From positions 1 through 64,000 of the forward strand of contig NZ_JARJNS010000009.1 of assembly GCF_030143245.1 (NCBI RefSeq): a stretch of DNA of 64,000 nucleotides, read 5' to 3'. The translations under genes and the position numbers were made by a program. Each line of letters begins with the position of its first letter. Within the stretch, counting starts at the first letter, position 1. Below the pieces are notes generated by a model. That model made no database searches. It was not told the DNA's origin and saw only the letters and a program-made list of their open reading frames with translations. Source of the DNA: Rhabdaerophilum sp. SD176 (lineage in GTDB: Bacteria > Pseudomonadota > Alphaproteobacteria > Rhizobiales > Beijerinckiaceae). Positions 1-64,000 of the stretch are shown here, piece after piece.

Positions 1-995
1 TGGCCTTCGCGGAGCGCGTGCCGCGGCGGGCAATGCTCGTGGCGCTTGATCTCGTGCGGGCCGGGGTCGCGGTGTTCCTGCCCTTCGTCACCGAGATCTG
101 GCAGGTCTATCTCCTGATTTTCGTGCTGCAATCCGCCTCCGCCGCGTTCACACCGACCTTTCAGGCCACGATCCCCGATGTGCTGCCGGATGAAGCGGAA
201 TACACCCGCGCGCTCTCGCTTTCGCGCCTCGCCTATGATCTCGAAAGCCTGCTGAGCCCAATGCTGGCAGCGCTACTGCTCACATTGATGAACTTCCACA
301 CGCTGTTCGGCGGAACGGTGATCGGCTTTCTGGCCTCCACTGCGCTCGTGCTTTCCGTAGCGCTGCCAAGTCCCAAACCCACAACTCCGCGCGGGATCTA
401 TGATCGGACCACACGAGGTATCCGGCTTTATCTTGCTACGCCGAGGCTTCGCGGGCTTCTGGCGATCTCCTTGGCTGTCGCCGCCGGCGGCGCGCTGGTG
501 ATCGTGAACACGGTTGTCTTCGTGCAGGCGAAGTTCGGGATGACGCAAGCCGATACCGCCCTGGCGCTCGCGGCCTTTGGCGCCGGGTCGATGACAATCG
601 CTCTCGCCTTGCCGAGACTTCTCGACCGGCTGCCTGACCGGCCCGTGATGCTGGCAGGGGCAAGCCTTCTCGGCTTTGGCACGGCGCTGGCTGCCCTTCT
701 GCCCGGCTATCTCTGGCTGTTGCCGCTCTGGTTCCTGATCGGCGCGGGCTATTCGATGGCGCAGACGCCATCGGGCCGGTTGCTCCGCCGGTCGTCGGCG
801 GCAGAGGATCGACCGGCTTTGTTCGCGGCGCAGTTTGCCCTCAGCCATGCCTGCTGGCTCATCACCTATCCGCTTGCTGGATGGGCGGGCGCCCGGTTCG
901 GATTGCCGGTCGCCGCGCTTCTGCTGGCGATTATCGCGGCAGGCGGGGTGTTGGCGGCAATTCACCTTTGGCCTCCCGAGGCACCGCTGGAATGA
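1..995 (+). CDS. MFS transporter, 5' end cut by window edge
   Basis: This is a multi-pass inner-membrane transporter of the major facilitator superfamily; the reading frame is open from the first full codon (base 3), so the N-terminus lies outside the window. The first visible residues, FAERVPRRAML, resemble the loop 2-3 motif (DRxGRR) of MFS proteins, so about two transmembrane helices are missing. About 330 codons remain, with hydrophobic segments arranged as the rest of a 12-helix fold and a polar central loop near codon 125. The substrate cannot be read from the sequence; the overall look is of an MFS_3/EntS-like drug or siderophore exporter, which is inference. The stop overlaps the next start (ATGA), so the two genes are translationally coupled. 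Confidence 0.85.
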   Translation, partial: AFAERVPRRAMLVALDLVRAGVAVFLPFVTEIWQVYLLIFVLQSASAAFTPTFQATIPDVLPDEAEYTRALSLSRLAYDLESLLSPMLAALLLTLMNFHTLFGGTVIGFLASTALVLSVALPSPKPTTPRGIYDRTTRGIRLYLATPRLRGLLAISLAVAAGGALVIVNTVVFVQAKFGMTQADTALALAAFGAGSMTIALALPRLLDRLPDRPVMLAGASLLGFGTALAALLPGYLWLLPLWFLIGAGYSMAQTPSGRLLRRSSAAEDRPALFAAQFALSHACWLITYPLAGWAGARFGLPVAALLLAIIAAGGVLAAIHLWPPEAPLE

Positions 996-1429
996 GCGAT
1001 ATCGCAGCCTATGGCGCGTTGTTCCTTGCGGCGTTTCTGGCCGCGACGATCCTGCCTGCGCAGTCAGAGGCCGTGCTCGCCGGCCTGCTGATTGCAGGGG
1101 AACACCCTGCCGTCCTCCTGCTGGCCGTGGCGAGCGTCGGCAATGTGCTGGGCTCGCTTCTCAACTGGCTTCTGGGGCGAGGGATCGAGCGCTTCCGTCA
1201 CCATCGCTGGTTTCCTGCTTCGCCCGGGCAGCTTGAAAAGGCTGCGCGTTTCTATGCGCGCTGGGGCTACTGGTCGCTGCTCGCAAGCTGGGTGCCGATC
1301 ATTGGCGATCCCCTGACCGTGATCGCAGGCATCCTCCGTGAACCCCTCTGGCGATTCTTCCTGCTGGTTTCGATTGCCAAGATTGGGCGCTATCTCTTGC
1401 TGGTCGCCATCGTCCGGCACTGGTTCTGA
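992..1429 (+). CDS. YqaA/DedA-like small membrane protein
   Basis: This is a 145-aa integral membrane protein. The ATG at 992 overlaps the stop of the MFS gene and is preferred over upstream in-frame starts lying inside that gene. Features of the short YqaA branch of the DedA/SNARE-associated superfamily are visible: a G-rich segment NVLGSLLNWLLGRG around residue 50, then the RWGYWSLLASWVPIIGDP block around residue 95 and a C-terminal hydrophobic helix. DedA proteins are linked to membrane homeostasis, and lipid scramblase or transport activity has been shown for some members. The role here is unknown; coupling to the MFS exporter suggests joint expression. Confidence 0.8.
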   Translation: MSDIAAYGALFLAAFLAATILPAQSEAVLAGLLIAGEHPAVLLLAVASVGNVLGSLLNWLLGRGIERFRHHRWFPASPGQLEKAARFYARWGYWSLLASWVPIIGDPLTVIAGILREPLWRFFLLVSIAKIGRYLLLVAIVRHWF

Positions 1430-1698
1430 TGGGTAGGCGCCCTGAAATCGCCCCAGGGTTCATTGACAGCTTCGCTTCCCTAGAGCAGCGGCTCGAGGTT
1501 GCGCAGCCAAAAAAGTCAAAAACCGGACGTTCACAGTATCTGGAAAATCAGGGGCGACACATGGCACCGGTCCGGCAATCGTATTGTTTTGTGGGGAGCG
1601 CTGCGCTCGGCTTGGATATTGTGCCGCAACGTGCCTCGGCGCCTTGTAGCCGAAGTCAATTCGTCTCGATTGATCTCCCCCACCGAAATGGCGAACGG

Positions 1699-2250
1699 TC
1701 AGGGCGAACGCTGCCTGCGCCGACCCAGTTCCCGATAGAGTGCCTCGGGCGAAACACCGATCTCCTCCGCCAGCGCGAGCCAATGCCCCTTTGCGGGCAT
1801 GGTGCCCTGATGCAGAACAAGCCAGGCATCAAGCCGGTCCCCGACCTTATGCAGTGACAGAATTTCGGCGCGTGTACGAGTTTTTTGAACTTGCACAGCA
1901 AGATGCCGTGCCAGTTCCTCCATAATCTGAGGATCTGTTTGAGACATTGCTTTGAAAACGTCGATTGGAACGCTTGCAACTTCAGATTCGATGAGGGCGG
2001 TAGCATCACAATGGTAGGCCATGGCAAACATCGAGGCTTCTGCCACGATATCGCCTCCTCGCGCGCGCTGGAGGACAAGCCTGTGTCCTTGCAGCGAAAT
2101 CCGCTCCAACGCGATCTGCCCCCGAACAACAAGATAGAGTCGTTGCACCTTCTGGCTGGTTCGGAAAAGGTGCTCGCCCGCCGAAAGCTGCTGTCGATTT
2201 GAGCCGAGACCAAAAAGTGAAGAGGCAAGCAGAGACATGATCATAATCAT
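1699..2250 (-). CDS. Crp/Fnr-family transcriptional regulator
   Basis: This is a 183-aa DNA-binding regulator with an N-terminal cyclic-nucleotide-binding-like beta-roll (LSAGEHLFRTSQKVQRLYLV through DIVAEASMF, residues about 20-75) and a C-terminal winged HTH (LALAEEIGVSPEALYRELGR). The start at 2250 is chosen because a strong GGGAGG site lies six bases upstream; several in-frame Met codons follow closely. Only one cysteine is present, so an FNR-type iron-sulphur cluster is excluded. It is shorter than Crp (about 210 aa). It is divergent from the Spy-like gene with 55 bp between starts, so that gene is a likely target, though the effector is unknown. Confidence 0.85.
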   Translation of the reverse strand: MIMIMSLLASSLFGLGSNRQQLSAGEHLFRTSQKVQRLYLVVRGQIALERISLQGHRLVLQRARGGDIVAEASMFAMAYHCDATALIESEVASVPIDVFKAMSQTDPQIMEELARHLAVQVQKTRTRAEILSLHKVGDRLDAWLVLHQGTMPAKGHWLALAEEIGVSPEALYRELGRRRQRSP

Positions 2251-2305
2251 GTGCGACCTCCCGCCTTCATGCAATGGAGATCACCATCCGCCGCGGAGGT
2301 TCCCC

Positions 2306-2851
2306 ATGAAGAAGTTCAATCTTGCTTTCCCCGGATTGCTGGTCGCCGGCTGGTTTGCGGTGCTCGCAACAGGTGCTTTGGCCCAGCATCAGAACTCACA
2401 GCACTCTTCTTATTCCGGGTTTGAAGGCCGGTCGATTAAGGCACTCTCGGACAGCCAGATCGCCGATCTCCGGGCCGGCCGTGGCATGGGGCTGGCGCTG
2501 GCCGCAGAACTCAACGGTTATCCCGGTCCGCTGCACGCTCTGGAGCTGGCAGACAAGCTCATGCTGTCAACAGAACAGCGTGAACGGATCCAGAGCCTGA
2601 CCCTCACCATGCAACGGGAAACGATTGTCATCGGCGACGAGGTCATCGCTGCGGAAGCCGTGCTGGACGGTCTCTTTGCACAAAAGAAGGCTGATCCAGC
2701 CTCGCTCGCGAACGCAACAAAAGCTGTATCGGAGGCACAGGGACAACTGCGCGAGGCGCATCTGCGCTACCATCTCCATACCCAAGCCGCACTCACCCCT
2801 GAACAGATCGAGGATTATGCGCGGCTCAGGGGCTATGCTTCCCGCCCGTAA
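2306..2851 (+). CDS. Spy/CpxP-like periplasmic stress or metal-resistance protein
   Basis: This is a 181-aa exported protein. The start MKKFN at 2306 follows a GGAGG site and gives a typical signal peptide ending near ALAQ (residue about 27). The mature part is helical and hydrophilic, with an LSTEQRERI segment and a C-terminal LTPEQIEDYARLRGY block, both resembling the LTxxQ repeats of the Spy/CpxP/CnrX/ZraP superfamily. Such proteins act as periplasmic chaperones or metal sensors in envelope stress. It lies between a divergent Crp/Fnr gene and the convergent copper ATPase, nine bases beyond its stop. Function in copper or oxidative stress is inferred from context. Confidence 0.75.
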   Translation: MKKFNLAFPGLLVAGWFAVLATGALAQHQNSQHSSYSGFEGRSIKALSDSQIADLRAGRGMGLALAAELNGYPGPLHALELADKLMLSTEQRERIQSLTLTMQRETIVIGDEVIAAEAVLDGLFAQKKADPASLANATKAVSEAQGQLREAHLRYHLHTQAALTPEQIEDYARLRGYASRP

Positions 2852-2860
2852 CGGCTCACT

Positions 2861-5272
<2,412 letters not shown>

Positions 5273-5317
5273 GCGAATCTCCAGCAAATCGAATTTGGAA
5301 AAGATGTTATTGAAACC

Positions 5318-5348
5318 AGTCAGCACCTTCCTACAATGGGAAGGTCAA
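5318..5348 (-). promoter_or_regulatory. CueR-type operator and copA promoter
   Basis: On the minus strand a -35 TTGACC (5348-5343) is followed, after a 19-bp spacer, by a weak -10-like CTGACT (5323-5318). The spacer holds the dyad ACCTTCC-N7-GGAAGGT (plus-strand 5325-5345). This layout is the hallmark of MerR-family copper promoters, in which the regulator untwists an over-long spacer. The -10 assignment is the weakest part. Confidence 0.85.
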
Positions 5349-5370
5349 GCGCTGAAATGGAGTATTCCAG

Positions 5371-5778
5371 ATGCAGATCGGAACAGCGGCCGAGGCGAGT
5401 GGAGTCTCGGCGAAAATGATCCGGCATTACGAAGCCATCGGGCTGATCTCCTCCGGCGCCCGACGGATAAACGGATATCGCGACTATGATTCCCGCGATG
5501 TCCATGAGTTGCGGTTCATTCGCAGTGCGCGCGACCTCGGATTCTCGCTGGACGAAATCCGGACCCTGCTGGACCTGTGGCGCAACAAGGACCGCAACAG
5601 TCGCGACGTTCATCAACTGGCGGCGAGGCATCTTGCCGATATCGAGCGCAAGATCGTCGAATTGCAGGCGATGGCGGCCACGCTTCGTGAGTTGCTCCAT
5701 GCCTGCCATGGCGATGCGCGGCCCGATTGCCCGATCCTCGCAGGCCTTAGCGGTAAAACCTCGATGGCCGGCCATTAG
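5371..5778 (+). CDS. cueR: Cu(I)-responsive MerR-family regulator (CueR/HmrR type)
   Basis: This 135-aa activator has the MerR winged HTH at the N-terminus (IGTAAEASGVSAKMIRHYEAIGLI), a long dimerisation helix (about 75-108), and the metal loop C-HGDARPD-C (about 112-120), two cysteines seven residues apart followed by PIL as in CueR. The usual third cysteine of Hg- or Pb-sensing relatives is absent, which supports Cu(I)/Ag(I) specificity. It is divergent from the copper ATPase with the operator in between and probably controls both. Ordinary length for the family. Confidence 0.92.
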   Translation: MQIGTAAEASGVSAKMIRHYEAIGLISSGARRINGYRDYDSRDVHELRFIRSARDLGFSLDEIRTLLDLWRNKDRNSRDVHQLAARHLADIERKIVELQAMAATLRELLHACHGDARPDCPILAGLSGKTSMAGH

Positions 5779-5810
5779 TTCCGCTTGAGTCGGCGCTGGG
5801 ATTGTAACCT

Positions 5811-6278
5811 TCAAGCCGGTTTGCGATATCCTTCGGGATAGTCGAGAAAAACCGTGAGACTGCCATCCTTGTGAAAGGCCATCACGGAAAACGGCTCGGG
5901 CTTGGTGTCGGGCATTTCCATGCCGGGCGAGCCAACCGGCATATCCGGCACCGCCAATCCCAGGATTTGAGGCCGTTCGGCGAGAAGCTTTTCGATGGCT
6001 TCAACGGGTACATGGCCTTCGATCACATAGCCCTCGACAAACGCCGTGTGACAGGATTGCAGCGCTTCCGGCACGCCAGCCCGATTTTTGACCGGCGCCA
6101 GATCGGCTTCGTTGACGATCGTGACCGGAAAACCGGCGCGCCTGAGATGATTGGCCCAGGCGCCGCAGCATCCGCATGTCGGGCTGCGATGCGCTGTGAC
6201 CGTAGGACGTGTCATCGCCCTGAGCGGAGAGGCGATAGCTGCGGCGAGAAACGCGAGGGTCAGTCGTCGACTAATCAT
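5811..6278 (-). CDS. DUF411 periplasmic metal-associated protein
   Basis: This 155-aa exported protein has a signal peptide (MISRRLTLAFLAAAIASPLRA) and a DUF411 domain. The CGCC cluster after SPT near residue 35, VNEADLAPVK, QSCHTAFVEGYVIEGHVP and the C-terminal PFSVMAFHKDG are typical. DUF411 proteins often occur in copper/silver resistance clusters; biochemical function is not established, and periplasmic metal binding through the Cys/Met/His residues is likely. Its ATG overlaps the stop of the upstream small membrane protein gene (6275-6278), so it is the last gene of the multicopper-oxidase unit. Confidence 0.85.
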   Translation of the reverse strand: MISRRLTLAFLAAAIASPLRAMTRPTVTAHRSPTCGCCGAWANHLRRAGFPVTIVNEADLAPVKNRAGVPEALQSCHTAFVEGYVIEGHVPVEAIEKLLAERPQILGLAVPDMPVGSPGMEMPDTKPEPFSVMAFHKDGSLTVFLDYPEGYRKPA

Positions 6279-6517
6279 GAGCGCATCTCCGTGTTGCCGT
6301 CCGCCGAACTCGTCAACGCGAGAATCCAGAGCGCGATGAGATTGATCCCTGGCACCAGCGCCAGCACCGACCAGAACGGCGAAAACCCGAGCCGCTTCAG
6401 GATCAGGCCGACGGGATAGAGGATCGCCGCAGCCATCACGGCGAACATCAGCCAGTGACCTAAACCCCAGCCACCCCCCATCATCCAGCCGTACCCGTCA
6501 TTTCCAGAATGAAACAT
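6275..6517 (-). CDS. Small membrane protein in copper cluster, unknown function
   Basis: This is an 80-aa protein with a Gly/Trp/Met-rich N-terminus (YGWMMGGGWGLGHW) and two predicted transmembrane helices (about 22-40 and 48-68). It lies 24 bases after the multicopper oxidase and overlaps the DUF411 start by four bases, so it is clearly co-translated. I do not recognise a named family. The Met/Trp/His-rich leader could bind copper, which is inference only. Confidence 0.7.
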   Translation of the reverse strand: MFHSGNDGYGWMMGGGWGLGHWLMFAVMAAAILYPVGLILKRLGFSPFWSVLALVPGINLIALWILALTSSADGNTEMRS

Positions 6518-6541
6518 AGCTGTTCTCCTTGATGCATAACG

Positions 6542-8020
6542 TCAGGAAACGGACAACTCGGTCATCATACCTGTCGCCATGTGATAGAGGTGGTGGCAGT
6601 GCAGGAACCAGCGCCCCGCCTTGTCCGCATCAAACGCGACCATCACGGGCGAATGCGGCGGAACAATCACTGTATCCCGGATTGGCCCAGCAAACTGGCC
6701 GGCACGCGACCCCACGACCTGAAAATGATGCCCGTGAAGATGCATGGGATGCATCATGGAACTGGGGTTCATGAACATGATCGCGATCCGTTCACCGCGC
6801 CTGGCCTCGAGCGGCTGATGCTCGCCATGCACTTTGCCGTTGATGGTCCAGCGATATCCGGCTTCTTCTCCGAGCATTAGGTGAAAAGTTCTGTCCGGCT
6901 TGCGTTCGGGGAGGGGATTGAGCGCCCGCAGGCGCTCGTCGAGCGCAAGCGTCGCATTGGGTGCGGCCTCGAGCGCATTCTCGCCGATTTTCCTGATTGC
7001 CGCGCCGGCCGTGGCGAGCACGATACCGGTCTGCCGAGTATCGGCTTCGACCTGCGCAAGGATGGGGAACGCGCCGCCTTCTCCGGGAAGCGCGAGCAAG
7101 AGGTCAATGCGTTGCCCCTGTGCAAGCGGGAAACGCCGTCCCTTCAGAGGCTGGCAGGGCGATCCATCGACCGCGATGCAGGTGGCCTCGATCGATCCTG
7201 AATCGAGAAAGAAAGCTGTAGCGGTCGCGCCGTTGATCACACGAAGCCGGATGCGCCGGCCCTTCTCGACCCGGATGACCTCGGGATCGTCCAGTGTCCG
7301 GTCGTTTGCGAGATAGGCATCATACATCACGTCATTGGCGTGAACTCTCATGCCTTGGCCCATCCCCGGCATCATGCCCATGCCGGGCATCATTCCCGAG
7401 GAACCACCGCCATGATTCATCGCACCATGGTTCATGCCGCCCGGGCGGGATGTCTGCGGCGCAGGTGCTGGTCCCCCTCCATGCCCGCCATGGGCGCTTG
7501 AACCACCGAGACCGGCGAGGATTTCCGCCGGCGGACGATAGGCGAAATCGTGCAGCATCAGCACGAGCTCCTGAACCTCGCCAGCATCCTTTTCGCGCGC
7601 GATCATCGGCGCCGCAAGCAATTGCTGTTCGGTGAGCTGGTGCGAATGCATCCAGTGTGTGCCCGGTGTGAGCATGAAATCGTGCGTATCATGTGCTCCT
7701 GCTGCAAGCATTCCGCCATCAGGGCGCGAGCGGTCCTGATTGGCCGCCGCATGAACCTGTCCGTGCCAGTGCATGATCAGGGGTTCGCCGGTGGCATTGC
7801 GGATGGCGCCGGAAAAGCGGTCACCTTCGTTCGCCAATATCCCCTGCCTGCCATTTGCACCGGCAATGCCGAAGACAGTCGCGGCCTTGCCCTTCACATC
7901 AAGGGTGCGGCTGGCAACAGTCAGGAGCGGAGCCTCCGCTCTCAGAAGGTTGCCTGTCCATGGGGTCACGAGAGCGGCGACGCCAGAGCTTACGAGAAAG
8001 GTGCGACGGGAAATCGACAT
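6542..8020 (-). CDS. Multicopper oxidase with Met-rich loop (periplasmic, Tat-exported)
   Basis: This 492-aa enzyme probably oxidises Cu(I) to less toxic Cu(II) in the periplasm. It begins with a Tat-like signal (SRRTFLVSSGVAALV). The copper ligands are visible: MHWHGQ (about 84) and HWMHSHQ (about 122) in domain 1, HPMHLHGHHFQ (about 425) and the C-terminal HCHHLYHMATGM (about 475) carrying the type 1 Cys/His/Met. Between residues about 175 and 230 is a Gly/His/Met-rich insert with repeats such as MNHGAMNHGG and MMPGMGMMPGMG, comparable to methionine-rich copper-binding segments of CueO/CopA. A GGAGG site precedes the ATG. It heads the unit with the small membrane protein and DUF411. Confidence 0.9.
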   Translation of the reverse strand: MSISRRTFLVSSGVAALVTPWTGNLLRAEAPLLTVASRTLDVKGKAATVFGIAGANGRQGILANEGDRFSGAIRNATGEPLIMHWHGQVHAAANQDRSRPDGGMLAAGAHDTHDFMLTPGTHWMHSHQLTEQQLLAAPMIAREKDAGEVQELVLMLHDFAYRPPAEILAGLGGSSAHGGHGGGPAPAPQTSRPGGMNHGAMNHGGGSSGMMPGMGMMPGMGQGMRVHANDVMYDAYLANDRTLDDPEVIRVEKGRRIRLRVINGATATAFFLDSGSIEATCIAVDGSPCQPLKGRRFPLAQGQRIDLLLALPGEGGAFPILAQVEADTRQTGIVLATAGAAIRKIGENALEAAPNATLALDERLRALNPLPERKPDRTFHLMLGEEAGYRWTINGKVHGEHQPLEARRGERIAIMFMNPSSMMHPMHLHGHHFQVVGSRAGQFAGPIRDTVIVPPHSPVMVAFDADKAGRWFLHCHHLYHMATGMMTELSVS

Positions 8021-8134
8021 GGAAGCCTCCGTATCCGGTTGTTCGACTGGAGGTCATGATAGTGTCGCTGCCGAGGCCTGTTCTTGATCTATCGCACTGG
8101 AATTGTAACAGATTGTTTCACCATCTCGCCAAAT

Positions 8135-8632
8135 TCAACGCTGAAGAGGCAGCTTTATACCCATACGCTCCAACAGACCATCCCGCCATATGAGGATGTG
8201 AACGAGGACGCCGACGACATGCAGCACGAGCAGGACGTAAAGTAGGCGGGTCAACAGGATGTGAACCAAACCAGCGGCGGAGATAATGTACATCTTTAGA
8301 AAACCGGTAATCGGCAGCAGGATCAGCGTCGTGTACAAGGCGAGATGTGCCAGCTTCGAGATGGTCGAGAGGGCCGGGTAAGGGAACCTCGGTGGTATGA
8401 CTGGCGTGCGATGCCTGAGCCACAACCGGACAATCGCGAACACCAGAATAAGTCCGCCACTAATCGCATGAACCTGATGCAAGAAAAGGTCAAAGGGGTC
8501 AATCGGCACGCCGAAATGCGGCGCGTGATGCGTGCGCCCAATCGCTGGATATGTCCAAAGCTGGACGAGAAAAAGTGCGAAGGTTGCCCAATGAAGCGAC
8601 TGGTGAAGGCCGGAATAAGTATGCCTAGTCAT
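8135..8632 (-). CDS. Cytochrome b561-like membrane protein
   Basis: This is a 165-aa four-helix membrane protein. Spaced histidines in the helices (LHQSLHWATF, FLHQVHAISGG, SKLAHLALYTT, VLLVLHVVGVLVHIL) match the haem b ligands of the prokaryotic cytochrome b561/YodB family, which moves electrons between quinol and periplasmic acceptors. Its ATG overlaps the stop of the acyltransferase gene by four bases. In this copper run it could supply or drain electrons for the periplasmic copper oxidases, which is inference. Confidence 0.8.
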   Translation of the reverse strand: MTRHTYSGLHQSLHWATFALFLVQLWTYPAIGRTHHAPHFGVPIDPFDLFLHQVHAISGGLILVFAIVRLWLRHRTPVIPPRFPYPALSTISKLAHLALYTTLILLPITGFLKMYIISAAGLVHILLTRLLYVLLVLHVVGVLVHILIWRDGLLERMGIKLPLQR

Positions 8633-9702
8633 GCACCCTCCTTATTACCGGGCAATCTTGCCCATCCCGGCCGCGAAAAAAAGAACGCAAAAGCACCACT
8701 TCTCACGGCCCGCTCCATAGCAAGCGGCCCACAAATGGCAAATGCGAGAACCAAGGCCATCAACAAATTCGGATTTGTCACCTCGCCTGACGCAACCAGA
8801 AGTTCTCGACTGGACGCCATGAAAATGACGAATGCGAGATAGATCGCCATGGAATGTTGGCCACAATAGGCAAGCCAACCAAAACTGTTCAAACGCGCCA
8901 ACAACAATGCCAAAACTGCGACAGCGAGCCCTCCCAGCATGCCGAAAAGCAGGGTCAAACCAGGAATACCGGTTATTCCGAGATGCAAAGCATAAGAGTG
9001 CATCAGAGCCCAAAGAATAAGCATTACGACTGTTTGTGGAAGTCGTTGCCTCGCAGTTTCAAGCATACCGTCTATCCAACGACGTCCAAAAAAGCCTGCG
9101 AGAAAAAAGACCAAGAACAAGGCAAAACTGTTAATGGCGGTCGATGGCGTCGCCTGAGATGCCATGGCGTAGTCCCCCCCAACGGGATACGCCGCGGCCC
9201 ATAGATGCGCCAAGATGGCGCAGCCAGCAATTATATAGGCAAGCCTTCCTCTAGCCAACCTCGCTGTCAGCATGAAAAACGGCAGAACATAGATGAACCA
9301 AAGTGTACTGAACGGTTCGATTAATCCGAAAACAAACGCCAACATAACCTGCCACGGTTCAAGGAGCGAAGCCGTTCCTGATTTTAACAGCATGATGATC
9401 AACAGCCAAAGCACATAGAAGTATAAATACCGGAGTATTTTGCGATCAACGAAAAGCCGCCAATTCAACGCCCCCAGCCCTACAGCAAGATAGCCGGACA
9501 TAAAGAAAAAATCGGGCAATCGAAAGGGTTTCGTCCAAGCGACGATTGAATGGAAGAACCCCGTCTGTCCGATTTCTTTTTCGACGCCAAGCGCGGTATG
9601 CATCATCACGACGAGAATAATGCATACGCCCTTTGCAAGGTTAATCCAGCGCTTCGTGAAAGCGCTGGATTGGATAAGCTCACTGTTTCGCTCGGTGATC
9701 AA
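8629..9702 (-). CDS. Acyltransferase family 3 membrane protein
   Basis: This 357-aa multi-helix membrane protein starts with the family signature INLAKGVCIILVVMMHTAL (His in the first helix) followed by PDFFFMSGYLAV, as in the OafA/OpgC/NolL-like acyltransferase-3 superfamily. Such enzymes acylate sugars or other envelope molecules. The start lies six bases after the CusF-like gene stop and the end overlaps the cytochrome gene, so it is embedded in the copper operon. Codon use is visibly more AT-rich than its metal-resistance neighbours, suggesting separate origin. Its substrate is unknown. Confidence 0.85.
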   Translation of the reverse strand: MITERNSELIQSSAFTKRWINLAKGVCIILVVMMHTALGVEKEIGQTGFFHSIVAWTKPFRLPDFFFMSGYLAVGLGALNWRLFVDRKILRYLYFYVLWLLIIMLLKSGTASLLEPWQVMLAFVFGLIEPFSTLWFIYVLPFFMLTARLARGRLAYIIAGCAILAHLWAAAYPVGGDYAMASQATPSTAINSFALFLVFFLAGFFGRRWIDGMLETARQRLPQTVVMLILWALMHSYALHLGITGIPGLTLLFGMLGGLAVAVLALLLARLNSFGWLAYCGQHSMAIYLAFVIFMASSRELLVASGEVTNPNLLMALVLAFAICGPLAMERAVRSGAFAFFFSRPGWARLPGNKEGA

Positions 9703-9708
9703 GCGTCG

Positions 9709-9993
9709 TCACTTCGATTTCTGAAGCTTTGTAACCGTGATCTGCCCATTCACCCGGTCGGCGTCGAACTTTATCTTGTCACCGGCCTTCAGGCCCTTTA
9801 GCATCGCCGGATCAGCGGCGCGGAACACCATGGTCATCGAATCCATGTCGAGGTTCTTGATCGGACCGTGGTCGATCGTGAGCTTGCCCTGCGCGTCGTC
9901 GATCTTCTTCACCGTGCCAGGAACGGATTGTGCCAAGGCGGCGGACGCCAGCACCACAAGCGCGGACGTGCCAAAAACAGTTTGAATTTTCAT
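9709..9993 (-). CDS. cusF: CusF-like periplasmic copper-binding protein
   Basis: This 94-aa exported protein has a signal peptide from MKIQTVFG to about ALAQ and then a small OB-like domain of the CusF_Ec family: GTVKKIDDAQGKLTIDHGPI, MDSMTMVFRAADPAML and GDKIKFDADRVNGQITV. The MTM-type metal ligands and the HGPI histidine correspond to the Cu(I)/Ag(I) site of CusF (His, two Met, Trp-like pocket). CusF hands copper to the CusCBA pump. I choose 9993 because it gives a clean signal peptide; a GTG five codons upstream is possible. It sits next to the cupredoxin, upstream of the acyltransferase. Confidence 0.85.
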   Translation of the reverse strand: MKIQTVFGTSALVVLASAALAQSVPGTVKKIDDAQGKLTIDHGPIKNLDMDSMTMVFRAADPAMLKGLKAGDKIKFDADRVNGQITVTKLQKSK

Positions 9994-10039
9994 GAATTTC
10001 TCTTTCACAAGTTTCAGCTGATAATTGACTCAGCGTCGA

Positions 10040-10525
10040 TCACTTCACGATGATTTTGCCGGTCATGCCTGCTTCGCGATGCCCTGGGATGAGACAGGAG
10101 AAATCAAACTCTCCGGCCTTAGTGAAATGCCAAACAATGTCGCCGGTCTTCTTGGGGGCGAGGCGCTTGGCGTTTGGATCGTCATGCTCCATGTCCGGAT
10201 TTTTCTTCATCTCCTCGGCATGCTTGAGGTTCTCCTGAAGAGTCGCGATCACAAGCTCGTGATCAAGCTCACCGCCATTTATCAGTTTGAACCGCACCTG
10301 CTCGCCCTTCTTGATCTCAACGATCGGCGGTGCAAAGAACATCTTGCCATCCCCTTCGCCCATTCGGATTTGCACAATTCGCGCAGGCTTCTTCGGATCC
10401 CCGGGCTTACCGTATGCGACCTCGGCATCGTGATGTCCGGCGGCACCAGGGCCCGCGATTGCAACATTTGTCGATAGAGCTGCGAACACCACTGCAGAAC
10501 TAAGGATTGAAAGAACGCGTTTCAT
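10040..10525 (-). CDS. Cupredoxin-domain periplasmic copper protein
   Basis: This 161-aa protein has a signal peptide (MKRVLSILSSAVVFAALS to about AIAG) and one cupredoxin domain. Type 1 ligands are visible as His in LDHELV (about 95) and Cys-x5-His-x4-Met in FSCLIPGHREAGM near the end. An AAGGAG site precedes MKRV; the longer in-frame start overlaps the oxidase gene and is less likely. It resembles the plastocyanin/CopI-like cupredoxins found in copper-tolerance clusters. It is located between the copper oxidase and CusF-like genes, so electron transfer or copper storage for them is likely. Confidence 0.85.
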   Translation of the reverse strand: MKRVLSILSSAVVFAALSTNVAIAGPGAAGHHDAEVAYGKPGDPKKPARIVQIRMGEGDGKMFFAPPIVEIKKGEQVRFKLINGGELDHELVIATLQENLKHAEEMKKNPDMEHDDPNAKRLAPKKTGDIVWHFTKAGEFDFSCLIPGHREAGMTGKIIVK

Positions 10526-10554
10526 GAGCTGATCTCCTTCAGGGTCGAGGCTGT

Positions 10555-11982
10555 TCAATGATTGGAATGCGCGCCGCCTTTAGGCGCCGGCAGCGGGTTG
10601 CCGTCCGGCCCATGCGCGGGCTTGCGCGGGTCTTTCACGCGCCATTCAGCGGATTGGGCTTCTGGCGGCGCGGATGGCGTCACCGCAGCAAGCTTGCCTT
10701 TGTACTCATAGGCAACTGTACCCTCCGGGTGCTTGAACCAGCCCGGATCTTTGTAGTCGTTCTTGGCAAGGCCCTCGCGAACCTTCACGACCGAAAACAT
10801 GCCGCCCATTTCAACGGGGCCAAACTGGGCGAAGCCGGTCATCATGGGGAGCGTATTATCGGGCAGAGGCATTTCCATGGAGCCCATCTCGCCCATGCCG
10901 TTTGAGCCCATCGGCATATAACCCGGCGCGATTTTCTGGATGCGCTTGGCGAGGTCCTTCTTGTCGACACCGATATAGGTCTTCACCGAATGGCCCATCG
11001 CGTTCATCGTATGGTGCGATTTATGGCAATGGATCGCCCAATCACCCAGTTCATCCGCGACGAAATCAAAGGCGCGCATCTGTCCGACAGCGCAGTCGAT
11101 CGACACTTCATCCCATGCGGCAGCCGGATCCACCCAGCCGCCATCGGTGCAGGAGACCTTGAACTCATAGCCATGCATATGAATTGGGTGATTGGTCATT
11201 GTGAGGTTGCCGAAACGGATACGAACCTTGTCGTTTTTACCGACAACGAACGGGTCGATCCCCGGAAAAGCCCGGCTGTTCCAGCACCACATGTTGAAAT
11301 CGAGCATGGTGTTGACCTTGGGCACATAGGAGCCCGGCTCGATATCAAAAGCATTGAGCAGGAATACGAAGTCCCGATCCACGCGCCGGAAGGCAGGATC
11401 TTTGGGATGAACAACGAAGAAGCCCATCATCCCCATCGCCATCTGGACCATTTCGTCCGAATGCGGATGGTACATGTAGGTACCCGAACGTCTGAGCAGG
11501 AATTCATAGACAAATGTCTTTCCAGGCGGGATATGCGGCTGATTGAGCCCGCCAACGCCGTCCATCCCGTTGGGGAGGCGCTGGCCGTGCCAATGCACCG
11601 CTGTATTCTCGGGGAGCTTGTTGGTGACATAGATGCGCACCTTGTCGCCTTCGACAGCCTCAATAGTGGGCCCCGGCGACTGACCATTATAGCCCCATAG
11701 ATATGCGTTCATGCCCGGTGCGATTTCCCGCACAACAGGCTCGGCGACGAGATGGAACTCTTTCCAATCGCCATTCATTCGCCAAGGAAGCGTCCACCCG
11801 TTCAGCGTCGCAACTGGCTGGTAATCAGGACCCGACTTAGGAACGAGCGGCGCTTGTGTCTTCGGGCTCCTTGTCGTTGGCGCTTCGGGCACGGCGGCGA
11901 AAGCTGACCGACCCGAGACAATGCCTGCGCCGGCCAATACGAGGCTCGATGCTCTGACGAAATTTCTGCGAGAAACATCCAT
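10555..11982 (-). CDS. CopA/PcoA-like multicopper oxidase
   Basis: This 475-aa Tat-type exported enzyme (SRRNFVRASSLVLAGAG at the N-terminus) carries all four copper-ligand blocks: VHWHGQRLPNGMDG, YMYHPHSDEMVQMAMG, HPIHMHGYEF and AIHCHKSHHTMNAMGH. A Met-rich stretch (MPMGSNGMGEMGSMEMPL) follows at about residue 360. It probably oxidises Cu(I) or binds excess copper in the periplasm. It is the second multicopper oxidase of the cluster and is not a close copy of the one at 6.5-8.0 kb: the spacing of the motifs and the Met-rich segments differ. Eleven bases separate it from the TolC-like gene. Confidence 0.92.
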   Translation of the reverse strand: MDVSRRNFVRASSLVLAGAGIVSGRSAFAAVPEAPTTRSPKTQAPLVPKSGPDYQPVATLNGWTLPWRMNGDWKEFHLVAEPVVREIAPGMNAYLWGYNGQSPGPTIEAVEGDKVRIYVTNKLPENTAVHWHGQRLPNGMDGVGGLNQPHIPPGKTFVYEFLLRRSGTYMYHPHSDEMVQMAMGMMGFFVVHPKDPAFRRVDRDFVFLLNAFDIEPGSYVPKVNTMLDFNMWCWNSRAFPGIDPFVVGKNDKVRIRFGNLTMTNHPIHMHGYEFKVSCTDGGWVDPAAAWDEVSIDCAVGQMRAFDFVADELGDWAIHCHKSHHTMNAMGHSVKTYIGVDKKDLAKRIQKIAPGYMPMGSNGMGEMGSMEMPLPDNTLPMMTGFAQFGPVEMGGMFSVVKVREGLAKNDYKDPGWFKHPEGTVAYEYKGKLAAVTPSAPPEAQSAEWRVKDPRKPAHGPDGNPLPAPKGGAHSNH

Positions 11983-11993
11983 ACTCAGTCTCC

Positions 11994-13478
11994 TTAATGA
12001 CCCGGCTCGCCGCCACCTTGGGGCGCGGCTCCTCCGCTTGCGGCAGCACCGGAAACTCCGCCGCCGATTAGAGCATGTTTGAAGTCCACATCAGCTATGA
12101 AGAAGTCGCGCTTTGCATTGATTGCGGCGACTTGGCTCATCATTCTACCGCGCGCATCAGCAATAAGTTGCGTCACATCGATCAGCATACCGTTATACTG
12201 GAGCAGACTTTCTTCCTGAATGATTTTTCGCAACGGAAGAACCTGACCTTGATAAAGGCGAGACACGTCATGGGTACCGCGCCATACCTGATATGCTTCG
12301 CGTGCTTCTGATCGGATATTAACAGCCTTCTCAGCAAGCTTGTTCGCAGCCTGCATGTAGGTTTCCTCGGCTTGAGCAACACGGGATTGCCCAAAATCAA
12401 AAATCGGAATCTCAAGTTCCAACTCGAGCGTCCGCGTCCGCCGGCTTTCACGATCAAGGCCGCCCGCGCCATTATCTTTAAACTCCCGGTCATACGTTCG
12501 GCGCCCGAGCAGGTCGATATCGGCGATTAAGCGAGTCGCCTGAGTGAGACCCAGCGACTTGGCCAGCGCGTCGAGATCCGCTCGCGCCATTTGAAGATCA
12601 ACACGGCGCTTGAGTGCCTCAGCTTCAACCTCACGCACCGTAGCAAGACGCGGCATCTGCGGCAGGGAGGCAGGAAGTCTTAGGGCTACAAGATCCTGAC
12701 CCCAAAGCCCCATCAGGCGGATGAGTTTTTCGCGCTCAATCCGCTGCTGAATTCGGGCTTGGGCCAGTTGTGCGCCGGTCTCGGCATAAAAGACAAAGTC
12801 GCGAGCTTGGTTGAGTTTATTGACACCACCCGATTCCCCCAGCCGCTTAAACAGCTCGGCAGTCGCCTCGGCTGTGGATTTTGCCTGTACCAAAGCCGCG
12901 ACCTGTTGGTTCGCAGCGACAGCTCTGTAGTATTGGCGCCGAGTGTCAGCTGCAAGCTTCAAGACATTTTCAAGCGTTCTCAATTGGGCTGAGCGGAATC
13001 GATCATTTGCAATCTGCGTGCGTGCTGGCAGAGTCGCCAGGGCCAAAATGGAACCGGAGATTTGCCGTTCGATCTCAAGCGCTAGTGACGCTGTTGTTCT
13101 GGCGATGGATATACGTGGATTCGGCGGCAAGCTTGCCTGTATCCTCTGCGCATCAGCGATTCCAAGTTCGTTGAATGCCGCCTGAAGACCGCGATTGTTC
13201 CAAAGAGCGATCTGAACTGCGGCATCTGCGCCAAGGGGCTGCTTCAACAGCGCTTCAACACGCGCCTTGGCGCTTGATGCGATCTCCTCAGACCCAATTT
13301 TCTCAATTTCCTTGCCAAGATCAGCCGACGCGCTTGCCTGGAGTAGTGCAATACCGTTCTCGGGCTGGACGGTAACGCAACCCGCTAGGAGCACTGCAAC
13401 GCCACCGAGCAATGACGCGCGAATGGAAACACGGCGCAGCACACGAAAATCAAACTCATGCAACGTTTTCAAGGTCAT
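11994..13478 (-). CDS. TolC/CusC-like outer-membrane efflux lipoprotein
   Basis: This 494-aa protein has a signal peptide with lipobox LLAGC (about residue 35) and long helical repeats of the OEP family, e.g. ALWNNRGLQAAFNELGIADA and a later copy of that pattern near the C-terminus. Such trimers form the outer-membrane duct of tripartite pumps. The start MTLKTL overlaps the stop of the upstream small lipoprotein gene (ATGA at 13475-13478). No RND pump is adjacent, so it may serve the CusAB pair encoded 16 kb away, or a copper function within this operon; both are inference. The C-terminal tail is Gly/Ala-rich. Confidence 0.85.
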   Translation of the reverse strand: MTLKTLHEFDFRVLRRVSIRASLLGGVAVLLAGCVTVQPENGIALLQASASADLGKEIEKIGSEEIASSAKARVEALLKQPLGADAAVQIALWNNRGLQAAFNELGIADAQRIQASLPPNPRISIARTTASLALEIERQISGSILALATLPARTQIANDRFRSAQLRTLENVLKLAADTRRQYYRAVAANQQVAALVQAKSTAEATAELFKRLGESGGVNKLNQARDFVFYAETGAQLAQARIQQRIEREKLIRLMGLWGQDLVALRLPASLPQMPRLATVREVEAEALKRRVDLQMARADLDALAKSLGLTQATRLIADIDLLGRRTYDREFKDNGAGGLDRESRRTRTLELELEIPIFDFGQSRVAQAEETYMQAANKLAEKAVNIRSEAREAYQVWRGTHDVSRLYQGQVLPLRKIIQEESLLQYNGMLIDVTQLIADARGRMMSQVAAINAKRDFFIADVDFKHALIGGGVSGAAASGGAAPQGGGEPGH

Positions 13479-13681
13479 GATTTCGGTCCCACGCGACGGT
13501 TGAGCTCTTCCCACCCCTTCGGCCCAACAGGCCGATAGGTCTTTGTCTCTGCCGCAACCGGAGTGTATCCGAGAGGCAGGATCTTCTGGGAAGGATCAGT
13601 GGGCTTCTCTAGGTAAGACGGCACGACCGAACAAGCGGTTAGAGCCAAAAGTACGAATGTGAGAACTAACAAGCGCCGCAT
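13475..13681 (-). CDS. Small lipoprotein heading the copper operon
   Basis: This 68-aa protein has a lipoprotein signal ending in LTACS (Cys about 17) and a short Pro-rich tail. I recognise no domain. It is translationally coupled to the TolC-like gene and is the first gene of the minus-strand copper run, so it is probably expressed from the promoter region at 13682-13909. Confidence 0.7.
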   Translation of the reverse strand: MRRLLVLTFVLLALTACSVVPSYLEKPTDPSQKILPLGYTPVAAETKTYRPVGPKGWEELNRRVGPKS

Positions 13682-13741
13682 AACCTATCCCCAAGCGAAC
13701 ATTCTGTTTGGAAGCGGGTAGCAAGAAGCGGCGCTATCTGT

Positions 13742-13793
13742 CTGTTACAAATTATTGCGGACGCTAATCCGGCGACTATTGCGAAATATTTCG
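13742..13793. promoter_or_regulatory. Candidate operator region between copper operon and small exported protein
   Basis: The 228-bp divergent spacer (13682-13909) holds a perfect 12-bp palindrome CGAAATATTTCG at 13782-13793 and the 9-mer CTGTTACAA at 13742-13750. The same 9-mer occurs inverted at 8103-8111, upstream of the second multicopper oxidase. Binding by the neighbouring OmpR-type regulator is a guess. Confidence 0.4.
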
Positions 13794-13909
13794 AAATCCT
13801 CATGAAATGAAGGGCTTACAGAACCATACGATCCTGCCGGGACGGTGGGCTGAACGCCTCCGGACACGATAATCGTCAACAGTGGCGATTGACACTGAGG
13901 AGAAACAAT

Positions 13910-14149
13910 ATGAGCAAATTTGGCGGCTGGTTGATGATAGGCCTCGTTTTGGGAATTGGTACGGCTTCGGCCAATAACGGGATTCTGTTTTCGAACAGCT
14001 CCGACCCCTACTTCACGACCCCAGCGGAGTTCGTCGCCCTTGGGCAGCAACTGAATGGCAAGGTCGTGTTGGAGCGAGGTATCTCAGTCGTTGCAACCCG
14101 GGATACAGCTGCGACGGATCCGGCGCGAGGCGGGTCGACCGGGAAATAA
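13910..14149 (+). CDS. Small exported protein of unknown function
   Basis: This 79-aa protein has a signal peptide (MSKFGGWLMIGLVLGIGTASA) and a short polar mature part (SSDPYFTTPAEFVALGQQLNG) with no recognised domain. The ATG at 13910 follows GAGGAG. It lies between the divergent copper operon and the two-component genes and is separated from the latter by a large stem-loop. Codon use looks normal, and the position suggests a stress-reporter or accessory role, which I cannot support further. Confidence 0.6.
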   Translation: MSKFGGWLMIGLVLGIGTASANNGILFSNSSDPYFTTPAEFVALGQQLNGKVVLERGISVVATRDTAATDPARGGSTGK

Positions 14150-14153
14150 CCCA

Positions 14154-14198
14154 GTCCGCCCTGCCGAACTGGGCCTCGCTCAATTCGGCAGGGTGGAC
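14154..14198 (+). other. Long stem-loop between small exported protein and response regulator
   Basis: A 15-bp stem (14154-14168 with 14184-14198; one G-T wobble, otherwise perfect) encloses a 15-nt loop. It begins five bases after the upstream stop. No T tract follows, so it is not a standard intrinsic terminator; mRNA end protection or attenuation is possible. Confidence 0.7.
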
Positions 14199-14211
14199 TT
14201 CAGAGGGTCCT

Positions 14212-14955
14212 ATGGAACAAGTCACGACAAATCCAACGAATGACCACGGTAACATTCTCGTGGTGGATGATGATTCCGAGATCCGGTTACTGATTACTAA
14301 GTTTCTTCAACGTCACGGGTACTACGTTTACTCGAGCGCTGACGCCGTTAGCGTTCTGGAAACGCTCAAACGGTTTACGATTGATGCTATAATTCTCGAT
14401 GTTATGTTGCCTGGAAAAACAGGAATCGAAGCCTGTCGGCAAATACGCCAAACCTCGCCAGTCCCTGTCATTTTGCTCACAGCCCGTTCGGAAGAGGATA
14501 TCCGAGTCTCTGGGCTTGAGGGTGGAGCCGATGACTACATCACCAAGCCGTTTTCACCCCGCGAACTGCTGGCCCGACTTCGATCTGTTCTTCGCAGAGC
14601 GAGGAACGGAAGCATTGCAGCGTCAACGGCAACACAGGGCAAAATCCTCTTCGATGGCTGGACCCTGGATACCTTGCGACGCGAACTAACTACACCTGGC
14701 GGAGTTTTGATCGATCTCTCAACAGGAGAATACAATCTTCTGGTCGCATTCTTGGAACACGCCAATCGCGTTCTTTCCCGCGAAATGCTGATGGAGCTGG
14801 CAAAAACCCGGACCAGCGATCCCTTCGATCGGACGATTGATGTGCAAATAAGCCGATTACGACGTAAGCTCGAAACATCGGAAGCCGCTGGTCTCACAAT
14901 AAAGACCGTCCGAGGGGCCGGCTATTTATTTGTCCCAAAGGTAACATTTGGATGA
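14212..14955 (+). CDS. OmpR/PhoB-type response regulator
   Basis: This 247-aa regulator has a receiver domain (VVDDDSEIRLL with the acidic pocket, phospho-acceptor Asp in AIILDVMLPGKTG near residue 62, switch Thr in ILLTAR, Lys in YITKPFSP) and a C-terminal winged-helix domain (LSTGEYNLLVAFLEHANRVL, DRTIDVQISRLRRKLE). A GAGGG site precedes the ATG. It is coupled by ATGA overlap to the sensor kinase. The copper cluster next door suggests a CusR/CopR-like role, but the sequence itself does not identify the signal. Confidence 0.93.
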   Translation: MEQVTTNPTNDHGNILVVDDDSEIRLLITKFLQRHGYYVYSSADAVSVLETLKRFTIDAIILDVMLPGKTGIEACRQIRQTSPVPVILLTARSEEDIRVSGLEGGADDYITKPFSPRELLARLRSVLRRARNGSIAASTATQGKILFDGWTLDTLRRELTTPGGVLIDLSTGEYNLLVAFLEHANRVLSREMLMELAKTRTSDPFDRTIDVQISRLRRKLETSEAAGLTIKTVRGAGYLFVPKVTFG

Positions 14956-16313
14956 GACCGAGCCGCTTTCGCTGGTTACCCGACACCATAGTCGTCCGCG
15001 CTGTAATAATTTTGGTCGGCTCCTTAATCGCAATGAGCCTTGTCGGCTATTGGGTCTACCGTGTGGGAGCGGAAGGGCTGGCAACAAACGCCCGCGATCG
15101 AGGACTTGCTGAGCGTATTGTCTCGATCAAAAGGGCAATCAGCGCTATTCCTGATGAAGTTGATCGCGATAAAGCTGCTCACTCCCTGGCGACCGCCTCG
15201 CTCGAGGTTCACTGGAGCAAAGTCAGCCTTGTTCTGAATAACGCTCCAGTGACGGAGCGCTCACGAGCGATGGAGGGTCGGCTCAAAGAACTGGTACCTG
15301 AATTTGGTACGGAATCGTTCAGGGTCGGCTATGCAGACGACGGAGCACTCAACGCGGGAGAGGGTGATGCGTATCGACACATGCTGCTGGTTTCGGTGAA
15401 GCTTGACGATAACACCTGGCTCAACTTTGCCTCGCCGACCTTCGGAACAGCGCATCACCTAGCAGGAAACATTCTAGCGATTGCTGCAATTATGGGGTCG
15501 CTTATAATCCTCGTCGCTGTTCTGCTGCTTCGGTGGGTTACTCGGCCGTTGCGCAACCTGGCGATTGCGGCTGAACGATTCAGCCTTGATGAGGCGCGCG
15601 ACCCCGTTGCTGAAATTGGCCCCGCCGAAGTACGCCGTGCGGCAAAGGCATTCAACACCATGGGCGACCGGGTACGTCGCCTCATTTCCGAACGGACGAT
15701 GGCGCTGGCTGCCGTCAGCCATGATCTACGAACTCCGATTACTCGCTTGCGGCTTCGTTCGGAAATGCTCGATGATGAACAGACCCGTAATTTGATCGAC
15801 GATGACCTCTCCGAAATGGAGCTGATGATCAATTCGACGCTCGAATATCTTAGTATGGGCGTTTCCACTGAGACCCCGAAAGTCTTCGACCTAGCTACCA
15901 TGATCAGGACAATTGTGGACGGTGAAGCGGATCGTGGACATTCGATCACTGTAGACGATATCGATCATGTGACAGTGCTGGGTAGGCCTGTCGCGATGAA
16001 GCGCGCGATATGGAACATTATCGGCAATGCTCAAAAGTATGGATCCAATGTCTCTGTCGAGTTAAAGCGCGATGGCAAGCAGGTGAAAATACAAGTCCTG
16101 GATGATGGTCCCGGAATTCCGGAACCAGAAATCGATAAGGTATTCGAGCCTTTTTACAGAATAGAAAATTCTAGAGGCCGTGAAACTGGCGGATCTGGCC
16201 TCGGGCTCACTATTGCGAAATCAATAATACTCGATCATAATGGGAAAATTTTTTTGAACAATAAAATGCAAGGTGGCCTAATAGTGACGATATCAATTCC
16301 AATTCATGTGTAA
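14952..16313 (+). CDS. Sensor histidine kinase
   Basis: This 453-aa inner-membrane kinase has one N-terminal helix (about 15-40), a periplasmic sensor region of about 135 residues, a second helix (about 175-197), a HAMP segment, the H-box AVSHDLRTPITRLRLR (about 255), N-box NIIGNAQKYG, and G-boxes DDGPGIPEPEIDKVFEPFYR and GGSGLGLTIAKS. The periplasmic region lacks obvious Met/His metal clusters, so copper sensing is not proven. The 3' end is more AT-rich than the neighbours. It pairs with the preceding response regulator. The 140 bp that follow contain no gene. Confidence 0.92.
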   Translation: MRPSRFRWLPDTIVVRAVIILVGSLIAMSLVGYWVYRVGAEGLATNARDRGLAERIVSIKRAISAIPDEVDRDKAAHSLATASLEVHWSKVSLVLNNAPVTERSRAMEGRLKELVPEFGTESFRVGYADDGALNAGEGDAYRHMLLVSVKLDDNTWLNFASPTFGTAHHLAGNILAIAAIMGSLIILVAVLLLRWVTRPLRNLAIAAERFSLDEARDPVAEIGPAEVRRAAKAFNTMGDRVRRLISERTMALAAVSHDLRTPITRLRLRSEMLDDEQTRNLIDDDLSEMELMINSTLEYLSMGVSTETPKVFDLATMIRTIVDGEADRGHSITVDDIDHVTVLGRPVAMKRAIWNIIGNAQKYGSNVSVELKRDGKQVKIQVLDDGPGIPEPEIDKVFEPFYRIENSRGRETGGSGLGLTIAKSIILDHNGKIFLNNKMQGGLIVTISIPIHV

Positions 16314-16453
16314 ATTTTCGAGTGTCGACAACAAGCGGTGATATACTTGTAGGACGGCTCCCGCCGAAAACACGATCCTAAATCGCTCGATACTTGGGCT
16401 ACCGCTTGGAGGAGCGACGGAGGGGCAATCAAAACAACACGAAAATCAGCGCA

Positions 16454-16867
16454 TCAGTGTTCATGCTGACAACAACCATGATCAGCGAGAGCATCGATGA
16501 CTTGGCAGTCAGCGACCGGAACGCCACCCGAACAGCAACTTGATATCCGTTCCAGCTCGCTCTCGAGAGATCGCAGCCGCGCAATCTTGCTTCGCACATC
16601 GGCCAGATGCCGCGAGGCGATTGCGTGGGCCTCGTCGCATGGCATGGTGGGGCGATCCGAAAGCGTCAGCAAAGCGCGGATGGCCTCGACGCTGAAGCCG
16701 AGATCTCGGCCGTGCTTGATGAAATTGAGGCGTTCGAGATGTGCCTTGCCGTAGCGCCGTTGATTGCCCTCTGAGCGTTCCGGCTCGGGGAGGAGCCCAG
16801 CTTGCTCATAATAGCGGATAGTCTCGACCTTCACGCCCGTCCGTTCGGACAGTGTACCAATCGGCAT
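16454..16867 (-). CDS. CadR/PbrR-like MerR-family regulator (Cd/Pb/Zn)
   Basis: This 137-aa regulator starts at MPIGTLSERTGVKVETIRYYE, the usual first residues of CadR/PbrR/ZntR; an earlier in-frame ATG (16906) would add 13 residues and has an AGGA further upstream. The Cys pattern fits divalent metal sensing: MPCDEAHA (Cys about 79) at the head of the dimer helix, CCSGG then DCQVIDAL, and a Cys/His-rich end (DHGCCQHEH). The tail resembles the C-terminal His-rich end of CadR. It is divergent from the Cd/Pb ATPase, with an over-spaced promoter between them. Confidence 0.88.
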   Translation of the reverse strand: MPIGTLSERTGVKVETIRYYEQAGLLPEPERSEGNQRRYGKAHLERLNFIKHGRDLGFSVEAIRALLTLSDRPTMPCDEAHAIASRHLADVRSKIARLRSLESELERISSCCSGGVPVADCQVIDALADHGCCQHEH

Positions 16868-16913
16868 CACACGGGGCAGGGAATAGTTTTTCAATGAGCG
16901 ATGCATTTTTCGC

Positions 16914-16944
16914 TTGTTCCTATAGTCGCTAGAGGTTGTAGGTA
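16914..16944 (+). promoter_or_regulatory. MerR-type promoter of the Cd/Pb ATPase operon
   Basis: The -35 TTGTTC (16914-16919) and -10 TAGGTA (16939-16944) are separated by 19 bp. The spacer contains the imperfect dyad CCTATAG-TCG-CTAGAGG (16919-16935), close to known ZntR/CadR/PbrR operators. The ATPase ATG lies 32 bases downstream of the -10. Confidence 0.85.
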
Positions 16945-16976
16945 TCCTGGTCCAGAGGCCTGAAAAGGACAAGTCC

Positions 16977-19283
16977 ATGACCAGAATTTCCTCATCTCAA
17001 TCGGCGGTAACGGCCTCGTGGTTAGTTTCCGGCATGGACTGCGCGAGTTGCGCGGCGAAGATCCGGGGCGCTGTCGAGCGGTTGCCCGGCGTCTCGGACG
17101 TCAAGCTCTCGGTGATGACGGAAACGCTGACGCTTGCGCTCGACGAGCACCAGACCAAGCCGACAGAGGTCGAACGAAAGGTCTCAGACCTCGGCTACTT
17201 CGTTCAGCGTGTGGAAAAGCCGGTGAGGGAAGAAGATTCGAATGCGACGTCTTGCGGCTGTGGCCACGCCCATGAGCACAAACACGGCGATCACGATCAT
17301 GAGGAACATGGTCACGACAATCACGACCACGACACCTCCTTGCAAAACACATCCCAAAAGGCTGATTCGGGCCATGGCTTGCCGGGCCACCTCCATGAAG
17401 CCACGCCGGATGGCGTGAGCTGGTATCAGACCGGCAAGGGCAGGCTCGTGCTGGGCACCGGAGCATTGTTGGCAGCGGCCTGGGGCCTCGGATTGATTGC
17501 CCCCGCGATTGCCAAATGGGCCTTCATTGCCGCCTGCCTGATCGGTGTAGCGCCTGTCGCTCGGCGGGCTTTCGCCGCCTTGCGGGCGGGTATGCCGTTC
17601 ACGATCGAAATGCTGATGACCATTGCCGCCGCTGGCGCCCTTGTGATCGGCGCTGCGGAAGAAGCAGCACTCGTCGTCTTTCTCTTCGCCGTAGGGGAAG
17701 TGCTTGAGGGCGTTGCCGCGAACCGCGCCCGTGCCAGCATCAAGGCGCTTGGTGATCTCGTTCCGAAGACCGCGATTGTCGAGGAGGAGGGCGAACTCCA
17801 TCAGGTCAATGCATCCAGTCTGAAAATCGGCCAGATCCTTCTAGTGCGACCCGGCGACCGCATTCCCGCCGATGGCGAGATCAGTGAGGGCACCTCGGGC
17901 ATCGATGAATCCCCGGTTACCGGTGAATCCGTACCCAAGACGAAAACTCTGGGCGAACCGGTATTTGCCGGCTCGATCAATCGCGAGGCGGTTCTTCGCG
18001 TACGGGTGACCAAGACCGCGGAGGACAACACGATTGCCCGGATTGTCAGGCTGGTCGAAGAGGCGCAAGAGGCGCGTGCGCCGACTGAACGTTTCATCGA
18101 TCGGTTCAGCCGCTTCTATATGCCTGCCATTGTCGGCCTCGCGATCCTCGTCGCGTTGGTTCCGCCCTTGGCCATGGGCGGGGACTGGAATACCTGGATC
18201 TATCGCGCACTCGCCTTGCTGCTGATCGGGTGCCCTTGTGCTCTGGTCATATCGGTGCCGGCGTCGATTGCTTCGGCTCTGTCGACGGGCGCGAAAAACG
18301 GCCTCCTGATGAAGGGCGGCGTCGTCATTGAGAACCTCGCTCGGGTCAAAACCGTGGCCTTTGACAAGACCGGCACGTTGACGGTCGGCAAACCGGTAGT
18401 GACCAATGTCAGGACGTTCAACGCAACGGAAGCCGAGGTGCTCGCACTCGCCGCCGGCGTCGAAACCGGATCAAGCCATCCGCTCGCCGAAGCGATCCTC
18501 GCCCTTGCCGCGAGCAAGGGGATCACCCCCAAGATTGCCACAGATGCGCGGGCAATCGTCGGACGCGGTGTTGAGGCCAAGGTTGGAGGCGAGAATGTCT
18601 TTGTCGGCTCCCCGCGCTTTGCTGCGGAAATCGGTGCCTTGTCAGAGGCGGTTAGCGAGGCAGCAGAAGCCCTCGAAGCAGAGGGCAAGACGGTTGCCGC
18701 CGTGTTCAGGGGTGGGCGCGTCATTGGCCTTTTTGCGTTGCGCGACGAGCCGCGCGAGGATGCAAAAATCGCCATTGCCGAACTCAAGGTGCTTGGCGTT
18801 GGCTCGGTGATGCTCACCGGCGACAATGCCCGCACAGGAGCGGCCATTGCTGGCAGCCTCGGCATGGATCACAAGGCCGAACTCATGCCGGACCAAAAAG
18901 TGGCTGCGATCAAGTCGCTGGCCGCGCATGACGGCGTGATGATGGTCGGAGATGGCATCAATGATGCGCCAGCGCTGGCAGCGGCGTCAGTTGGTGTTGC
19001 GATGGGCTCTGGAACCGATGTCGCGCTGGAAACAGCCGATGCCGCAGTGCTGAGGAGCCGCGTAACCGATGTGCCGCGGATGATCCGGCTGTCGCGCGCC
19101 GCTATGGCGAATATTCACCAGAACATCGCGATCGCGCTGGGATTGAAGGCGGTGTTTCTGGTCACCAGCGTCATCGGTCTCACCGGCCTCTGGATCGCCA
19201 TTCTTGCTGATACCGGCGCCACTGTGATCGTCACGATCAACGCTCTGCGACTGCTGACGTTCAAGCCTGAGGCAAGAAGCTGA
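16977..19283 (+). CDS. Zn/Cd/Pb-exporting P1B-type ATPase
   Basis: This 768-aa pump is of the ZntA/CadA/PbrA class. It has an N-terminal HMA domain (SGMDCASCAAKIRGAVE, Cys pair about 22-25), a linker rich in His/Asp (CGCGHAHEHKHGDHDHEE, about 93-120), the actuator TGES, TM6 motif CPC followed by ALVISVPAS rather than the ALGLATP of copper pumps, DKTGTLT, HPLAEA and GDGINDAPA. The ALVxSxPxS context after CPC is the sign of divalent-metal specificity. It is the first of five tightly linked genes and is divergent from its CadR/PbrR-like regulator. Confidence 0.93.
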   Translation: MTRISSSQSAVTASWLVSGMDCASCAAKIRGAVERLPGVSDVKLSVMTETLTLALDEHQTKPTEVERKVSDLGYFVQRVEKPVREEDSNATSCGCGHAHEHKHGDHDHEEHGHDNHDHDTSLQNTSQKADSGHGLPGHLHEATPDGVSWYQTGKGRLVLGTGALLAAAWGLGLIAPAIAKWAFIAACLIGVAPVARRAFAALRAGMPFTIEMLMTIAAAGALVIGAAEEAALVVFLFAVGEVLEGVAANRARASIKALGDLVPKTAIVEEEGELHQVNASSLKIGQILLVRPGDRIPADGEISEGTSGIDESPVTGESVPKTKTLGEPVFAGSINREAVLRVRVTKTAEDNTIARIVRLVEEAQEARAPTERFIDRFSRFYMPAIVGLAILVALVPPLAMGGDWNTWIYRALALLLIGCPCALVISVPASIASALSTGAKNGLLMKGGVVIENLARVKTVAFDKTGTLTVGKPVVTNVRTFNATEAEVLALAAGVETGSSHPLAEAILALAASKGITPKIATDARAIVGRGVEAKVGGENVFVGSPRFAAEIGALSEAVSEAAEALEAEGKTVAAVFRGGRVIGLFALRDEPREDAKIAIAELKVLGVGSVMLTGDNARTGAAIAGSLGMDHKAELMPDQKVAAIKSLAAHDGVMMVGDGINDAPALAAASVGVAMGSGTDVALETADAAVLRSRVTDVPRMIRLSRAAMANIHQNIAIALGLKAVFLVTSVIGLTGLWIAILADTGATVIVTINALRLLTFKPEARS

Positions 19284-19297
19284 GGAGGGGATCACCC

Positions 19298-19909
19298 ATG
19301 AGCTCGATGGAAGCTGTCAGCTATCTGTTGTTTTGCGTCTATCTCGCCAATTTTTTTGCTCTAAGCGCCGTGGCAGCAAGGCAGGCTGGACGCTCGGTTT
19401 GGCTCTTCAGTAAAGGAAAGGAGCAACAGACAATTCCCGCTTGGCTGTTCCGGATCGCCTTTGCCGGCGGGGCTCTCTTGCCTCTCTTGCGCGCGGTCGC
19501 TGGAGGCCCCCTCGTCAGCGATCCTGTTTTCTCCGCGCTTGACGGCGTGACGAGCGATATTATCGGCCACCTCCTGGTCGCGGTAGGTGCGATGATTGCC
19601 GCAATGTCGCAGATGCACATGGGCGCTTCGTGGAGGATCGGCGCAGCAGAAGGCGAAACTGGCGCCATTGTCGATACCGGGCCGTTCGCACTCTCGCGCA
19701 ACCCTGTCTTCGTCGGTCAGGTCATCCTATTTGTGGGCCTCCTACTGGTATTTCCGGATGTCCTTCAAGCGGCACTGACCGTAGCTCTGATCGTCGCCAT
19801 CCGCATGCAGGTCAAGATCGAGGAGCGCGTTCTCGCAGTTTCGCTTGGTGAACCCTACCTTGCCTATAGCCGCCGGGTTGATCGTTGGTTCGGTGCGAGA
19901 AAGATTTGA
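19298..19909 (+). CDS. Isoprenylcysteine methyltransferase-like (ICMT/NnrU-type) membrane protein
   Basis: This 203-aa, five-helix membrane protein carries the ICMT/PEMT C-terminal signature: DTGPFALSRNPVFVGQVI, then KIEERVLAVSLGEPYLAYSRRVDRW. Those motifs bind S-adenosylmethionine in the family; bacterial members methylate unknown, possibly lipid or envelope, substrates. A GAGGAGG site precedes the ATG, 14 bases after the ATPase stop, and the stop overlaps the DedA start by one base (TGATG). Similar genes are common next to Cd/Zn efflux systems in bacteria. The substrate is unknown. Confidence 0.85.
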   Translation: MSSMEAVSYLLFCVYLANFFALSAVAARQAGRSVWLFSKGKEQQTIPAWLFRIAFAGGALLPLLRAVAGGPLVSDPVFSALDGVTSDIIGHLLVAVGAMIAAMSQMHMGASWRIGAAEGETGAIVDTGPFALSRNPVFVGQVILFVGLLLVFPDVLQAALTVALIVAIRMQVKIEERVLAVSLGEPYLAYSRRVDRWFGARKI

Positions 19910-20484
19910 TGGCGAGTATACAGTCACTTTTCCAGGAATACGGGATTGCAATCTATGCGCTCCTCTTTGCGTATTGCTTGCTGAAAAGCGGCAGCTTGCC
20001 CTTATTTGCAGGTTATGCTGCTCACATTGGATATCTCGATATCGTTTTTGTTGGTGCTGCTACTTTCTCGGGAGGGTATCTCGGGGACGAACTGCGCTTT
20101 TGGGTTGCCAGAGGCTATGGCAGTGAGTTCCTCAAAAGTAAGCCAGAAATAAATAATCTACTAAATACAGGGCGTCATTTGCTCGATCGATATGGCGTCG
20201 CGTATATCTTTCTCTATCGATACCCGAAAGGTATGCGTACGGTCGGAGCATTGCCGGTTGGGCTCACAAATATAGCGTGGCCCTACTTCACGTTCTTAAA
20301 TTTCTTGTCCGCAACGATCTGGGCAACTATCCTGGTCGGAGCCGGTTACCTGTTCGGAAGCGCTATTGAAAGTGCAATCAATACGAACTGGGGCGCTTAT
20401 AGCATTCTGGCTCTCGTGATTTTTGTTGGCTTGACCCTTATTGCGTGGTGGCAAGTGCGCCGCATTCAGCCTCGAAAAAGATGA
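19909..20484 (+). CDS. DedA-family membrane protein
   Basis: This 191-aa protein has the DedA/SNARE-associated layout: an entrance motif near GYLGDELRFWVARGYG (about 54-70) and the re-entrant block YIFLYRYPKGMRTVGALPVGL (about 100-120), with the conserved acidic (GDE) and basic (R) residues. DedA proteins include undecaprenyl-phosphate and phospholipid transporters. In the Pb operon of Cupriavidus, PbrB is an undecaprenyl-pyrophosphate phosphatase; a DedA protein here may act in the same lipid-carrier pathway, which is inference. Confidence 0.85.
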   Translation: MASIQSLFQEYGIAIYALLFAYCLLKSGSLPLFAGYAAHIGYLDIVFVGAATFSGGYLGDELRFWVARGYGSEFLKSKPEINNLLNTGRHLLDRYGVAYIFLYRYPKGMRTVGALPVGLTNIAWPYFTFLNFLSATIWATILVGAGYLFGSAIESAINTNWGAYSILALVIFVGLTLIAWWQVRRIQPRKR

Positions 20485-21029
20485 ACTATGGAATGCCGGC
20501 TGTGAGCACATTTTCGAAAAGATGTTTGCGCCTCGCGGCGATCGTTCTGGCCTGTCTCCTTGTCGACCAGATCAGCAAATGGATCATTCTCGAGCACGTC
20601 ATGCAGCCACCCCAGCTGATCAGGATCACGTCGTTTTTCAATCTGACGCTCAATTTCAACACCGGCGTCAGCTTCGGGTTCTTCAAGGAGACACTCGCGG
20701 ATTGGCCAGGTCTCTTGACCGGATTCAAGGTTTTTAGTGCAGCCGGATTGGTTGTATGGGCGGTTTATTCACCCCACCGCTACGAGCAGATTGGCCTTTC
20801 ACTCATCTCAGGTGGCGCGCTGGGCAACGCTTTGGATCGTTGGCGGCAAGGCGCTGTGACCGACTTCCTCGATTTTCATTGGGGGGCCTGGCACTGGCCG
20901 ACCTTCAACATGGCTGATGTCGCGATTGTCGCCGGTGCAGCGCTGATGATGCTTTGTGCTTTTATCCCTTCACAGAGATTACCAACCACCCAAGGCACGG
21001 TTGCTCCTGACTCATCGAGGGGCCCATGA
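20481..21029 (+). CDS. lspA: Lipoprotein signal peptidase (type II)
   Basis: This 182-aa four-helix aspartyl protease cleaves lipoprotein signal peptides. Family motifs are intact: VDQISKWII, LNFNTGVSFG, GGALGNALDRW (first catalytic Asp) and FNMADVAIVAG (second Asp). The ATG overlaps the DedA stop by four bases; an earlier in-frame start lies inside dedA. A cell's housekeeping lspA is normally chromosomal near ileS, so this is an accessory copy. The closest known context is pbrC in lead-resistance operons. Confidence 0.9.
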   Translation: MNYGMPAVSTFSKRCLRLAAIVLACLLVDQISKWIILEHVMQPPQLIRITSFFNLTLNFNTGVSFGFFKETLADWPGLLTGFKVFSAAGLVVWAVYSPHRYEQIGLSLISGGALGNALDRWRQGAVTDFLDFHWGAWHWPTFNMADVAIVAGAALMMLCAFIPSQRLPTTQGTVAPDSSRGP

Positions 21030-21265
21030 CAAAATGGCAGTGGGCCGGCAGGTTCGGAGTGGCCTTGGTCTATGCAATGATCGGCGCGATCCTCGGTTTT
21101 CTGTTTGGATATTTCTTTGTCCGCCCGTTCCTGATGATCAGTTTCTGGCCAGAATTCGTGCAGACCGCCGCATTCTGGGCTCCTCACGTGACCACAACGG
21201 CGACGGGGCTGTTGGCTGCAGCCGGGTATCTGAAAAGCGATACTCAGCCAGCCACGCCGCCATAA
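21026..21265 (+). CDS. Small membrane protein at end of Cd/Pb operon
   Basis: This 79-aa protein has one or two hydrophobic segments (about 12-32 and 50-68) and no recognised domain. Its start overlaps the lspA stop (ATGA), so it is the fifth co-translated gene. I cannot assign a function. Confidence 0.65.
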   Translation: MTKWQWAGRFGVALVYAMIGAILGFLFGYFFVRPFLMISFWPEFVQTAAFWAPHVTTTATGLLAAAGYLKSDTQPATPP

Positions 21266-21426
21266 CGAGAAGCCTTCTACTCAATTCCGGTCACATGATC
21301 ACAACCACCTCAAGGTAAATGAAGCATTGATTTGTTCATGAGAAACAATGTGTTGGATTTTCCGTGAATTGAACGCGTGTCCTGTAGCTTGCTCATACAA
21401 CAGAGCAATAACAGAGCGTCAAAACA

Positions 21427-22056
21427 ATGCGTATCTCTTTCAAGAGCATCATCATCGCTGCAAGTTTTTTCGGTTTCGTAGCAATCAGCGAAACAGCTTC
21501 AGCCGGCGGGCAAACGGACCTGGCGCACCTGCATTCCGGTCAACGGACATCACCGCCACTGGGATGGACACAGTTCTGCGCTGAAAACCAAACAGAATGC
21601 CGGTCGGGTACGTCAACCACAATTTCCGTCGCCTTGAATGAAAAGCTCTGGCGTGAACTGGTGAAGGTCAACCTGCACTTCAATCAATCGATTGAAGCGG
21701 TGACCGATCAAGCTCAGTATGGAAGCCCTGAATACTGGACCTACGCAAAATCCGGAAGGGGGGATTGCGAGGATTATGTCCTTGAAAAGCGCCGTGAACT
21801 TGCCAGGCGCGGCTGGCCGCTCTCATCGCTGCTGATTACGGTCGTGCTCGACAAGGAAGGTGGCGGACACGCAGTCCTTACCGTTGTTACGGATCGGGGT
21901 GAGTTTATTCTCGACAATCAGACCAATCTCATTCTGCCATGGTCACAGAGCGAACTCACCTTCATCAAGCGCCAATCACCGCTGGACCCGAATGCTTGGG
22001 TCGAGCTTGGCCGCAAGCTAGGCCGGCCGGAAATTGTGACAGCCGGACTTCGCTGA
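21427..22056 (+). CDS. BTLCP (bacterial transglutaminase-like cysteine proteinase) family protein
   Basis: This 209-aa exported protein has a signal peptide to about ASAGG and the catalytic triad of the BTLCP family: Cys in GRGDCEDYVLEKRREL (about 116), His in GGHAVLTV (about 147) and Asp in ILDNQTN (about 163). The DUF920/BTLCP group is common in alphaproteobacteria, often with surface adhesin or secretion genes, and LapG-like members process outer-membrane proteins. No partner adhesin is visible here. It is convergent with the DsbA-like gene, six bases away. Confidence 0.85.
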   Translation: MRISFKSIIIAASFFGFVAISETASAGGQTDLAHLHSGQRTSPPLGWTQFCAENQTECRSGTSTTISVALNEKLWRELVKVNLHFNQSIEAVTDQAQYGSPEYWTYAKSGRGDCEDYVLEKRRELARRGWPLSSLLITVVLDKEGGGHAVLTVVTDRGEFILDNQTNLILPWSQSELTFIKRQSPLDPNAWVELGRKLGRPEIVTAGLR

Positions 22057-22062
22057 CGCCGC

Positions 22063-22701
22063 TCACGGTTTGGGAGCGAGAAGCGGCTCCAGGATCTTGT
22101 CGAACTGCTCCAGCGTCAGAGCGCCGGTCTGCTTTTCCCCGTTGATAAAAAAGGTCGGTGTCGAATTGACCCCGAATTCCCTCGTCGCGCGCTGAGCTGT
22201 CGATGTAACTCCCTTGTAGAGTTTCTCATCGCTGAGGCAGGCCTCGAAGGTTTCCTTCGTAAATCCTGCAAACTTAACGGCATTGAGAAGCGCTTCGACA
22301 GGCTTTTCCGAGTGACCCCAAGCTTCCTTGGTGCGGTAGAGCAGGTCAAGTGTGGGGTACCAGCGCTGCTCGCCTGCACACCGCGCCAGCATGAACCCAG
22401 CTGTGGCAAGCTGATCGAGCGGAAACTCTCGCATAATGAAACGGACTTTTCCGGTGTCGACGTATTTCTGCTTCAACGTCGGCCAGGTCTCGGTATGAAA
22501 CCGCATGCAATGATGGCAAGTGATCGAGGCATATTCGATAATCGTCACAGTCGCATCGGCATTGCCGAAAACCTTGTCCGGAAGGTCGCCCGGCTCTAGA
22601 AGGCGTGCGGCGATGGACGGCCTTGACTGAGCAAATGCAAGGGATGGCAGGGCAAGCAACGAAACTGTCGCAAGCAGCGGCAAAAGACGGCGGCGATTCA
22701 T
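22063..22701 (-). CDS. DsbA-family periplasmic thiol oxidoreductase
   Basis: This 212-aa protein has a signal peptide (MNRRRLLPLLATVSLLALPSL) and a DsbA-like thioredoxin fold. The active site is CHHC (about 62-65) after YASIT, with FREFPLD-like context (MREFPLDQL) and the cis-Pro loop VNSTPTFFING (about 180). It belongs to the DSBA-like/BdbD branch (thioredoxin_4). It introduces or shuffles disulphides in periplasmic proteins, perhaps the many Cys-containing metal proteins here. Start MNRRR is supported by an upstream GAAGGG. Confidence 0.88.
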   Translation of the reverse strand: MNRRRLLPLLATVSLLALPSLAFAQSRPSIAARLLEPGDLPDKVFGNADATVTIIEYASITCHHCMRFHTETWPTLKQKYVDTGKVRFIMREFPLDQLATAGFMLARCAGEQRWYPTLDLLYRTKEAWGHSEKPVEALLNAVKFAGFTKETFEACLSDEKLYKGVTSTAQRATREFGVNSTPTFFINGEKQTGALTLEQFDKILEPLLAPKP

Positions 22702-22904
22702 GGCTTCACCCTTCCATTCCACCTTCTTGTAAATGCTGTAGCCACATGAGGTTCAAGAGGCGCGGACGAGACTTTCCTGCCAAGCGATCAAAATAGCGCG
22801 AGTTAGTGATTTCAGGCTTGAACCTGAAGCAGCTTCACGCCTTAACAGATTTCTCAGGATCTTTCTTCACGACCTGTCAGGCATAGCCGAGCTACGAATT
22901 CAGG

Positions 22905-23921
22905 ATGAAACCCAGTTTTTTGAACCGTCAGGCGGGTCTTGTCGCAGCTCTTGTCGCCGGTGCGTTGCTGCTCGCCGGTTGCGTGACTACTGAAATCGAC
23001 AACAAGCATTTGCAGCCGATTCCGCCGGCACTCTTGTCGGAAATGTCCGCAAAAGGCATGAGCGCTTCCGATCCGATCCTCGTTCGTATCTTCAAGAAAG
23101 AGAGCGAGCTGGAGGTTTGGAAACGCGACAATGCCGGCAGATATGCGCTTCTGAAGACCTATCCGATGTGCCGCTGGTCAGGTCAACTCGGGCCCAAGAA
23201 ACGGGAAGGCGACCGCCAGGCCCCTGAAGGGTTCTACTCGGTCACGCCGGAATTGATGAACCCGCGTTCGCAATATTACCTCTCGTTCAACCTCGGCTAT
23301 CCAAACGCTCTTGAACGATCCATGGGCTATTCCGGTTCGGCGCTGATGGTGCATGGTGCCTGCACTTCTGCGGGGTGCTATGCGATGACGGATAGCGGAG
23401 TTGCGGAGATTTACGCTCTGGCCCGCGAGGCGCTAGCAGGCGGGCAGAAAAACTTCCAGGTGCAGGCCCTGCCGTTCCGCATGACGCCCGAGAATATGGC
23501 GAAACACCGCAACAATCAGCACATCGCATTCTGGCGCAACCTCAAGGAAGGCTCCGACCATTTCGAGGCGATGCGACAGCCGCCGCGTGTTGTGGCCTGT
23601 GGCCGCCGTTATGTCTTTGACCCCAAGGAAGGTGCTGGGCCTTTCACGCCAGGCGCTCCTTGCCCCTCTTTCGAGGAGGACCCCACCGTCACCGCGGCCG
23701 TGATCAACAAGAAGGCAGAAGATGAAAAACGCCTTGCCGAGCTCGTTGCCAAGGGCACACCGGCACTGAGCTTTACGCATGTCGATGGCGGCATGCATCC
23801 GACTTTCCGTTCTATTCTGAAAGCATCAGGCCCCGAACGCCTTCAGGCGATGACATCTGGTCGCGTAGAGATTAGCCGACCTGATGCCGCGCTACTTGAT
23901 CCATTCAATGCTATTGAGTAG
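22905..23921 (+). CDS. YafK-like L,D-transpeptidase-fold lipoprotein
   Basis: This 338-aa lipoprotein has a lipobox LLAGCV (Cys about 26). The YkuD-type catalytic region is at about residues 130-165: LMVHGACTSAGCYAMTDSGV contains the H-G and the S-x-GC-x-AM pattern of the YafK branch. YafK/DpaA-like proteins cleave the peptidoglycan-lipoprotein link rather than form cross-links. The C-terminal half (about 200-338) is extra and unrecognised. It is monocistronic, convergent with the Fur-family gene. Confidence 0.8.
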   Translation: MKPSFLNRQAGLVAALVAGALLLAGCVTTEIDNKHLQPIPPALLSEMSAKGMSASDPILVRIFKKESELEVWKRDNAGRYALLKTYPMCRWSGQLGPKKREGDRQAPEGFYSVTPELMNPRSQYYLSFNLGYPNALERSMGYSGSALMVHGACTSAGCYAMTDSGVAEIYALAREALAGGQKNFQVQALPFRMTPENMAKHRNNQHIAFWRNLKEGSDHFEAMRQPPRVVACGRRYVFDPKEGAGPFTPGAPCPSFEEDPTVTAAVINKKAEDEKRLAELVAKGTPALSFTHVDGGMHPTFRSILKASGPERLQAMTSGRVEISRPDAALLDPFNAIE

Positions 23922-23939
23922 CAGCCAGTATTATTTTTA

Positions 23940-24362
23940 TCACTTTGCTTTTTTTGGTCGCCCATACAATTCAAGCCGGTGACCGGTGATTTCATATCCT
24001 AGTCTATCTGCTATTTCAGCCTGCAACCTTTCTATTTCTTCGGATTGGAATTCGATCACTTTGCCAGTGATTGTGTCGATGAGGTGGTCATGGTGGGAGC
24101 CAGTTGCGGGTTCGACGCGAAATCGCCCACCATCAAAGCTGTGCTGCTCGATGAGCCCGATTTCTGAAAACATCCGCATGGTCCGATAAACCGTCGCTAG
24201 TGAAATTCGTGCATCTCGGCGCATCGCTCGGCGATGAATCTCGGACACATCCGGATGGTCGTCAGCTGAAGAGATAACCTCGGCGATGACCCTGCGCGGC
24301 CCGGTAATCCGCCGACCTTGCGCCTTACACTGATCAATAAGCGTTTGCTTGCTTTGCGTCAT
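23940..24362 (-). CDS. mur: Fur-family regulator, probably Mur (manganese-responsive)
   Basis: This 140-aa repressor has the Fur winged helix (GRRITGPRRVIAEVISSAD, ISLATVYRTMRMFSEIGLI) and the metal-binding region SHHDHLIDTITGKVIEF. MTQSKQ is taken as start; the in-frame codon seven residues earlier is weaker. It lacks the CxxC zinc pair of many Fur proteins, as do alphaproteobacterial Mur/Fur. It is divergent from mntH with a 7-1-7 dyad in the spacer, so control of manganese import is the likely job. Mur is known to take this role in alphaproteobacteria. Confidence 0.85.
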   Translation of the reverse strand: MTQSKQTLIDQCKAQGRRITGPRRVIAEVISSADDHPDVSEIHRRAMRRDARISLATVYRTMRMFSEIGLIEQHSFDGGRFRVEPATGSHHDHLIDTITGKVIEFQSEEIERLQAEIADRLGYEITGHRLELYGRPKKAK

Positions 24363-24395
24363 ACGGCTCTCAATTAGGCCCAATTTGTAATTGGG

Positions 24396-24446
24396 TTGAC
24401 TCTCGATACTGAATACGTAGGATATCGCTAATGCGAATTATTTGCA
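24396..24446 (+). promoter_or_regulatory. mntH promoter with Mur/Fur-type box
   Basis: A -35 TTGACT (24396-24401) and -10 TAGGAT (24418-24423, 16-bp spacer) precede a 7-1-7 inverted repeat TGCGAAT-T-ATTTGCA at 24432-24446, placed over the expected start of transcription. This resembles the Mur-responsive sequence of rhizobia (TGCAAAT half-sites). Bound Mur-Mn would block mntH transcription. Confidence 0.8.
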
Positions 24447-24460
24447 ATAAGGAATAGTAG

Positions 24461-25807
24461 ATGCCAAGTTCCGAGAAAGCAGCGACCGAACCTGGATGGC
24501 GCCAAGCCAGGGGCGAAGCCTCGCTTTCCGATGTGCATCGTTCAATTCCGGTCAAAAGTTCCGGTCCGTCCTGGCGGCGCGCTGCCGCCTTCGTTGGCCC
24601 GGGCTACCTCGTCGCTGTCGGGTACATGGACCCAGGCAATTGGGCGACCTCGCTAGCTGGCGGCTCGAAATTCGGCTACACATTACTGGTCGTCGCGCTG
24701 GTCTCCAACATTATGGCGATCGTGTTGCAAGGGCTATGCGCGCGGCTCGCGATTGCCTCCGGGCGCGATCTCGCACAAGCCTGCCGCGATGCCTTCCCAA
24801 AGCCAGTTGCATTCGTACTTTGGTTTCTCGCGGAAATCGCAATCATCGCCACCGATATCGCCGAGGTCATCGGCACGGCCATCGGGCTGAACCTAATCTT
24901 CGGCATCCCCCTCGAAATCGGCGTCATCATCACCGCGCTCGACGTCTTCCTTATCCTCTATCTCCAGCGGCTCGGATTCCGCTGGGTCGAGGCGCTGATC
25001 ATCACGCTGCTTGGCGTGATCGCGGTCTGTTTCGCGATCCAGATCGCGCTGGCCGATCCGGATTGGGGTGCTGTCATCAAGGGCTTTGCACCGACGACGC
25101 AAATCGTCACCAACCCGGAGATGCTGTATCTCGCTCTCGGCATTCTCGGCGCGACCGTGATGCCGCATAACCTTTATCTCCACTCCGGCATCGTGCAGAC
25201 CCGCGCCTATGGCGACACCCTGCCCGAGAAGCGCGAGGCGCTGAAATTCGCCACCATCGATTCCACCGTGGCGCTGATGTTCGCGCTGCTGGTCAACGCC
25301 TCGATCCTGATCCTTGCGGCCGCGACCTTCAACAAGGCCGGGCAGACCAATGTCGCCGAACTCGGCGAGGCGCATAAGCTGCTCGCGCCGCTGCTCGGCC
25401 TTGCGATTGCGCCGACGCTGTTCGGTATCGCGCTGCTGTGCTGCGGCATCAACTCAACCGTAACGGCGACGCTCGCCGGACAGATTGTGATGGAAGGCTT
25501 CCTCAATATCCAATTGCCGCCCTGGCTGCGGCGTCTAATCACACGCGCCATCGCCATCGTGCCCGCTGCCGTGGTCACTATTTGGTATGGAGATGCTGGC
25601 ACGGCGAAACTGCTGATCCTGACGCAGGTCGTGCTCTCGCTTCAGCTTTCCTTTGCAGTCTTTCCGCTGATCATGTTCACGGCGGACAAGAAGAAGATGG
25701 GCGATCTCGTCGCACCAAAATGGCTCATTGCTTTCGCGCTTATGATCGGCATCGTGATCGCCGTTCTCAACGTCAAACTGCTGGTGGATTTCGCGACCGG
25801 CGGCTAA
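24461..25807 (+). CDS. mntH: Nramp-family Mn2+/divalent metal importer
   Basis: This 448-aa, 11-helix proton-coupled importer carries the two metal-site motifs of Nramp proteins: [14 protein letters not shown] in TM1 (DPGN, about 66) and [14 protein letters not shown] in TM6 (MPH, about 236). A hydrophilic N-terminal tail of about 40 residues is longer than usual, and a later start is possible, but the AGGAA site upstream supports 24461. It imports Mn(II) (also Fe/Cd) under Mur control. Confidence 0.93.
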
Positions 25808-25829
25808 CAGGGCAAAAAATGCCCAGCCG
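25801..25829 (+). terminator. Compound hairpin at mntH 3' end
   Basis: CGGCT (25801-25805) pairs with AGCCG (25825-25829), and GGGCA (25810-25814) with TGCCC (25820-25824) around an A5 loop. The outer arm includes the last codons and stop of mntH. No T-run follows on the plus strand, so terminator function is uncertain. Confidence 0.45.
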
Positions 25830-25862
25830 CATCTTGGCCTTGGCGGCCGATTGAGCTAGAAA

Positions 25863-26285
25863 ATGAGGATGAATGCCGGCGTAATCATCAAGGAAGCGGG
25901 AAAAGCTCTGATCGGGGCTGCTCTGGCCTTTTCTTTGGCGATCCAGCTGCTGCTGATTTCGATGGTTGGCGCAGTCCATGCCGGCAACAAGGCGATGGGG
26001 CTCGACCAACTCGGAATAACCTGCATCACCGCAGGTGCCCCCGATACTGAAAACCGATCCGAGCCTGACGACAACCATCATGGCTCCAACGCCTCGGCCT
26101 GTTGTACCTGGGCTCCCAGGGATGCACTTGCCGTATTCGCGATTGTCCCGCCTGACAACACAGGTCCACTCGTTCAACCAACACATCGTGTGGCGACGAC
26201 GATCAGACCTCCCGACACTGCTCTGCAAGAATTGTCGACCTCATCGCGACGTCAACAACCGCGCGCGCCTCCCATCCTGATCTGA
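25863..26285 (+). CDS. DUF2946-like small exported protein
   Basis: This protein of about 140 aa has an N-terminal hydrophobic segment (LIGAALAFSLAIQLLLISM) and then a Cys/His-bearing polar region: GITCITAG, NHHGSNASACCTWAP. This is the pattern of DUF2946-type proteins found beside copper genes in alpha- and betaproteobacteria. The antisense strand also has an open frame of similar size, but the signal-like start and Cys/His pattern favour the plus strand. It precedes the PCuAC and SCO genes, so a role in copper handling for cytochrome oxidase is plausible. Confidence 0.6.
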   Translation: MRMNAGVIIKEAGKALIGAALAFSLAIQLLLISMVGAVHAGNKAMGLDQLGITCITAGAPDTENRSEPDDNHHGSNASACCTWAPRDALAVFAIVPPDNTGPLVQPTHRVATTIRPPDTALQELSTSSRRQQPRAPPILI

Positions 26286-26357
26286 ACAGAACAGCCGGTG
26301 ATGAACTCGCCAATGCGAGCGCCGGTTTCGTTTCAGCATCAAAATCAGGATTTCGTC

Positions 26358-26942
26358 ATGACCAAAACCATCCATCAGACGGCCTTCCTGGCGGTTTCTT
26401 GCGCTGCTTGCGATAAGCAAAGCCAGCCTTCGCCGATTAACGGCCCAAATCGACAAATCGTGATAGCAGCTAGATATGCAGCCTTGAGTGTCGTCACACT
26501 CGCCATGCTTGTCTGCTCAGCTTCTGCCCACGATTTCTCAATCGGAGACATCAATATTGATCATCCTTGGACACGTGCGACCCCAGGTGGAGCGAGGGTA
26601 GCTAGCGGGTATATCACGATCGAGAATTTTGGCAGTAAACCTGATCGACTGATCGGTGGCGCCTTTGAAGCGTCAGAACGGGTTGAGCTGCACGAAATGA
26701 CTGTCTCGGACGGTTTGATGCGGATGCGTGCTCTTTCGACCGGGATTGAGCTTCCTGCTGGCCGACGTATCGAGGTGAAGCCGGGTGGCTATCACATCAT
26801 GTTTCTCGAACTGCGACGGCCCCTGAAGCAGGGCGAGAAAATCTCCGGGTCTCTCGTGTTCGAACGGGCGGGCACCGTAGCGGTCGAGTTTCAGGTTGAT
26901 GCCATGGGCTCACCCGGTGTGGAAGCGGGACATCCGCATTGA
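26358..26942 (+). CDS. PCu(A)C-family periplasmic copper chaperone
   Basis: This 194-aa protein contains the PCuAC domain: HPWTRATPGGARVASGYITI, the Cu(I) ligands spread as VELHEMTVSDGLMRMR (His/Met) and GGYHIMFLELRRPL (His-x-Met), matching the H(M)x10Mx21HxM pattern. PCuAC delivers Cu(I) to the CuA site of cytochrome oxidase together with SCO proteins; its SCO neighbour follows 12 bases on. The start at 26358 has an AGGA site; a GTG at 26460 would give a more classical signal peptide, so the true start is unsure. A His-containing tail (EAGHPH) closes the protein. Confidence 0.88.
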   Translation: MTKTIHQTAFLAVSCAACDKQSQPSPINGPNRQIVIAARYAALSVVTLAMLVCSASAHDFSIGDINIDHPWTRATPGGARVASGYITIENFGSKPDRLIGGAFEASERVELHEMTVSDGLMRMRALSTGIELPAGRRIEVKPGGYHIMFLELRRPLKQGEKISGSLVFERAGTVAVEFQVDAMGSPGVEAGHPH

Positions 26943-26954
26943 GGTTGCGCCATC

Positions 26955-27587
26955 ATGAACATTTTGAAGCTGGTGCGATATCTCTCGTGGGCAGCCGTCG
27001 CGACAATCGTTTTTGTTACAACAGCTATCGTGCTGGGCTGGTGGCGGGTCGATGGTCCGGGCGGACTGCAAACGGACGCGGGAATTGAAATCAAGGGCCT
27101 CCCGCAACTTGGTGGTCCGTTCACGCTCGTCGATCATCGCGGGAAAACAGTTACCGAACGGGACTTTCTTGGCAAGCCAATGCTGGTTTTCTTCGGATTC
27201 ACTCATTGCCCTGATGTTTGTCCAACGACATTGTTCGAGATCACGACCCGGTTTCAGAAGCTTGGCACCGATGCTGATCGCCTTCAGGCCATTTTCATCA
27301 CGGCAGATCCTGAACGGGATACACCCGAGCAGATGGCGCTCTATTTGCAGTCATTCGATCCCAGAATTGTTGGTCTATCCGGCTCCCAGGAGCAAATTGA
27401 TGGGGCGGTTGCGGCCTTTAAAGTTATCGCAAAAAAGGTACCGCAAGGGGACGGAAACTACACAATCGACCATACCGCCTCGACTTTCCTAATGGACAAG
27501 AACGGGAAATTCTTCGGCCTGATCGACTACCATGAAAAGGAAGATACGGCGCTTGCAAAAATGCGGCGGCTACTGGCAAAAAAATAA
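26955..27587 (+). CDS. SCO1/SenC-family copper chaperone/thioredoxin-fold protein
   Basis: This 210-aa protein has an N-terminal membrane anchor (about 10-30) and a thioredoxin-like domain with the copper motif CPDVCP (about 80-85, FFGFTHCPDVCPTTLF) and the distal His in IDHTAST (about 170), the three ligands of SCO proteins. It matures the CuA centre of cytochrome oxidase and reduces PCuAC. It is co-directional with PCuAC. Length is normal. Confidence 0.92.
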   Translation: MNILKLVRYLSWAAVATIVFVTTAIVLGWWRVDGPGGLQTDAGIEIKGLPQLGGPFTLVDHRGKTVTERDFLGKPMLVFFGFTHCPDVCPTTLFEITTRFQKLGTDADRLQAIFITADPERDTPEQMALYLQSFDPRIVGLSGSQEQIDGAVAAFKVIAKKVPQGDGNYTIDHTASTFLMDKNGKFFGLIDYHEKEDTALAKMRRLLAKK

Positions 27588-27693
27588 ATCTTTTGCCAAA
27601 TTCGTCTCAGGATTCGGCGAGGCAAGATTGCCCCTCTAACCCAGAAACCACATCATTCTTGGATTTTAGTGCTTTCGCTGCCATGTTCAGGAG

Positions 27694-28020
27694 ATGAGAA
27701 TCTGGGCTATCTATATCACAGCAGCCTTTGCCGAACTTGCCGGATGTTTCGCGTTCTGGGTCTGGCTGCGCAATGGCCGCTCCTTGCTCTGGGTCGTGCC
27801 CGGCATGGTTTCGCTCGTCGCCTTCGCCTGGCTGCTCACCTTGGTGCCGACCGAGGCCGCAGGGCGCGCTTATGCTGCTTATGGTGGAATCTATGTCGTG
27901 GCGTCGGTGCTTTGGATTCGGTTCGTGGAAGGTGTGGCACCGGACCGTTGGGATATGATTGGCGCAACGATCTGCATTCTCGGAGCCGCAGTGATTCTAC
28001 TCGGGCCGCGAACCGCGTAG
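27694..28020 (+). CDS. YnfA/UPF0060-family small membrane protein
   Basis: This 108-aa, four-helix protein has the UPF0060 layout ([53 protein letters not shown]). YnfA-type proteins are SMR-like small transporters, some with drug export activity; substrate is unknown here. The AGGAG site directly abuts the chosen ATG, which is unusually close, so initiation may be inefficient or a different signal is used. Confidence 0.88.
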
Positions 28021-28093
28021 CTCTCAGCCGCCCATCCCCTCAAGAATTGTGCATTCCGGCAAATCCGCCTTCCCGGCAGGCATCCGAACGGTC

Positions 28094-29233
28094 CTATCCG
28101 ACTTTCCCATTGAACCAAGTCCTGCTCGGTTTTTCAATGAACCGGAAGGTGATCCACGAAACCGCTACCACCGCCAGCAGATAGATGAGCGAGTAAAGGT
28201 CGTTCAGCAGAAAATGCCCGAAATCGTAGTTTATATGTGGGTTTCCGGCTCCAACATGCTCACGGGTGATCTCAACGCCAGCTCTGTTCGCGGCCAGCAC
28301 CGGCACACGATTGAAGGGTAAGCTCACAAGCAGCGCGGTCATATAAATGGAATAGGAGAGATCTCCTAGCACGTGCCCGACCTTGCCGGAAAGAACGGCT
28401 GATATCCAACCGCTTTGGAAAGCAAATACCAGAACTAGGCCCGCAAAAACGAATGGCGCAGCAAGCGAGGCCTGAGTTCGTCCGACCAACGAGACGAACA
28501 GGATAGCTGCCGCGATTGCTCCGATTTCCAGTGATGTCGCGAATTTCGCCGTCAAGGTTTTGGCTCTCAACCAACCCTGCCAGGCAAAACTGGCCAGAAC
28601 ACCGGAGAAGAACCCTGCCAGACACCTCGCAAAGCCGAAATCAAACGTTGTATCCATCCCCTTTGGCGAAAAGGCGCCAACCACTGCAAGCCCGCCCAGG
28701 ATCAGTGTAGCAGCGGCAACGGCGAGAAGGCGTCGCCCGCCAAAACAGAGCAAGGCGAAGACTATGTAGGTCCAGAACTCTGTTGAGATAGACCAAGCTG
28801 GCGTGTTCCAAAGCGTGACGCCGGTGAATCCTAGTGCTTGGACGAGAAGCAAGTCCCATAGAACCGTAATCGGCGCTCGCTGATCAATGAAGACAGAAAC
28901 CGGCGCTGATCTTATAAACCCTGCAAGACCACGAGCAATTTCAAACGCTAAAAAAATGCCGAGTAGGACCACATGCAACGGCCATACGCGACCAATACGA
29001 CGCACAATGAAAACGAGCGTTTCGCGAGGTTTGCCCAGTTTTCCAAGATAAGCGTAAGCGATTACGAAGCCAGACAGGACAAAGAAAAAATCGACGAAGA
29101 GCCAAGCATTTTGGACGAATGGGAGACCGTGCAGCCAGCCGTCAGCCTCCAGCCGGTATAAGGCAACGAGCAGAGCTGCGATGCCACGCCACGCATCGAG
29201 TGCAACAAAGCGATGCGATAGGGAGCCCTGCAT
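28094..29233 (-). CDS. Acyltransferase family 3 (OafA-like) membrane protein
   Basis: This 379-aa multi-helix protein begins with FVALDAWRGIAALLVALYRLE (family signature with RG; the usual catalytic His is replaced by Tyr-Arg here) followed by FFFVLSGFVIAYAY. It belongs to the OafA/WecH/ExoZ-type membrane O-acyltransferases. The missing His in the R-x10-H motif, where the sequence reads LYR, could mean a changed or lost activity. It stands alone between ynfA and the cus operon and is not closely similar to the acyltransferase at 8.6-9.7 kb. Confidence 0.85.
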   Translation of the reverse strand: MQGSLSHRFVALDAWRGIAALLVALYRLEADGWLHGLPFVQNAWLFVDFFFVLSGFVIAYAYLGKLGKPRETLVFIVRRIGRVWPLHVVLLGIFLAFEIARGLAGFIRSAPVSVFIDQRAPITVLWDLLLVQALGFTGVTLWNTPAWSISTEFWTYIVFALLCFGGRRLLAVAAATLILGGLAVVGAFSPKGMDTTFDFGFARCLAGFFSGVLASFAWQGWLRAKTLTAKFATSLEIGAIAAAILFVSLVGRTQASLAAPFVFAGLVLVFAFQSGWISAVLSGKVGHVLGDLSYSIYMTALLVSLPFNRVPVLAANRAGVEITREHVGAGNPHINYDFGHFLLNDLYSLIYLLAVVAVSWITFRFIEKPSRTWFNGKVG

Positions 29234-29386
29234 TGGTAAATGCTTTCTTGTTCGAGTGCACGGTCGATCGACTTGCGCCTCTTCACTACATGCTCACCTC
29301 TTCACAGGCGTTTAATGGCGGTAACGTCAGCGGCACTACGAATCTTTCTGGGGTTCATAGACACCTTGGCACCCCGGAATGTGCCT

Positions 29387-32300
29387 TCACTTCCGCTGGC
29401 AAAAAGTGAAACCCGGACGTCCACCATTCGCTGGTCCGTCTGCCCATTTAGCCGAAAGCCCGTCCGGCAGGCCGCGCCCCTTTATGAGGGCGTAGACTGC
29501 CGGGATGACAAGGAGCGTAAGGATAGTCGAGGAGAACATGCCGCCGATCAACGGCACGGCGATGCGTTGCATCACCTCCGACCCGGTGCCTGTGGACCAG
29601 AGGATCGGCACCAGACCGGCCATGATGGCAACAACCGTCATCATCTTCGGCCTAACCCGGTCGACTGCGCCTTCCATGATCGCGGAGTCGAGATCGCGCC
29701 TTGTCAGCGCGCGCCCCTCGCTCGCCGCCAATTTCCGACGCTCTTCCAGCGCGTGATCGAGATAGATCAGCATGATCACGCCGGTTTCGGCGGCGACGCC
29801 CGCGAGTGCGATGAACCCTACAGCCACAGCAACCGAGAGGTTGAAGCCCATCCACCACATCATCCACAGCCCGCCGACCAGCGCGAAGGGGAGCGAGAGC
29901 ATGACGATCAGCGTCTCCGTCATCCGGCGGAAGTTGAGGTAGAGCAGCAGCAGGATGATCAGGAGGGTGAGCGGCACGACGATGGTGAGGCGCTTCTTGG
30001 CCCGCTCGTAGAACTCGAACTGACCGCTCCAGATCACGTAATAGCCCGCCGGAAACTTCACTGTTTCTGCCACGGCCTTTTTCGCGTCCGCGACGTAGGA
30101 GCCGAGGTCGCGCTCACGCGCATCGACGAAGATATAGGCAGCGAGCTGGGCGTTCTCGGTGCGGATCGAGGCCGGTCCTTGCACCAGGCGGATTGTCGCG
30201 ACCTGCCCCAGTGGGATCGAAGCACCGTTGGCAATCGGCACCAGCACCTCGCGCGAAATTGCCTGTGGGTCGGATCGCACATCGCGCGGATAGCGTAATG
30301 AGACGCCGTAGCGTTCGCGCCCCTCGACCGTCGTGGTCACCGTTTCGGACCCGATAGCCATAGCGATGACGCGCTGGACATCGCCAATCATCAGGCCATA
30401 GCGGGCGAGTTCGGCGCGGTTCGGCTCGATATCAAGGTAATAGCCGCCGATGATCCGCTCGGCGAAGGCGCTCGATGTGCCGGGTACCGTTTTGATCGCG
30501 CTTTCGATCTCGCGCGCAAGTTTATCGATCACATTGAGATCCGGGCCGATCACTTTGACCCCTACCGGCGTACGGATGCCCGTCGCAAGCATGTCAATGC
30601 GGGCCTTGATCGGCATGGTCCAGGCATTGGCGACTCCGGGGAACTGGAGCGCCTTGTCCATTTCCTGGATAAGGGAATCGATGGTGAAGCCTGGGCGCCA
30701 TGCACTTGGCTGCTTGAGATTGATGACCGTTTCGAACATCTCGGTCGGCGCTGGGTCCGTTGCGGTGCCAGCGCGGCCCGCTTTGCCGAAGACGCTCTCC
30801 ACTTCGGGAAACGTCTTGATGATCCGGTTCTGGGTTTGCAGCAATTCGGCCGATTTGGTGATCGACAGCCCCGGCAGCGTCGTCGGCATATACATGATCG
30901 TGCCTTCATTGAGGCTCGGCATAAACTCCGAACCGAGCCGCATAGCCGGCCAGATGCTGCCACCCAGGACCACGAGCGCTGCCAGGATGGTCATCACGCG
31001 TGCCTTCAAGACCATCCTGATAAGCGGACGATAGAGAAAGATCAGCAGCCGATTCACCGGGTTCTTATGTTCGGGAATGATGCGCCCTCGGACGAACACG
31101 ACCATGAGTGCCGGAACGACCGTGATCGAAAGCAGCGCGGCGGCCGCCATCGCGAAGGTCTTGGTCCAGGCCAGCGGCTTGAACATCAGGCCCTCCTGCG
31201 CTTCCAGCGCGAAGATCGGCAGGAAGGAGACGGTGATGATCAGCAGCGAGAAGAACAGCGAAGGACCGACTTCGGTGGCGGCATTGATCAGCACCTCATG
31301 CCGTGGTGTCCCCGCCGGCGCGCGCTCGAGATGTTTGTGCGCATTCTCGACCATGACGATCGCGGCGTCGATCATCGCGCCGATGGCGATGGCGATCCCG
31401 CCAAGGCTCATGATGTTCGAAGAAAGTCCGAGCGACCACATTGCCGCATAGGCCATCAGGATGCCAAGCGGCAGGGTAAGGATGGCGACGAGCGCAGAGC
31501 GGGCATGGAGCAGGAAGACGAAACAGACCGCTGCAACGATCAGGCTTTCCTCGATGAGCGTCAGTTTCAGCGTCGCGATGGCGCGTTCGATGAGCTGCGA
31601 ACGATCATAGACCGATACGATTTCCGTTCCCGAGGGCAGGGCGGCGGTGATGTCGGCAAGCCGTGCCTTGACGTTGTCGATTACGGTGAGTGCGTTTTGA
31701 CCGTAGCGCTGGACCGCGATGCCGGAGACAACCTCGCCCTCGCCGTTGAGTTCGGTGACGCCACGCCGCTCGTCCGGCGCCAGTTCGACCCGCGCGACAT
31801 CCTTCAGCAGCACGGGCGTGCCGGCCTCAGCCTTGAGCACGATCTGCTCAAGGTCCGAGATCGATCGGATATAGCCGCGCCCGCGCACCATGAACTCGGT
31901 CTCGGCAAGCTCGACGACGCGGCCCCCGACATCCATGTTTGAATCGCGGATGGCGTCGCGGATGGCGGTGAGCGGCAGGTTGAAGGCGCGCAGCCGTCGT
32001 GGATCGACCACGACCTGATACTGGCGGACGAATCCGCCCACCGAGGCAACCTCCGCAACCCCTTCGGCCTTGGCGACGCCGAACCGGACCTGCCAGTCCT
32101 GAATGGCGCGCAATTCGGCAAGCGAGCGCTGCTTACCCATCACCGCGTATTGATAGACCCAGCCGACACCGGTCGCGTCCGGCCCGAGGGTCGGTGTCAC
32201 GCCGGCGGGAAGCGAGCGGCCGGCTGCGGAAAGATATTCGAGCACGCGCGACCGCGCCCAGTATATGTCCGTGCCTTCTTCGAAGATCACATAGACGAAC

Positions 32301-32572
32301 GAGACGCCAAAGAAGGAGAAGCCGCGCACCACTTTCGAGCGCGGCACCGAGAGCATGGCGGTCGAAAGGGGATAGGTGACCTGATCCTCGATCACCTGCG
32401 GGGCCTGCCCGGAATATTCCGTGTAGACGATCACCTGTGTATCCGACAGGTCCGGGATCGCATCGAGCGGCACGCGCGTGACCCCATAAAGTCCGATCGC
32501 CGTCACCAGCAGTGTGAGGATGAAGACGAGGCCGAGATTGGTCGCCGACCAGCGGATGATGCGTGCGATCAT
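29387..32572 (-). CDS. cusA: CusA-type heavy-metal RND efflux pump
   Basis: This 1061-aa inner-membrane pump exports Cu(I)/Ag(I) through a tripartite complex. The TM4 proton-relay motif GAMIDAAIVMVENAHK is of the CusA (HME4, monovalent) type rather than the DFG/DGA type of CzcA. The Met pair region MPIKARIDMLATGIRTPVG (about 660-680) corresponds to the periplasmic Met cluster of CusA. Two large periplasmic loops and 12 helices give the standard RND size. The start overlaps the cusB stop by four bases. Confidence 0.95.
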   Translation of the reverse strand: MIARIIRWSATNLGLVFILTLLVTAIGLYGVTRVPLDAIPDLSDTQVIVYTEYSGQAPQVIEDQVTYPLSTAMLSVPRSKVVRGFSFFGVSFVYVIFEEGTDIYWARSRVLEYLSAAGRSLPAGVTPTLGPDATGVGWVYQYAVMGKQRSLAELRAIQDWQVRFGVAKAEGVAEVASVGGFVRQYQVVVDPRRLRAFNLPLTAIRDAIRDSNMDVGGRVVELAETEFMVRGRGYIRSISDLEQIVLKAEAGTPVLLKDVARVELAPDERRGVTELNGEGEVVSGIAVQRYGQNALTVIDNVKARLADITAALPSGTEIVSVYDRSQLIERAIATLKLTLIEESLIVAAVCFVFLLHARSALVAILTLPLGILMAYAAMWSLGLSSNIMSLGGIAIAIGAMIDAAIVMVENAHKHLERAPAGTPRHEVLINAATEVGPSLFFSLLIITVSFLPIFALEAQEGLMFKPLAWTKTFAMAAAALLSITVVPALMVVFVRGRIIPEHKNPVNRLLIFLYRPLIRMVLKARVMTILAALVVLGGSIWPAMRLGSEFMPSLNEGTIMYMPTTLPGLSITKSAELLQTQNRIIKTFPEVESVFGKAGRAGTATDPAPTEMFETVINLKQPSAWRPGFTIDSLIQEMDKALQFPGVANAWTMPIKARIDMLATGIRTPVGVKVIGPDLNVIDKLAREIESAIKTVPGTSSAFAERIIGGYYLDIEPNRAELARYGLMIGDVQRVIAMAIGSETVTTTVEGRERYGVSLRYPRDVRSDPQAISREVLVPIANGASIPLGQVATIRLVQGPASIRTENAQLAAYIFVDARERDLGSYVADAKKAVAETVKFPAGYYVIWSGQFEFYERAKKRLTIVVPLTLLIILLLLYLNFRRMTETLIVMLSLPFALVGGLWMMWWMGFNLSVAVAVGFIALAGVAAETGVIMLIYLDHALEERRKLAASEGRALTRRDLDSAIMEGAVDRVRPKMMTVVAIMAGLVPILWSTGTGSEVMQRIAVPLIGGMFSSTILTLLVIPAVYALIKGRGLPDGLSAKWADGPANGGRPGFTFCQRK

Positions 32573-34143
32573 GGCTGTTTCCTTTCGGCTTCCATCGATA
32601 GCTTCTCGGCAACCGGCGCAGCGCTCTCGCCCGGTTTCGGTTCTCCAGGATTGCCGGCGTCGGCGGTGAAGGCCGAAAGCGCCGCCTTGAGATTGCTTTC
32701 GGCATCGATCAGGAAAGTCGCGGCGACCACGACATTCTCATCCGCCTGGATGCCATCAAGGATTTCGACATGACGATCATTACGGCGCCCAGTTTTCACG
32801 GCGCGCGGCTCGAATCGGCCTTCGCCGCGATCGACCAAGACAACCTTGCGGCTGCCGCTGTCGATCAAGGCCGATAGCGGTACAGTGACCTGGTTCTGGC
32901 CAGCCCCCGTTCCGATTTCCACGTCGGCGAACATCTCGAAGCGAAGGCGCAAATCGGGATTGACCACTTCGATGCGCGCCTTCGCCGTGCGGGTCGCCAT
33001 TTCGAGCGTGGGTTGAATGAAGGTCACGCGGCCCGCGAATTCCTCGTTCGGGAACGCCTTGAACCGCACATTCGCCAATGCCCCGATGCTCACCTCGCCG
33101 ATATCTTGCTCAGCGATATCGGCGATGACCCAAATGAGCGACGGATTGGCGATCAGCATCATCTCCTCGCCCGAGCGCATCATCATGCCCTCGACCGCCT
33201 TTCGGCGCAGGACCACGCCAGAGACTGGCGAGGGCCAGTCGAAGCTGATCACGGGCTCCCGTGTTCTCTGGAGTTCCTCGACGACAGGCGATGGGATCTG
33301 GAGGTTCTGGAGGCGTTGCAGCGCGCCACGTTCCTCACGACTGCCGGTTCCGACATTCGCAACCCGGTAGTCGACCTGCACCCGGACCATGTCCGGGGAA
33401 TAGATGCGGAACAGCGGCGCGCCCTTCTCGACCTTCTGGCCGAGTTCGTTCGCGTGCAGTTTCTCGATGAAACTGTCGGCCCTCAGCACCACCGAATGCA
33501 GGGTGCGCTCATCCGGTTTGGCGACACCGGGCGCTCGGATCGCACGCGACAGACTGCGCAACGCGGCAGGCTCCGTACGCACGCCCGAGCGCTGTACCTT
33601 GTCGAGGCTGACCTTGACGCTCGACCCATTTTCTTCCTCGCCCTCGTAGACGGGAAGATAATCCATCCCCATCCAGTCCTTCTTTGGCACGGGCGATGTG
33701 TCGGGCAAGCCCATCGGGTTGCGGTAATAGAGCAACTTCCTGCCGCCGCCCGCCGGCGCTTCGGCGGTTTTGGCGGGGGCAGGATCAAAGCTGGTCTCCT
33801 CGCTCTGACGCACGGCGATAAAGTCGCGGCCATCCGCTGTCTTCCTCGGCTCGGCCGAATAGACCGGCTTGCCGTCGGGATCGCGATAATAGATCACCGG
33901 GCCGCTCGGTTCCGGTTTTGGCGCGGCAACCGATGCTTTTGCGCCGATCCATGCTCTCACGGGTGCTGGAACCCAGCCAGGAAGAGGCAGGTCGCTCCGG
34001 CCGAGCCAAAAGCCAGCGCCGGCTGCGCCAGCGGTAAGAGTGACGAGCAAAATGGAGCGCGCGGCCCGCATCCACGCGGGCCGCCGCCCCGGACCACTCT
34101 CCCCGCCATGATCGGGAAGAGGGCCCGGAGCGGTGCTATTCAC
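32569..34143 (-). CDS. cusB: CusB-type periplasmic adaptor with two heavy-metal-binding repeats
   Basis: This 524-aa membrane-fusion protein has one N-terminal helix (about 28-50). Two copies of the short heavy-metal-binding domain follow: a degenerate one (IYYRDPDGKPVYSAEP, about 105) and an intact one (YYRNPMGLPDTSPVPKKDWMGMDYLPVYE-like, about 155-185, with the Met residues). Then come barrel-sandwich, beta-barrel and membrane-proximal regions (LHANELGQKVEKGAPLFRIY, VRFKAFPNEEFAGRVTFI). It couples CusA to the outer-membrane duct. It overlaps both neighbours by ATGA. Confidence 0.92.
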   Translation of the reverse strand: MNSTAPGPLPDHGGESGPGRRPAWMRAARSILLVTLTAGAAGAGFWLGRSDLPLPGWVPAPVRAWIGAKASVAAPKPEPSGPVIYYRDPDGKPVYSAEPRKTADGRDFIAVRQSEETSFDPAPAKTAEAPAGGGRKLLYYRNPMGLPDTSPVPKKDWMGMDYLPVYEGEEENGSSVKVSLDKVQRSGVRTEPAALRSLSRAIRAPGVAKPDERTLHSVVLRADSFIEKLHANELGQKVEKGAPLFRIYSPDMVRVQVDYRVANVGTGSREERGALQRLQNLQIPSPVVEELQRTREPVISFDWPSPVSGVVLRRKAVEGMMMRSGEEMMLIANPSLIWVIADIAEQDIGEVSIGALANVRFKAFPNEEFAGRVTFIQPTLEMATRTAKARIEVVNPDLRLRFEMFADVEIGTGAGQNQVTVPLSALIDSGSRKVVLVDRGEGRFEPRAVKTGRRNDRHVEILDGIQADENVVVAATFLIDAESNLKAALSAFTADAGNPGEPKPGESAAPVAEKLSMEAERKQP

Positions 34144-34541
34144 TTGCGCACCGCCTTGAGGATGAGGCGACTTTCGAGCGTGCCGGTCTCGCCCTGTACT
34201 TTCGCGCCGAGCGAAAGCCGCCAGCCGCCCTCCATCGTCAGGTCGGTCCGGAACCGGTAATGGCCGGGATTGTCGGCCGGGACGGCATCGATCTTCGAGG
34301 CCATCATTTCCATGCCGTCCGGTGCCATGTCGATGCGTTTGGCAACGATGACGGCATCCGGGACCGGCGCACCGGTCTTCTTGTTGACGAGGCGAACCTC
34401 GACAAAGACACCGTTCGCCTGAGTGACCTCCGGCGTAACGAGTTGGAACTCGTAGTCCCGGATATCAGCAAGGACCGGAGTTGTTGAGGCGAATGCGAGT
34501 GATGCCGCACCGCAGGCGGCGAGGAGAAGAGCTTTGGACAT
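34140..34541 (-). CDS. FixH-like exported protein of the cus operon
   Basis: This 133-aa protein has a signal peptide (MSKALLLAACGAASLAFAS) and an Ig-like FixH/YtkA domain (FVEVRLVNKKTGAPVPDAVIV, HYRFRTDLTMEGGWRLSL). YtkA/FixH-like domains are often fused or adjacent to heavy-metal efflux adaptors. The much longer in-frame extension upstream overlaps the next gene and is not needed. Its stop overlaps the cusB start. Precise function is unknown. Confidence 0.8.
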   Translation of the reverse strand: MSKALLLAACGAASLAFASTTPVLADIRDYEFQLVTPEVTQANGVFVEVRLVNKKTGAPVPDAVIVAKRIDMAPDGMEMMASKIDAVPADNPGHYRFRTDLTMEGGWRLSLGAKVQGETGTLESRLILKAVRK

Positions 34542-34650
34542 GAGAATATTCCCTGAAATGTGAAACCCGGCACAGGCATCACGCGCATGCCGCCACGTGC
34601 GCTTTCCAGTGACGGAAAGCGTGATGCAGGCGCCGCGAGCGCCTGATGTT

Positions 34651-35004
34651 TCAGCTTCGGGGTGGTGGGATATCTGGCGGGATCGTCCGGTTCCCAAGCC
34701 AACTCGACGGCGAGGAGCGGTAATTCAGTGTCGAAACCAGCCGCTGTGGCAAGGGTTCATTATCCCGAACAAAACCGGCAAGGCGCTGGGCGGCACAAAG
34801 GGCCTGAAGCGGGCAGATGTCGGCGCAATCCGCCGGCATCGGGCCCTCAGGCGGGCAGCGCGGCATGTCAGCCATGATGTCCGCTCCGTTCGTCATGCCC
34901 GCCGGCGTTGCGGCAGCAAAACCGGTTGGCGCCAGCGGCAAAAGCGCAGCGATAGCCAGCAGGCAAAGGCCGACAAAACGGCGGATCGAGCAGCGAGAAC
35001 GCAT
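34651..35004 (-). CDS. Small Cys-containing exported protein heading the cus operon
   Basis: This 117-aa protein has a signal peptide (RRFVGLCLLAIAALLPLAPTGFA) and a Cys/Met patch: MADMPRCPPEGPMPADCADI, then CPLQALCAAQ. Four regularly spaced cysteines suggest metal binding or disulphides. It is 109 bases upstream of the FixH-like gene in the same direction. I do not recognise a family beyond a loose DUF2946-like look. Confidence 0.6.
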   Translation of the reverse strand: MRSRCSIRRFVGLCLLAIAALLPLAPTGFAAATPAGMTNGADIMADMPRCPPEGPMPADCADICPLQALCAAQRLAGFVRDNEPLPQRLVSTLNYRSSPSSWLGNRTIPPDIPPPRS

Positions 35005-35185
35005 ATTTCTGTAAAGCTCGAATGCGAGTGCGCCGCAAGGCTATCGACTTCACAAATTCGGGATTGGTTCCTCGATCACCCATGTACGTGTTGCACCCCG
35101 ATGGTCGCACTTGGCTGGGAATGTCTGTAATGCTGCTCCGCGCCGCGTAGACCTGCAGGTCTCCTACCGGCCCCCATTCCGACCT

Positions 35186-37330
35186 TCAGTCTCCCGCCTC
35201 ATGGCCTCGCTCGTGGTCCCTTGACTGCCCTCGCGCTTGTGCAAGCCGTTCGAGCATTTCCGTCTGCTGGCGTCTGAGTTCGGCCAAAGGATCGATTGGA
35301 ACACCGTGTTCGGGTGCTGGCTGAGCCTGATCGCTTACAGGTGATCGAGCTGCAGCTTGGACGCCTGCCGGCACATTCGCCTTTGCTTCCTGCGCCTGTT
35401 GCTGGTCGATACGTTCGGCAATCTTTTCGAGATAGCCAGTCGCCTGCTGCGTGAACCGTTGCCGTGACCCCTCCGGAAGCAGGTTTGTGACCTCGGCGAT
35501 CCGCTGGTTCATCAGGCGGAGGTCTCGCAGCATGGCGTCAGCGGACTTCTCGGCGTTTTCCGTCATCTCTGGCGCTCGAACACTGTTGTTGGGTGAGGGG
35601 TGGGATGGGGCGACCTGCTCCGGAGACAGGACCGCCCTGAGGGCGTTGATCGCATCCCCTGCTTCCTTCGCCACGGAGAGCCGGTCGACCATGGCTCTCG
35701 CGACTTCATGAGCTGGATCGGCTTTCGCCAAGCCCTGCCAATGCTCGAGGTTTTCGCTCACGCCCGCACGCTCGCGCCCGGTCATTGGAATGCGAATGGG
35801 GTTGGCGCGGGCGATTGCCATGCGCTCCTGCGCGTTTCGGATGAGGTTGGCGTTCCGGGGATCGCTGGCATAGGCGCGATCCTGTTCCTTTCGCTTCGGC
35901 CTCGGATTGGTCGCAACGTCGACAATAGATTTGTCCTTCGGGCCATAGGAACGGGAGGAGGCCTGTTCAGCCGCGCGCGTCGCGACGACTTTCAGGCCGT
36001 GCTCGCGGGCATGGGAGGCATAGTTGACCCGCCATTGCGCGAGATCTGTGGGGCCGGGATGGAGCTTGGTGCCACTCTCACTTCTCACGGCCACGATTGC
36101 ATGGGCGTGGATATGACCAGCCTCGGCCTTGTCCGTGTGCACGCCGAACATGAACTTGTGATCGGCAAACTGCTGATGGAGAAAAGAGCGGACGGCATTC
36201 GTGAAGACCTTCTCATCGGTGCCCGCCTTGGCCGAGACCACCATATGCATGGTGTCACGCGGACTTTGCGAGCGGAGATGACGACCCCAGTCTCGCGTAA
36301 CGTCCCGGATATCCTCGGCGGTGCGGATCGGCCGCTGGAGATGGTCGAGGGCAGGGGCCTTCGAGATGAGCGTTGAGAGCCGTTGCCCGAGAGCATCCCG
36401 CCCGTGGCCTGGCGTTGCAGGTTCGATGCTGATCCCATGCTGGGGATAGCCCGTCGCCGTTTCGATCCGCGCCTTCATGGCTGCTTCAGACCGCGCATCG
36501 AACGCTTTACGCATCGGTGCATCCTCGGTGGTTCCCATGCGCTGGTCGACCACGCGAAGGCGAGGTGGCAGGGTAGAAGACTTCTCGCCATTCGTGCGGG
36601 CTGCACGGTTTAGCGCCTTCTCTTCTGGCGAGATTGTCCTGGCCATGACGACAACGGCGCGGGCCTCAATCTCTCCGCTGGCGCGGGCCTCAATCCTGAG
36701 AGCATGACGATGCCCCTCGAAGGCCGCTCCAGCAGCAAAGGACAGCCGCTCCCGATCCTCGGCAGTGTCGCGCAGACCGCTGAGCTGGAGACGGACGGTC
36801 ACGACATCCTGACTGGGTTGGCGCTTCTCGAAGCTCGTGGACCAAGCCTTGATCTCTTCGGCAACGGCCGCCTTGTCGGCAAGAAGATTGCCCGCATGTG
36901 TCTCGAGTTCGACCTCGTCCCGTTCGATGTATTGGGCGGAGGCCGTCGCACGCGTTGCCCCATGCGCGTAGGAGACGACCTTCACCACTGCCGGCTGATA
37001 GCCACGGGCCAGCAGAGCCGCCGTTGAAACATTGCCGGCATCGCCCCGCGACGCCAATCCAGAGACACCCCCAACCATTCCGCTGAGCCCAACAGAAACG
37101 CCCTCTGGCTGCCGTCCGCCACGCGCCGAAATTGCGACAAGCCCGCGACGTCGCTCGTCGTCTCGATCGCCTGTGATCGTCTGCCCAGGCCGGAATGAGC
37201 CAGCATCCAAACCTCGGATGCCCAGCAAGCCGGTGCCACGGCTGCGCCCCGTGGCAATCCGAGCGGCCAAAGCAGCATTCGCCGCCACCCAGGGCGAGGG
37301 GTCAAAGCCGGGGGAGGGCGTAACACTCAT
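35186..37330 (-). CDS. MobA/VirD2-like relaxase
   Basis: This 714-aa protein should nick and bind plasmid DNA at oriT. Residues 1-110 are Gly/Arg-rich; a relaxase-like start (VVKVVSYAHGATRATASAQYIERDE, holding the likely catalytic Tyr) lies at about 115-140, and the metal-binding HxH motif (EAGHIHAHAIVAVRSESG) at about 410-425. The roughly 280 residues between these motifs are more than in RP4 TraI or VirD2, so an insertion is likely. The C-terminus (about 520-714) is charged, helical and Gln-rich. The ATG overlaps the stop of the MobC-like gene. Confidence 0.85.
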   Translation of the reverse strand: MSVTPSPGFDPSPWVAANAALAARIATGRSRGTGLLGIRGLDAGSFRPGQTITGDRDDERRRGLVAISARGGRQPEGVSVGLSGMVGGVSGLASRGDAGNVSTAALLARGYQPAVVKVVSYAHGATRATASAQYIERDEVELETHAGNLLADKAAVAEEIKAWSTSFEKRQPSQDVVTVRLQLSGLRDTAEDRERLSFAAGAAFEGHRHALRIEARASGEIEARAVVVMARTISPEEKALNRAARTNGEKSSTLPPRLRVVDQRMGTTEDAPMRKAFDARSEAAMKARIETATGYPQHGISIEPATPGHGRDALGQRLSTLISKAPALDHLQRPIRTAEDIRDVTRDWGRHLRSQSPRDTMHMVVSAKAGTDEKVFTNAVRSFLHQQFADHKFMFGVHTDKAEAGHIHAHAIVAVRSESGTKLHPGPTDLAQWRVNYASHAREHGLKVVATRAAEQASSRSYGPKDKSIVDVATNPRPKRKEQDRAYASDPRNANLIRNAQERMAIARANPIRIPMTGRERAGVSENLEHWQGLAKADPAHEVARAMVDRLSVAKEAGDAINALRAVLSPEQVAPSHPSPNNSVRAPEMTENAEKSADAMLRDLRLMNQRIAEVTNLLPEGSRQRFTQQATGYLEKIAERIDQQQAQEAKANVPAGVQAAARSPVSDQAQPAPEHGVPIDPLAELRRQQTEMLERLAQARGQSRDHERGHEAGD

Positions 37331-37773
37331 TTTGCCGCGACGCTCGTTTCAGATTGTGCAGATGCAAAGGCCTGCAATCCAGCCCGCCCGCACAAGGCGG
37401 CGGATTGGCGTGTCGTCGCTTCACTAAAAGCAGAGAGCTCTGCATCAAGCGCCGCGATCAGCTCATGCAGCCCGCGCCAAACCGGTTCGCTCTCGGCGAT
37501 GCCCACGGCCTCACCGCGATGAATGGCTTTGAGAACCTGCATCAGGTTGCGCCCGACGATCCGCACCTGACCCGCGAGATCTTCAATCTGCGCAATGCTC
37601 TCGGTCGAAAGGGCAGGGCCAACCTCTACCGAAGCACGCACCAGACGGCGCACGAGATCGGATTTCCCGACACCAAATAGAGCCGATGCCTGCTCAAGCA
37701 GCTCGAAATCCGCCGCGCTCATCTCCACACGAAGCGAGCGCTTCTCGTCCCTGCGTGCCACCGGGCGCTCCAT
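37327..37773 (-). CDS. MobC/VirD1-like relaxosome accessory protein
   Basis: This 148-aa protein has an N-terminal ribbon-helix-helix region (RRDEKRSLRVEMSAADFELLEQ, GVGKSDLVRRLVRAS) and the MobC-type segment IEDLAGQVRIVGRNLMQVLKAI near residue 75. Such proteins bind oriT and help the relaxase open the nick site. It is coupled to the relaxase (ATGA) and reads away from the 37774-38000 spacer, the natural place for oriT. Confidence 0.85.
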   Translation of the reverse strand: MERPVARRDEKRSLRVEMSAADFELLEQASALFGVGKSDLVRRLVRASVEVGPALSTESIAQIEDLAGQVRIVGRNLMQVLKAIHRGEAVGIAESEPVWRGLHELIAALDAELSAFSEATTRQSAALCGRAGLQAFASAQSETSVAAK

Positions 37774-38000
37774 ACCAAGTCACTCCATCCGCTAGCAGAT
37801 TCCGCACTCATTGGTGGCGAGCGCTTATCGCCCAAGCCTGCGTCAGCGCCCTCTGATTTGAACAACAAACCGGTATCTTGTCAATACATAACAAACAATA
37901 TATTACATGATATAGGCGATGGAACGCTCCTTTCGCAAAGGTTTGCAGGGGCGGGGAGAATGTGATATTTCCTATGCACTTTTTCATTGGATAAAAGCTA
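37774..38000. other. Spacer likely to hold oriT and mob/abiE promoters
   Basis: This 227-bp region lies between divergent mobC and abiEi. It has an inverted repeat GGCGA-N7-TCGCC (37816-37832) followed by AAGCCTGCG, which recalls the CCTG/C nick core of RP4-like sites, and an AT-rich stretch (37863-37913). Placing oriT here is inference from gene order; the nick site is not proven. Confidence 0.4.
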
Positions 38001-38624
38001 TTGTCACGCACGCCCACACCACAACGAGCCAACGCAATAGCCCTCCTGGAAGGTGGGGGGCTGATCCGCCTTCGGGATCTGCAGCGCGCGGGAGTAGGCC
38101 CAGAGACCCTGTCGCGTCTGGTTCGCGAGGGTGTAGCGACCCGGCCGGCGAGGGGCCTATACCAGCTGGCCGGTGCAGCTATCGATGCGCGCCATACGCT
38201 TGCAGAAGCCTCGGCGCTGACATCCAAAGCCGTCGTGTGCCTGACCTCGGCACTCCAGTTTCACGAGCTGACGCTGCAGATGCCGTCCGCAGTCTGGATG
38301 GCCATCGACCGCGCCGCCTGGAAGCCGCGTATTGAGTACCCACGCGTCCGCTTCGTCAGGTTCGGCACCAAAGCCCTATCAGAGGGGGTCGAACACCATA
38401 CCATTGAGGGCGTCAGCATTGCCGTGTTTAACCCCGCCAAGACGATTGTCGATTGCTTCCGATACCGGAACAAGATCGGTCTCGACGTGGCCCTTGAAGG
38501 CCTCAGAGAAGGCCTGAGGAGCCGGAAGGTCACACCTGACCAGATCTGGCAATTTGCGCGACAGGCCCGAATCTGGTCGGTGATCAAACCTTATCTGGAA
38601 GCAATGGTGGCAGATGGCGCCTGA
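38001..38624 (+). CDS. abiEi: AbiEi-type antitoxin (type IV TA)
   Basis: This 207-aa protein starts at a TTG, the first start after an in-frame stop. It has an N-terminal winged HTH (GLIRLRDLQRAGVGPETLSRLVREGVA, RPARGLYQLAG) and a COG5340-type antitoxin body (CLTSALQFHELT, FNPAKTIVDCFRYRNKIGLDVALEGL). It acts both as DNA-binding autorepressor and antagonist of the AbiEii toxin. It overlaps abiEii by 11 bp. Confidence 0.9.
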   Translation: MSRTPTPQRANAIALLEGGGLIRLRDLQRAGVGPETLSRLVREGVATRPARGLYQLAGAAIDARHTLAEASALTSKAVVCLTSALQFHELTLQMPSAVWMAIDRAAWKPRIEYPRVRFVRFGTKALSEGVEHHTIEGVSIAVFNPAKTIVDCFRYRNKIGLDVALEGLREGLRSRKVTPDQIWQFARQARIWSVIKPYLEAMVADGA

Positions 38625-39510
38625 ACTCAAAAACGTCGGCGCCTCTGTCCGAGCACGACTACTCGAGCGTGCCCGGAAAGAGGGATCGGATTTTCAGATC
38701 CTTCTGACACGCTATGCGCTCGAGCGCCTGCTCTACCGCCTCAGCTTATCAGGCGAACGAGAGCGCTTCATCCTCAAGGGCGCCATGCTGTTCATCACGT
38801 GGCTGACCGATCCATTCCGTCCGACGCGCGATCTTGATCTGCTCGGGCAGGGCGATCCCGATGTTGATACAATCACCTCGCGGTTTCGAGGGATATTCAG
38901 CACAGATGTTCCTGATGATGGTGTGAAGTTCGATATCGCAGGAATGCTCGTCGAGCCAATCCGAGATCAGGCTGACTATGGGGGTGTTCGGGTCAAAACA
39001 TCCGCCTCGATCGCTGGCGCGAAAGTGCCGATCCAGATCGACATTGGGTTCGGCGATGCCATTACTCCAGGGCCGATAGACATCGACTATCCCGCGCTGC
39101 TGGACGCGCCATCACCAAGATTGAGGGCGTACCCGCCGGAAACCGTCGTAGCCGAGAAATTCGAGGCGCTCGTATCAATCGGCATCACAAACAGCCGAAT
39201 GAAGGACTTCTACGATCTCTGGATGATCGCGCAGACGTTTCAGTTCGAGCGCAAGATTCTGAGCACGGCGCTGAGGCGGACATTCGAGCGGCGGAACACG
39301 CCGTGGCCGCCGGTCGACCCTACCGGTTTGACCGATGCGTTTTCGCTCGAAAAAGATAGAATGTGGCGCGCTTTTCTGAAAAGGGACCGCTTGGGTGCGG
39401 CACCAGAAGACATGTCGCGCGTCGTGGCTGATCTTCGAACGTTTTTCAAACCAATGATTGAGGAAAATACCAGTTATGAGCGCTGGCCAGCCGGAGGACC
39501 TTGGTCATAG
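38614..39510 (+). CDS. abiEii: AbiEii nucleotidyltransferase toxin
   Basis: This 298-aa protein has the nucleotidyltransferase core of AbiEii: FILKGAMLFITWL, then RPTRDLDLLGQGDP (DxD metal pair) and a downstream acidic residue in the PIQIDIGFGD strand, followed by PPETVVAEKFEALV and RMKDFYDLWMI. AbiEii toxins block growth by nucleotidyl transfer (tRNA pyrimidine addition has been shown for MenT relatives) and give abortive phage infection or plasmid stabilisation. It is paired with AbiEi. Confidence 0.9.
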   Translation: MAPELKNVGASVRARLLERARKEGSDFQILLTRYALERLLYRLSLSGERERFILKGAMLFITWLTDPFRPTRDLDLLGQGDPDVDTITSRFRGIFSTDVPDDGVKFDIAGMLVEPIRDQADYGGVRVKTSASIAGAKVPIQIDIGFGDAITPGPIDIDYPALLDAPSPRLRAYPPETVVAEKFEALVSIGITNSRMKDFYDLWMIAQTFQFERKILSTALRRTFERRNTPWPPVDPTGLTDAFSLEKDRMWRAFLKRDRLGAAPEDMSRVVADLRTFFKPMIEENTSYERWPAGGPWS

Positions 39511-39661
39511 GCAATGGATCAAAGCATTAGATTGCGATTCGCATAAGGATAATTATGGAACTAAAATATTGATTTAACAGGGTTTTCAGAAGATGTTTGC
39601 CGTCTACAATTGCCTGGCCGGGCTCCCAAGTCGTCGCCCTCGAGCAGAGCTGCGGACCAGT

Positions 39662-40006
39662 TCATTCGTCAACACGCTTGAGCATCGCTTCTATCGCCAT
39701 ACGCAAGGGTGGCAAATCATCCGTGATGACCGCCCAAAGAATATCTGGATCAACGCGCCAATATTCATGCCGAATGAGATTGCCAATCGAGCGAATATCC
39801 GTCCAGGCGATTTCGGGGCGTTTGGCCAAGATCGCTTCGGGAAGATGACGAACCGCCTCGGAAATAATCTCAAGCGACCGTTCGACACCGCGCTGAAGGA
39901 ATAGGTCAGCGGCGAATGCGGCTCGATCCTTGGCGCCAATTGCGCTCTCGACGAGAGAGATCGTGTCCAGGATATCCTCGAGGACAACGCCAGGACGCCG
40001 CGGCAT
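39662..40006 (-). CDS. hepT: HepT-like HEPN toxin (DUF86)
   Basis: This 114-aa all-helical protein has the HEPN signature WTDIRSIGNLIRHEYWRV (R...H-x-Y) around residue 75. In HepT/MntA systems the HEPN protein is an RNase toxin silenced by AMPylation of that tyrosine by MntA. The start overlaps the MntA stop by one base (TGATG). Both read opposite to the abiE pair, with a 151-bp gap between their stops. Confidence 0.88.
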   Translation of the reverse strand: MPRRPGVVLEDILDTISLVESAIGAKDRAAFAADLFLQRGVERSLEIISEAVRHLPEAILAKRPEIAWTDIRSIGNLIRHEYWRVDPDILWAVITDDLPPLRMAIEAMLKRVDE

Positions 40007-40302
40007 CAGAATACACGAACCGCCTCGCGCTCGATTTCGGCGCGGAGTTTGGGATGCAAGCCAGATCGGGTTGTCAGGTCAACGGAAACGCCCAGTTCCG
40101 TTACCAGGAGATTGTGCACCCCTGCCATATCGATCAGCGAGAATTTGCGATTTGGCTCAATCTCAATGAAAACGTCGATATCGCTGTCAGGCCGCGCCTC
40201 TCCCCGCACGGTAGAGCCAAAAAGATATGCAGCTGCCACGCCCCGTGAGCGCAAAGCTTTCTCGCGGCGGCCAATCTCGGAGAGGGCAAGGTCACGTTTC
40301 AT
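40006..40302 (-). CDS. mntA: MntA-like nucleotidyltransferase antitoxin
   Basis: This 98-aa minimal nucleotidyltransferase carries GS-x10-DxD (FGSTVRGEARPDSDIDVFIE) and the third acidic residue in VSVDLTT. In the TA pair it AMPylates HepT. MKRDLAL is taken as the start; an in-frame ATG five codons upstream is possible. It precedes and overlaps hepT. Confidence 0.88.
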   Translation of the reverse strand: MKRDLALSEIGRREKALRSRGVAAAYLFGSTVRGEARPDSDIDVFIEIEPNRKFSLIDMAGVHNLLVTELGVSVDLTTRSGLHPKLRAEIEREAVRVF

Positions 40303-40352
40303 GGGTTCATGATACACGGAACCTTGGGGATTTTGAAGCGGGTCACTTCAAT

Positions 40353-40736
40353 ATGGCAATCGACACCCCCTGCCCGCCCGAAAATCGGGATTCGGAAAAA
40401 AAACGGACGATCCGCCTCGCGCCCCCATGGCGGACGGTCGAAATTTCCAGAAGGTCGACCGACACCGGACGATCACAGCGTCCAGAAATCATGGTCCTGT
40501 TCACGCAGCCCGTGCGGCTGAACTGGCATGTTCCAGACATGGACGGCCCGGGAAGCGCTCGGCCGCAGCCAGCAGGCCTGGACCGCCTAGGTGACGCGAG
40601 TTGCCGGGTCGAGGCGCTGGTCCATCCTGGATTCTACGGGCGCGACCTCGCCGCCGAGTGCCAGCGCGAAGCTGTCACGGCCTGGGCGCTCGACCTGCGC
40701 CGGATCGCCACCATGGCGCGCGAGGCGAGGCGTTAG
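40353..40736 (+). CDS. Possible small hypothetical protein
   Basis: This open frame of 127 codons shows plausible codon choice, especially in its second half (LVHPGFYGRDLAAECQREAV), but no domain and no strong ribosome site. It lies between mntA (divergent) and the exported SH3-like gene (convergent). It could be an insert-associated relic. Confidence 0.35.
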   Translation: MAIDTPCPPENRDSEKKRTIRLAPPWRTVEISRRSTDTGRSQRPEIMVLFTQPVRLNWHVPDMDGPGSARPQPAGLDRLGDASCRVEALVHPGFYGRDLAAECQREAVTAWALDLRRIATMAREARR

Positions 40737-40797
40737 CCGGAAGGGCCTCTCCTGCCCGGGATTCCTGCCGCTTCTGACCCGCGCCGCCTGCCTCACC

Positions 40798-41490
40798 TCA
40801 ATCGTTATTCCACTGAACGATCCGCCCGTCCTTCTCGATTGCGATCCTATGGCCGCCCCCGCAGGTGGTGACCTGACTGGAGCAGGCCCCGCCGGCCCAG
40901 CCGCGCGCCGTCCGGCCGTCGCGGAGACGCATGGTCACGTCGAGCATCGAACCGGAACAGCCATGGACCATGACAAGCCGAGCCTCCTCACTCGGCGATG
41001 ACGGGGTCATGTCGGCCGCCAGCGGCGACCTCGGATCGGGATCGCGGTACAACCTGAAGCTCTCAATCTGCACGTGCATGCGCCGGGCTTCAATCCAGCC
41101 TGAACCGGCCAACAGTGTCCGCGCTGGGGTATCGTAGCCGGCGAAGCCAACATCGTGGATCAGAAGCCAGCCAGCCCGGGCACCGATCACTTGGAACTCG
41201 GGCGCGATACGCTCGCCTGCTTCGAGGCGGAAGGAAGGGATGGTTTTCAGAACGCGCGCATCGGATCGCGGCGCGGCTCGGATTGCGACCTGGTTTGTCG
41301 CTCTGTGGTCGAGCGCGCCTGGAACCCAGCAGCGGTTCACCACCGAAGAGCCAGCCGGAGCCGACCGCAGAAGGTTCGGAACTGCATCGAGTTGCTTCGC
41401 CCATTCGTCGGCGCGCGCCGGCGAAACCGACGCCACGATCAAGAGCGCCAGGGCGATGTAACCGAGCGTTAGCCGAGCCTGGTTGATGTC
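40798..41490 (-). pseudogene. Exported SH3-like protein, 3' part, interrupted by Tn3-family transposon
   Basis: The fragment encodes residues 27 to the end of a protein that originally had 256 residues. The frame runs open into the transposon end; the apparent TTG start at 41442 is inside the signal segment (LTLGYIALALLIVASVSPA). The mature part has an SH3-type repeat (NQVAIRAAPRSDARVLKTIP...GERIAPE, then GWLLIHDVG) and a second Cys-bearing region (VHGCSGSMLDVTMRL, ACSSQVTTCGGG). Joining base 41490 to 48012 restores an uninterrupted frame from an ATG at 48089. Some expression from internal starts is possible. Confidence 0.8.
41486..41490. repeat. Left copy of 5-bp target-site duplication (ATGTC)
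   Basis: ATGTC directly abuts the left inverted repeat and is repeated at 48007-48011 directly outside the right one. Five-bp duplication is standard for Tn3-family insertion. Confidence 0.9.
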
Positions 41491-41536
41491 GAGGGCATAG
41501 CGTTGGTTTCTCGCTAAACAACGCGAGGGGTGAACG
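41491..41536 (+). repeat. Left terminal inverted repeat of transposon
   Basis: It begins GAGGGCATAGCGTTGGTTTC and matches the reverse complement of 47961-48006 at 40 of 46 positions (mismatches at positions 13, 16, 28, 35, 37 and 41). The 38-48-bp repeat length fits the Tn3 family, although the end starts GAGG rather than the usual GGGG. It lies 15 bp outside the tnpA stop. Confidence 0.9.
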
Positions 41537-41551
41537 TGAGGGGAACATTGC

Positions 41552-44521
41552 TCAGGCGGCGGTGTAGGTAGCGGGCAGGATGAGCGCCTTGCGCGCTGTT
41601 GTCTGCGCCGCGCGATCCCAGAGGAAATCGCCGGAGAAGGCGATATGCTCCCACCCGACCGGCGAGGTATGAGCCACCAGCTGGTCCGGCGCGGCCTGGC
41701 CGGTTGCGGCGAGATGGGCCAGAGCGTCGCTCATGTAGGTCGCATTCCAATAGACGATCGCCGCGATTACGAGATTGAGGCCGGAGGCCCGATAGAGCTG
41801 CGCCTCGTGGCTGCGGTCGATGATCCGCCCCTGCCGGAATGTGCAGATGGCCTGGGTCAGGGCATGGCGCTGTTCGCTCTTGTTCAGCCCGGCCTGACAA
41901 CGTCGGCGCAGGGAGGGATTTTCCAGCCAGTCGAGCATGAACAGGGTGCGCTCGATCTTGCCGATTTCCTGAAGGGCGACGTCGATCTGGTTCTTTCTCT
42001 CGAAGGCCGCGAGTTTTCTGAGCATCGCGGAGGGCAGGGCGTGACCCGAGCGGAGCGACGCAACCAGACGCAGGATATCGTCCCAGTGCGCGGCGATGAT
42101 ATCGGCACGGATACGTTTGCCGAGCAGGGGTTGCAGGGTCGGATAGGTCGAAGGGCTTTCCAGCGGCGCAAGACGGCGGTCGGGGAAGTCGCGCAGGCGC
42201 GGGCAGAACCGGAACCCGAGCAGCGCGCAAAGCGCGAAGACATGATCGGTCGCACCGCCCGTGTCGGTGTAATGCTCGAGGATGGAAAGCGATGCGCCAT
42301 GATGCAGGAGCCCGTCGAGCACATAGGGCGCTTCATGGGTCGCTGCCGAAAGCACGGTGACATGGAACGGGGCATGCCGATCGGAGACATGGGTATAGAA
42401 TGAGAAGCCGGGATCAGCGCCATAACGGGCATTGATCTCGCCGCCCGGTGCCACGCGCTTGCCGCCCCGGAAGAACTGCCCATCCGAACTCGAGGTGGTT
42501 CCCTCGCCCCAAGCGGCTGCGATCGGCAGTTTGTGGTGGGCGTCGATGAGGATGGCGAGGGCCGCGCGATAGGTTTCCTCGCGTATATAGGCATCGCGGG
42601 TCCAGATCAGCTGATCGCGCGTGACGCCCTGGCTTGAAGCCGCCATGCGGGCAAGGCCCAGATTGGTCGCATCGGCAAGGATCGCGGCCAGCAGCGCATT
42701 GTCATGGGGAGAGGGAGCGCCCGTGCGCAGATTGGTGAAGGCAGAGAGGAATCCGGTCTGCCGGGCGACTTCATGCAGGAGTTCCGTGATGCGGATGCGC
42801 GGCATCATCGCGTCGAGGCGCTGTGCGAGCTGCTCCGCTTCCGGGATCGGCGTTGCCCGGATCGGGGAGATCGACAGGCGCCCGTCAATCAGCGCGACGC
42901 CCTCGAGTTGCCCTCGGGCAAGACGCCGCCCAAAGCGCTTCAGCCGGTCGTCGAGTTCGTGACCACGTTCGGCCAGCCAGCGTTCCGGGTCGCTCGGCAA
43001 ACCGAGCTTTCCAGCGATGGATGCCGCCTCCGCCGAGGGGACCAGGTAGGCGTCGAAGCGCCGGTAGGATGCGGAACGCTCGACATAGACATCCCCCGAA
43101 CGCAGCTTGTTGCGCAAATGCGCAAGGACTGCCGTTTCGTAAAGTCGGCGGCTGGTCCGCCCATCAGGCTGGACAACGATTTTGCGCCATTCCTTCCGGA
43201 AGGGCATCGGTGCATCCGCCGGCACCTCACGACGCCCGGATCGATAGAGCGTCCTCAGGGTCGCGATAGCCGCGAGGGTGCGGGAGTCGCTTTTGCCCGC
43301 TCTGAACTCCAGGGCTTCGATCAGGGCAGGCGCGAACTTGCGCAACGTCTGATACCGATCTGCAGCGAGAACGAGAGGATCTTCTCCCGTGGAAGCGGCA
43401 ATGGCGACAATCTCGGGCCGGGCGCGCAAAAGGGTTGCCCATCCGATGTTGTTGTCGAGCACGGTGAAGGGATCGGCGTCGGTTTCGACCGCGCTGGCCA
43501 GAGCGTCGATCGTGCGTTGGAAGAGACCCATCAGCCGGGCGACATCCCGGGCGGTCCCGGCATAGGTCCTTGCTTGTCGTGCCTTGGCACGCGTGAACAG
43601 CCCGCCGATCAGCTTGTCCGCCATCACGAGAGCGTCGTCGATAAGCTGGGCCTCTGCGTCGGCGAGATAAGCGACGAGCATCGCCCGTCGGCGCAGCGGC
43701 GTATAGCGTTCGATCAGATAGGCCGGCGACAGGCGGGCTTCCCGGGCGAACTGCCGTGCCCGGTCAGGATGCACCGTAGCGGCTCTTGCCGCTGGCAGAT
43801 CGAGATCCCGAACGAACGCCAGGCGCTCTAGCAGCAGACTGATATGGTCGGGCCTGGCGGCATCCGGCAAGGTCTTGAGCCAGGAAAGGCGCGACATGCC
43901 GAGCACCCTGTCCTTGACAATCAGGGCATCGACAGCAGCGGATTGTATTTCCGAGAGTGGCACGACGAGCGCCTGCATGGCGGCTTTGCGCGCGCGTGCA
44001 CGACCGGCCAACCCCGCCCGCTCGATCGTCGAGAGGGCCGGCAGCAGGATATGGTTGGCACGCAGCGCTGTCATAATTCCTGTCGCGATCGGCAGCTCAC
44101 GATCCGTACCGCGTGCCGCTTCGGCTGCGGCATCGATCATCATCGGGATATCTCCGCGCACGGCGAGCCGAAGCCCCAGAGCACTGGCCAGATCGCGGGC
44201 ATGATCCGTCATGGTCTGCGCCCGCGCCGCGTAGTCGGTGAAGGCCGATGCGGGAAGATCGAGGCCCTCGGAAAGAAACGAGACCAGCTCGACCGGAACG
44301 GCAAACCCACCCTGAAGCCAGCCCGCAAGCGTCACACCGGGATGACGCAGCAGAGCGAGTTGCACAGCAACGCCAAGACGGTTGGCATCGTCACGCCGGT
44401 CCCTGATTAGGGTGAGATCGGCGGCCTCGAATGTGTAGAGCCGGACCAGTTCGTCTCGCTCTTCCGGGATATGAACGAGCCTGCGGCGCTCAGCATCCGT
44501 CAGCAGTCGGTTCCTGTCCAT
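41552..44521 (-). CDS. tnpA: Tn3-family transposase
   Basis: This 989-aa DDE transposase starts at MDRNRLLTDAERRRLVHIP, preceded by a strong GAGGAGA; an upstream in-frame ATG lies in the res region. Family marks: YTFEAADLTLIRDRRDDANRLGVAVQLALLRHPG-like N-domain (split here as read), first catalytic Asp in SSDGQFFRGGK, second in FYTHVSDRHAPFHVTVL and Glu in LNKSEQRHALTQAICTF. It catalyses replicative transposition. Length is normal (960-1020) with no frameshift. Confidence 0.96.
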   Translation of the reverse strand: MDRNRLLTDAERRRLVHIPEERDELVRLYTFEAADLTLIRDRRDDANRLGVAVQLALLRHPGVTLAGWLQGGFAVPVELVSFLSEGLDLPASAFTDYAARAQTMTDHARDLASALGLRLAVRGDIPMMIDAAAEAARGTDRELPIATGIMTALRANHILLPALSTIERAGLAGRARARKAAMQALVVPLSEIQSAAVDALIVKDRVLGMSRLSWLKTLPDAARPDHISLLLERLAFVRDLDLPAARAATVHPDRARQFAREARLSPAYLIERYTPLRRRAMLVAYLADAEAQLIDDALVMADKLIGGLFTRAKARQARTYAGTARDVARLMGLFQRTIDALASAVETDADPFTVLDNNIGWATLLRARPEIVAIAASTGEDPLVLAADRYQTLRKFAPALIEALEFRAGKSDSRTLAAIATLRTLYRSGRREVPADAPMPFRKEWRKIVVQPDGRTSRRLYETAVLAHLRNKLRSGDVYVERSASYRRFDAYLVPSAEAASIAGKLGLPSDPERWLAERGHELDDRLKRFGRRLARGQLEGVALIDGRLSISPIRATPIPEAEQLAQRLDAMMPRIRITELLHEVARQTGFLSAFTNLRTGAPSPHDNALLAAILADATNLGLARMAASSQGVTRDQLIWTRDAYIREETYRAALAILIDAHHKLPIAAAWGEGTTSSSDGQFFRGGKRVAPGGEINARYGADPGFSFYTHVSDRHAPFHVTVLSAATHEAPYVLDGLLHHGASLSILEHYTDTGGATDHVFALCALLGFRFCPRLRDFPDRRLAPLESPSTYPTLQPLLGKRIRADIIAAHWDDILRLVASLRSGHALPSAMLRKLAAFERKNQIDVALQEIGKIERTLFMLDWLENPSLRRRCQAGLNKSEQRHALTQAICTFRQGRIIDRSHEAQLYRASGLNLVIAAIVYWNATYMSDALAHLAATGQAAPDQLVAHTSPVGWEHIAFSGDFLWDRAAQTTARKALILPATYTAA

Positions 44522-44667
44522 TCCGGTCTCCTCGCCCGTCCACAAAAGGGCGTTCTGCGCTATGGACGGCAAGACATAAAGAGACATAGTTTATGGACTG
44601 ATTTGCCGATGTCGGCTGGATACGCGCAGTCGCGTCCACGGAACGGCCGGTTGGGAGACAGCAAACA
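44522..44667. other. res-like resolution region between tnpA and tnpR
   Basis: The 146-bp divergent spacer has the size of a Tn3 res site (about 120 bp with three subsites). GTCCA (44538-44542) and TGGAC (44563-44567) form a dyad spanning 30 bp, consistent with one subsite; further GACATA-like half-sites lie at 44573 and 44583. It also must carry the promoters of both genes. Confidence 0.65.
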
Positions 44668-45237
44668 ATGGGCGATATCCTGGGCTATGCGCGCGTCTCG
44701 ACCGGCGATCAGGATATTGCCGGCCAGACCCTGCGCCTCGAACAAGCCGGTGCGATCCGGGTCTTCTCCGATATCCGCTCCGGCAAGAGCATGGATCGCC
44801 CGGGGCTCACCGCCCTGATCGACTTTGCCCGCAAGGGCGATACACTCGCCATCGTTCGCCTCGACCGGCTGGGCCGTTCGCTCGCCGAACTCCTCTCCAC
44901 CGTCGCCATGCTGAAAGAGCGGGGCATTGCCCTGCTGAGCCTTGAGGAAAAGATCGATACCTCTTCCGCCGCAGGCGAACTCGTCTTCCACGTCTTCGGC
45001 GCCATCGCGCATTTCGAGCGAAGGCTCATCTCCGAACGGACCCGTGACGGCATCGCGGCGGCAAGGGCAAAGGGCAAGCGCCCAGGCCGCCAGCCCCTCG
45101 ATCAGGCCAAAGTGGATGCCGCCATGACGCTCATTGCTGCCGGCTCCTCCCCCTCGGAGGCCGCGCGTCAGCTTGGTTTGGGACGCTCGACCCTCTATCG
45201 GGAAATGCGAAGGCTCGGTATCACAAGACCGGGCTGA
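44668..45237 (+). CDS. tnpR: Serine resolvase of Tn3-family transposon
   Basis: This 189-aa small serine recombinase has the catalytic start ILGYARVSTGDQD (Ser about 10), the RLDRLGRSLAELL block, ERRLISERTRDGIAAARAKG (long E-helix) and a C-terminal HTH (SSPSEAARQLGLGRSTLYREM). It resolves cointegrates at res and usually represses tnpA and itself. The 3' end overlaps the convergent glycosyltransferase gene by 17 bp. Confidence 0.95.
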   Translation: MGDILGYARVSTGDQDIAGQTLRLEQAGAIRVFSDIRSGKSMDRPGLTALIDFARKGDTLAIVRLDRLGRSLAELLSTVAMLKERGIALLSLEEKIDTSSAAGELVFHVFGAIAHFERRLISERTRDGIAAARAKGKRPGRQPLDQAKVDAAMTLIAAGSSPSEAARQLGLGRSTLYREMRRLGITRPG

Positions 45238-46438
45238 GCGCGGCGCTGTAAATCTCCGCCAGTTTCCGCGCGTGAGCTTGAAGGGTCGGCGGTGCAGCCC
45301 AGAAAGTCTCGTATGCCGCCTCGCCCATCTCCCTCACCTTCTCAGGCATCCGCAATTCGGTGATCGCTTGCGCGATGGAATCAACATTGGGCGAAACAAC
45401 GAAGCCGTTTCTCCCATGCTGTACCCGGCCGGCAGAGCCCGCTCGGTTGGAGACGATCACCGGCACACCTGAAGACATGGCCTCGGCGATCACCAGCGGT
45501 CCGGTTTCCGGCCAGCGCGATGGCGCGACAACGGCGAGCGCATCCCGCGCCACACGATCCCTGACGGCGTGTTTGTCAAGCCACCCGGTGATTTCCGCAT
45601 CGGGATCGATCTCGCGGATGCGCTCGCGCAACGGTCCGTCGCCGATGAACAGGCTCGGCATGCCGAGATGCCGTGCAGCGCTGGCGACGAGGTCCGCGCC
45701 CTTTTCTTCGGTCAGGCGGCCGCAATAGACAATCTTGCGTGCATCGCCGAACTCGCGGGCACCACGATCCTCGCACTCGATCGGGTTTTCCAGAACGAAT
45801 TGCCGGGCTTCCGCTGGTAGGAAATGGCCGATGGTCCGCCGCCCAATCTCCGAGACGTGGATCGCAGTGAAGGAACCATTCCCCAACGCCTTGTCTGTAG
45901 CAACAGATCGCATCACCCGGATGGCCTTGTGAAGCGAGGTTCGGGGATCGCATGGGGCGGTGAGGCACGCCAGCGACAGCGGCCTGGCTTCACAAGGTTC
46001 CTTCTTGTCGAAACGGTACATAAGCCCGGTAGGACAGCTCAGGAAATAGTCGTGAAGTGAGATCACCAGCGGCAGGCCTGACTTCCGGATAATAGAGAAC
46101 ACGCTCGGTGAGAAGAATTTCGTCCATTGGTGGACATGAACCACGGTATCGGCGGCATCGAACCCGGAGAGGATCGATGCCAGCCGTGCCTTGTGATCGC
46201 TATTCCAGATGCCATCCTTCGCGGCAGCCAAAAGATTCTTACTCCAGATATCCTGTCCGCCGAGGCTGATACGCCGGATATCGGAATGGGCATCCAGCGC
46301 CGCATCCCCGGCATCTCCCACGCCTTGAATATAGGTGACCTTATGGCCGAGCTCTGCAAGACCGATCGCCGAAGCGATCGCGACCTGCGGGGCACCACCT
46401 TCAGAGATCGCGTAATCGGCGATGATGATGACCCGCAT
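45221..46438 (-). CDS. GT4-type glycosyltransferase, transposon passenger
   Basis: This 405-aa GT-B enzyme has an N-terminal acceptor domain (MRVIIIADYAISEGGAPQVA, with the Gly loop, and LVISLHDYFLSCPTGLMY) and a C-terminal nucleotide-sugar domain (KIVYCGRLTEEKGADLV, ETGPLVIAEAMSSGVPVIVS holding the E-x7-E motif). It has no membrane helix, so it is cytosolic. The product sugar is unknown. The ATG at 46438 is preferred to a TTG at 46450. It follows the beta-helix gene with 12 bp between stop and start, so the two passengers form an operon. Confidence 0.88.
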   Translation of the reverse strand: MRVIIIADYAISEGGAPQVAIASAIGLAELGHKVTYIQGVGDAGDAALDAHSDIRRISLGGQDIWSKNLLAAAKDGIWNSDHKARLASILSGFDAADTVVHVHQWTKFFSPSVFSIIRKSGLPLVISLHDYFLSCPTGLMYRFDKKEPCEARPLSLACLTAPCDPRTSLHKAIRVMRSVATDKALGNGSFTAIHVSEIGRRTIGHFLPAEARQFVLENPIECEDRGAREFGDARKIVYCGRLTEEKGADLVASAARHLGMPSLFIGDGPLRERIREIDPDAEITGWLDKHAVRDRVARDALAVVAPSRWPETGPLVIAEAMSSGVPVIVSNRAGSAGRVQHGRNGFVVSPNVDSIAQAITELRMPEKVREMGEAAYETFWAAPPTLQAHARKLAEIYSAALSPVL

Positions 46439-46450
46439 ACATGCCCTCAA

Positions 46451-47830
46451 TCAGTATGTTCGGTTATGGCCCACAAGCAGGTTCCCGACCTGCTGATCGG
46501 GAACATTCCCGAATTCGCTCGTTCCGACCCGTTGGAACGGACCCGCGCCAACAAGTGTAACCGGAACGACTGAACCATTCGTTGCGCCACGCACCTGATT
46601 GCCGGTGATCATGACCTGACCGGCACCGCCCGCGTTGGAATAGCCGATGCCGATGGGAGAGAAAGTCACGAGATTGCCCGTGACATTGAGGTCTTCAGTC
46701 GCAAGGTTCGTCCCTGCAACAATCCCTACACCTTCGGCTCCCTCGACGATATTGCTGGAAACCACGCAAGCCCCTTCCACCTGTATGCCCACGGCGTTGG
46801 AAATCGTCGGCACATAGCCGGGATCGTTAATCTGCCGCTTGCGGACCTGCGCGACCTGATTGCCGGTGATCGTGACACGGCGGGCTATGCCGTCTCCTCC
46901 TTGAGCAAGGTTGACGACCTTAATCCCGTCGGCGCATTCAGCGATGATGTTGCCGGTAATAGAGCCCCCGATGGTATCGGCGCGCCCTGACCCTGTTCCC
47001 GGCGATTCAATGAAGATCGCTACTTCACGGGAATTCCAGCAATAATTGTTGGCCACAACCAGACTGCCTCCGCCGAAATAACGAACGGAAGAATAAGCGC
47101 AGTCCGAGATGAAATTTCCGATCGACCGCACCCCAACCGCCTTGAAGACAGTGATGCCGTTTCCGTTGGCTCCAGTGCCGCTGCCACTCTGAATATTCGA
47201 GATATTGTTGCCCTCGACGAGGCTTCCATCATTCTCGATGTTGGTGCGCCAGATGGCGACACCATTGTTCTGACAATTGAAAATCCGGTTCTTGGAGACA
47301 TTGACCAAGGAATCGATGCTCCAGACCGCGAAGCTGCACAGCGAGAACTGGGAATTTTGAATGGTTCCGACGCTGCCGTTCCTGACGAGGGACCCAACAC
47401 GGACGGAGCGAACGAACTCACATTGCTCAATCAGGAAGCGTTGCGAATTCTCGAAGCGCACCAAGGCCGATTCAGCATTGATCCCTGTGAAAGCAACGTT
47501 GTTTCCATCAAAAATGAGCCCGGAAAAGCGGACATCCGAAATGCCAGACACGAAAAACAGATTTTGTGCGAAGGAGCCGCTCTGGAGACGGAAAGTGACG
47601 GAACCCGGTGTTGCGTAAATCGAGCACTTGTTTCCGCCTCCCGTGCCGGCGGTAACAACAACCTGCTGGGTGTCGTAGATGCCTGGCCGCACATAGAGCG
47701 GACGGTTGTCCGTTCGGGCTTTGTCGACAGCGGCCTGGACGCTTGCGACAGTGGTCCATCCGGTGCCCGGCGATGAGGCCTGATTTACCAGGACGGTAGC
47801 ATCGTCAATTGTGCGAACAAAAAGCGGCAT
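46451..47830 (-). CDS. Right-handed parallel beta-helix protein, transposon passenger
   Basis: This 459-aa protein consists of repeated N/G-rich beta-helix rungs (e.g. NSQRFLIEQCEFVRS, VSKNRIFNCQNNGVAIW, ITGNQVAQVRK, VTGNLVTFSPIGIGY), as in pectate-lyase-like/NosD folds. The N-terminus (LVNQASSPGTGWTTVASVQAAVDKA) resembles the entry strand-helix of tail-spike and pectin-lyase-type proteins and of the TIGR03808-type repeat family. There is no signal peptide. A GGAGA site precedes the ATG. Function (polysaccharide modification or binding) is inferred from fold and from the glycosyltransferase next to it. Confidence 0.85.
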   Translation of the reverse strand: MPLFVRTIDDATVLVNQASSPGTGWTTVASVQAAVDKARTDNRPLYVRPGIYDTQQVVVTAGTGGGNKCSIYATPGSVTFRLQSGSFAQNLFFVSGISDVRFSGLIFDGNNVAFTGINAESALVRFENSQRFLIEQCEFVRSVRVGSLVRNGSVGTIQNSQFSLCSFAVWSIDSLVNVSKNRIFNCQNNGVAIWRTNIENDGSLVEGNNISNIQSGSGTGANGNGITVFKAVGVRSIGNFISDCAYSSVRYFGGGSLVVANNYCWNSREVAIFIESPGTGSGRADTIGGSITGNIIAECADGIKVVNLAQGGDGIARRVTITGNQVAQVRKRQINDPGYVPTISNAVGIQVEGACVVSSNIVEGAEGVGIVAGTNLATEDLNVTGNLVTFSPIGIGYSNAGGAGQVMITGNQVRGATNGSVVPVTLVGAGPFQRVGTSEFGNVPDQQVGNLLVGHNRTY

Positions 47831-47960
47831 GGAGCTCTCCTGTTTCTGAAACAGGGAGACCTGATCTGAGTTTCGTGGCTGGACTGTGACAAAGTCTATT
47901 CAGCCGAGCTTGGATAGAGGCAATAGGGCAGTGAAAATAGCACAGCTTTTGTTCTTGACT

Positions 47961-48006
47961 CGTTCTCCCTTAGCGTTGGTTAGCGAGAAATCAGCGCTAT
48001 GCCCTC
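47961..48006 (-). repeat. Right terminal inverted repeat of transposon
   Basis: Reverse complement of the left end with six mismatches in 46. The outermost 12 bases are identical. The space between it and the beta-helix start (47831-47960) holds only the promoter region of the passenger genes. Confidence 0.9.
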
Positions 48007-48011
48007 ATGTC
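48007..48011. repeat. Right copy of target-site duplication (ATGTC)
   Basis: Identical to 41486-41490 and immediately outside the right inverted repeat. Confidence 0.9.
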
Positions 48012-48089
48012 CCCCTCCCGCGCGGACGGACTTTCACGAATTCTCGCATTGATACGCTTTCGAGCCAGCTGGATTTTGTCAACCGGCAT
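48012..48089 (-). pseudogene. 5' fragment of the exported SH3-like gene split by the transposon
   Basis: The ATG at 48089 opens 26 codons (MPVDKIQLARKRINARIRES...) that continue in frame into the fragment at 41490 once the 6516-bp element and one duplication copy are removed. An in-frame stop lies upstream at 48156-48158. The 209 bp between here and the nuclease gene (48090-48298) show no other gene. Confidence 0.75.
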
Positions 48090-48298
48090 GAGTGCGGCAG
48101 TGGTCTCGTCACTACGAGGCAGCTGCGCGCCGCCAGATCTGACGCTCCCCAGCGTTCAATCGTTTCCGAAAACCGGTCATTCCGCATGACCAGAAAACCC
48201 GGGGCTATTCATATCTCAGCCCGATAGCGTTCGAAGCAAAGGCTGCGACAGCCTAAACCGGGTGTCCACAGAACCGGCAGCGGGCCACAGCGAAAGGG

Positions 48299-49045
48299 CT
48301 AAGGGATTGTCACGTTGGCCGCAGCTATCGTGGTTGATGGTGAGGCATCGAACCATAGATGCCAAACGGTTATGATGCCTGGATTGTTGGCCGGCGGGGA
48401 TGTATGTGTATAGAGGAATGACCGGCCATGTTTCGACTGCGCTGCGTCGCAGCCGTTGACGGGATGGGCGGTAAGCCCGGTCTGTACGGCGTAGCTGGCT
48501 GCATACGCGGCCTGCGCCAGATAGGGCTGAAGGCGGGCCGAAATTTTCGTCCCATCCCGCACATAGGCAATCATAAACGCCTCACGACCACCCCAGCCAT
48601 ACTGTCCGTCGAGGAAGCGGACTAGGCCCTGGCTGCAATAGAGATGCTCACCGCGGGTCGCGTCAATGATCTTGGCTTCGGCGGTTAATGGAAAGCGGGT
48701 GGCGCGGCCCGATAGATGAATCGACAAGTCTGGCCGCTTCTCCAGATGCGTGCCATTGTAGTTCAAACTCTCGGCTCCACGTACCACGCTGCTGACGAGC
48801 TGGCGCCATAGTTGATCCTCTTCGATCATGCTGTTGAGCCGCGCCACCAAGATTGAGGTGACTTCTGCCTCGTCGCCGGTCGCGACCGTGCGGGCGTGAT
48901 TGGCGCGGACGTCTTGGAACGCCTGTACTATACCTTGGGCAATGATCTGGAGATAGATCTCATCAATCGCAGGCAGGGGCAAGGCAAGCCCGCGGGTGAG
49001 CTCTGCGATCTGGTCAGGGCGAGGGGAGAGTGCCAAGGAGCTCAT
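48299..49045 (-). CDS. PD-(D/E)XK-like nuclease partner of the methyltransferase
   Basis: This 248-aa protein contains a nuclease-type core: an acidic residue in VTSILVARLNSMIEED, then KRPDLSIHLSGRATRFPLTAEAKIID-type strands at about 118-143, i.e. PD followed about 15-17 residues later by EAK, the PD-(D/E)XK motif (positions read as RPD and AEAKII). An LNYNG segment and QGLVRFLDGQYGWGGREAFM follow. The start at 49045 overlaps the methyltransferase stop (ATGA); longer in-frame starts lie inside that gene. It is the third gene of the operon and probably the cutting subunit. No signal peptide or membrane segment. Confidence 0.75.
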   Translation of the reverse strand: MSSLALSPRPDQIAELTRGLALPLPAIDEIYLQIIAQGIVQAFQDVRANHARTVATGDEAEVTSILVARLNSMIEEDQLWRQLVSSVVRGAESLNYNGTHLEKRPDLSIHLSGRATRFPLTAEAKIIDATRGEHLYCSQGLVRFLDGQYGWGGREAFMIAYVRDGTKISARLQPYLAQAAYAASYAVQTGLTAHPVNGCDAAQSKHGRSFLYTHTSPPANNPGIITVWHLWFDASPSTTIAAANVTIP

Positions 49046-52000
49046 CCGCGACGGCGCCCCTTGAGGAAGTCGAGGCGTGACCAGATAAGATGTTGAGCCA
49101 GCAGCTTCGCCTGAGTATTGCTCCAGTACCGGTTCTGGGCGAGACGGCCGACCAGCAATGCGCCACATTCGTCCTCTACCACCATCTCGGTAGCAGCTGA
49201 GACATCCGCGACTGCGAGCAGCGCTTCCCAGTCCTTTGCGACCGCAGTCGAAGCGCTCTCGCCTGTTTGCAGGACAAAGCCCATCCAGGGTGAGGTCGAA
49301 TGGCTTTCGATCATACGAACGCTGAGCGACTTGCCGAAGCGGTCCGTCCAAGGCGACAGCTCGCTGTGAAGTAGCGTACAGAACTCCTTTGTGACTTCAG
49401 GCTTGGGGCGGGCTTGAGCGGCCTTCTTGTTTTCGGCAAACGGCAAATTGTAGCTGAGCGTATCCGTGATGATCTGCAAATCGCCTGTGCTGAGACCATA
49501 GAGGCTCGCGACCCAGCGATCGACTTCGTCCCAAGCCAACGGGGACTGGTATACCGCTTCGAAGAGCTGCATGATTTCTGCCCATCGAACTGGTCCGAGC
49601 TGACGGAAGTCTGGAACCGGGATGCGGTCGAGTGCGGCCTTTTCAATGACTTCACGCTCGAAGCCGAATTCTCCGCTGGTCGTGAGCGCCAGCCAAAGTG
49701 TGAATTTGCTGCCGAACACGAGGGCGAGGTAGCGCACCAGAATATCCGCATTCTCAAAGCCCGTTGGACAGTAGCCATAAAAAGTTTCGTTGTAGACGGC
49801 CGGCCCGACGGCAATGCCGACGCGGATTCGGCCGCGATCGGCAGGCGGCGACTTGTGGACGATCGCGATCGGTCCCTCGAACAAATTCGCGTCGCGTAGT
49901 CGGTGAACACGATCCTGCTGGAATTTCTCTAACCTACTCTCGTCGATCACCAGTCGGTCCAAGGAGGCAACCGTGACATCGGGCAAGCCGCGAAGATGCC
50001 CGGCATCTTTGCCGGGCGGGGGGGATCCATCCTCGCGGGGACCACTGCTGTCGCGAAGCTGCTGATAGCCCTGCCCCGAACCGGCCATGCGCCCGCGATT
50101 CGATACGCCGATCGCCTCTCGCCAGAACGCTTCGACGGTAGGGAAGCCCTTGCCGCGAATGCGCTCGACCAAGCCGAGGTCGGACTTCGTCCCGCGAAAT
50201 AGGATCTTCAGGATATCGGGAGTTGCGATCATGTGCTGGGTCGCAATGATCTCTGCCGCATGGGCGTCGATGCGCATTGTACCGGCAGCGTTGAGCTCCG
50301 TCTCCAGACGAGGGCTGAGCAGCCGGAAGCCGGCACCGGCGGCGGGCACGCGGTTGGTTGCGATCAGCAGGCAAAAGGGCGCCGAGATTTCCGGCCAGAC
50401 CTTAGTCTGACGCAACTCGACGCCGTTGATCACTGAGGTGATGTCGAGCGCCTGGAATAGCATCCGGCGTGCATCGGCCATGCCGTCGCCTTGCTGGAAA
50501 AGCAGGCGCGCGTGGAGCGCGAAAGCGATCTGGCCGCCCGACTTAGCCCATTCCATAGCACGCCAGACAAAAGGGATGTCGAGCCCTTCATTGGGGAGCG
50601 GCGGCGCGAGCCTTGCGCTTAAGCGCTCGCTCGCGATTGCCGAAACAGCCTTCAGAACCAGTGACCAGTCGGCAAGCTTTGTACCGGTCGACCAAGGTGG
50701 GTTGCCGACAACCACGTCGTAGCGGCCACGATGTTCGTCACCTACCAGTGGCCCGAGACTGCCTAAGCTGGAACCGGGCTCTTCGTATTCGCTCGAGACT
50801 AGGTGGAGCACCTTCCCGCGAAGATCATCGAAGCGCAGGTTGTCGACGGGCTTCGGCTCGGGGTCGAGTTCGATCGAGACGAGATAGAGCGCCAGCGCGG
50901 CGAAGCGCAACGCCTCCTCGTTGATGTCGAAGCCCGTGATCTGCTCATAGAGGATCTCGCGCAGGCGCTTTGTATCGGGCCGCTTGCCATCAGCCCGCCA
51001 ACACGCCGCTACGAGTTCGCGAAAGGCGGTCAGAAGGAAAACGCCAGCGCCCGCCGCGGGATCGAGGATGCGCGCCGTCGCGCTCGATCCGTCACGTTCG
51101 AGTGCGCGCAAAGAAGCGCGGACGAGCAGATCAGCGATCGGCCGCGGCGTATAGAAACCGCCTTCCTTACGTTGTTTCTCGGGAGCGTGGCGGCGCAGGT
51201 AGAGCTCGTAGGCTTGGCTTAGGACGCCGACCGGGATGTGGGCAAAATCGAGCCCATCCCAGCGCTCCGTCCAGCCGAGGAAGAGCTGGCCCCCTTCCGC
51301 ACGCATCATGATGTTGCCCAGGACGTGATAGGCGTTCGTCGGCAATGTCTCAAAGATCTGCTTCGATAGCGGTAGCAGGTCGCCGTTGAAGGTCCTGTCG
51401 AGCCAGGCGTTCGCCTTCCGCGCATTTCCTACGTTGGCAAACAGCGCGGCGGTGGTAGCGGGCGCTGCCATATCTTCCGGCAAGAGATTGCGGTCACCGA
51501 GGAAGCGCGCGAACAATGCTCGTCCGACTAGCGAGATTGCGTCGCCATGCCCGACGTCCATTCGGATCAACTGATTGATCGCGTCGGTTAGGAGGTTAAG
51601 CACCACATTGGAGATCCAACCTTGCCGAGTGCGCGCCGCGCGCGGACGCCGATTTGCCAGGTGCGGGAACACACCCCTGTTAGGCGTGCCCGAACTGCCC
51701 AGCGGCACACGGGCCTGGGCCGGGGTCTTGCGATCAAGGGCAATCGCGTAGACTTCCAGTTGGCCTGGCGCGACGATGCCAAGATACGGCGCATCGCCGC
51801 GCATCGCGAGTAGGCGGCGGAGCCGATGGATATCGTCCTCGCCCGCAATCCGGACGGCATCAACGAGGAAGATCAGCGGGGCCTCTTGCCATTCGTACAC
51901 AGCGCCCACGGTATTGAGGACTGATCCACCCTCTCGCCGTGCATTGGTCAGGGTCGCATAGGGCAGCAGTTCGGGAGCCTCGGCGTCAAGCAGGTGGAGT

Positions 52001-52050
52001 GCCTGCCGATCGGCGCCGAACGGCTCAAGCCAAGCGAGCCAATCAGTCAT
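49042..52050 (-). CDS. Large gamma-class N6-adenine DNA methyltransferase (Eco57I/PglX-like)
   Basis: This 1002-aa protein should modify adenine in DNA. Order: an alpha/beta N-terminal domain (about 1-115, PLIFLVDAVR, YLGIVAPGQLEVYAI) lacking clear nuclease residues; a helical region (about 140-290); the methyltransferase core with motif X KEGGFYTPRPIADLLV, motif I ILDPAAGAGVFLLTA (about 330), ITGFDINEEALRFAALAL, and catalytic motif IV YDVVVGNPPWST (about 440); then a long C-terminal specificity region (about 640-1002). Size and motif order resemble type IIG/PglX enzymes. It lies 27 bp after the HTH gene and overlaps the nuclease gene. Confidence 0.88.
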   Translation of the reverse strand: MTDWLAWLEPFGADRQALHLLDAEAPELLPYATLTNARREGGSVLNTVGAVYEWQEAPLIFLVDAVRIAGEDDIHRLRRLLAMRGDAPYLGIVAPGQLEVYAIALDRKTPAQARVPLGSSGTPNRGVFPHLANRRPRAARTRQGWISNVVLNLLTDAINQLIRMDVGHGDAISLVGRALFARFLGDRNLLPEDMAAPATTAALFANVGNARKANAWLDRTFNGDLLPLSKQIFETLPTNAYHVLGNIMMRAEGGQLFLGWTERWDGLDFAHIPVGVLSQAYELYLRRHAPEKQRKEGGFYTPRPIADLLVRASLRALERDGSSATARILDPAAGAGVFLLTAFRELVAACWRADGKRPDTKRLREILYEQITGFDINEEALRFAALALYLVSIELDPEPKPVDNLRFDDLRGKVLHLVSSEYEEPGSSLGSLGPLVGDEHRGRYDVVVGNPPWSTGTKLADWSLVLKAVSAIASERLSARLAPPLPNEGLDIPFVWRAMEWAKSGGQIAFALHARLLFQQGDGMADARRMLFQALDITSVINGVELRQTKVWPEISAPFCLLIATNRVPAAGAGFRLLSPRLETELNAAGTMRIDAHAAEIIATQHMIATPDILKILFRGTKSDLGLVERIRGKGFPTVEAFWREAIGVSNRGRMAGSGQGYQQLRDSSGPREDGSPPPGKDAGHLRGLPDVTVASLDRLVIDESRLEKFQQDRVHRLRDANLFEGPIAIVHKSPPADRGRIRVGIAVGPAVYNETFYGYCPTGFENADILVRYLALVFGSKFTLWLALTTSGEFGFEREVIEKAALDRIPVPDFRQLGPVRWAEIMQLFEAVYQSPLAWDEVDRWVASLYGLSTGDLQIITDTLSYNLPFAENKKAAQARPKPEVTKEFCTLLHSELSPWTDRFGKSLSVRMIESHSTSPWMGFVLQTGESASTAVAKDWEALLAVADVSAATEMVVEDECGALLVGRLAQNRYWSNTQAKLLAQHLIWSRLDFLKGRRRG

Positions 52051-52077
52051 AGCCCGGTCCAGTACGGGTCCGCCAAC

Positions 52078-52389
52078 TCATGACTGGAGGTCCAAATTGG
52101 CTTGGCGGTCTCCACCAAACTGGCCACGCTGAGTTGCGCCGCGGGGCTTCCGGGTCGGCGCGACCTTAGCGATCGCGCTTCGATAATCGACTGCGCACGC
52201 CGCCATCTCAGCCACTAGTACTGCGACAAGCGCGATATGTTGAGGAACGTCGCCCCGGCTGGCATAGTTGGTGATCGAGTTCGGGTTCATGCCGATGAGG
52301 TGAGCAAAACCGCGCACGCTGAAGCCTGCGCGCTCAAGTTCCCCGAGGAATTCAGTGTAAGGCATGGCCCGCTTCATCCCACACAGCAT
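52078..52389 (-). CDS. Small HTH (XRE-like) controller of the methyltransferase-nuclease operon
   Basis: This protein of about 103 aa has an N-terminal HTH (EFLGELERAGFSVRGFAHLIGMNPNSITNYASRG). It is the first gene of the operon. In-frame Met codons at 52377 (MKRAMPYT) and 52365 are alternative starts. Its promoter contains several dyads centred on GTGTGC/GCACAC, as expected for an autoregulated controller. The C-terminal tail is basic. Confidence 0.8.
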   Translation of the reverse strand: MLCGMKRAMPYTEFLGELERAGFSVRGFAHLIGMNPNSITNYASRGDVPQHIALVAVLVAEMAACAVDYRSAIAKVAPTRKPRGATQRGQFGGDRQANLDLQS

Positions 52390-52392
52390 TTA

Positions 52393-52446
52393 ATGTGCGC
52401 CTGCACATGGTTTGATGTGTTATAGCACACGAATTGATGTGTGCAA
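52393..52446 (-). promoter_or_regulatory. Promoter and nested dyads of the HTH-methyltransferase-nuclease operon
   Basis: On the minus strand a -35 TTGCAC (52446-52441) and -10 TATAAC (52424-52419) are separated by 16 bp. Dyads: GCACAC-N8-GTGTGC (52425-52444) covering the spacer and ATGTGC-N4-GCACAT (52393-52408) downstream of the start. A third, TGTG-N6-CACA (52417-52430), overlaps the -10. The shared half-site GTGTGC/ATGTGC suggests two or three operator copies for one repressor. Confidence 0.75.
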
Positions 52447-52565
52447 TATGTTACTATTCCGTTGCGGGGGCAGTCACCTTGCGACGTTTTAGAGGTATCT
52501 GCCAAAGTCCGCTCTACCCATTTGCGTTCTTAACAACAGACAAGCAGCTATCGGCCCCAGAGCTG

Positions 52566-53852
52566 TCATAGCGGAATCCCCATCCCGCCCCGCATGGCCT
52601 TCAGCTTGGTGCCGATCAGCGCCATAAGGATGGGCCCGACGGAGAATTGCCCCTCGCGCTTCTTCTCGGTCAGCGCACGCAAATAACCGCCGGGGAAGCG
52701 CACCTCATCGCCCTTTTGCAGGATCGCCGCGATGACGATCGAGGCATCGGCCTGCCCCATGGTTTCCACGGCATCGCGCCAGGCATCCGGCGAAATCCCG
52801 AGCATCGCTCGCACCAGCTCCGCCGCCTTCAGGAACTCGGCCCAGCTTGGGGGTGAAGCCCCCTGCCCTTCCCGACCGTGGATGTAATCGAGGATATCCG
52901 GGCACGCCTCGAGCACCATCGGCAATGGCGTGCCGAGGCTCGGGCGGGTTGCGGCCGTCTCCCCTTCCCTCCCCTGCTCCGCTTGAACCGAACCATGGGT
53001 CTCAGGCTCGGGCCGGCGCTCACCGCCCCTGTCTTTCTCGAAAGCAGGTTCAGATTCATGAAGTTCTGGTTTTGAATTCTGTTTGTGGCGCTCGGAATGG
53101 GACTCATTGGCGCTTGAATCTGCGAAATTTGTGAAGAGTTCCAGATGCTTCAGGATCTCAGTGGAAAAGCCTTCGAGATCGTCCGCAATCACCTCCAGAT
53201 CAGCGTGGCTGGCGGAGCGCTTGAGACGCCCGACAAGCGCCAGATACTGCCCGTGCAGGCCCTGCCAATCGCCCGGAAGCGCTTCTTCCATGCCGAGCAG
53301 GATCATTTTGGTGATGTCGCGGCGCGCCAGCGTGATGCGCTCCCGGGCGAGCCTCTGCGCCCGACGCTCGGCCTGAACCTCGGCCGCGAGTGCCTGAAAT
53401 TCCTCGGCGCGCGCGACGAGCGGCGTCAGCTCGAACCCGAAGGCGAGGCTCACTTCGCCATCCATCCCGCGGCGGGCGTAGCGCTTACCGTTGGGGCTGT
53501 CACGGCGGACGACGATACCGGCTTCCACGAGAGTCGCGAGATGTCGCCGGAGAGTTGCCGGGGCGATCCCATGGGCGCGGCTGCAGAGTTTTTCGTTCGA
53601 GGGGAAGACGATCAGCGGATCGCCTGCCGTCAACGCCGTCTCCTGATGGAAAGACAACAGCGCATGGAGCACGGCAATCGCCCGGTCCGGCAGGCCGAGC
53701 TTGCCCTTGGCCTCCGTAATGGCCTGAAAGATTTTCCACTTGTGGACGGTCTTTTCCGGTTCAACCGCCCTCGCCTGCTGCTGCGTGGCGATCAGGCCAA
53801 GCGACAGCGTTCGCCGCCCGAAGGGCGTCGTCACCAATCCCTGTTGCGTCAT
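52566..53852 (-). CDS. repC: Replication initiator RepC of repABC plasmid
   Basis: This 428-aa initiator has the RepC start (FGRRTLSLGLIATQQQA) and a winged-helix DNA-binding N-domain (KLGLPDRAIAVLHALLSFHQ, FPSNEKLCSRAHGIAPATLRRHLATLVEAGIVVRRDSPNGKRYA split over two strands). The C-domain after a hydrophilic linker (about 245-300) contains DILDYIHGREG and SWAEFLKAAELVRAMLGISPDAW. In this plasmid type oriV lies inside repC; the more AT-rich linker region (about 53040-53150) is the candidate. It is the last gene of repABC. Confidence 0.95.
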   Translation of the reverse strand: MTQQGLVTTPFGRRTLSLGLIATQQQARAVEPEKTVHKWKIFQAITEAKGKLGLPDRAIAVLHALLSFHQETALTAGDPLIVFPSNEKLCSRAHGIAPATLRRHLATLVEAGIVVRRDSPNGKRYARRGMDGEVSLAFGFELTPLVARAEEFQALAAEVQAERRAQRLARERITLARRDITKMILLGMEEALPGDWQGLHGQYLALVGRLKRSASHADLEVIADDLEGFSTEILKHLELFTNFADSSANESHSERHKQNSKPELHESEPAFEKDRGGERRPEPETHGSVQAEQGREGETAATRPSLGTPLPMVLEACPDILDYIHGREGQGASPPSWAEFLKAAELVRAMLGISPDAWRDAVETMGQADASIVIAAILQKGDEVRFPGGYLRALTEKKREGQFSVGPILMALIGTKLKAMRGGMGIPL

Positions 53853-53917
53853 GGTCTTTGCCTCAATCAGGCAAAAGAATTGCGCCCGCCGAAAAGGCAG
53901 TTGTCCGCTCGGGACTC

Positions 53918-53946
53918 TTGACAGCGATTCGCGGAAGTGGGATTCT
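53918..53946 (+). promoter_or_regulatory. Promoter of the repABC counter-transcribed RNA
   Basis: TTGACA (53918-53923), a 17-bp spacer and GATTCT (53941-53946), on the strand opposite to repABC. Strong -35 and ideal spacing are as expected for a constitutive ctRNA promoter. Confidence 0.8.
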
Positions 53947-53952
53947 CAAGGT

Positions 53953-54001
53953 GCGAACAAGAGAGGGCTTCCGGTGGAAACGTCGGGGGCCTTTTTCTTT
54001 T
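53953..54001 (+). ncRNA. Counter-transcribed antisense RNA (ctRNA, incA-type) with intrinsic terminator
   Basis: An RNA of about 45-50 nt is predicted in the repB-repC spacer, antisense to the repC leader. The terminator is an 11-bp stem (53966-53976 with 53981-53991, including G-U pairs) closed by a GAAA tetraloop and followed by TTTTTCTTTT (53992-54001). In repABC plasmids this RNA represses repC expression and sets copy number and incompatibility. The 5' end is estimated from the promoter. Confidence 0.85.
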
Positions 54002-54040
54002 GTCGAATTGTCCTTTCCTGGTTGGGTCAGTGGTTCGGGT

Positions 54041-55048
54041 TCACTGGTTCCGCTTCTCGTACTCCTCAAAAAGCGAGGCGAGGCGTGAGCCTAGAAAAGT
54101 CGCGAAGTCTTTCGGCACCGATGGGTCGAACCGTAGGATGGTTCGACCGCTGTCTTCGGCCAGGAAGGCAAGCCCCCTCCCCTCGCCGCTTGACCAGATT
54201 GGTTGCGGCTGAAGCGGTTTTTCCGGCTTTGAGATTGCAGCCAGAACCCTCAGAAACCGGGTATCTGAATCGCGGCTGAGATCGGGATCGGCAAGAACAC
54301 GCTGAACCACGGCCAGCGCCTTTCCCTGTTTGAGACGATCCGAAAGATCCATCCAACGGCGTCGGCCCGCCTTTGGTGCAGGTCCGATTGCTCGGGCAAT
54401 CGGTTCGGGCACCGCCCTTGCGACGGAGATGAGCTTGGAGAGTTCCGTCTTATCGGTCGACAATGCCGCCATGATCAACTGGCGATCAGTTCCTCGATCT
54501 TCGAGAGATTTCGCGAACATCGCCTTCTCGATGAAGGACAGATCTTTTCGCGCCGAGTTCTCCAATCCCTGGGCGAGGACAAGAGCCTCATCATCGAATG
54601 CGCGAATAACGGCCTTGAGCGACAGCCCCAGTTCCTTCGCAGCCCGCCAGCGGCGATGCCCGTAGGCAAGCTGAAAATATCCGTCGCGAACAGGATGCGG
54701 GCGCAGCAGGACCGGAACTTCCTGTCCGTGCTCCCGCAGGGACGCCTTGAGCTGTTCAAACGCCTCGTCATCCGCCTGGTCAAAGCGGTCCAGAACGAAG
54801 GACGGCTCGACCCGCGCAGGATCGATCTCGACGACGTTCTGTCCCTTCGCCAGAGCCTCTTTCAGGGCCCGCGCTTCATCTTCGATCTTGTCCAGCGTCA
54901 GCCCCATCGTTCGTACGGGCCCCGCCAGCGTTCGCTGCGGCGGCTGCGCGGGTGGAGCCTGTTCAACAGGAGCAGCCGCGGCGGGAGCAGAGTTGGCCGC
55001 GGCCAACTGTTCCTCGATCAGGGACTTAATGAGATTGCGGCGCGTCAT
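54041..55048 (-). CDS. repB: Partition protein RepB (ParB family)
   Basis: This 335-aa centromere-binding CTPase-type protein has the ParB N-domain motifs EQLKASLREHGQEVPVLLRP, FQLAYGHRRWRAAKELG (GHRR arginine patch) and ENSARKDLSFIEKAMF, then an HTH region around LIMAALSTDKTELSKLISVA. It starts at MTRRNLIKSLI, overlapping the repA stop (ATGA). A parS copy lies inside its 5' coding sequence (QLAAANS codons). Confidence 0.95.
   Translation of the reverse strand: MTRRNLIKSLIEEQLAAANSAPAAAAPVEQAPPAQPPQRTLAGPVRTMGLTLDKIEDEARALKEALAKGQNVVEIDPARVEPSFVLDRFDQADDEAFEQLKASLREHGQEVPVLLRPHPVRDGYFQLAYGHRRWRAAKELGLSLKAVIRAFDDEALVLAQGLENSARKDLSFIEKAMFAKSLEDRGTDRQLIMAALSTDKTELSKLISVARAVPEPIARAIGPAPKAGRRRWMDLSDRLKQGKALAVVQRVLADPDLSRDSDTRFLRVLAAISKPEKPLQPQPIWSSGEGRGLAFLAEDSGRTILRFDPSVPKDFATFLGSRLASLFEEYEKRNQ
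54992..55007. promoter_or_regulatory. parS site 1, inside repB
   Basis: The 16-bp perfect palindrome GTTGGCCGCGGCCAAC fits the repABC parS consensus GTTNNNNGCNNNNAAC. It is identical to the copy at 56396-56411. It sits 41-56 bp into the repB coding region. Confidence 0.88.
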
Positions 55049-56259
55049 GCATCTCTCCCCCACGCTTTGCGGATGAGCCCAAGAATCTCGCCATTCACTG
55101 CGTCGAGCGATTCAATCGCACGATCATAAGTCGCACGCCCAACTGCGCCGCGATCAAGTTCATAGAGGGATTGTTTGGTGAGCCCAGCATCAGCGATGGC
55201 AGTGGATTTCCATACCGTCGCCGCCAGCACATCATCTCCAAAGAGCCCGCGAAGCAGCGCCACGACCTGCGACTGCGGCCCATCATGAGGTTCATGCCGG
55301 GTGACAACATAGCGAATGAAATCGTGGTGCAGATCACCGCCTGCATTGCGGACAACGGACATCAAGTCGGCCGTCATCAGCAGAAACTGCGACATCGAAG
55401 CGACGTCGACCATCTGCGGATGAATTGTCACGAGCAGCGAGGTAGCGGCACACAGCGCTCCGAGCGTCAAGTAGCCGAGCTGGGGCGGGCAATCGATGAT
55501 TACCACGTCATAATCAGCCTCGACTTCGTTCAGCGCCTTGCCAACGCGCTGGAAGAACAGTCCGCCAGCCGGACGACCACCTTCAAGGAGAGCCCGGGGT
55601 GTATCATGCTCAAACTCCATCAACTCGAGATTGCCGGGGATCAGATCGAGGCCGTCGAAATAGGTCTTGCGAATGCACGACTTTGCAGAACGACGGGCAT
55701 CGTCGTAGCGGATAGCTCCGTAAAGCGTGTCCCCTTCCGCAAGATCGAATTCCGGCTGAAGCCCCAGCATGGCCGTCATCGAGGCCTGGGGATCAAGGTC
55801 CAGAGCCAAAACCCGATATCCGCTCAATGCAAGAAATTGTGCCAGATAAAGCGCTGTTGTTGTTTTGGCTGAGCCGCCTTTGAAGTTGACGCAGGCGATT
55901 GTCTGAAGCCGCTCACCGGGCTTGCGGTGAGGCAGAATAACGTCGGCATCACGAGGCTTAGCATTGGCGATGTAGCGCCTAAGCACGTTGATTTGTGCCA
56001 GCGTATAGGAGCGCCGGCCAGTCAGGGAAACCTCCGGCGTCGGCCCAATTCCGTCAATCGAAAGCTGGCGGAGATAACCGTCAGACACATTCAGCAGCCG
56101 CGCAGCCTCGCCGGAGGTAAACGACCTCAGAGATTTCCTGCTATCTGGTGGAAAGAGTCGCGACCCGAGCGACTGCAACTGCCCAGAGAGCAGCTTTGCA
56201 TGCGCCGCAATTTTGGCGTCTGATGCGACCCGACCGGAACGAAGCGAAGCCGTGTCCAC
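55045..56259 (-). CDS. repA: Partition ATPase RepA (ParA family)
   Basis: This 404-aa ATPase starts at a GTG (56259) with GGAG ten bases upstream. An N-terminal winged HTH (FTSGEAARLLNVSDGYLRQLSIDG) precedes the deviant Walker A motif FKGGSAKTTTALYLAQFLA (about 130), Walker B-like VVIIDCPPQLGYLTLGAL and ALDLDPQASMTAMLG. It partitions the plasmid with RepB and autoregulates the operon. It is the first gene of repABC. Confidence 0.95.
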   Translation of the reverse strand: MDTASLRSGRVASDAKIAAHAKLLSGQLQSLGSRLFPPDSRKSLRSFTSGEAARLLNVSDGYLRQLSIDGIGPTPEVSLTGRRSYTLAQINVLRRYIANAKPRDADVILPHRKPGERLQTIACVNFKGGSAKTTTALYLAQFLALSGYRVLALDLDPQASMTAMLGLQPEFDLAEGDTLYGAIRYDDARRSAKSCIRKTYFDGLDLIPGNLELMEFEHDTPRALLEGGRPAGGLFFQRVGKALNEVEADYDVVIIDCPPQLGYLTLGALCAATSLLVTIHPQMVDVASMSQFLLMTADLMSVVRNAGGDLHHDFIRYVVTRHEPHDGPQSQVVALLRGLFGDDVLAATVWKSTAIADAGLTKQSLYELDRGAVGRATYDRAIESLDAVNGEILGLIRKAWGRDA

Positions 56260-56268
56260 GAATTAATT

Positions 56269-56316
56269 CTCCGATACGGATTTCAGTGCGAAACACCAGA
56301 ATTTCCGTATCAGGAG
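56269..56316. promoter_or_regulatory. Inverted repeat upstream of repA, candidate RepA operator
   Basis: CTCCGATACGGA (56269-56280) and TCCGTATC-A-GGAG (56304-56316) form a dyad around a 23-bp centre immediately upstream of the repA GTG. RepA-type autorepression at such dyads is known for repABC operons. No confident -35/-10 was seen. Confidence 0.6.
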
Positions 56317-56395
56317 AGACACGATTCTTTCGAACGAGCAAGAACTTTATCGTTAAGCCAGGTTAACCCGATTCTAGAAATGGCCTGCTCAGAAA

Positions 56396-56411
56396 GTTGG
56401 CCGCGGCCAAC
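56396..56411. promoter_or_regulatory. parS site 2, upstream of repA
   Basis: Second exact copy of the 16-bp palindrome found inside repB, lying 137 bp upstream of the repA start and 47 bp beyond the end of the DUF736 gene. Confidence 0.88.
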
Positions 56412-56457
56412 TCGAGAAGACCGCCCACCATTCAGCGGGCGGCCCTGTGTTCTCGCC

Positions 56458-56787
56458 TCAGTGGCGTGAGCGCTTCGCGGTACTGCGCGGACGGTTCCAG
56501 AGGAGGTCGAAGCCACCGTCACGATTGACCACCAGATTGGCGAAGATGGGCTTCGGGAGGCTCGGGTCATCGATGCGGACCTGATGGTATTCGCGGCCAC
56601 TCTCGCGGGCGGTCTTGGGCCATGCGGCGCCAAGTTCGATATCGCCAGCGTAGAGCCGGAAGGAAGGCGCGCCCTTGCTCTCGCTTTCGACCGGCTCGAA
56701 GGTCGCCTGGGTGTCGAGGGTCAGGGTCTTGATTGCGCCCTGGAGGAAGCCGTCCTTGGCCAGAGAGAAGGTACCGATCGTCGCCAT
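56458..56787 (-). CDS. DUF736-family protein
   Basis: This 109-aa protein matches the DUF736 pattern: MATIGTFSLAKDGFLQGAIKTL, PSFRLYAGDIELGAAWPKT, REYHQVRIDDPSLPKPIFAN and DGGFDLLWNR. These small cytoplasmic proteins are frequent on alphaproteobacterial plasmids and ICEs; function is unknown. MATIG is preferred to the in-frame start 14 codons upstream. It lies just before the parS/repA region. Confidence 0.9.
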   Translation of the reverse strand: MATIGTFSLAKDGFLQGAIKTLTLDTQATFEPVESESKGAPSFRLYAGDIELGAAWPKTARESGREYHQVRIDDPSLPKPIFANLVVNRDGGFDLLWNRPRSTAKRSRH

Positions 56788-57636
56788 TTTGAATTCTCCA
56801 TCTGTCTTGAGCTTCAGGCTCGCATCCATCGCGTTCCTGATGGCGATCGAAAGACCGGTGGCGAAGCGACCGGCACCCTGTGGGCCGAAACGCAGTGGAG
56901 GACGGGACAGACGGAGAAATTTGTTTCGCGATGCAAAGGCGGGTTACCCGCCGGCGGAAATTTCTTCGGATGGCCCGTTGCCAGGTCGAAGCGAGGATGC
57001 CCCGCAGCCGGCCTCCGGTCAGATCCGCCCATCACGGACGAGAAGGACTGCGCCAGCATCTCAGGACAGGTGGTCAAACAGCATGGCGCCTGAGACTCAC
57101 CTTCCCTGCCAAGGATTTGAACTCTCCGAGTGCATTCACCCCCCTGCCCTCAGGCATCTGGGGTCGCTGTGGCGAAACGAAGAGGAAGCAGCGGCCAACC
57201 AACCGACTGTGTGTCGCGGCAGTGAGCATCCAAGCCTGAGCAATGATCCAGCGAGACGTCGGCAGATCCAGCTTCGGGGACCAATCCACACCAGCCACCC
57301 CTGCCCTGCAGGACCCAGTCAAGCGAGGCATTCGCCAATGGCTCCGCTCTGACCGGGCAAACTCACATCGCCAGCAGACGGAGACATTGCCCCTTGAGAG
57401 CCTACCCGCCGATTCCGCTGGGCGGGCTAGCTCCGTTAGAATCTGAAGCCTGAGCATCGCACGCGTCAGATCTTCGCCTCCGCTTCCTCCCGGCATAGCG
57501 GTCGTTTTTGGGGAATATGGCGATGGGCTGCACCGCAGCTCACACACACGCGTATCGATTGACCGGAGCACACGCACGAGGGCGCGCTTCCGCCCTCGAT
57601 CAAGGCGACAGGCCGCGATTGAGAAGACGGCGGCGC
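56788..57636. other. 849-bp region without a convincing gene
   Basis: Open frames on both strands here have arginine/serine-rich, low-complexity translations and no family match. A perfect 7-1-7 dyad GGCGGGT-T-ACCCGCC lies at 56938-56952, flanked by the inverted pair AGAAATTT (56915-56922) and AAATTTCT (56958-56965). It could hold a regulatory RNA or a DNA-binding site, but nothing more can be said. Confidence 0.5.
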
Positions 57637-58578
57637 CTATGCGCCGCCAGGCCCGCATTTCCAAACAGGAATTCCGAGCTTCCGCGCCTTGTCGCCGAGG
57701 TTCTCGACGATGCCTGAACCTGGAAACAGGATCAGGCCGATGGGCATGGCCTCAAGCAACTGATCGTTGCGCTTGAAAGGCGCCGCATTGCGGTGTTTTG
57801 CCCAATCCGGCTTGAAGACGACCTGCGGAACTTTCCGGCTCTCAGCCCAGCAGGCGGCGATGCGTTCGGCGCCACGATTGCCCCCACCATGGAGCAGCAC
57901 CATGTCGGCGTGCTTGGCGCGGGCCTTGTCGAGGATATCCCAGATTCTGACGTGATCGTTGTAGTCGGTCCCGCCGGCAAAGCCGATCCGATGGCCCACC
58001 GGGACAAGGACTGTCGTCTCGGCCACCTTCCGCGCATTGATGAAGTCACGGCTGTCGATCATGGCTGACGTCAGGGCGCGATGATTGACGATCGAACCCG
58101 TTCTAGGGCGCCACGTCGAGCCGGTCTCGACGGCGAAGAGATTGGCCGCGCTGTCCCGGAAATACTCGAAGGCATTGCGGCGTTCGATGAGCGAGAGACC
58201 AAGAGCGGTGAGGCGCTCCAGCTCGACCGAGCGAACCTCCGAGCCATCCTGCTGGGCTTGGGAATTTCTCTGGGCGATCTCGTTGTCGTCGAGCAGCCGG
58301 CCCATGCGCTCGGTCTGACGGTGGAAGAGATTGACGAGGCTCCAGAGAAGATCGGGCAGATCCGGTTCAAGGCGCGTTTCGGCAAAGAGACCAGTTGCGG
58401 CTTCGAAGATTGTCGCCAATGCGAGTTCAGCGCCCTCAGGCGAGGGGAGGGGGCTCGGATCGCCCTCTTCCTCCAGTGGTCGATAGCCATGAAGCTGAAG
58501 CTCATCGAGGAGGTGTACCGAGGGTGAAGCCATAGTGACCTCTGCCCTCTCGTCCCTGAAGTCCTGATCATCCAACAT
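57637..58578 (-). CDS. DUF2493 (SLOG/YspA-like) protein
   Basis: This 313-aa protein has a helical N-region (about 1-210) and a C-terminal Rossmann-like DUF2493 domain: GGTDYNDHVRIWDILDKA, ADMVLLHGGGNRGAERIAACWA and VVFKPDWAKHRNAAPFKRND, then LILFPGSGIVENLGDKARKLGI. The SLOG-type fold binds nucleotide-like ligands. It is a common partner of DUF736 on alphaproteobacterial plasmids. Start MLDDQ is supported by an AAAGG site. Confidence 0.88.
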   Translation of the reverse strand: MLDDQDFRDERAEVTMASPSVHLLDELQLHGYRPLEEEGDPSPLPSPEGAELALATIFEAATGLFAETRLEPDLPDLLWSLVNLFHRQTERMGRLLDDNEIAQRNSQAQQDGSEVRSVELERLTALGLSLIERRNAFEYFRDSAANLFAVETGSTWRPRTGSIVNHRALTSAMIDSRDFINARKVAETTVLVPVGHRIGFAGGTDYNDHVRIWDILDKARAKHADMVLLHGGGNRGAERIAACWAESRKVPQVVFKPDWAKHRNAAPFKRNDQLLEAMPIGLILFPGSGIVENLGDKARKLGIPVWKCGPGGA

Positions 58579-58860
58579 CGTCGCGCCTTTCGTGAGATCG
58601 ACCCCGCATCCACGCAGGGCCTTGACGGGCGATAAACGGGCGCGAGGGGAAGGGCGGTGCATCCCAAGGGGCCTTGTGCCCCGCCCGGGACCGCAACGAA
58701 GAGAAGGACAGCGCCAGCTGTTGCACCGACCTGAGCCTTGTGGCCCGATCGACCGTCTCTCCAAGGCCCGGGATGCGGGCTCTGACACCGACAAGGCGAG
58801 GGAAGGGGAGGAGGAATTCAGCGTCGGGCGTAGGCAGAGGTTAACAAAGCGTTAACGCCG

Positions 58861-59913
58861 TCATGCTGCCAACACCTCTGGCCATTGCCTCAGGAGGTTG
58901 GTCACGAGCACCTCCCTGCCGAGGAGACGCAGGTCCGCGTTAAAGTCCTTCAGGACCGGCCGAAGGATCGAAACGTTGATGCCGTTTTCGGCCGCACGGC
59001 TGGCGAGTTTCCGGGCTGCACGGATGCCCGCTGGCTCATTGTCTCGGGCAATGAGCAAAGATTTCACCCACCCCGGCAGGATGAACCCGGCGAGGTGAGA
59101 GGCCGAGAGAGCAGCGACCAAGCTTGCCGAAGGCAACACGGCGGCGAGCGAGAGCACGGTTTCGACGCCCTCGCCGATCAGAAGGGCGCCAGAGGGATGT
59201 TCTCGATCATCATGGCGCAGCCAGACCCCATGGCCGTGGATATGCCCCAGGGAGCGCCTGGGATCGTCAAGTGCAGCCTTCTGGCCATTCAGAGCCAGCC
59301 AACCGCGCTGGATACCCCTCAGGCAGCCTGAAGCGTCCCTGACGGCTGCGAGCAGGGCAGGGTGGAAGGCAATCTCGCCGGTCTCGTGGTCGCGATACTC
59401 CAGAGCAGAGTGGAAGCGGAGATCTGGAGGATAGGGTGGAGGCAAATGCCGAAGGCTGAGGTAGGTCTCGGCCAATGTGTCGGATAGCAGCCTGCCATCG
59501 GCCCAGATGCGCCTCGCGATTGCCGACGTATCGGATCGCGTGTGGAACGGAACATCACAGGCGTAGCCATCTCTGTCGCGCCGTTCCGGCTTACCCAGAA
59601 AGCGCCGGGCCTCGGCCAGGGTTTCGGCAAGGCTTCGAAGTCCTTCTCTCGCGGCTAAGAGATCCAGTAGATCGCCATGCTCCCCGGTCGCGGCGTCCTG
59701 CCACTTGCCCCGCGCGCCTTGGCCGTGCGGCGGTCCAGTGAGCCTGACAAAAAGCGAACGCCCTCGGTTGTTTCCGGTATCGCCAACGATCCAGTATCTC
59801 CCGGACCTGTGCCCATTCGAGAGGTAGTATCGGCAGAATGCCGCTGCGCGCTCTGCCAACTGGATCGAGAGATCGCGCGCCGGAGACCCGGCGCAGGAAT
59901 GATGTCGTGACAT
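58861..59913 (-). CDS. Toprim-domain (primase/DUF7146-like) protein
   Basis: This 350-aa protein has an N-terminal region with no zinc finger Cys (SRYWIVGDTG-like GRYWIVGDTGNNRGRSLFVRL, about 40-60), followed by a Toprim domain: LLIGEGVETVLSLAAVLP (catalytic Glu) and SLLIARDNEPAGIRAARKLA (DxD-type DNE). Toprim proteins of this type are on many alphaproteobacterial plasmids next to a strawberry-notch-like helicase. They are thought to help plasmid replication or conjugal DNA processing. GAGGGGG precedes the start. Confidence 0.85.
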   Translation of the reverse strand: MSRHHSCAGSPARDLSIQLAERAAAFCRYYLSNGHRSGRYWIVGDTGNNRGRSLFVRLTGPPHGQGARGKWQDAATGEHGDLLDLLAAREGLRSLAETLAEARRFLGKPERRDRDGYACDVPFHTRSDTSAIARRIWADGRLLSDTLAETYLSLRHLPPPYPPDLRFHSALEYRDHETGEIAFHPALLAAVRDASGCLRGIQRGWLALNGQKAALDDPRRSLGHIHGHGVWLRHDDREHPSGALLIGEGVETVLSLAAVLPSASLVAALSASHLAGFILPGWVKSLLIARDNEPAGIRAARKLASRAAENGINVSILRPVLKDFNADLRLLGREVLVTNLLRQWPEVLAA

Positions 59914-59923
59914 CGCATCCCCC

Positions 59924-62900
59924 TCACGCAGCGTTGACACGTGCCGAAGGCACGATGCGGAGGAGAGGGTAGAGGTCGAAAAGGCGGCCGAGGATTTTGG
60001 CCGCATCATCGCCCGCGGGTACGAAGAGCCGAAGCTTCCAGGCGATGATCTCGGAGATCAGGCCAAAGGATTTAAGGCGCTGAACATCGAGATCCGAGAA
60101 CCCCGAGAGCTCAATCCTGTGCCGCCCCATCACAAGCGAACGCTTGAGGGTGAGGCCCTCCCGCAGGATGAGACCGGTATTGTCACGGATAATCGTATCC
60201 GCAGCCTCTGCAGCTGAAAGGGTAGGGGCCTCGGACAGAAGCGTTTCCTTTAATGCTGCTGCGGTTACTGGCGAGACCAGCCGTCCGATCAGGCGCTGAC
60301 CGCAATCGGTCTGCAACCGATAAACGCGCGTATTTTCCTCCGGAAACTGCTTCCAGACCGGCAGAAGCAGTCCTACAACCATATGGAAGCGGGTCTCGGT
60401 GAAGGGCGGGATCTCGCTGACTTCAGTTTCCCAGGCAACGTGGAAGCTGGTCTCCTCGGTCTCCCGCCATTGAGACTTCTCGAGTACCTCAACCGGCATG
60501 ACATCTCGAGCATTGGGCCGGATCAGCCTGACGCGAGGCGTTACCGAACCATCATCCTGCATCAGACTCGTCGTCGGGATTACGAGCGCAGCCCGTCCGG
60601 ATTGCCGGTTCAACATCAACCGCGCTTTCTGGTTGGCCTCGTGATGGGCGAAAACCTCATCGCTTGTCGTGATCTCGGTTTGATCTTTGCGCAGGAGCGT
60701 CATTAGCGACGTCGTGGCGCCACTCGCCTGATGCGTGGCAATGACCTTCTCCTCCTGAACCACGAGGCTCTCGGCCCGCATGGTCTCAACCCCGATATCG
60801 AAGGTCCCGGACTGCATGGCGCCTTCGATCGCTGTCTCCATCAGGCTCTCGAAGACCTCGAAGAGCTGGTTCTGGAGCGCGATCGGCAAAGCGAGGATGC
60901 GATTGAGGAAGGTCGTGATCGGCGGAAGCTCCTCAAGCAAGCTGCCATCTCGGTCCGTGAGACTGAGCCCCGTTGCCGCTTCGAAACGCGCGAGCGAACA
61001 CGCCTCGACCTTGCCGGCATAGATCAGCTGGTAAAGCTGACGGAGCGCAAGGCGGCCATAGACGGATTCGAGATTGTCCTCGGCCCGGAACATGCCCTGG
61101 CCGCCGGTCTGGCGTTGTCCCCGCGTAATCGCCCCGAGCGTATCGAGACGCCGGGCGATCGTGGACAGAAACCGCTTCTCGCCCTTCACATCGCTCGCCA
61201 CCGGACGGAAGAGCGGTGGCTGCGCCTGATTGGTTCGATTGGTGCGCCCAAGCCCCTGGATCGCGTTATCCGCCTTCCAACCGGGTTCCAGCAGGTAATG
61301 GACGCGCAAGCGCTGGTTCTTCGCCGAACGCTCGGCATGATAGCTCCGGCCAGTACCACCGGCATCCGAGAAGACGAGGATCCGCTTCTGATCACCCTGA
61401 AACGCACGGGTCTCCCCGAGATTGGCCGATGCGGCACGTGTTTCGACGCAGAGCCGCCGGGATCCATCAGGATTGGTCTTGGCGACGATCCGCCGCGAGC
61501 GCCCCGTCACCTCCGCGACCATATCCGTCCCGAAGCGCTGGATAATCTGGTCGAGTGCACCCTGTACGGCAGGAAGCGACGCCAGATGCTCGATCAACCT
61601 GTCCCGGCGTTCGATCGCTTCGCGAGAGTGGACGGGGTTTCCATCCTCATCGAGGGCAGGACGGGACTGAAGGTTCCCATCCTCATCCGAATAGACCTCG
61701 AAGAGTTGCGTGGGGAAGGAATGGACGAGATAGTCGAGGACATATTCCCGAGGCGTGATATCGACTGAGAGATCGTTCCATTCCGCTGTCGGGATCTCTG
61801 CCAAGCGCCGTTCGAGCAGGGCCTCATTGGTCGAGACGATCTGAATCACAGAGGCATGTCCTGCCTCCATATCCGCCTCGATCGCCTTGATGAGGCTCGG
61901 TGCCTTCATCGCGGTGATGAGATGGGCGAAGAACCGCTGCTTGTTCGACTCGAATGCCGAACGCGCGGCGGACTTGGCGTTCTTGTTGTAGGATTTACCG
62001 CCTTCGCCGGTGATGTGCGACGCCTCAAGCGCAGCATTGAGATTGTTATGGATGATCTCGAAGGCCGAGGCATAGGCATCGTAGATCCGAATCTGCTTTG
62101 ACGAGAGCGGATGCTCCAGCATTGCAACTTCGACGCCGGCATAGGAGAGGGCGCGGGCAGTATAAAGCCCCAGGGCTTTCAAATCCCGCGCCAGCACCTC
62201 CATGGCCGCGATCCCACCGGATTCCATCGCCTCGACAAAGGCCTCGCGGGTGGCAAACGGCATATCCGTTGAGCCCCAGAGTCCAAGGCGAGAGGCATAG
62301 GCCAGGTTCGAGACCGTCGTCGCACCCGTTGCCGAGACATAGAGCACACGGGCCTGCGGCAGCGCGTTCTGGAGCCGCACACCGGCGCGCCCCTGTTGCG
62401 ATGCTGATTTATCGCCTCGCTCGCCCTTCTCGGCCGCGGCATTCGCCATGGCATGAGCCTCATCGAAGACGATGACACCATCAAAGCTTGAGCCCAGCCA
62501 ATCGATGATCTGCTTCAGGCGGGAAACCTTGATCGTGCCATCCGGACCCTGCCGTTCATCCGAACGCAACGTGGCATAGGTGGTGAACAGGATCCCCTCG
62601 GGAAGAGCGATCGGTGTACCCTGCTTGAACCGGGAGAGAGGGACGATCTGCAACTTCTCCTGCCCTAGGGCTGACCAGTCGCGTTGGGCGTCTTCAAGAA
62701 GCTTGTCGGATTTCGAGATCCAGAGCGCCTTTCGCCGGCCCTTCAGCCAGTTGTCGAGCACAATGCCCGCAACTTGGCGGCCCTTGCCGGCCCCTGTCCC
62801 GTCCCCGAGATAGAACCCGCGCCGAAACTGGAAGGCCGCATCATCATCTTCCGCCGCCGCTTCCAGCGCATCGAAGGTCTCGTTGACGCGCCAGAAGCCC

Positions 62901-64000
62901 CCAAGGTGCTGGCCGTGGGCTTCTCCAGCGTAAATTACCGTCTCAAGCTGGGCATCCGAGAGCAATCCGTCGGAAATGACTGCTTCAGGTAGATGCGGTC
63001 GGTAGGAGGGTTGAGGTAACGCCACGGACGCCATGGCAGCCGATTGCACCAGCACCGTCGGATGCGGCTTTGCGCCGTCAATCACAATCGATTGGACCGC
63101 GTAAGGCTCATAAAGGCCAGCTTCGATCTCAGCCTTGGGCGAAGCCACCTCTTCGCGAGGGGCGTAGGCAAGCTCGATGATTTCGAAAGTGACCGCCGTG
63201 GAACGCGGTGCTATGTCGGAAGAGATGACGGAAACAGGAGCCGCAGCGACGCCCTCAGCAAGAGGGGAGGGTGAGGTGCAATAAATTGGTTCCGGCGAAC
63301 TCGCATCTCCAGAGGTGACGACAACCGGTCCACCCCCAGGCTCAAGGCGCCGGACAAAGGCTTGGTCAGCCAGTCCGGCGGTCAGAGGCTCTTTCGGAAT
63401 CCGGGCCTTTCGACCGAACGCCAAGAGACGCGATGCGGGACGCGGTGCCAGAATCTCAACGGGCGAAGCCACAACAGACGCCAGAGGTGTCGAGAACCGC
63501 TCGACACGAGGCGGCACATGCTCCTCGACCAGAGCGAGGAGTTCTTGCAGGGTTTCTGCCGGGGGAAGCGGCACCGGAAACTGCGTCGGGTTCACCGCGG
63601 GAACCTTGTCGATCACAGTCAGCCGACTTTCGATATCTGTGCCATGCCGCCGGAAAAAGCCGCGCCGCATCGCGAAGGTTGCACGCAATACGGACGTCTG
63701 CTGGAGCGTTTCGAAGGCTCCACGCCAGGAGCGGCTATAGGGCGAGAAGCTTTCGCCTGTGATTGCAACGAGACGACCATTCGGCTCGAGGCGCGCAAGG
63801 GCTGAGCGGATATGCTCGAATGTCGCCGAAGTATGCCGTCCAGCGATCAGCGGTGAAGCCGAGAATGGCGGGTTCATCAGCACAACGCTCGGACGCAACG
63901 CGGGATCGAGCCGATCGTGGATCTGCGAGCCATCAAGCCGAGTGATAAAGTCCTTCGGGAAGAGCCCGGTCAGCAGTGCATGCCGATCCTCGGCCCACTC
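59924..64000 (-). CDS. Strawberry-notch-like helicase fused to methyltransferase-type domain, N-terminus cut by window edge
   Basis: The frame is open to the window end, so the protein has more than 1350 residues. Near the visible N-side is an adenine-methyltransferase motif IV (LMNPPFSASPL), without a motif I in view. The helicase core follows: Walker A GDGTGAGKGRQVAG (about 62790), DEAH box VIVFDEAHAMAN (about 62460) and the Sbno-specific region LEPGWKADNAIQGLGRTNRTNQ. Its C-domain includes FHMVVGLLLPVWKQF. Such proteins are large plasmid backbone genes of unknown role. It sits 10 bases upstream of the Toprim gene. Confidence 0.9.
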   Translation of the reverse strand, partial: EWAEDRHALLTGLFPKDFITRLDGSQIHDRLDPALRPSVVLMNPPFSASPLIAGRHTSATFEHIRSALARLEPNGRLVAITGESFSPYSRSWRGAFETLQQTSVLRATFAMRRGFFRRHGTDIESRLTVIDKVPAVNPTQFPVPLPPAETLQELLALVEEHVPPRVERFSTPLASVVASPVEILAPRPASRLLAFGRKARIPKEPLTAGLADQAFVRRLEPGGGPVVVTSGDASSPEPIYCTSPSPLAEGVAAAPVSVISSDIAPRSTAVTFEIIELAYAPREEVASPKAEIEAGLYEPYAVQSIVIDGAKPHPTVLVQSAAMASVALPQPSYRPHLPEAVISDGLLSDAQLETVIYAGEAHGQHLGGFWRVNETFDALEAAAEDDDAAFQFRRGFYLGDGTGAGKGRQVAGIVLDNWLKGRRKALWISKSDKLLEDAQRDWSALGQEKLQIVPLSRFKQGTPIALPEGILFTTYATLRSDERQGPDGTIKVSRLKQIIDWLGSSFDGVIVFDEAHAMANAAAEKGERGDKSASQQGRAGVRLQNALPQARVLYVSATGATTVSNLAYASRLGLWGSTDMPFATREAFVEAMESGGIAAMEVLARDLKALGLYTARALSYAGVEVAMLEHPLSSKQIRIYDAYASAFEIIHNNLNAALEASHITGEGGKSYNKNAKSAARSAFESNKQRFFAHLITAMKAPSLIKAIEADMEAGHASVIQIVSTNEALLERRLAEIPTAEWNDLSVDITPREYVLDYLVHSFPTQLFEVYSDEDGNLQSRPALDEDGNPVHSREAIERRDRLIEHLASLPAVQGALDQIIQRFGTDMVAEVTGRSRRIVAKTNPDGSRRLCVETRAASANLGETRAFQGDQKRILVFSDAGGTGRSYHAERSAKNQRLRVHYLLEPGWKADNAIQGLGRTNRTNQAQPPLFRPVASDVKGEKRFLSTIARRLDTLGAITRGQRQTGGQGMFRAEDNLESVYGRLALRQLYQLIYAGKVEACSLARFEAATGLSLTDRDGSLLEELPPITTFLNRILALPIALQNQLFEVFESLMETAIEGAMQSGTFDIGVETMRAESLVVQEEKVIATHQASGATTSLMTLLRKDQTEITTSDEVFAHHEANQKARLMLNRQSGRAALVIPTTSLMQDDGSVTPRVRLIRPNARDVMPVEVLEKSQWRETEETSFHVAWETEVSEIPPFTETRFHMVVGLLLPVWKQFPEENTRVYRLQTDCGQRLIGRLVSPVTAAALKETLLSEAPTLSAAEAADTIIRDNTGLILREGLTLKRSLVMGRHRIELSGFSDLDVQRLKSFGLISEIIAWKLRLFVPAGDDAAKILGRLFDLYPLLRIVPSARVNAA

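Follow-up and report, generated by a model that had tools for sequence, protein, structure and literature searches.

Type IIG restriction enzymes carry nuclease and methylase fused in one chain, and the methylase PglX of BREX systems is accompanied by other genes, for example PglZ and BrxC. Controller-protein type II systems such as Esp1396I combine a small HTH regulator, tandem palindromic operators and a separate methylase and nuclease. According to a model given in PMC6158711, separate type II pairs would arise through duplication of a fused gene followed by domain loss; the view of type IIP evolution taken there is that a nuclease, once split, can mutate beyond recognition. The DnmA-YeeB-YeeC set of Bacillus subtilis (PMC9973331) pairs its methylase with a superfamily II helicase and a T5orf172/GIY-YIG-type protein.

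A stretch of 64,000 nucleotides from Rhabdaerophilum sp. SD176 (hereafter the window) contains an operon of an HTH regulator, a methylase and a nuclease gene, in that order, directly downstream of repC of a repABC plasmid. Locating the ORFs on the sequence confirmed the architecture given in the initial annotation, with all three genes on the minus strand, 27 bp between the HTH and methylase genes and a 4-bp overlap (ATGA) between the methylase and nuclease genes. The XRE-like regulator gene (52078..52365, minus strand) encodes 95 aa; its first ATG lies at 52389, which would give 103 aa (52078-52389), but the true start is probably 52365, because homologues begin at the MPY codon found there (alignment A3). 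It is followed by genes for a 1002-aa gamma-class N6-adenine DNA methylase (49042..52050, minus strand), identified from Pfam, a structure model and structure matches, and for a predicted 248-aa PD-(D/E)XK nuclease (48299..49045, minus strand), whose start overlaps the methylase stop. Of 36 methylase-nuclease pairs measured in genome loci, 26 share this 4-bp overlap, which is more than chance; five of the ten pairs without it are broken or truncated (L015, L030, L033, L034 and L036). We consider it fairly likely, on sequence and modelled structure, that the operon is an autoregulated restriction-modification system in which the nuclease forms a separate, translationally coupled subunit, probably docking on the methylase. 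The methylase-nuclease pair, which stays together in distantly related bacteria, would then probably be an overlooked form of bacterial restriction-modification immune system.

The initial annotation also held that neither type IIG enzymes nor BREX have this minimal three-gene layout and that the system might be unassigned, a view that needs correction. The order regulator-methylase-nuclease is not new in itself, because it is known from controller-protein type II systems, to which the operator described below also points. The differences from those systems are that the methylase is here of MmeI/PglX size, that the regulator class is exchangeable, and that all three genes share an operon in which the nuclease gene is coupled to the methylase gene. 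In the literature covered, whose scope leaves out REBASE and most subscription papers, we recognised no described split system or clamp-linked restriction system.

Pfam matches of the methylase comprised N6_Mtase (1.6e-19), Eco57I (4.5e-10) and MmeI_Mtase (1.6e-7), with methylase domains only above the Pfam cut-off. Its structure model (pLDDT 84.2) matched CamA (Z 28.4), MmeI (Z 24.8), BrxX (Z 23.8) and DrdV (Z 23.3), and it resembles the last three over >550 residues. The NPPW catalytic motif (residues 450-453; 50692..50703, minus strand) was invariant in the 31-row alignment A2, which leaves out 8 of 38 loci (L015, L024, L029, L030, L033, L034, L036 and L038); the ORF and this alignment thus bear out a 1002-aa methylase with an intact NPPW core. 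As in the type IIG/IIL enzymes MmeI, DrdV and BpuSI, a gamma-class adenine methylase and a C-terminal target-recognition region share the same chain. In those enzymes the nuclease is part of this chain, whereas here it is encoded by a PD-(D/E)XK gene of its own after the methylase gene, and D..ExK is missing from the window methylase's N-terminal domain. PADLOC assigned the window protein (1.5e-25) and its relatives to REase_MTase_IIG models; tools that label these methylases as single-chain type IIG miss the nuclease. The likeness to BREX lies in the similar methylase fold of PglX/BrxX. Six annotated plasmid neighbourhoods, with incomplete gene tables, name no other BREX gene over 4-5 kb, and on this ground we rejected a reading as a BREX fragment. 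A Pfam scan of ten window neighbours of the operon likewise found no BREX gene.

Structure matches to MmeI and DrdV run to about residue 860 of the methylase, and from the match to such related enzymes we infer that its C-terminal region recognises the DNA target. The N-terminal domain (residues 1-143; 51622..52050, minus strand) has the secondary structure order alpha-beta-beta-alpha-beta-beta in the model. It was barely covered by structure matches, and on its own it matched nothing in Pfam; residues 1-210 of the window methylase contain no match to the D..ExK pattern. The earlier observation of a methylase without clear nuclease residues therefore holds for the window protein, on the Pfam result and this missing N-terminal pattern. 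The suggestion that the domain is a decayed nuclease domain is plausible on the model, in that the fold order fits and D..ExK is absent. At the other end, a C-terminal extension (residues 862-1002; 49045..49467, minus strand) lies past the end of most structure matches. Region 801-1002 gave the highest partial correlation with nuclease distances of the sub-regions tried (0.64), and residues 862-1002 are perhaps a candidate nuclease-docking region, as far as sequence comparison and the model indicate.

The nuclease aligned in 33 rows with invariant E59 (48869-48871, minus strand), P105, D106, E123 and K125 (33/33; alignment A1), partial or broken copies from L015, L026, L030, L034 and L036 having been removed before aligning. 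The catalytic core D106 ... E123-x-K125 occupies 48671..48730 on the minus strand. In the confident model (pLDDT 88.8, pTM 0.86), D106 lies just before strand 107-111 and E123 and K125 lie inside strand 120-127, within a predicted alpha-beta-beta-beta-alpha-beta core that bears E, D and ExK. The invariant residues and the nuclease-like model both agree with the earlier reading of the RPD...EAK pattern and place the 248-aa protein, as a predicted member, in the PD-(D/E)XK nuclease superfamily; absence of a nuclease fold was rejected on the model and the structure matches. Among solved structures, VIA ranked OkrAI, a restriction enzyme, first, with Z 8.6 across 148 residues; it is the one entry listed with Z of at least 8, a value that only 2 of 1000 chains reached. 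Foldseek alone was weak (best match DrdV, E 0.039), and matches of a nuclease profile to PDB sequences were of HSP90 type alone (E 0.33 or worse) and judged to be chance. No match was found in Pfam, NCBIfam, PADLOC or PHROGs. The protein is annotated as hypothetical in five plasmid records, and most of the relatives whose annotation was compared are labelled Fis family transcriptional regulator.

The OkrAI match would also suit a conventional type II system, in which the 248-aa protein would form a homodimer, as OkrAI and EcoRV do, and recognise the same site unaided, with the methylase acting independently. Its size is in the range of these enzymes, whose chains have 194 residues in OkrAI and about 230-245 in EcoRV, and C-protein systems likewise have an HTH regulator and tandem operators. 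We nevertheless regard this reading as unlikely, given that the nuclease is about as conserved as methylase region 601-800 (mean distances 0.508 and 0.516, respectively) and retains the same partner over the family, whereas in the view of PMC6158711 a split nuclease can diverge beyond recognition. The extended resemblance of the methylase to MmeI, BrxX and DrdV also argues against it.

That partnership was recovered from both sides. A search with only the methylase gave 38 loci; the nuclease gene was directly downstream in 37, and in the remaining one the contig stops inside the methylase. Separate surveys with the nuclease and with the methylase picked out identical sets of genomes at the thresholds used, 5 of 289 in the class and 3 of 249 in the order; genomes may be missed, because the surveys score no more than the best few candidates in each genome, 2-3 with the methylase and up to 9-11 with the nuclease. 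The exact agreement is threshold-dependent, because a methylase threshold of 1e-6 brings in 17 of the 289 class genomes, 12 of them without a nuclease-profile match. In three of these 12 (G185, G056 and G095) a divergent nuclease gene was recognised from its motif, and the other nine appear to carry different methylases. A chance neighbourhood was rejected on the 37 of 38 loci and the two separate surveys.

More distant methylases extended the pattern. All 12 that were fetched have a small fitting gene downstream, five from the 42 plasmid records with methylase matches (L040-L044; six of the 42 were examined, none of them low-coverage) and seven from survey genomes (L062-L068), and the methylases of L088-L090 likewise have one. 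Distant methylases with a small D..ExK partner showed 22-34% identity (14 measured, L037 excepted). Among still more distant methylases, the partner motif was found in none of 12 (8 with enough downstream sequence). An N-terminal D..ExK occurred in 7 of these 12 versus 4 of 56 family proteins, two of the four being incomplete; the patterns for the nuclease and for the N-terminal motif were set after looking at the sequences, so that these counts are descriptive and the rows related. On the tree the nuclease-linked group requires two changes; L090 has a long branch and does not fall within the main clade. Both checks named in the initial annotation, on the fold of the 248-aa protein and on the neighbourhoods of methylase homologues, were thus survived. 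Methylase and nuclease distances correlated with r 0.95 (29 rows), and HTH and methylase distances with 0.885 (16 rows). Linkage and correlated distances make it most likely that the nuclease docks on the methylase, although both are ambiguous in this respect because shared inheritance alone would give them.

Among the closest described counterparts is DnmA (PMC9973331), which is likewise an MmeI-like methylase without a nuclease motif of its own and with conserved downstream partners; it differs in that the window operon has a single PD-(D/E)XK nuclease and no helicase. That source has DnmA behaving as an orphan in B. subtilis, and McrC (Z 6.2) and NucC (Z 5.6) are among the other VIA matches of the nuclease. 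Both would suit an orphan epigenetic methylase next to a methylation-dependent or damage-type nuclease, forming a regulatory or competition module rather than one for self/non-self restriction. We hold this to be improbable: the host would suffer if the nuclease attacked DNA modified by the methylase of the same operon, and the one-to-one pairing and the missing cis nuclease motif favour a cognate pair.

Under the preferred reading, a coupled restriction-modification system, the HTH protein would bind the tandem operators before its own gene and set the operon level, as the conserved operator suggests. The MmeI/CamA/PglX-like methylase, assigned from fold and motifs, would mark a specific site through its own target-recognition region. 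The last gene would supply the translationally coupled PD-(D/E)XK nuclease, predicted from the model and the alignment. This nuclease would most likely bind to the methylase, perhaps through the latter's C-terminal extension, and cut sites that carry no mark. This layout fits an origin from a fused type IIG enzyme whose cis nuclease would have been lost and a trans nuclease used. The earlier proposal that nuclease function had moved to a separate chain thus stands as regards an operon with a conserved separate nuclease, while its restriction activity is a matter of inference. A widespread family that combines a fused-enzyme methylase fold with a separate, unnamed nuclease could be a living example of such a split, and makes ideas on fused-to-separate evolution testable.

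Relatives of the operon occur on plasmids and also on long chromosomal contigs, for example a 4.2-Mb record of Sphingobium sp. SYK-6 (L017). In one viral contig a prophage-like copy is flanked by tail and integrase genes; neither the nuclease nor the methylase matched any phage in INPHARED.

The position directly downstream of repC, together with the plasmid-borne relatives, raises the possibility of a module serving chiefly plasmid stability (addiction) with restriction-modification parts, in which defence would be secondary. We consider this very improbable, in view of the chromosomal and viral-contig relatives, and such a mechanism would be compatible with the restriction-modification reading.

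Ahead of the HTH gene lie three operator units on the minus strand: unit 1, CACATCAATTCGTGTG (52426..52441), within the longer repeat GCACAC-N8-GTGTGC (52425-52444); unit 2, CACATCAAACCATGTG (52404..52419), 22 bp from unit 1; and the degenerate unit 3, CACATTAAATGCTGTGTG (52380..52397), 22 bp from unit 2. Of 22 loci compared, 21 have inverted repeats of the type CACAT-N6-ATGTG, or variants of it, ahead of the HTH gene, with two or more units in 16 of the 21. The pattern alone found them in 17 of 22 loci versus 0.13 expected from mononucleotide shuffles, and four of the five loci missed match after start correction. Such repeats fit, because they are expected of an autoregulating controller. 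A consensus scan at the operator found no promoter.

The HTH protein itself had no clear match in Pfam, NCBIfam or PDB sequences; its equivalent in L039 is annotated as an XRE family transcriptional regulator. XRE-like relatives are present in 20 of 38 loci and MerR-like regulators in others, the two classes having no clear sequence similarity (best E 0.036). In 17 of the 19 loci inspected for either class, two of which have <1 kb of upstream sequence (L027 and L034), no relative of either was found. By eye, L068 carries another HTH-like ORF, and L064 and L090 carry ribbon-helix-helix-like ORFs. The HTH partner is thus often swapped or not recognisable, and the conserved core consists of two genes; of the three-gene set first proposed, the methylase and nuclease pair is conserved and the HTH partner often is not.

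The regulator ends in QANLDL (52087..52104, minus strand), a putative sliding-clamp-binding-like hexapeptide whose Q is invariant in all 18 rows of alignment A3 (L007, L008 and L029 left out). A loose clamp-like tail pattern matched 19 of 21 XRE-like and 11 of 12 MerR-like regulators (absent from L021 and L026 in the former class and from L088 in the latter), compared with 25 of 482 other ORFs, a greedy set rather than curated genes, and 2-21% of shuffled regulator tails, depending on the protein; the pattern was chosen after inspecting the sequences, so the counts are descriptive and the rows related. The presence of such tails in two regulator classes raises the doubtful possibility that the HTH proteins are replication-coupled adaptors. 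Each round of replication may leave one of the two daughter duplexes without the mark of an MmeI-like methylase, and the tail could hold the system on the clamp behind the fork for replication-coupled maintenance methylation, a bacterial counterpart of DNMT1-PCNA; alternatively, the tether could steer restriction onto replicating foreign DNA. If working, such tails would connect replication with self-marking in a new way. The tail, which fits the bacterial sliding-clamp-binding consensus, reads QxxLDL in the window and a perfect QLDLF in L062 and L067, with QFDLF, QxxLPF and QxxLQF elsewhere.

The three-gene, minus-strand operon of the initial annotation (48299-52446), comprising an HTH regulator, a 1002-aa methylase and a 248-aa nuclease, is borne out by the open reading frames of the window, and both its 27-bp gap and its ATGA overlap are correct; an exact 4-bp methylase-nuclease overlap occurs in 26 of 36 measured pairs. 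The regulator probably starts at 52365 and not 52389, because its homologues start at the MPY codon. The 248-aa protein, without match in Pfam, NCBIfam, PADLOC or PHROGs, is predicted to have the PD-(D/E)XK core previously suspected (model pLDDT 88.8, pTM 0.86): E59 opens helix 59-76, D106 immediately precedes strand 107-111, and E123 and K125 lie within strand 120-127, after which come helix 133-145 and strand 155-162. E59, P105, D106, E123 and K125 are invariant in a 33-row alignment that omits five partial or broken copies. Among solved structures OkrAI matches best (Z 8.6 across 148 residues), and further matches at Z 5-6, a range below 8 in which, by the tool's own warning, a score may reflect merely a common arrangement, are by title mostly restriction or defence nucleases, including McrC, SwaI, NucC, the BspD6I small subunit and DrdV residues 2-128, with Rep15 among the exceptions. 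Foldseek taken by itself was weak for the nuclease model, its best match being DrdV (E 0.039).

The 1002-aa protein is assigned to the gamma-class adenine methylases by Pfam (N6_Mtase 1.6e-19, Eco57I 4.5e-10) and by its NPPW, invariant in a 31-row alignment. Its model (pLDDT 84.2) matches CamA (Z 28.4), MmeI (Z 24.8, spanning residues 144-861), BrxX (Z 23.8) and DrdV (Z 23.3), which barely cover residues 1-142 and those past about 860-896. The N-terminal domain is modelled as alpha-beta-beta-alpha-beta-beta, with no D..ExK motif in the window methylase.

In a check that the initial annotation proposed, methylase homologues keep the nuclease partner: with the methylase as the only query, 38 loci were gathered, of which 37 have the nuclease directly downstream, and the contig of the remaining locus (L038) stops inside the methylase. 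Many of these loci come from metagenome bins; their labels are Alphaproteobacteria, other Pseudomonadota, Acidobacteriota, Chloroflexota and Myxococcota. Separate nuclease and methylase searches matched the same five of 289 genomes in a class survey, with E limits of 0.001 for the nuclease and 1e-30 for the methylase, and an identical three of 249 in an order survey (methylase limit 1e-20); the genome of the window is included each time, and a methylase-only phylum survey matched 6/398 (E up to 1e-25). Loosening the class-survey methylase threshold to 1e-6 raised the count to 17/289, of which three added genomes (G185, G056 and G095) have a divergent nuclease gene missed by the nuclease profile, and the other nine appear to carry different methylases.

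The pairing extends to methylases only 22-34% identical to that of the window (L040, L042-L044, L062-L068 and L088-L090), downstream of which a gene of 210-260 aa encodes D..ExK together with a Y..G..RF-like motif. Across the 56 loci of the family, the nuclease pattern was matched in 50; two misses have contigs that run out and partial nuclease matches (L015, L026), two have broken methylase genes and a nuclease match (L033, L034), and the others are L041, with a split methylase gene and a nuclease relative also matched, and the truncated L038. Among 12 more distant methylases, eight with sufficient downstream sequence, no nuclease partner was found. An N-terminal D..ExK pattern occurs in 7/12 of these distant methylases versus 4/56 in the family, where two matches are in incomplete proteins (L018, L044) and two near the very start (L042, L067); both patterns were picked after inspecting part of the sequences. 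It is plausible from the model that the N-terminal domain is a decayed nuclease domain, as first proposed.

When 66 methylase cores are placed on a tree, two changes are required for the 55 rows linked to a nuclease, because L090, a long branch, falls outside their group; a single origin is possible. Methylase and nuclease distances correlate over 29 rows (r 0.95), and among the sub-regions tried methylase residues 801-1002 have the highest partial correlation with the nuclease given the core (0.64). This is suggestive of contact, although common inheritance and similar rates would raise it too, and docking of the nuclease on the methylase is a candidate only.

The nuclease is a real and widespread partner, as yet unnamed, of a large adenine methylase, and the operon is very probably, as a predicted function, a restriction-modification system with its nuclease in a separate chain. 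Type IIG/IIL methylases are close in fold, but their defining fused nuclease was not found here. For that reason the methylase is not classed as type IIG, despite the PADLOC model PDLC03623 ('REase_MTase_IIG') covering the L042 methylase (3977-7075) almost end to end (2.8e-250); the L042 nuclease is a separate gene (7072-7785), whose relatives in several plasmids are labelled 'Fis family transcriptional regulator'. Both labels are probable misannotations. Controller-protein type II systems have a similar layout, whereas the methylase here is much larger. In DnmA-YeeB-YeeC, as described in PMC9973331, an MmeI-like methylase likewise has separate partners, though of other kinds: a helicase and a protein of GIY-YIG type.

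The HTH partner is only partly conserved: XRE-like relatives precede the methylase in 20/38 loci, with MerR-like genes (annotated so in L042; Pfam MerR_1 just under cut-off) or neither elsewhere. Neither type was found in 17 of 19 further loci inspected; by eye, L068 has another HTH-like frame and L064 and L090 ribbon-helix-helix-like ones. Ahead of the XRE-like gene lie inverted repeats of the form CACAT-N6-ATGTG or near variants, between one and three in number and spaced 22 bp where multiple (52426-52441, 52404-52419 and 52380-52397 in the window), as would be expected for a controller that regulates its own gene. The pattern occurs in 17/22 loci, where mononucleotide shuffles would give 0.13; of the five misses, L004, L005, L015 and L039 match after start correction, as does L008, with a frameshifted HTH gene, and the search ahead of the L037 gene found none. 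MerR-like genes are preceded, by eye, by other palindromes: GGGTA..TACCC-type repeats upstream of 3327 in L042, 1516 in L062 and 6100 in L067, and a long inverted repeat upstream of 4529 in L041.

Most XRE-like regulators end in QxxLDL or a near variant (Q invariant in 18/18 aligned rows), and the MerR-like ones, L088 excepted, carry QLDLF, QFDLF, QxxLPF, QxxLPL, QxxLAL or QxxLQF. These resemble the clamp-binding consensus reported in PMC12309361, QL[S/D]LF or more broadly QxxLF; according to the same source QTSMAF, from Pol III epsilon, binds weakly. The loose pattern occurs within the last 60 residues of 19/21 XRE-like and 11/12 MerR-like regulators, in 2-21% of shuffled tails and in 25/482 other frames of the loci (strict pattern 8/482). 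The two types show no clear similarity (best E 0.036), and their HTH parts are possibly distantly related. Given related rows and a post hoc pattern, we treat the clamp link as a candidate lead which, if real, could tie the system to replication. For the MmeI-like methylase DnmA, which lacks a nuclease motif, PMC9973331 reports enrichment near the replisome and relates it to nascent DNA that is unmethylated at the enzyme's non-palindromic site.

The operon also seems to travel as temperate-phage cargo: on an IMG/VR viral contig (L070, 392-13870) a copy 80-85% identical lies between head-closure and tail genes and an integrase, and INPHARED phages gave no match. Directly upstream of the window operon are minus-strand genes for RepC (52566-53852), RepB (54041-55063) and a RepA-like ATPase (55045-56259), so the window is a repABC plasmid or carries its backbone. 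Elsewhere in the window are a gene pair (38001-39510) whose second member matches AbiEii (Pfam 9.7e-45) and whose first resembles AbiEi by position, a Tn3-family transposase with a serine resolvase (41552-45237) and, by eye from the frame list, a long metal-resistance-like stretch (2861-34143) with two P-type ATPases, multicopper oxidases and an RND pump with its adaptor.
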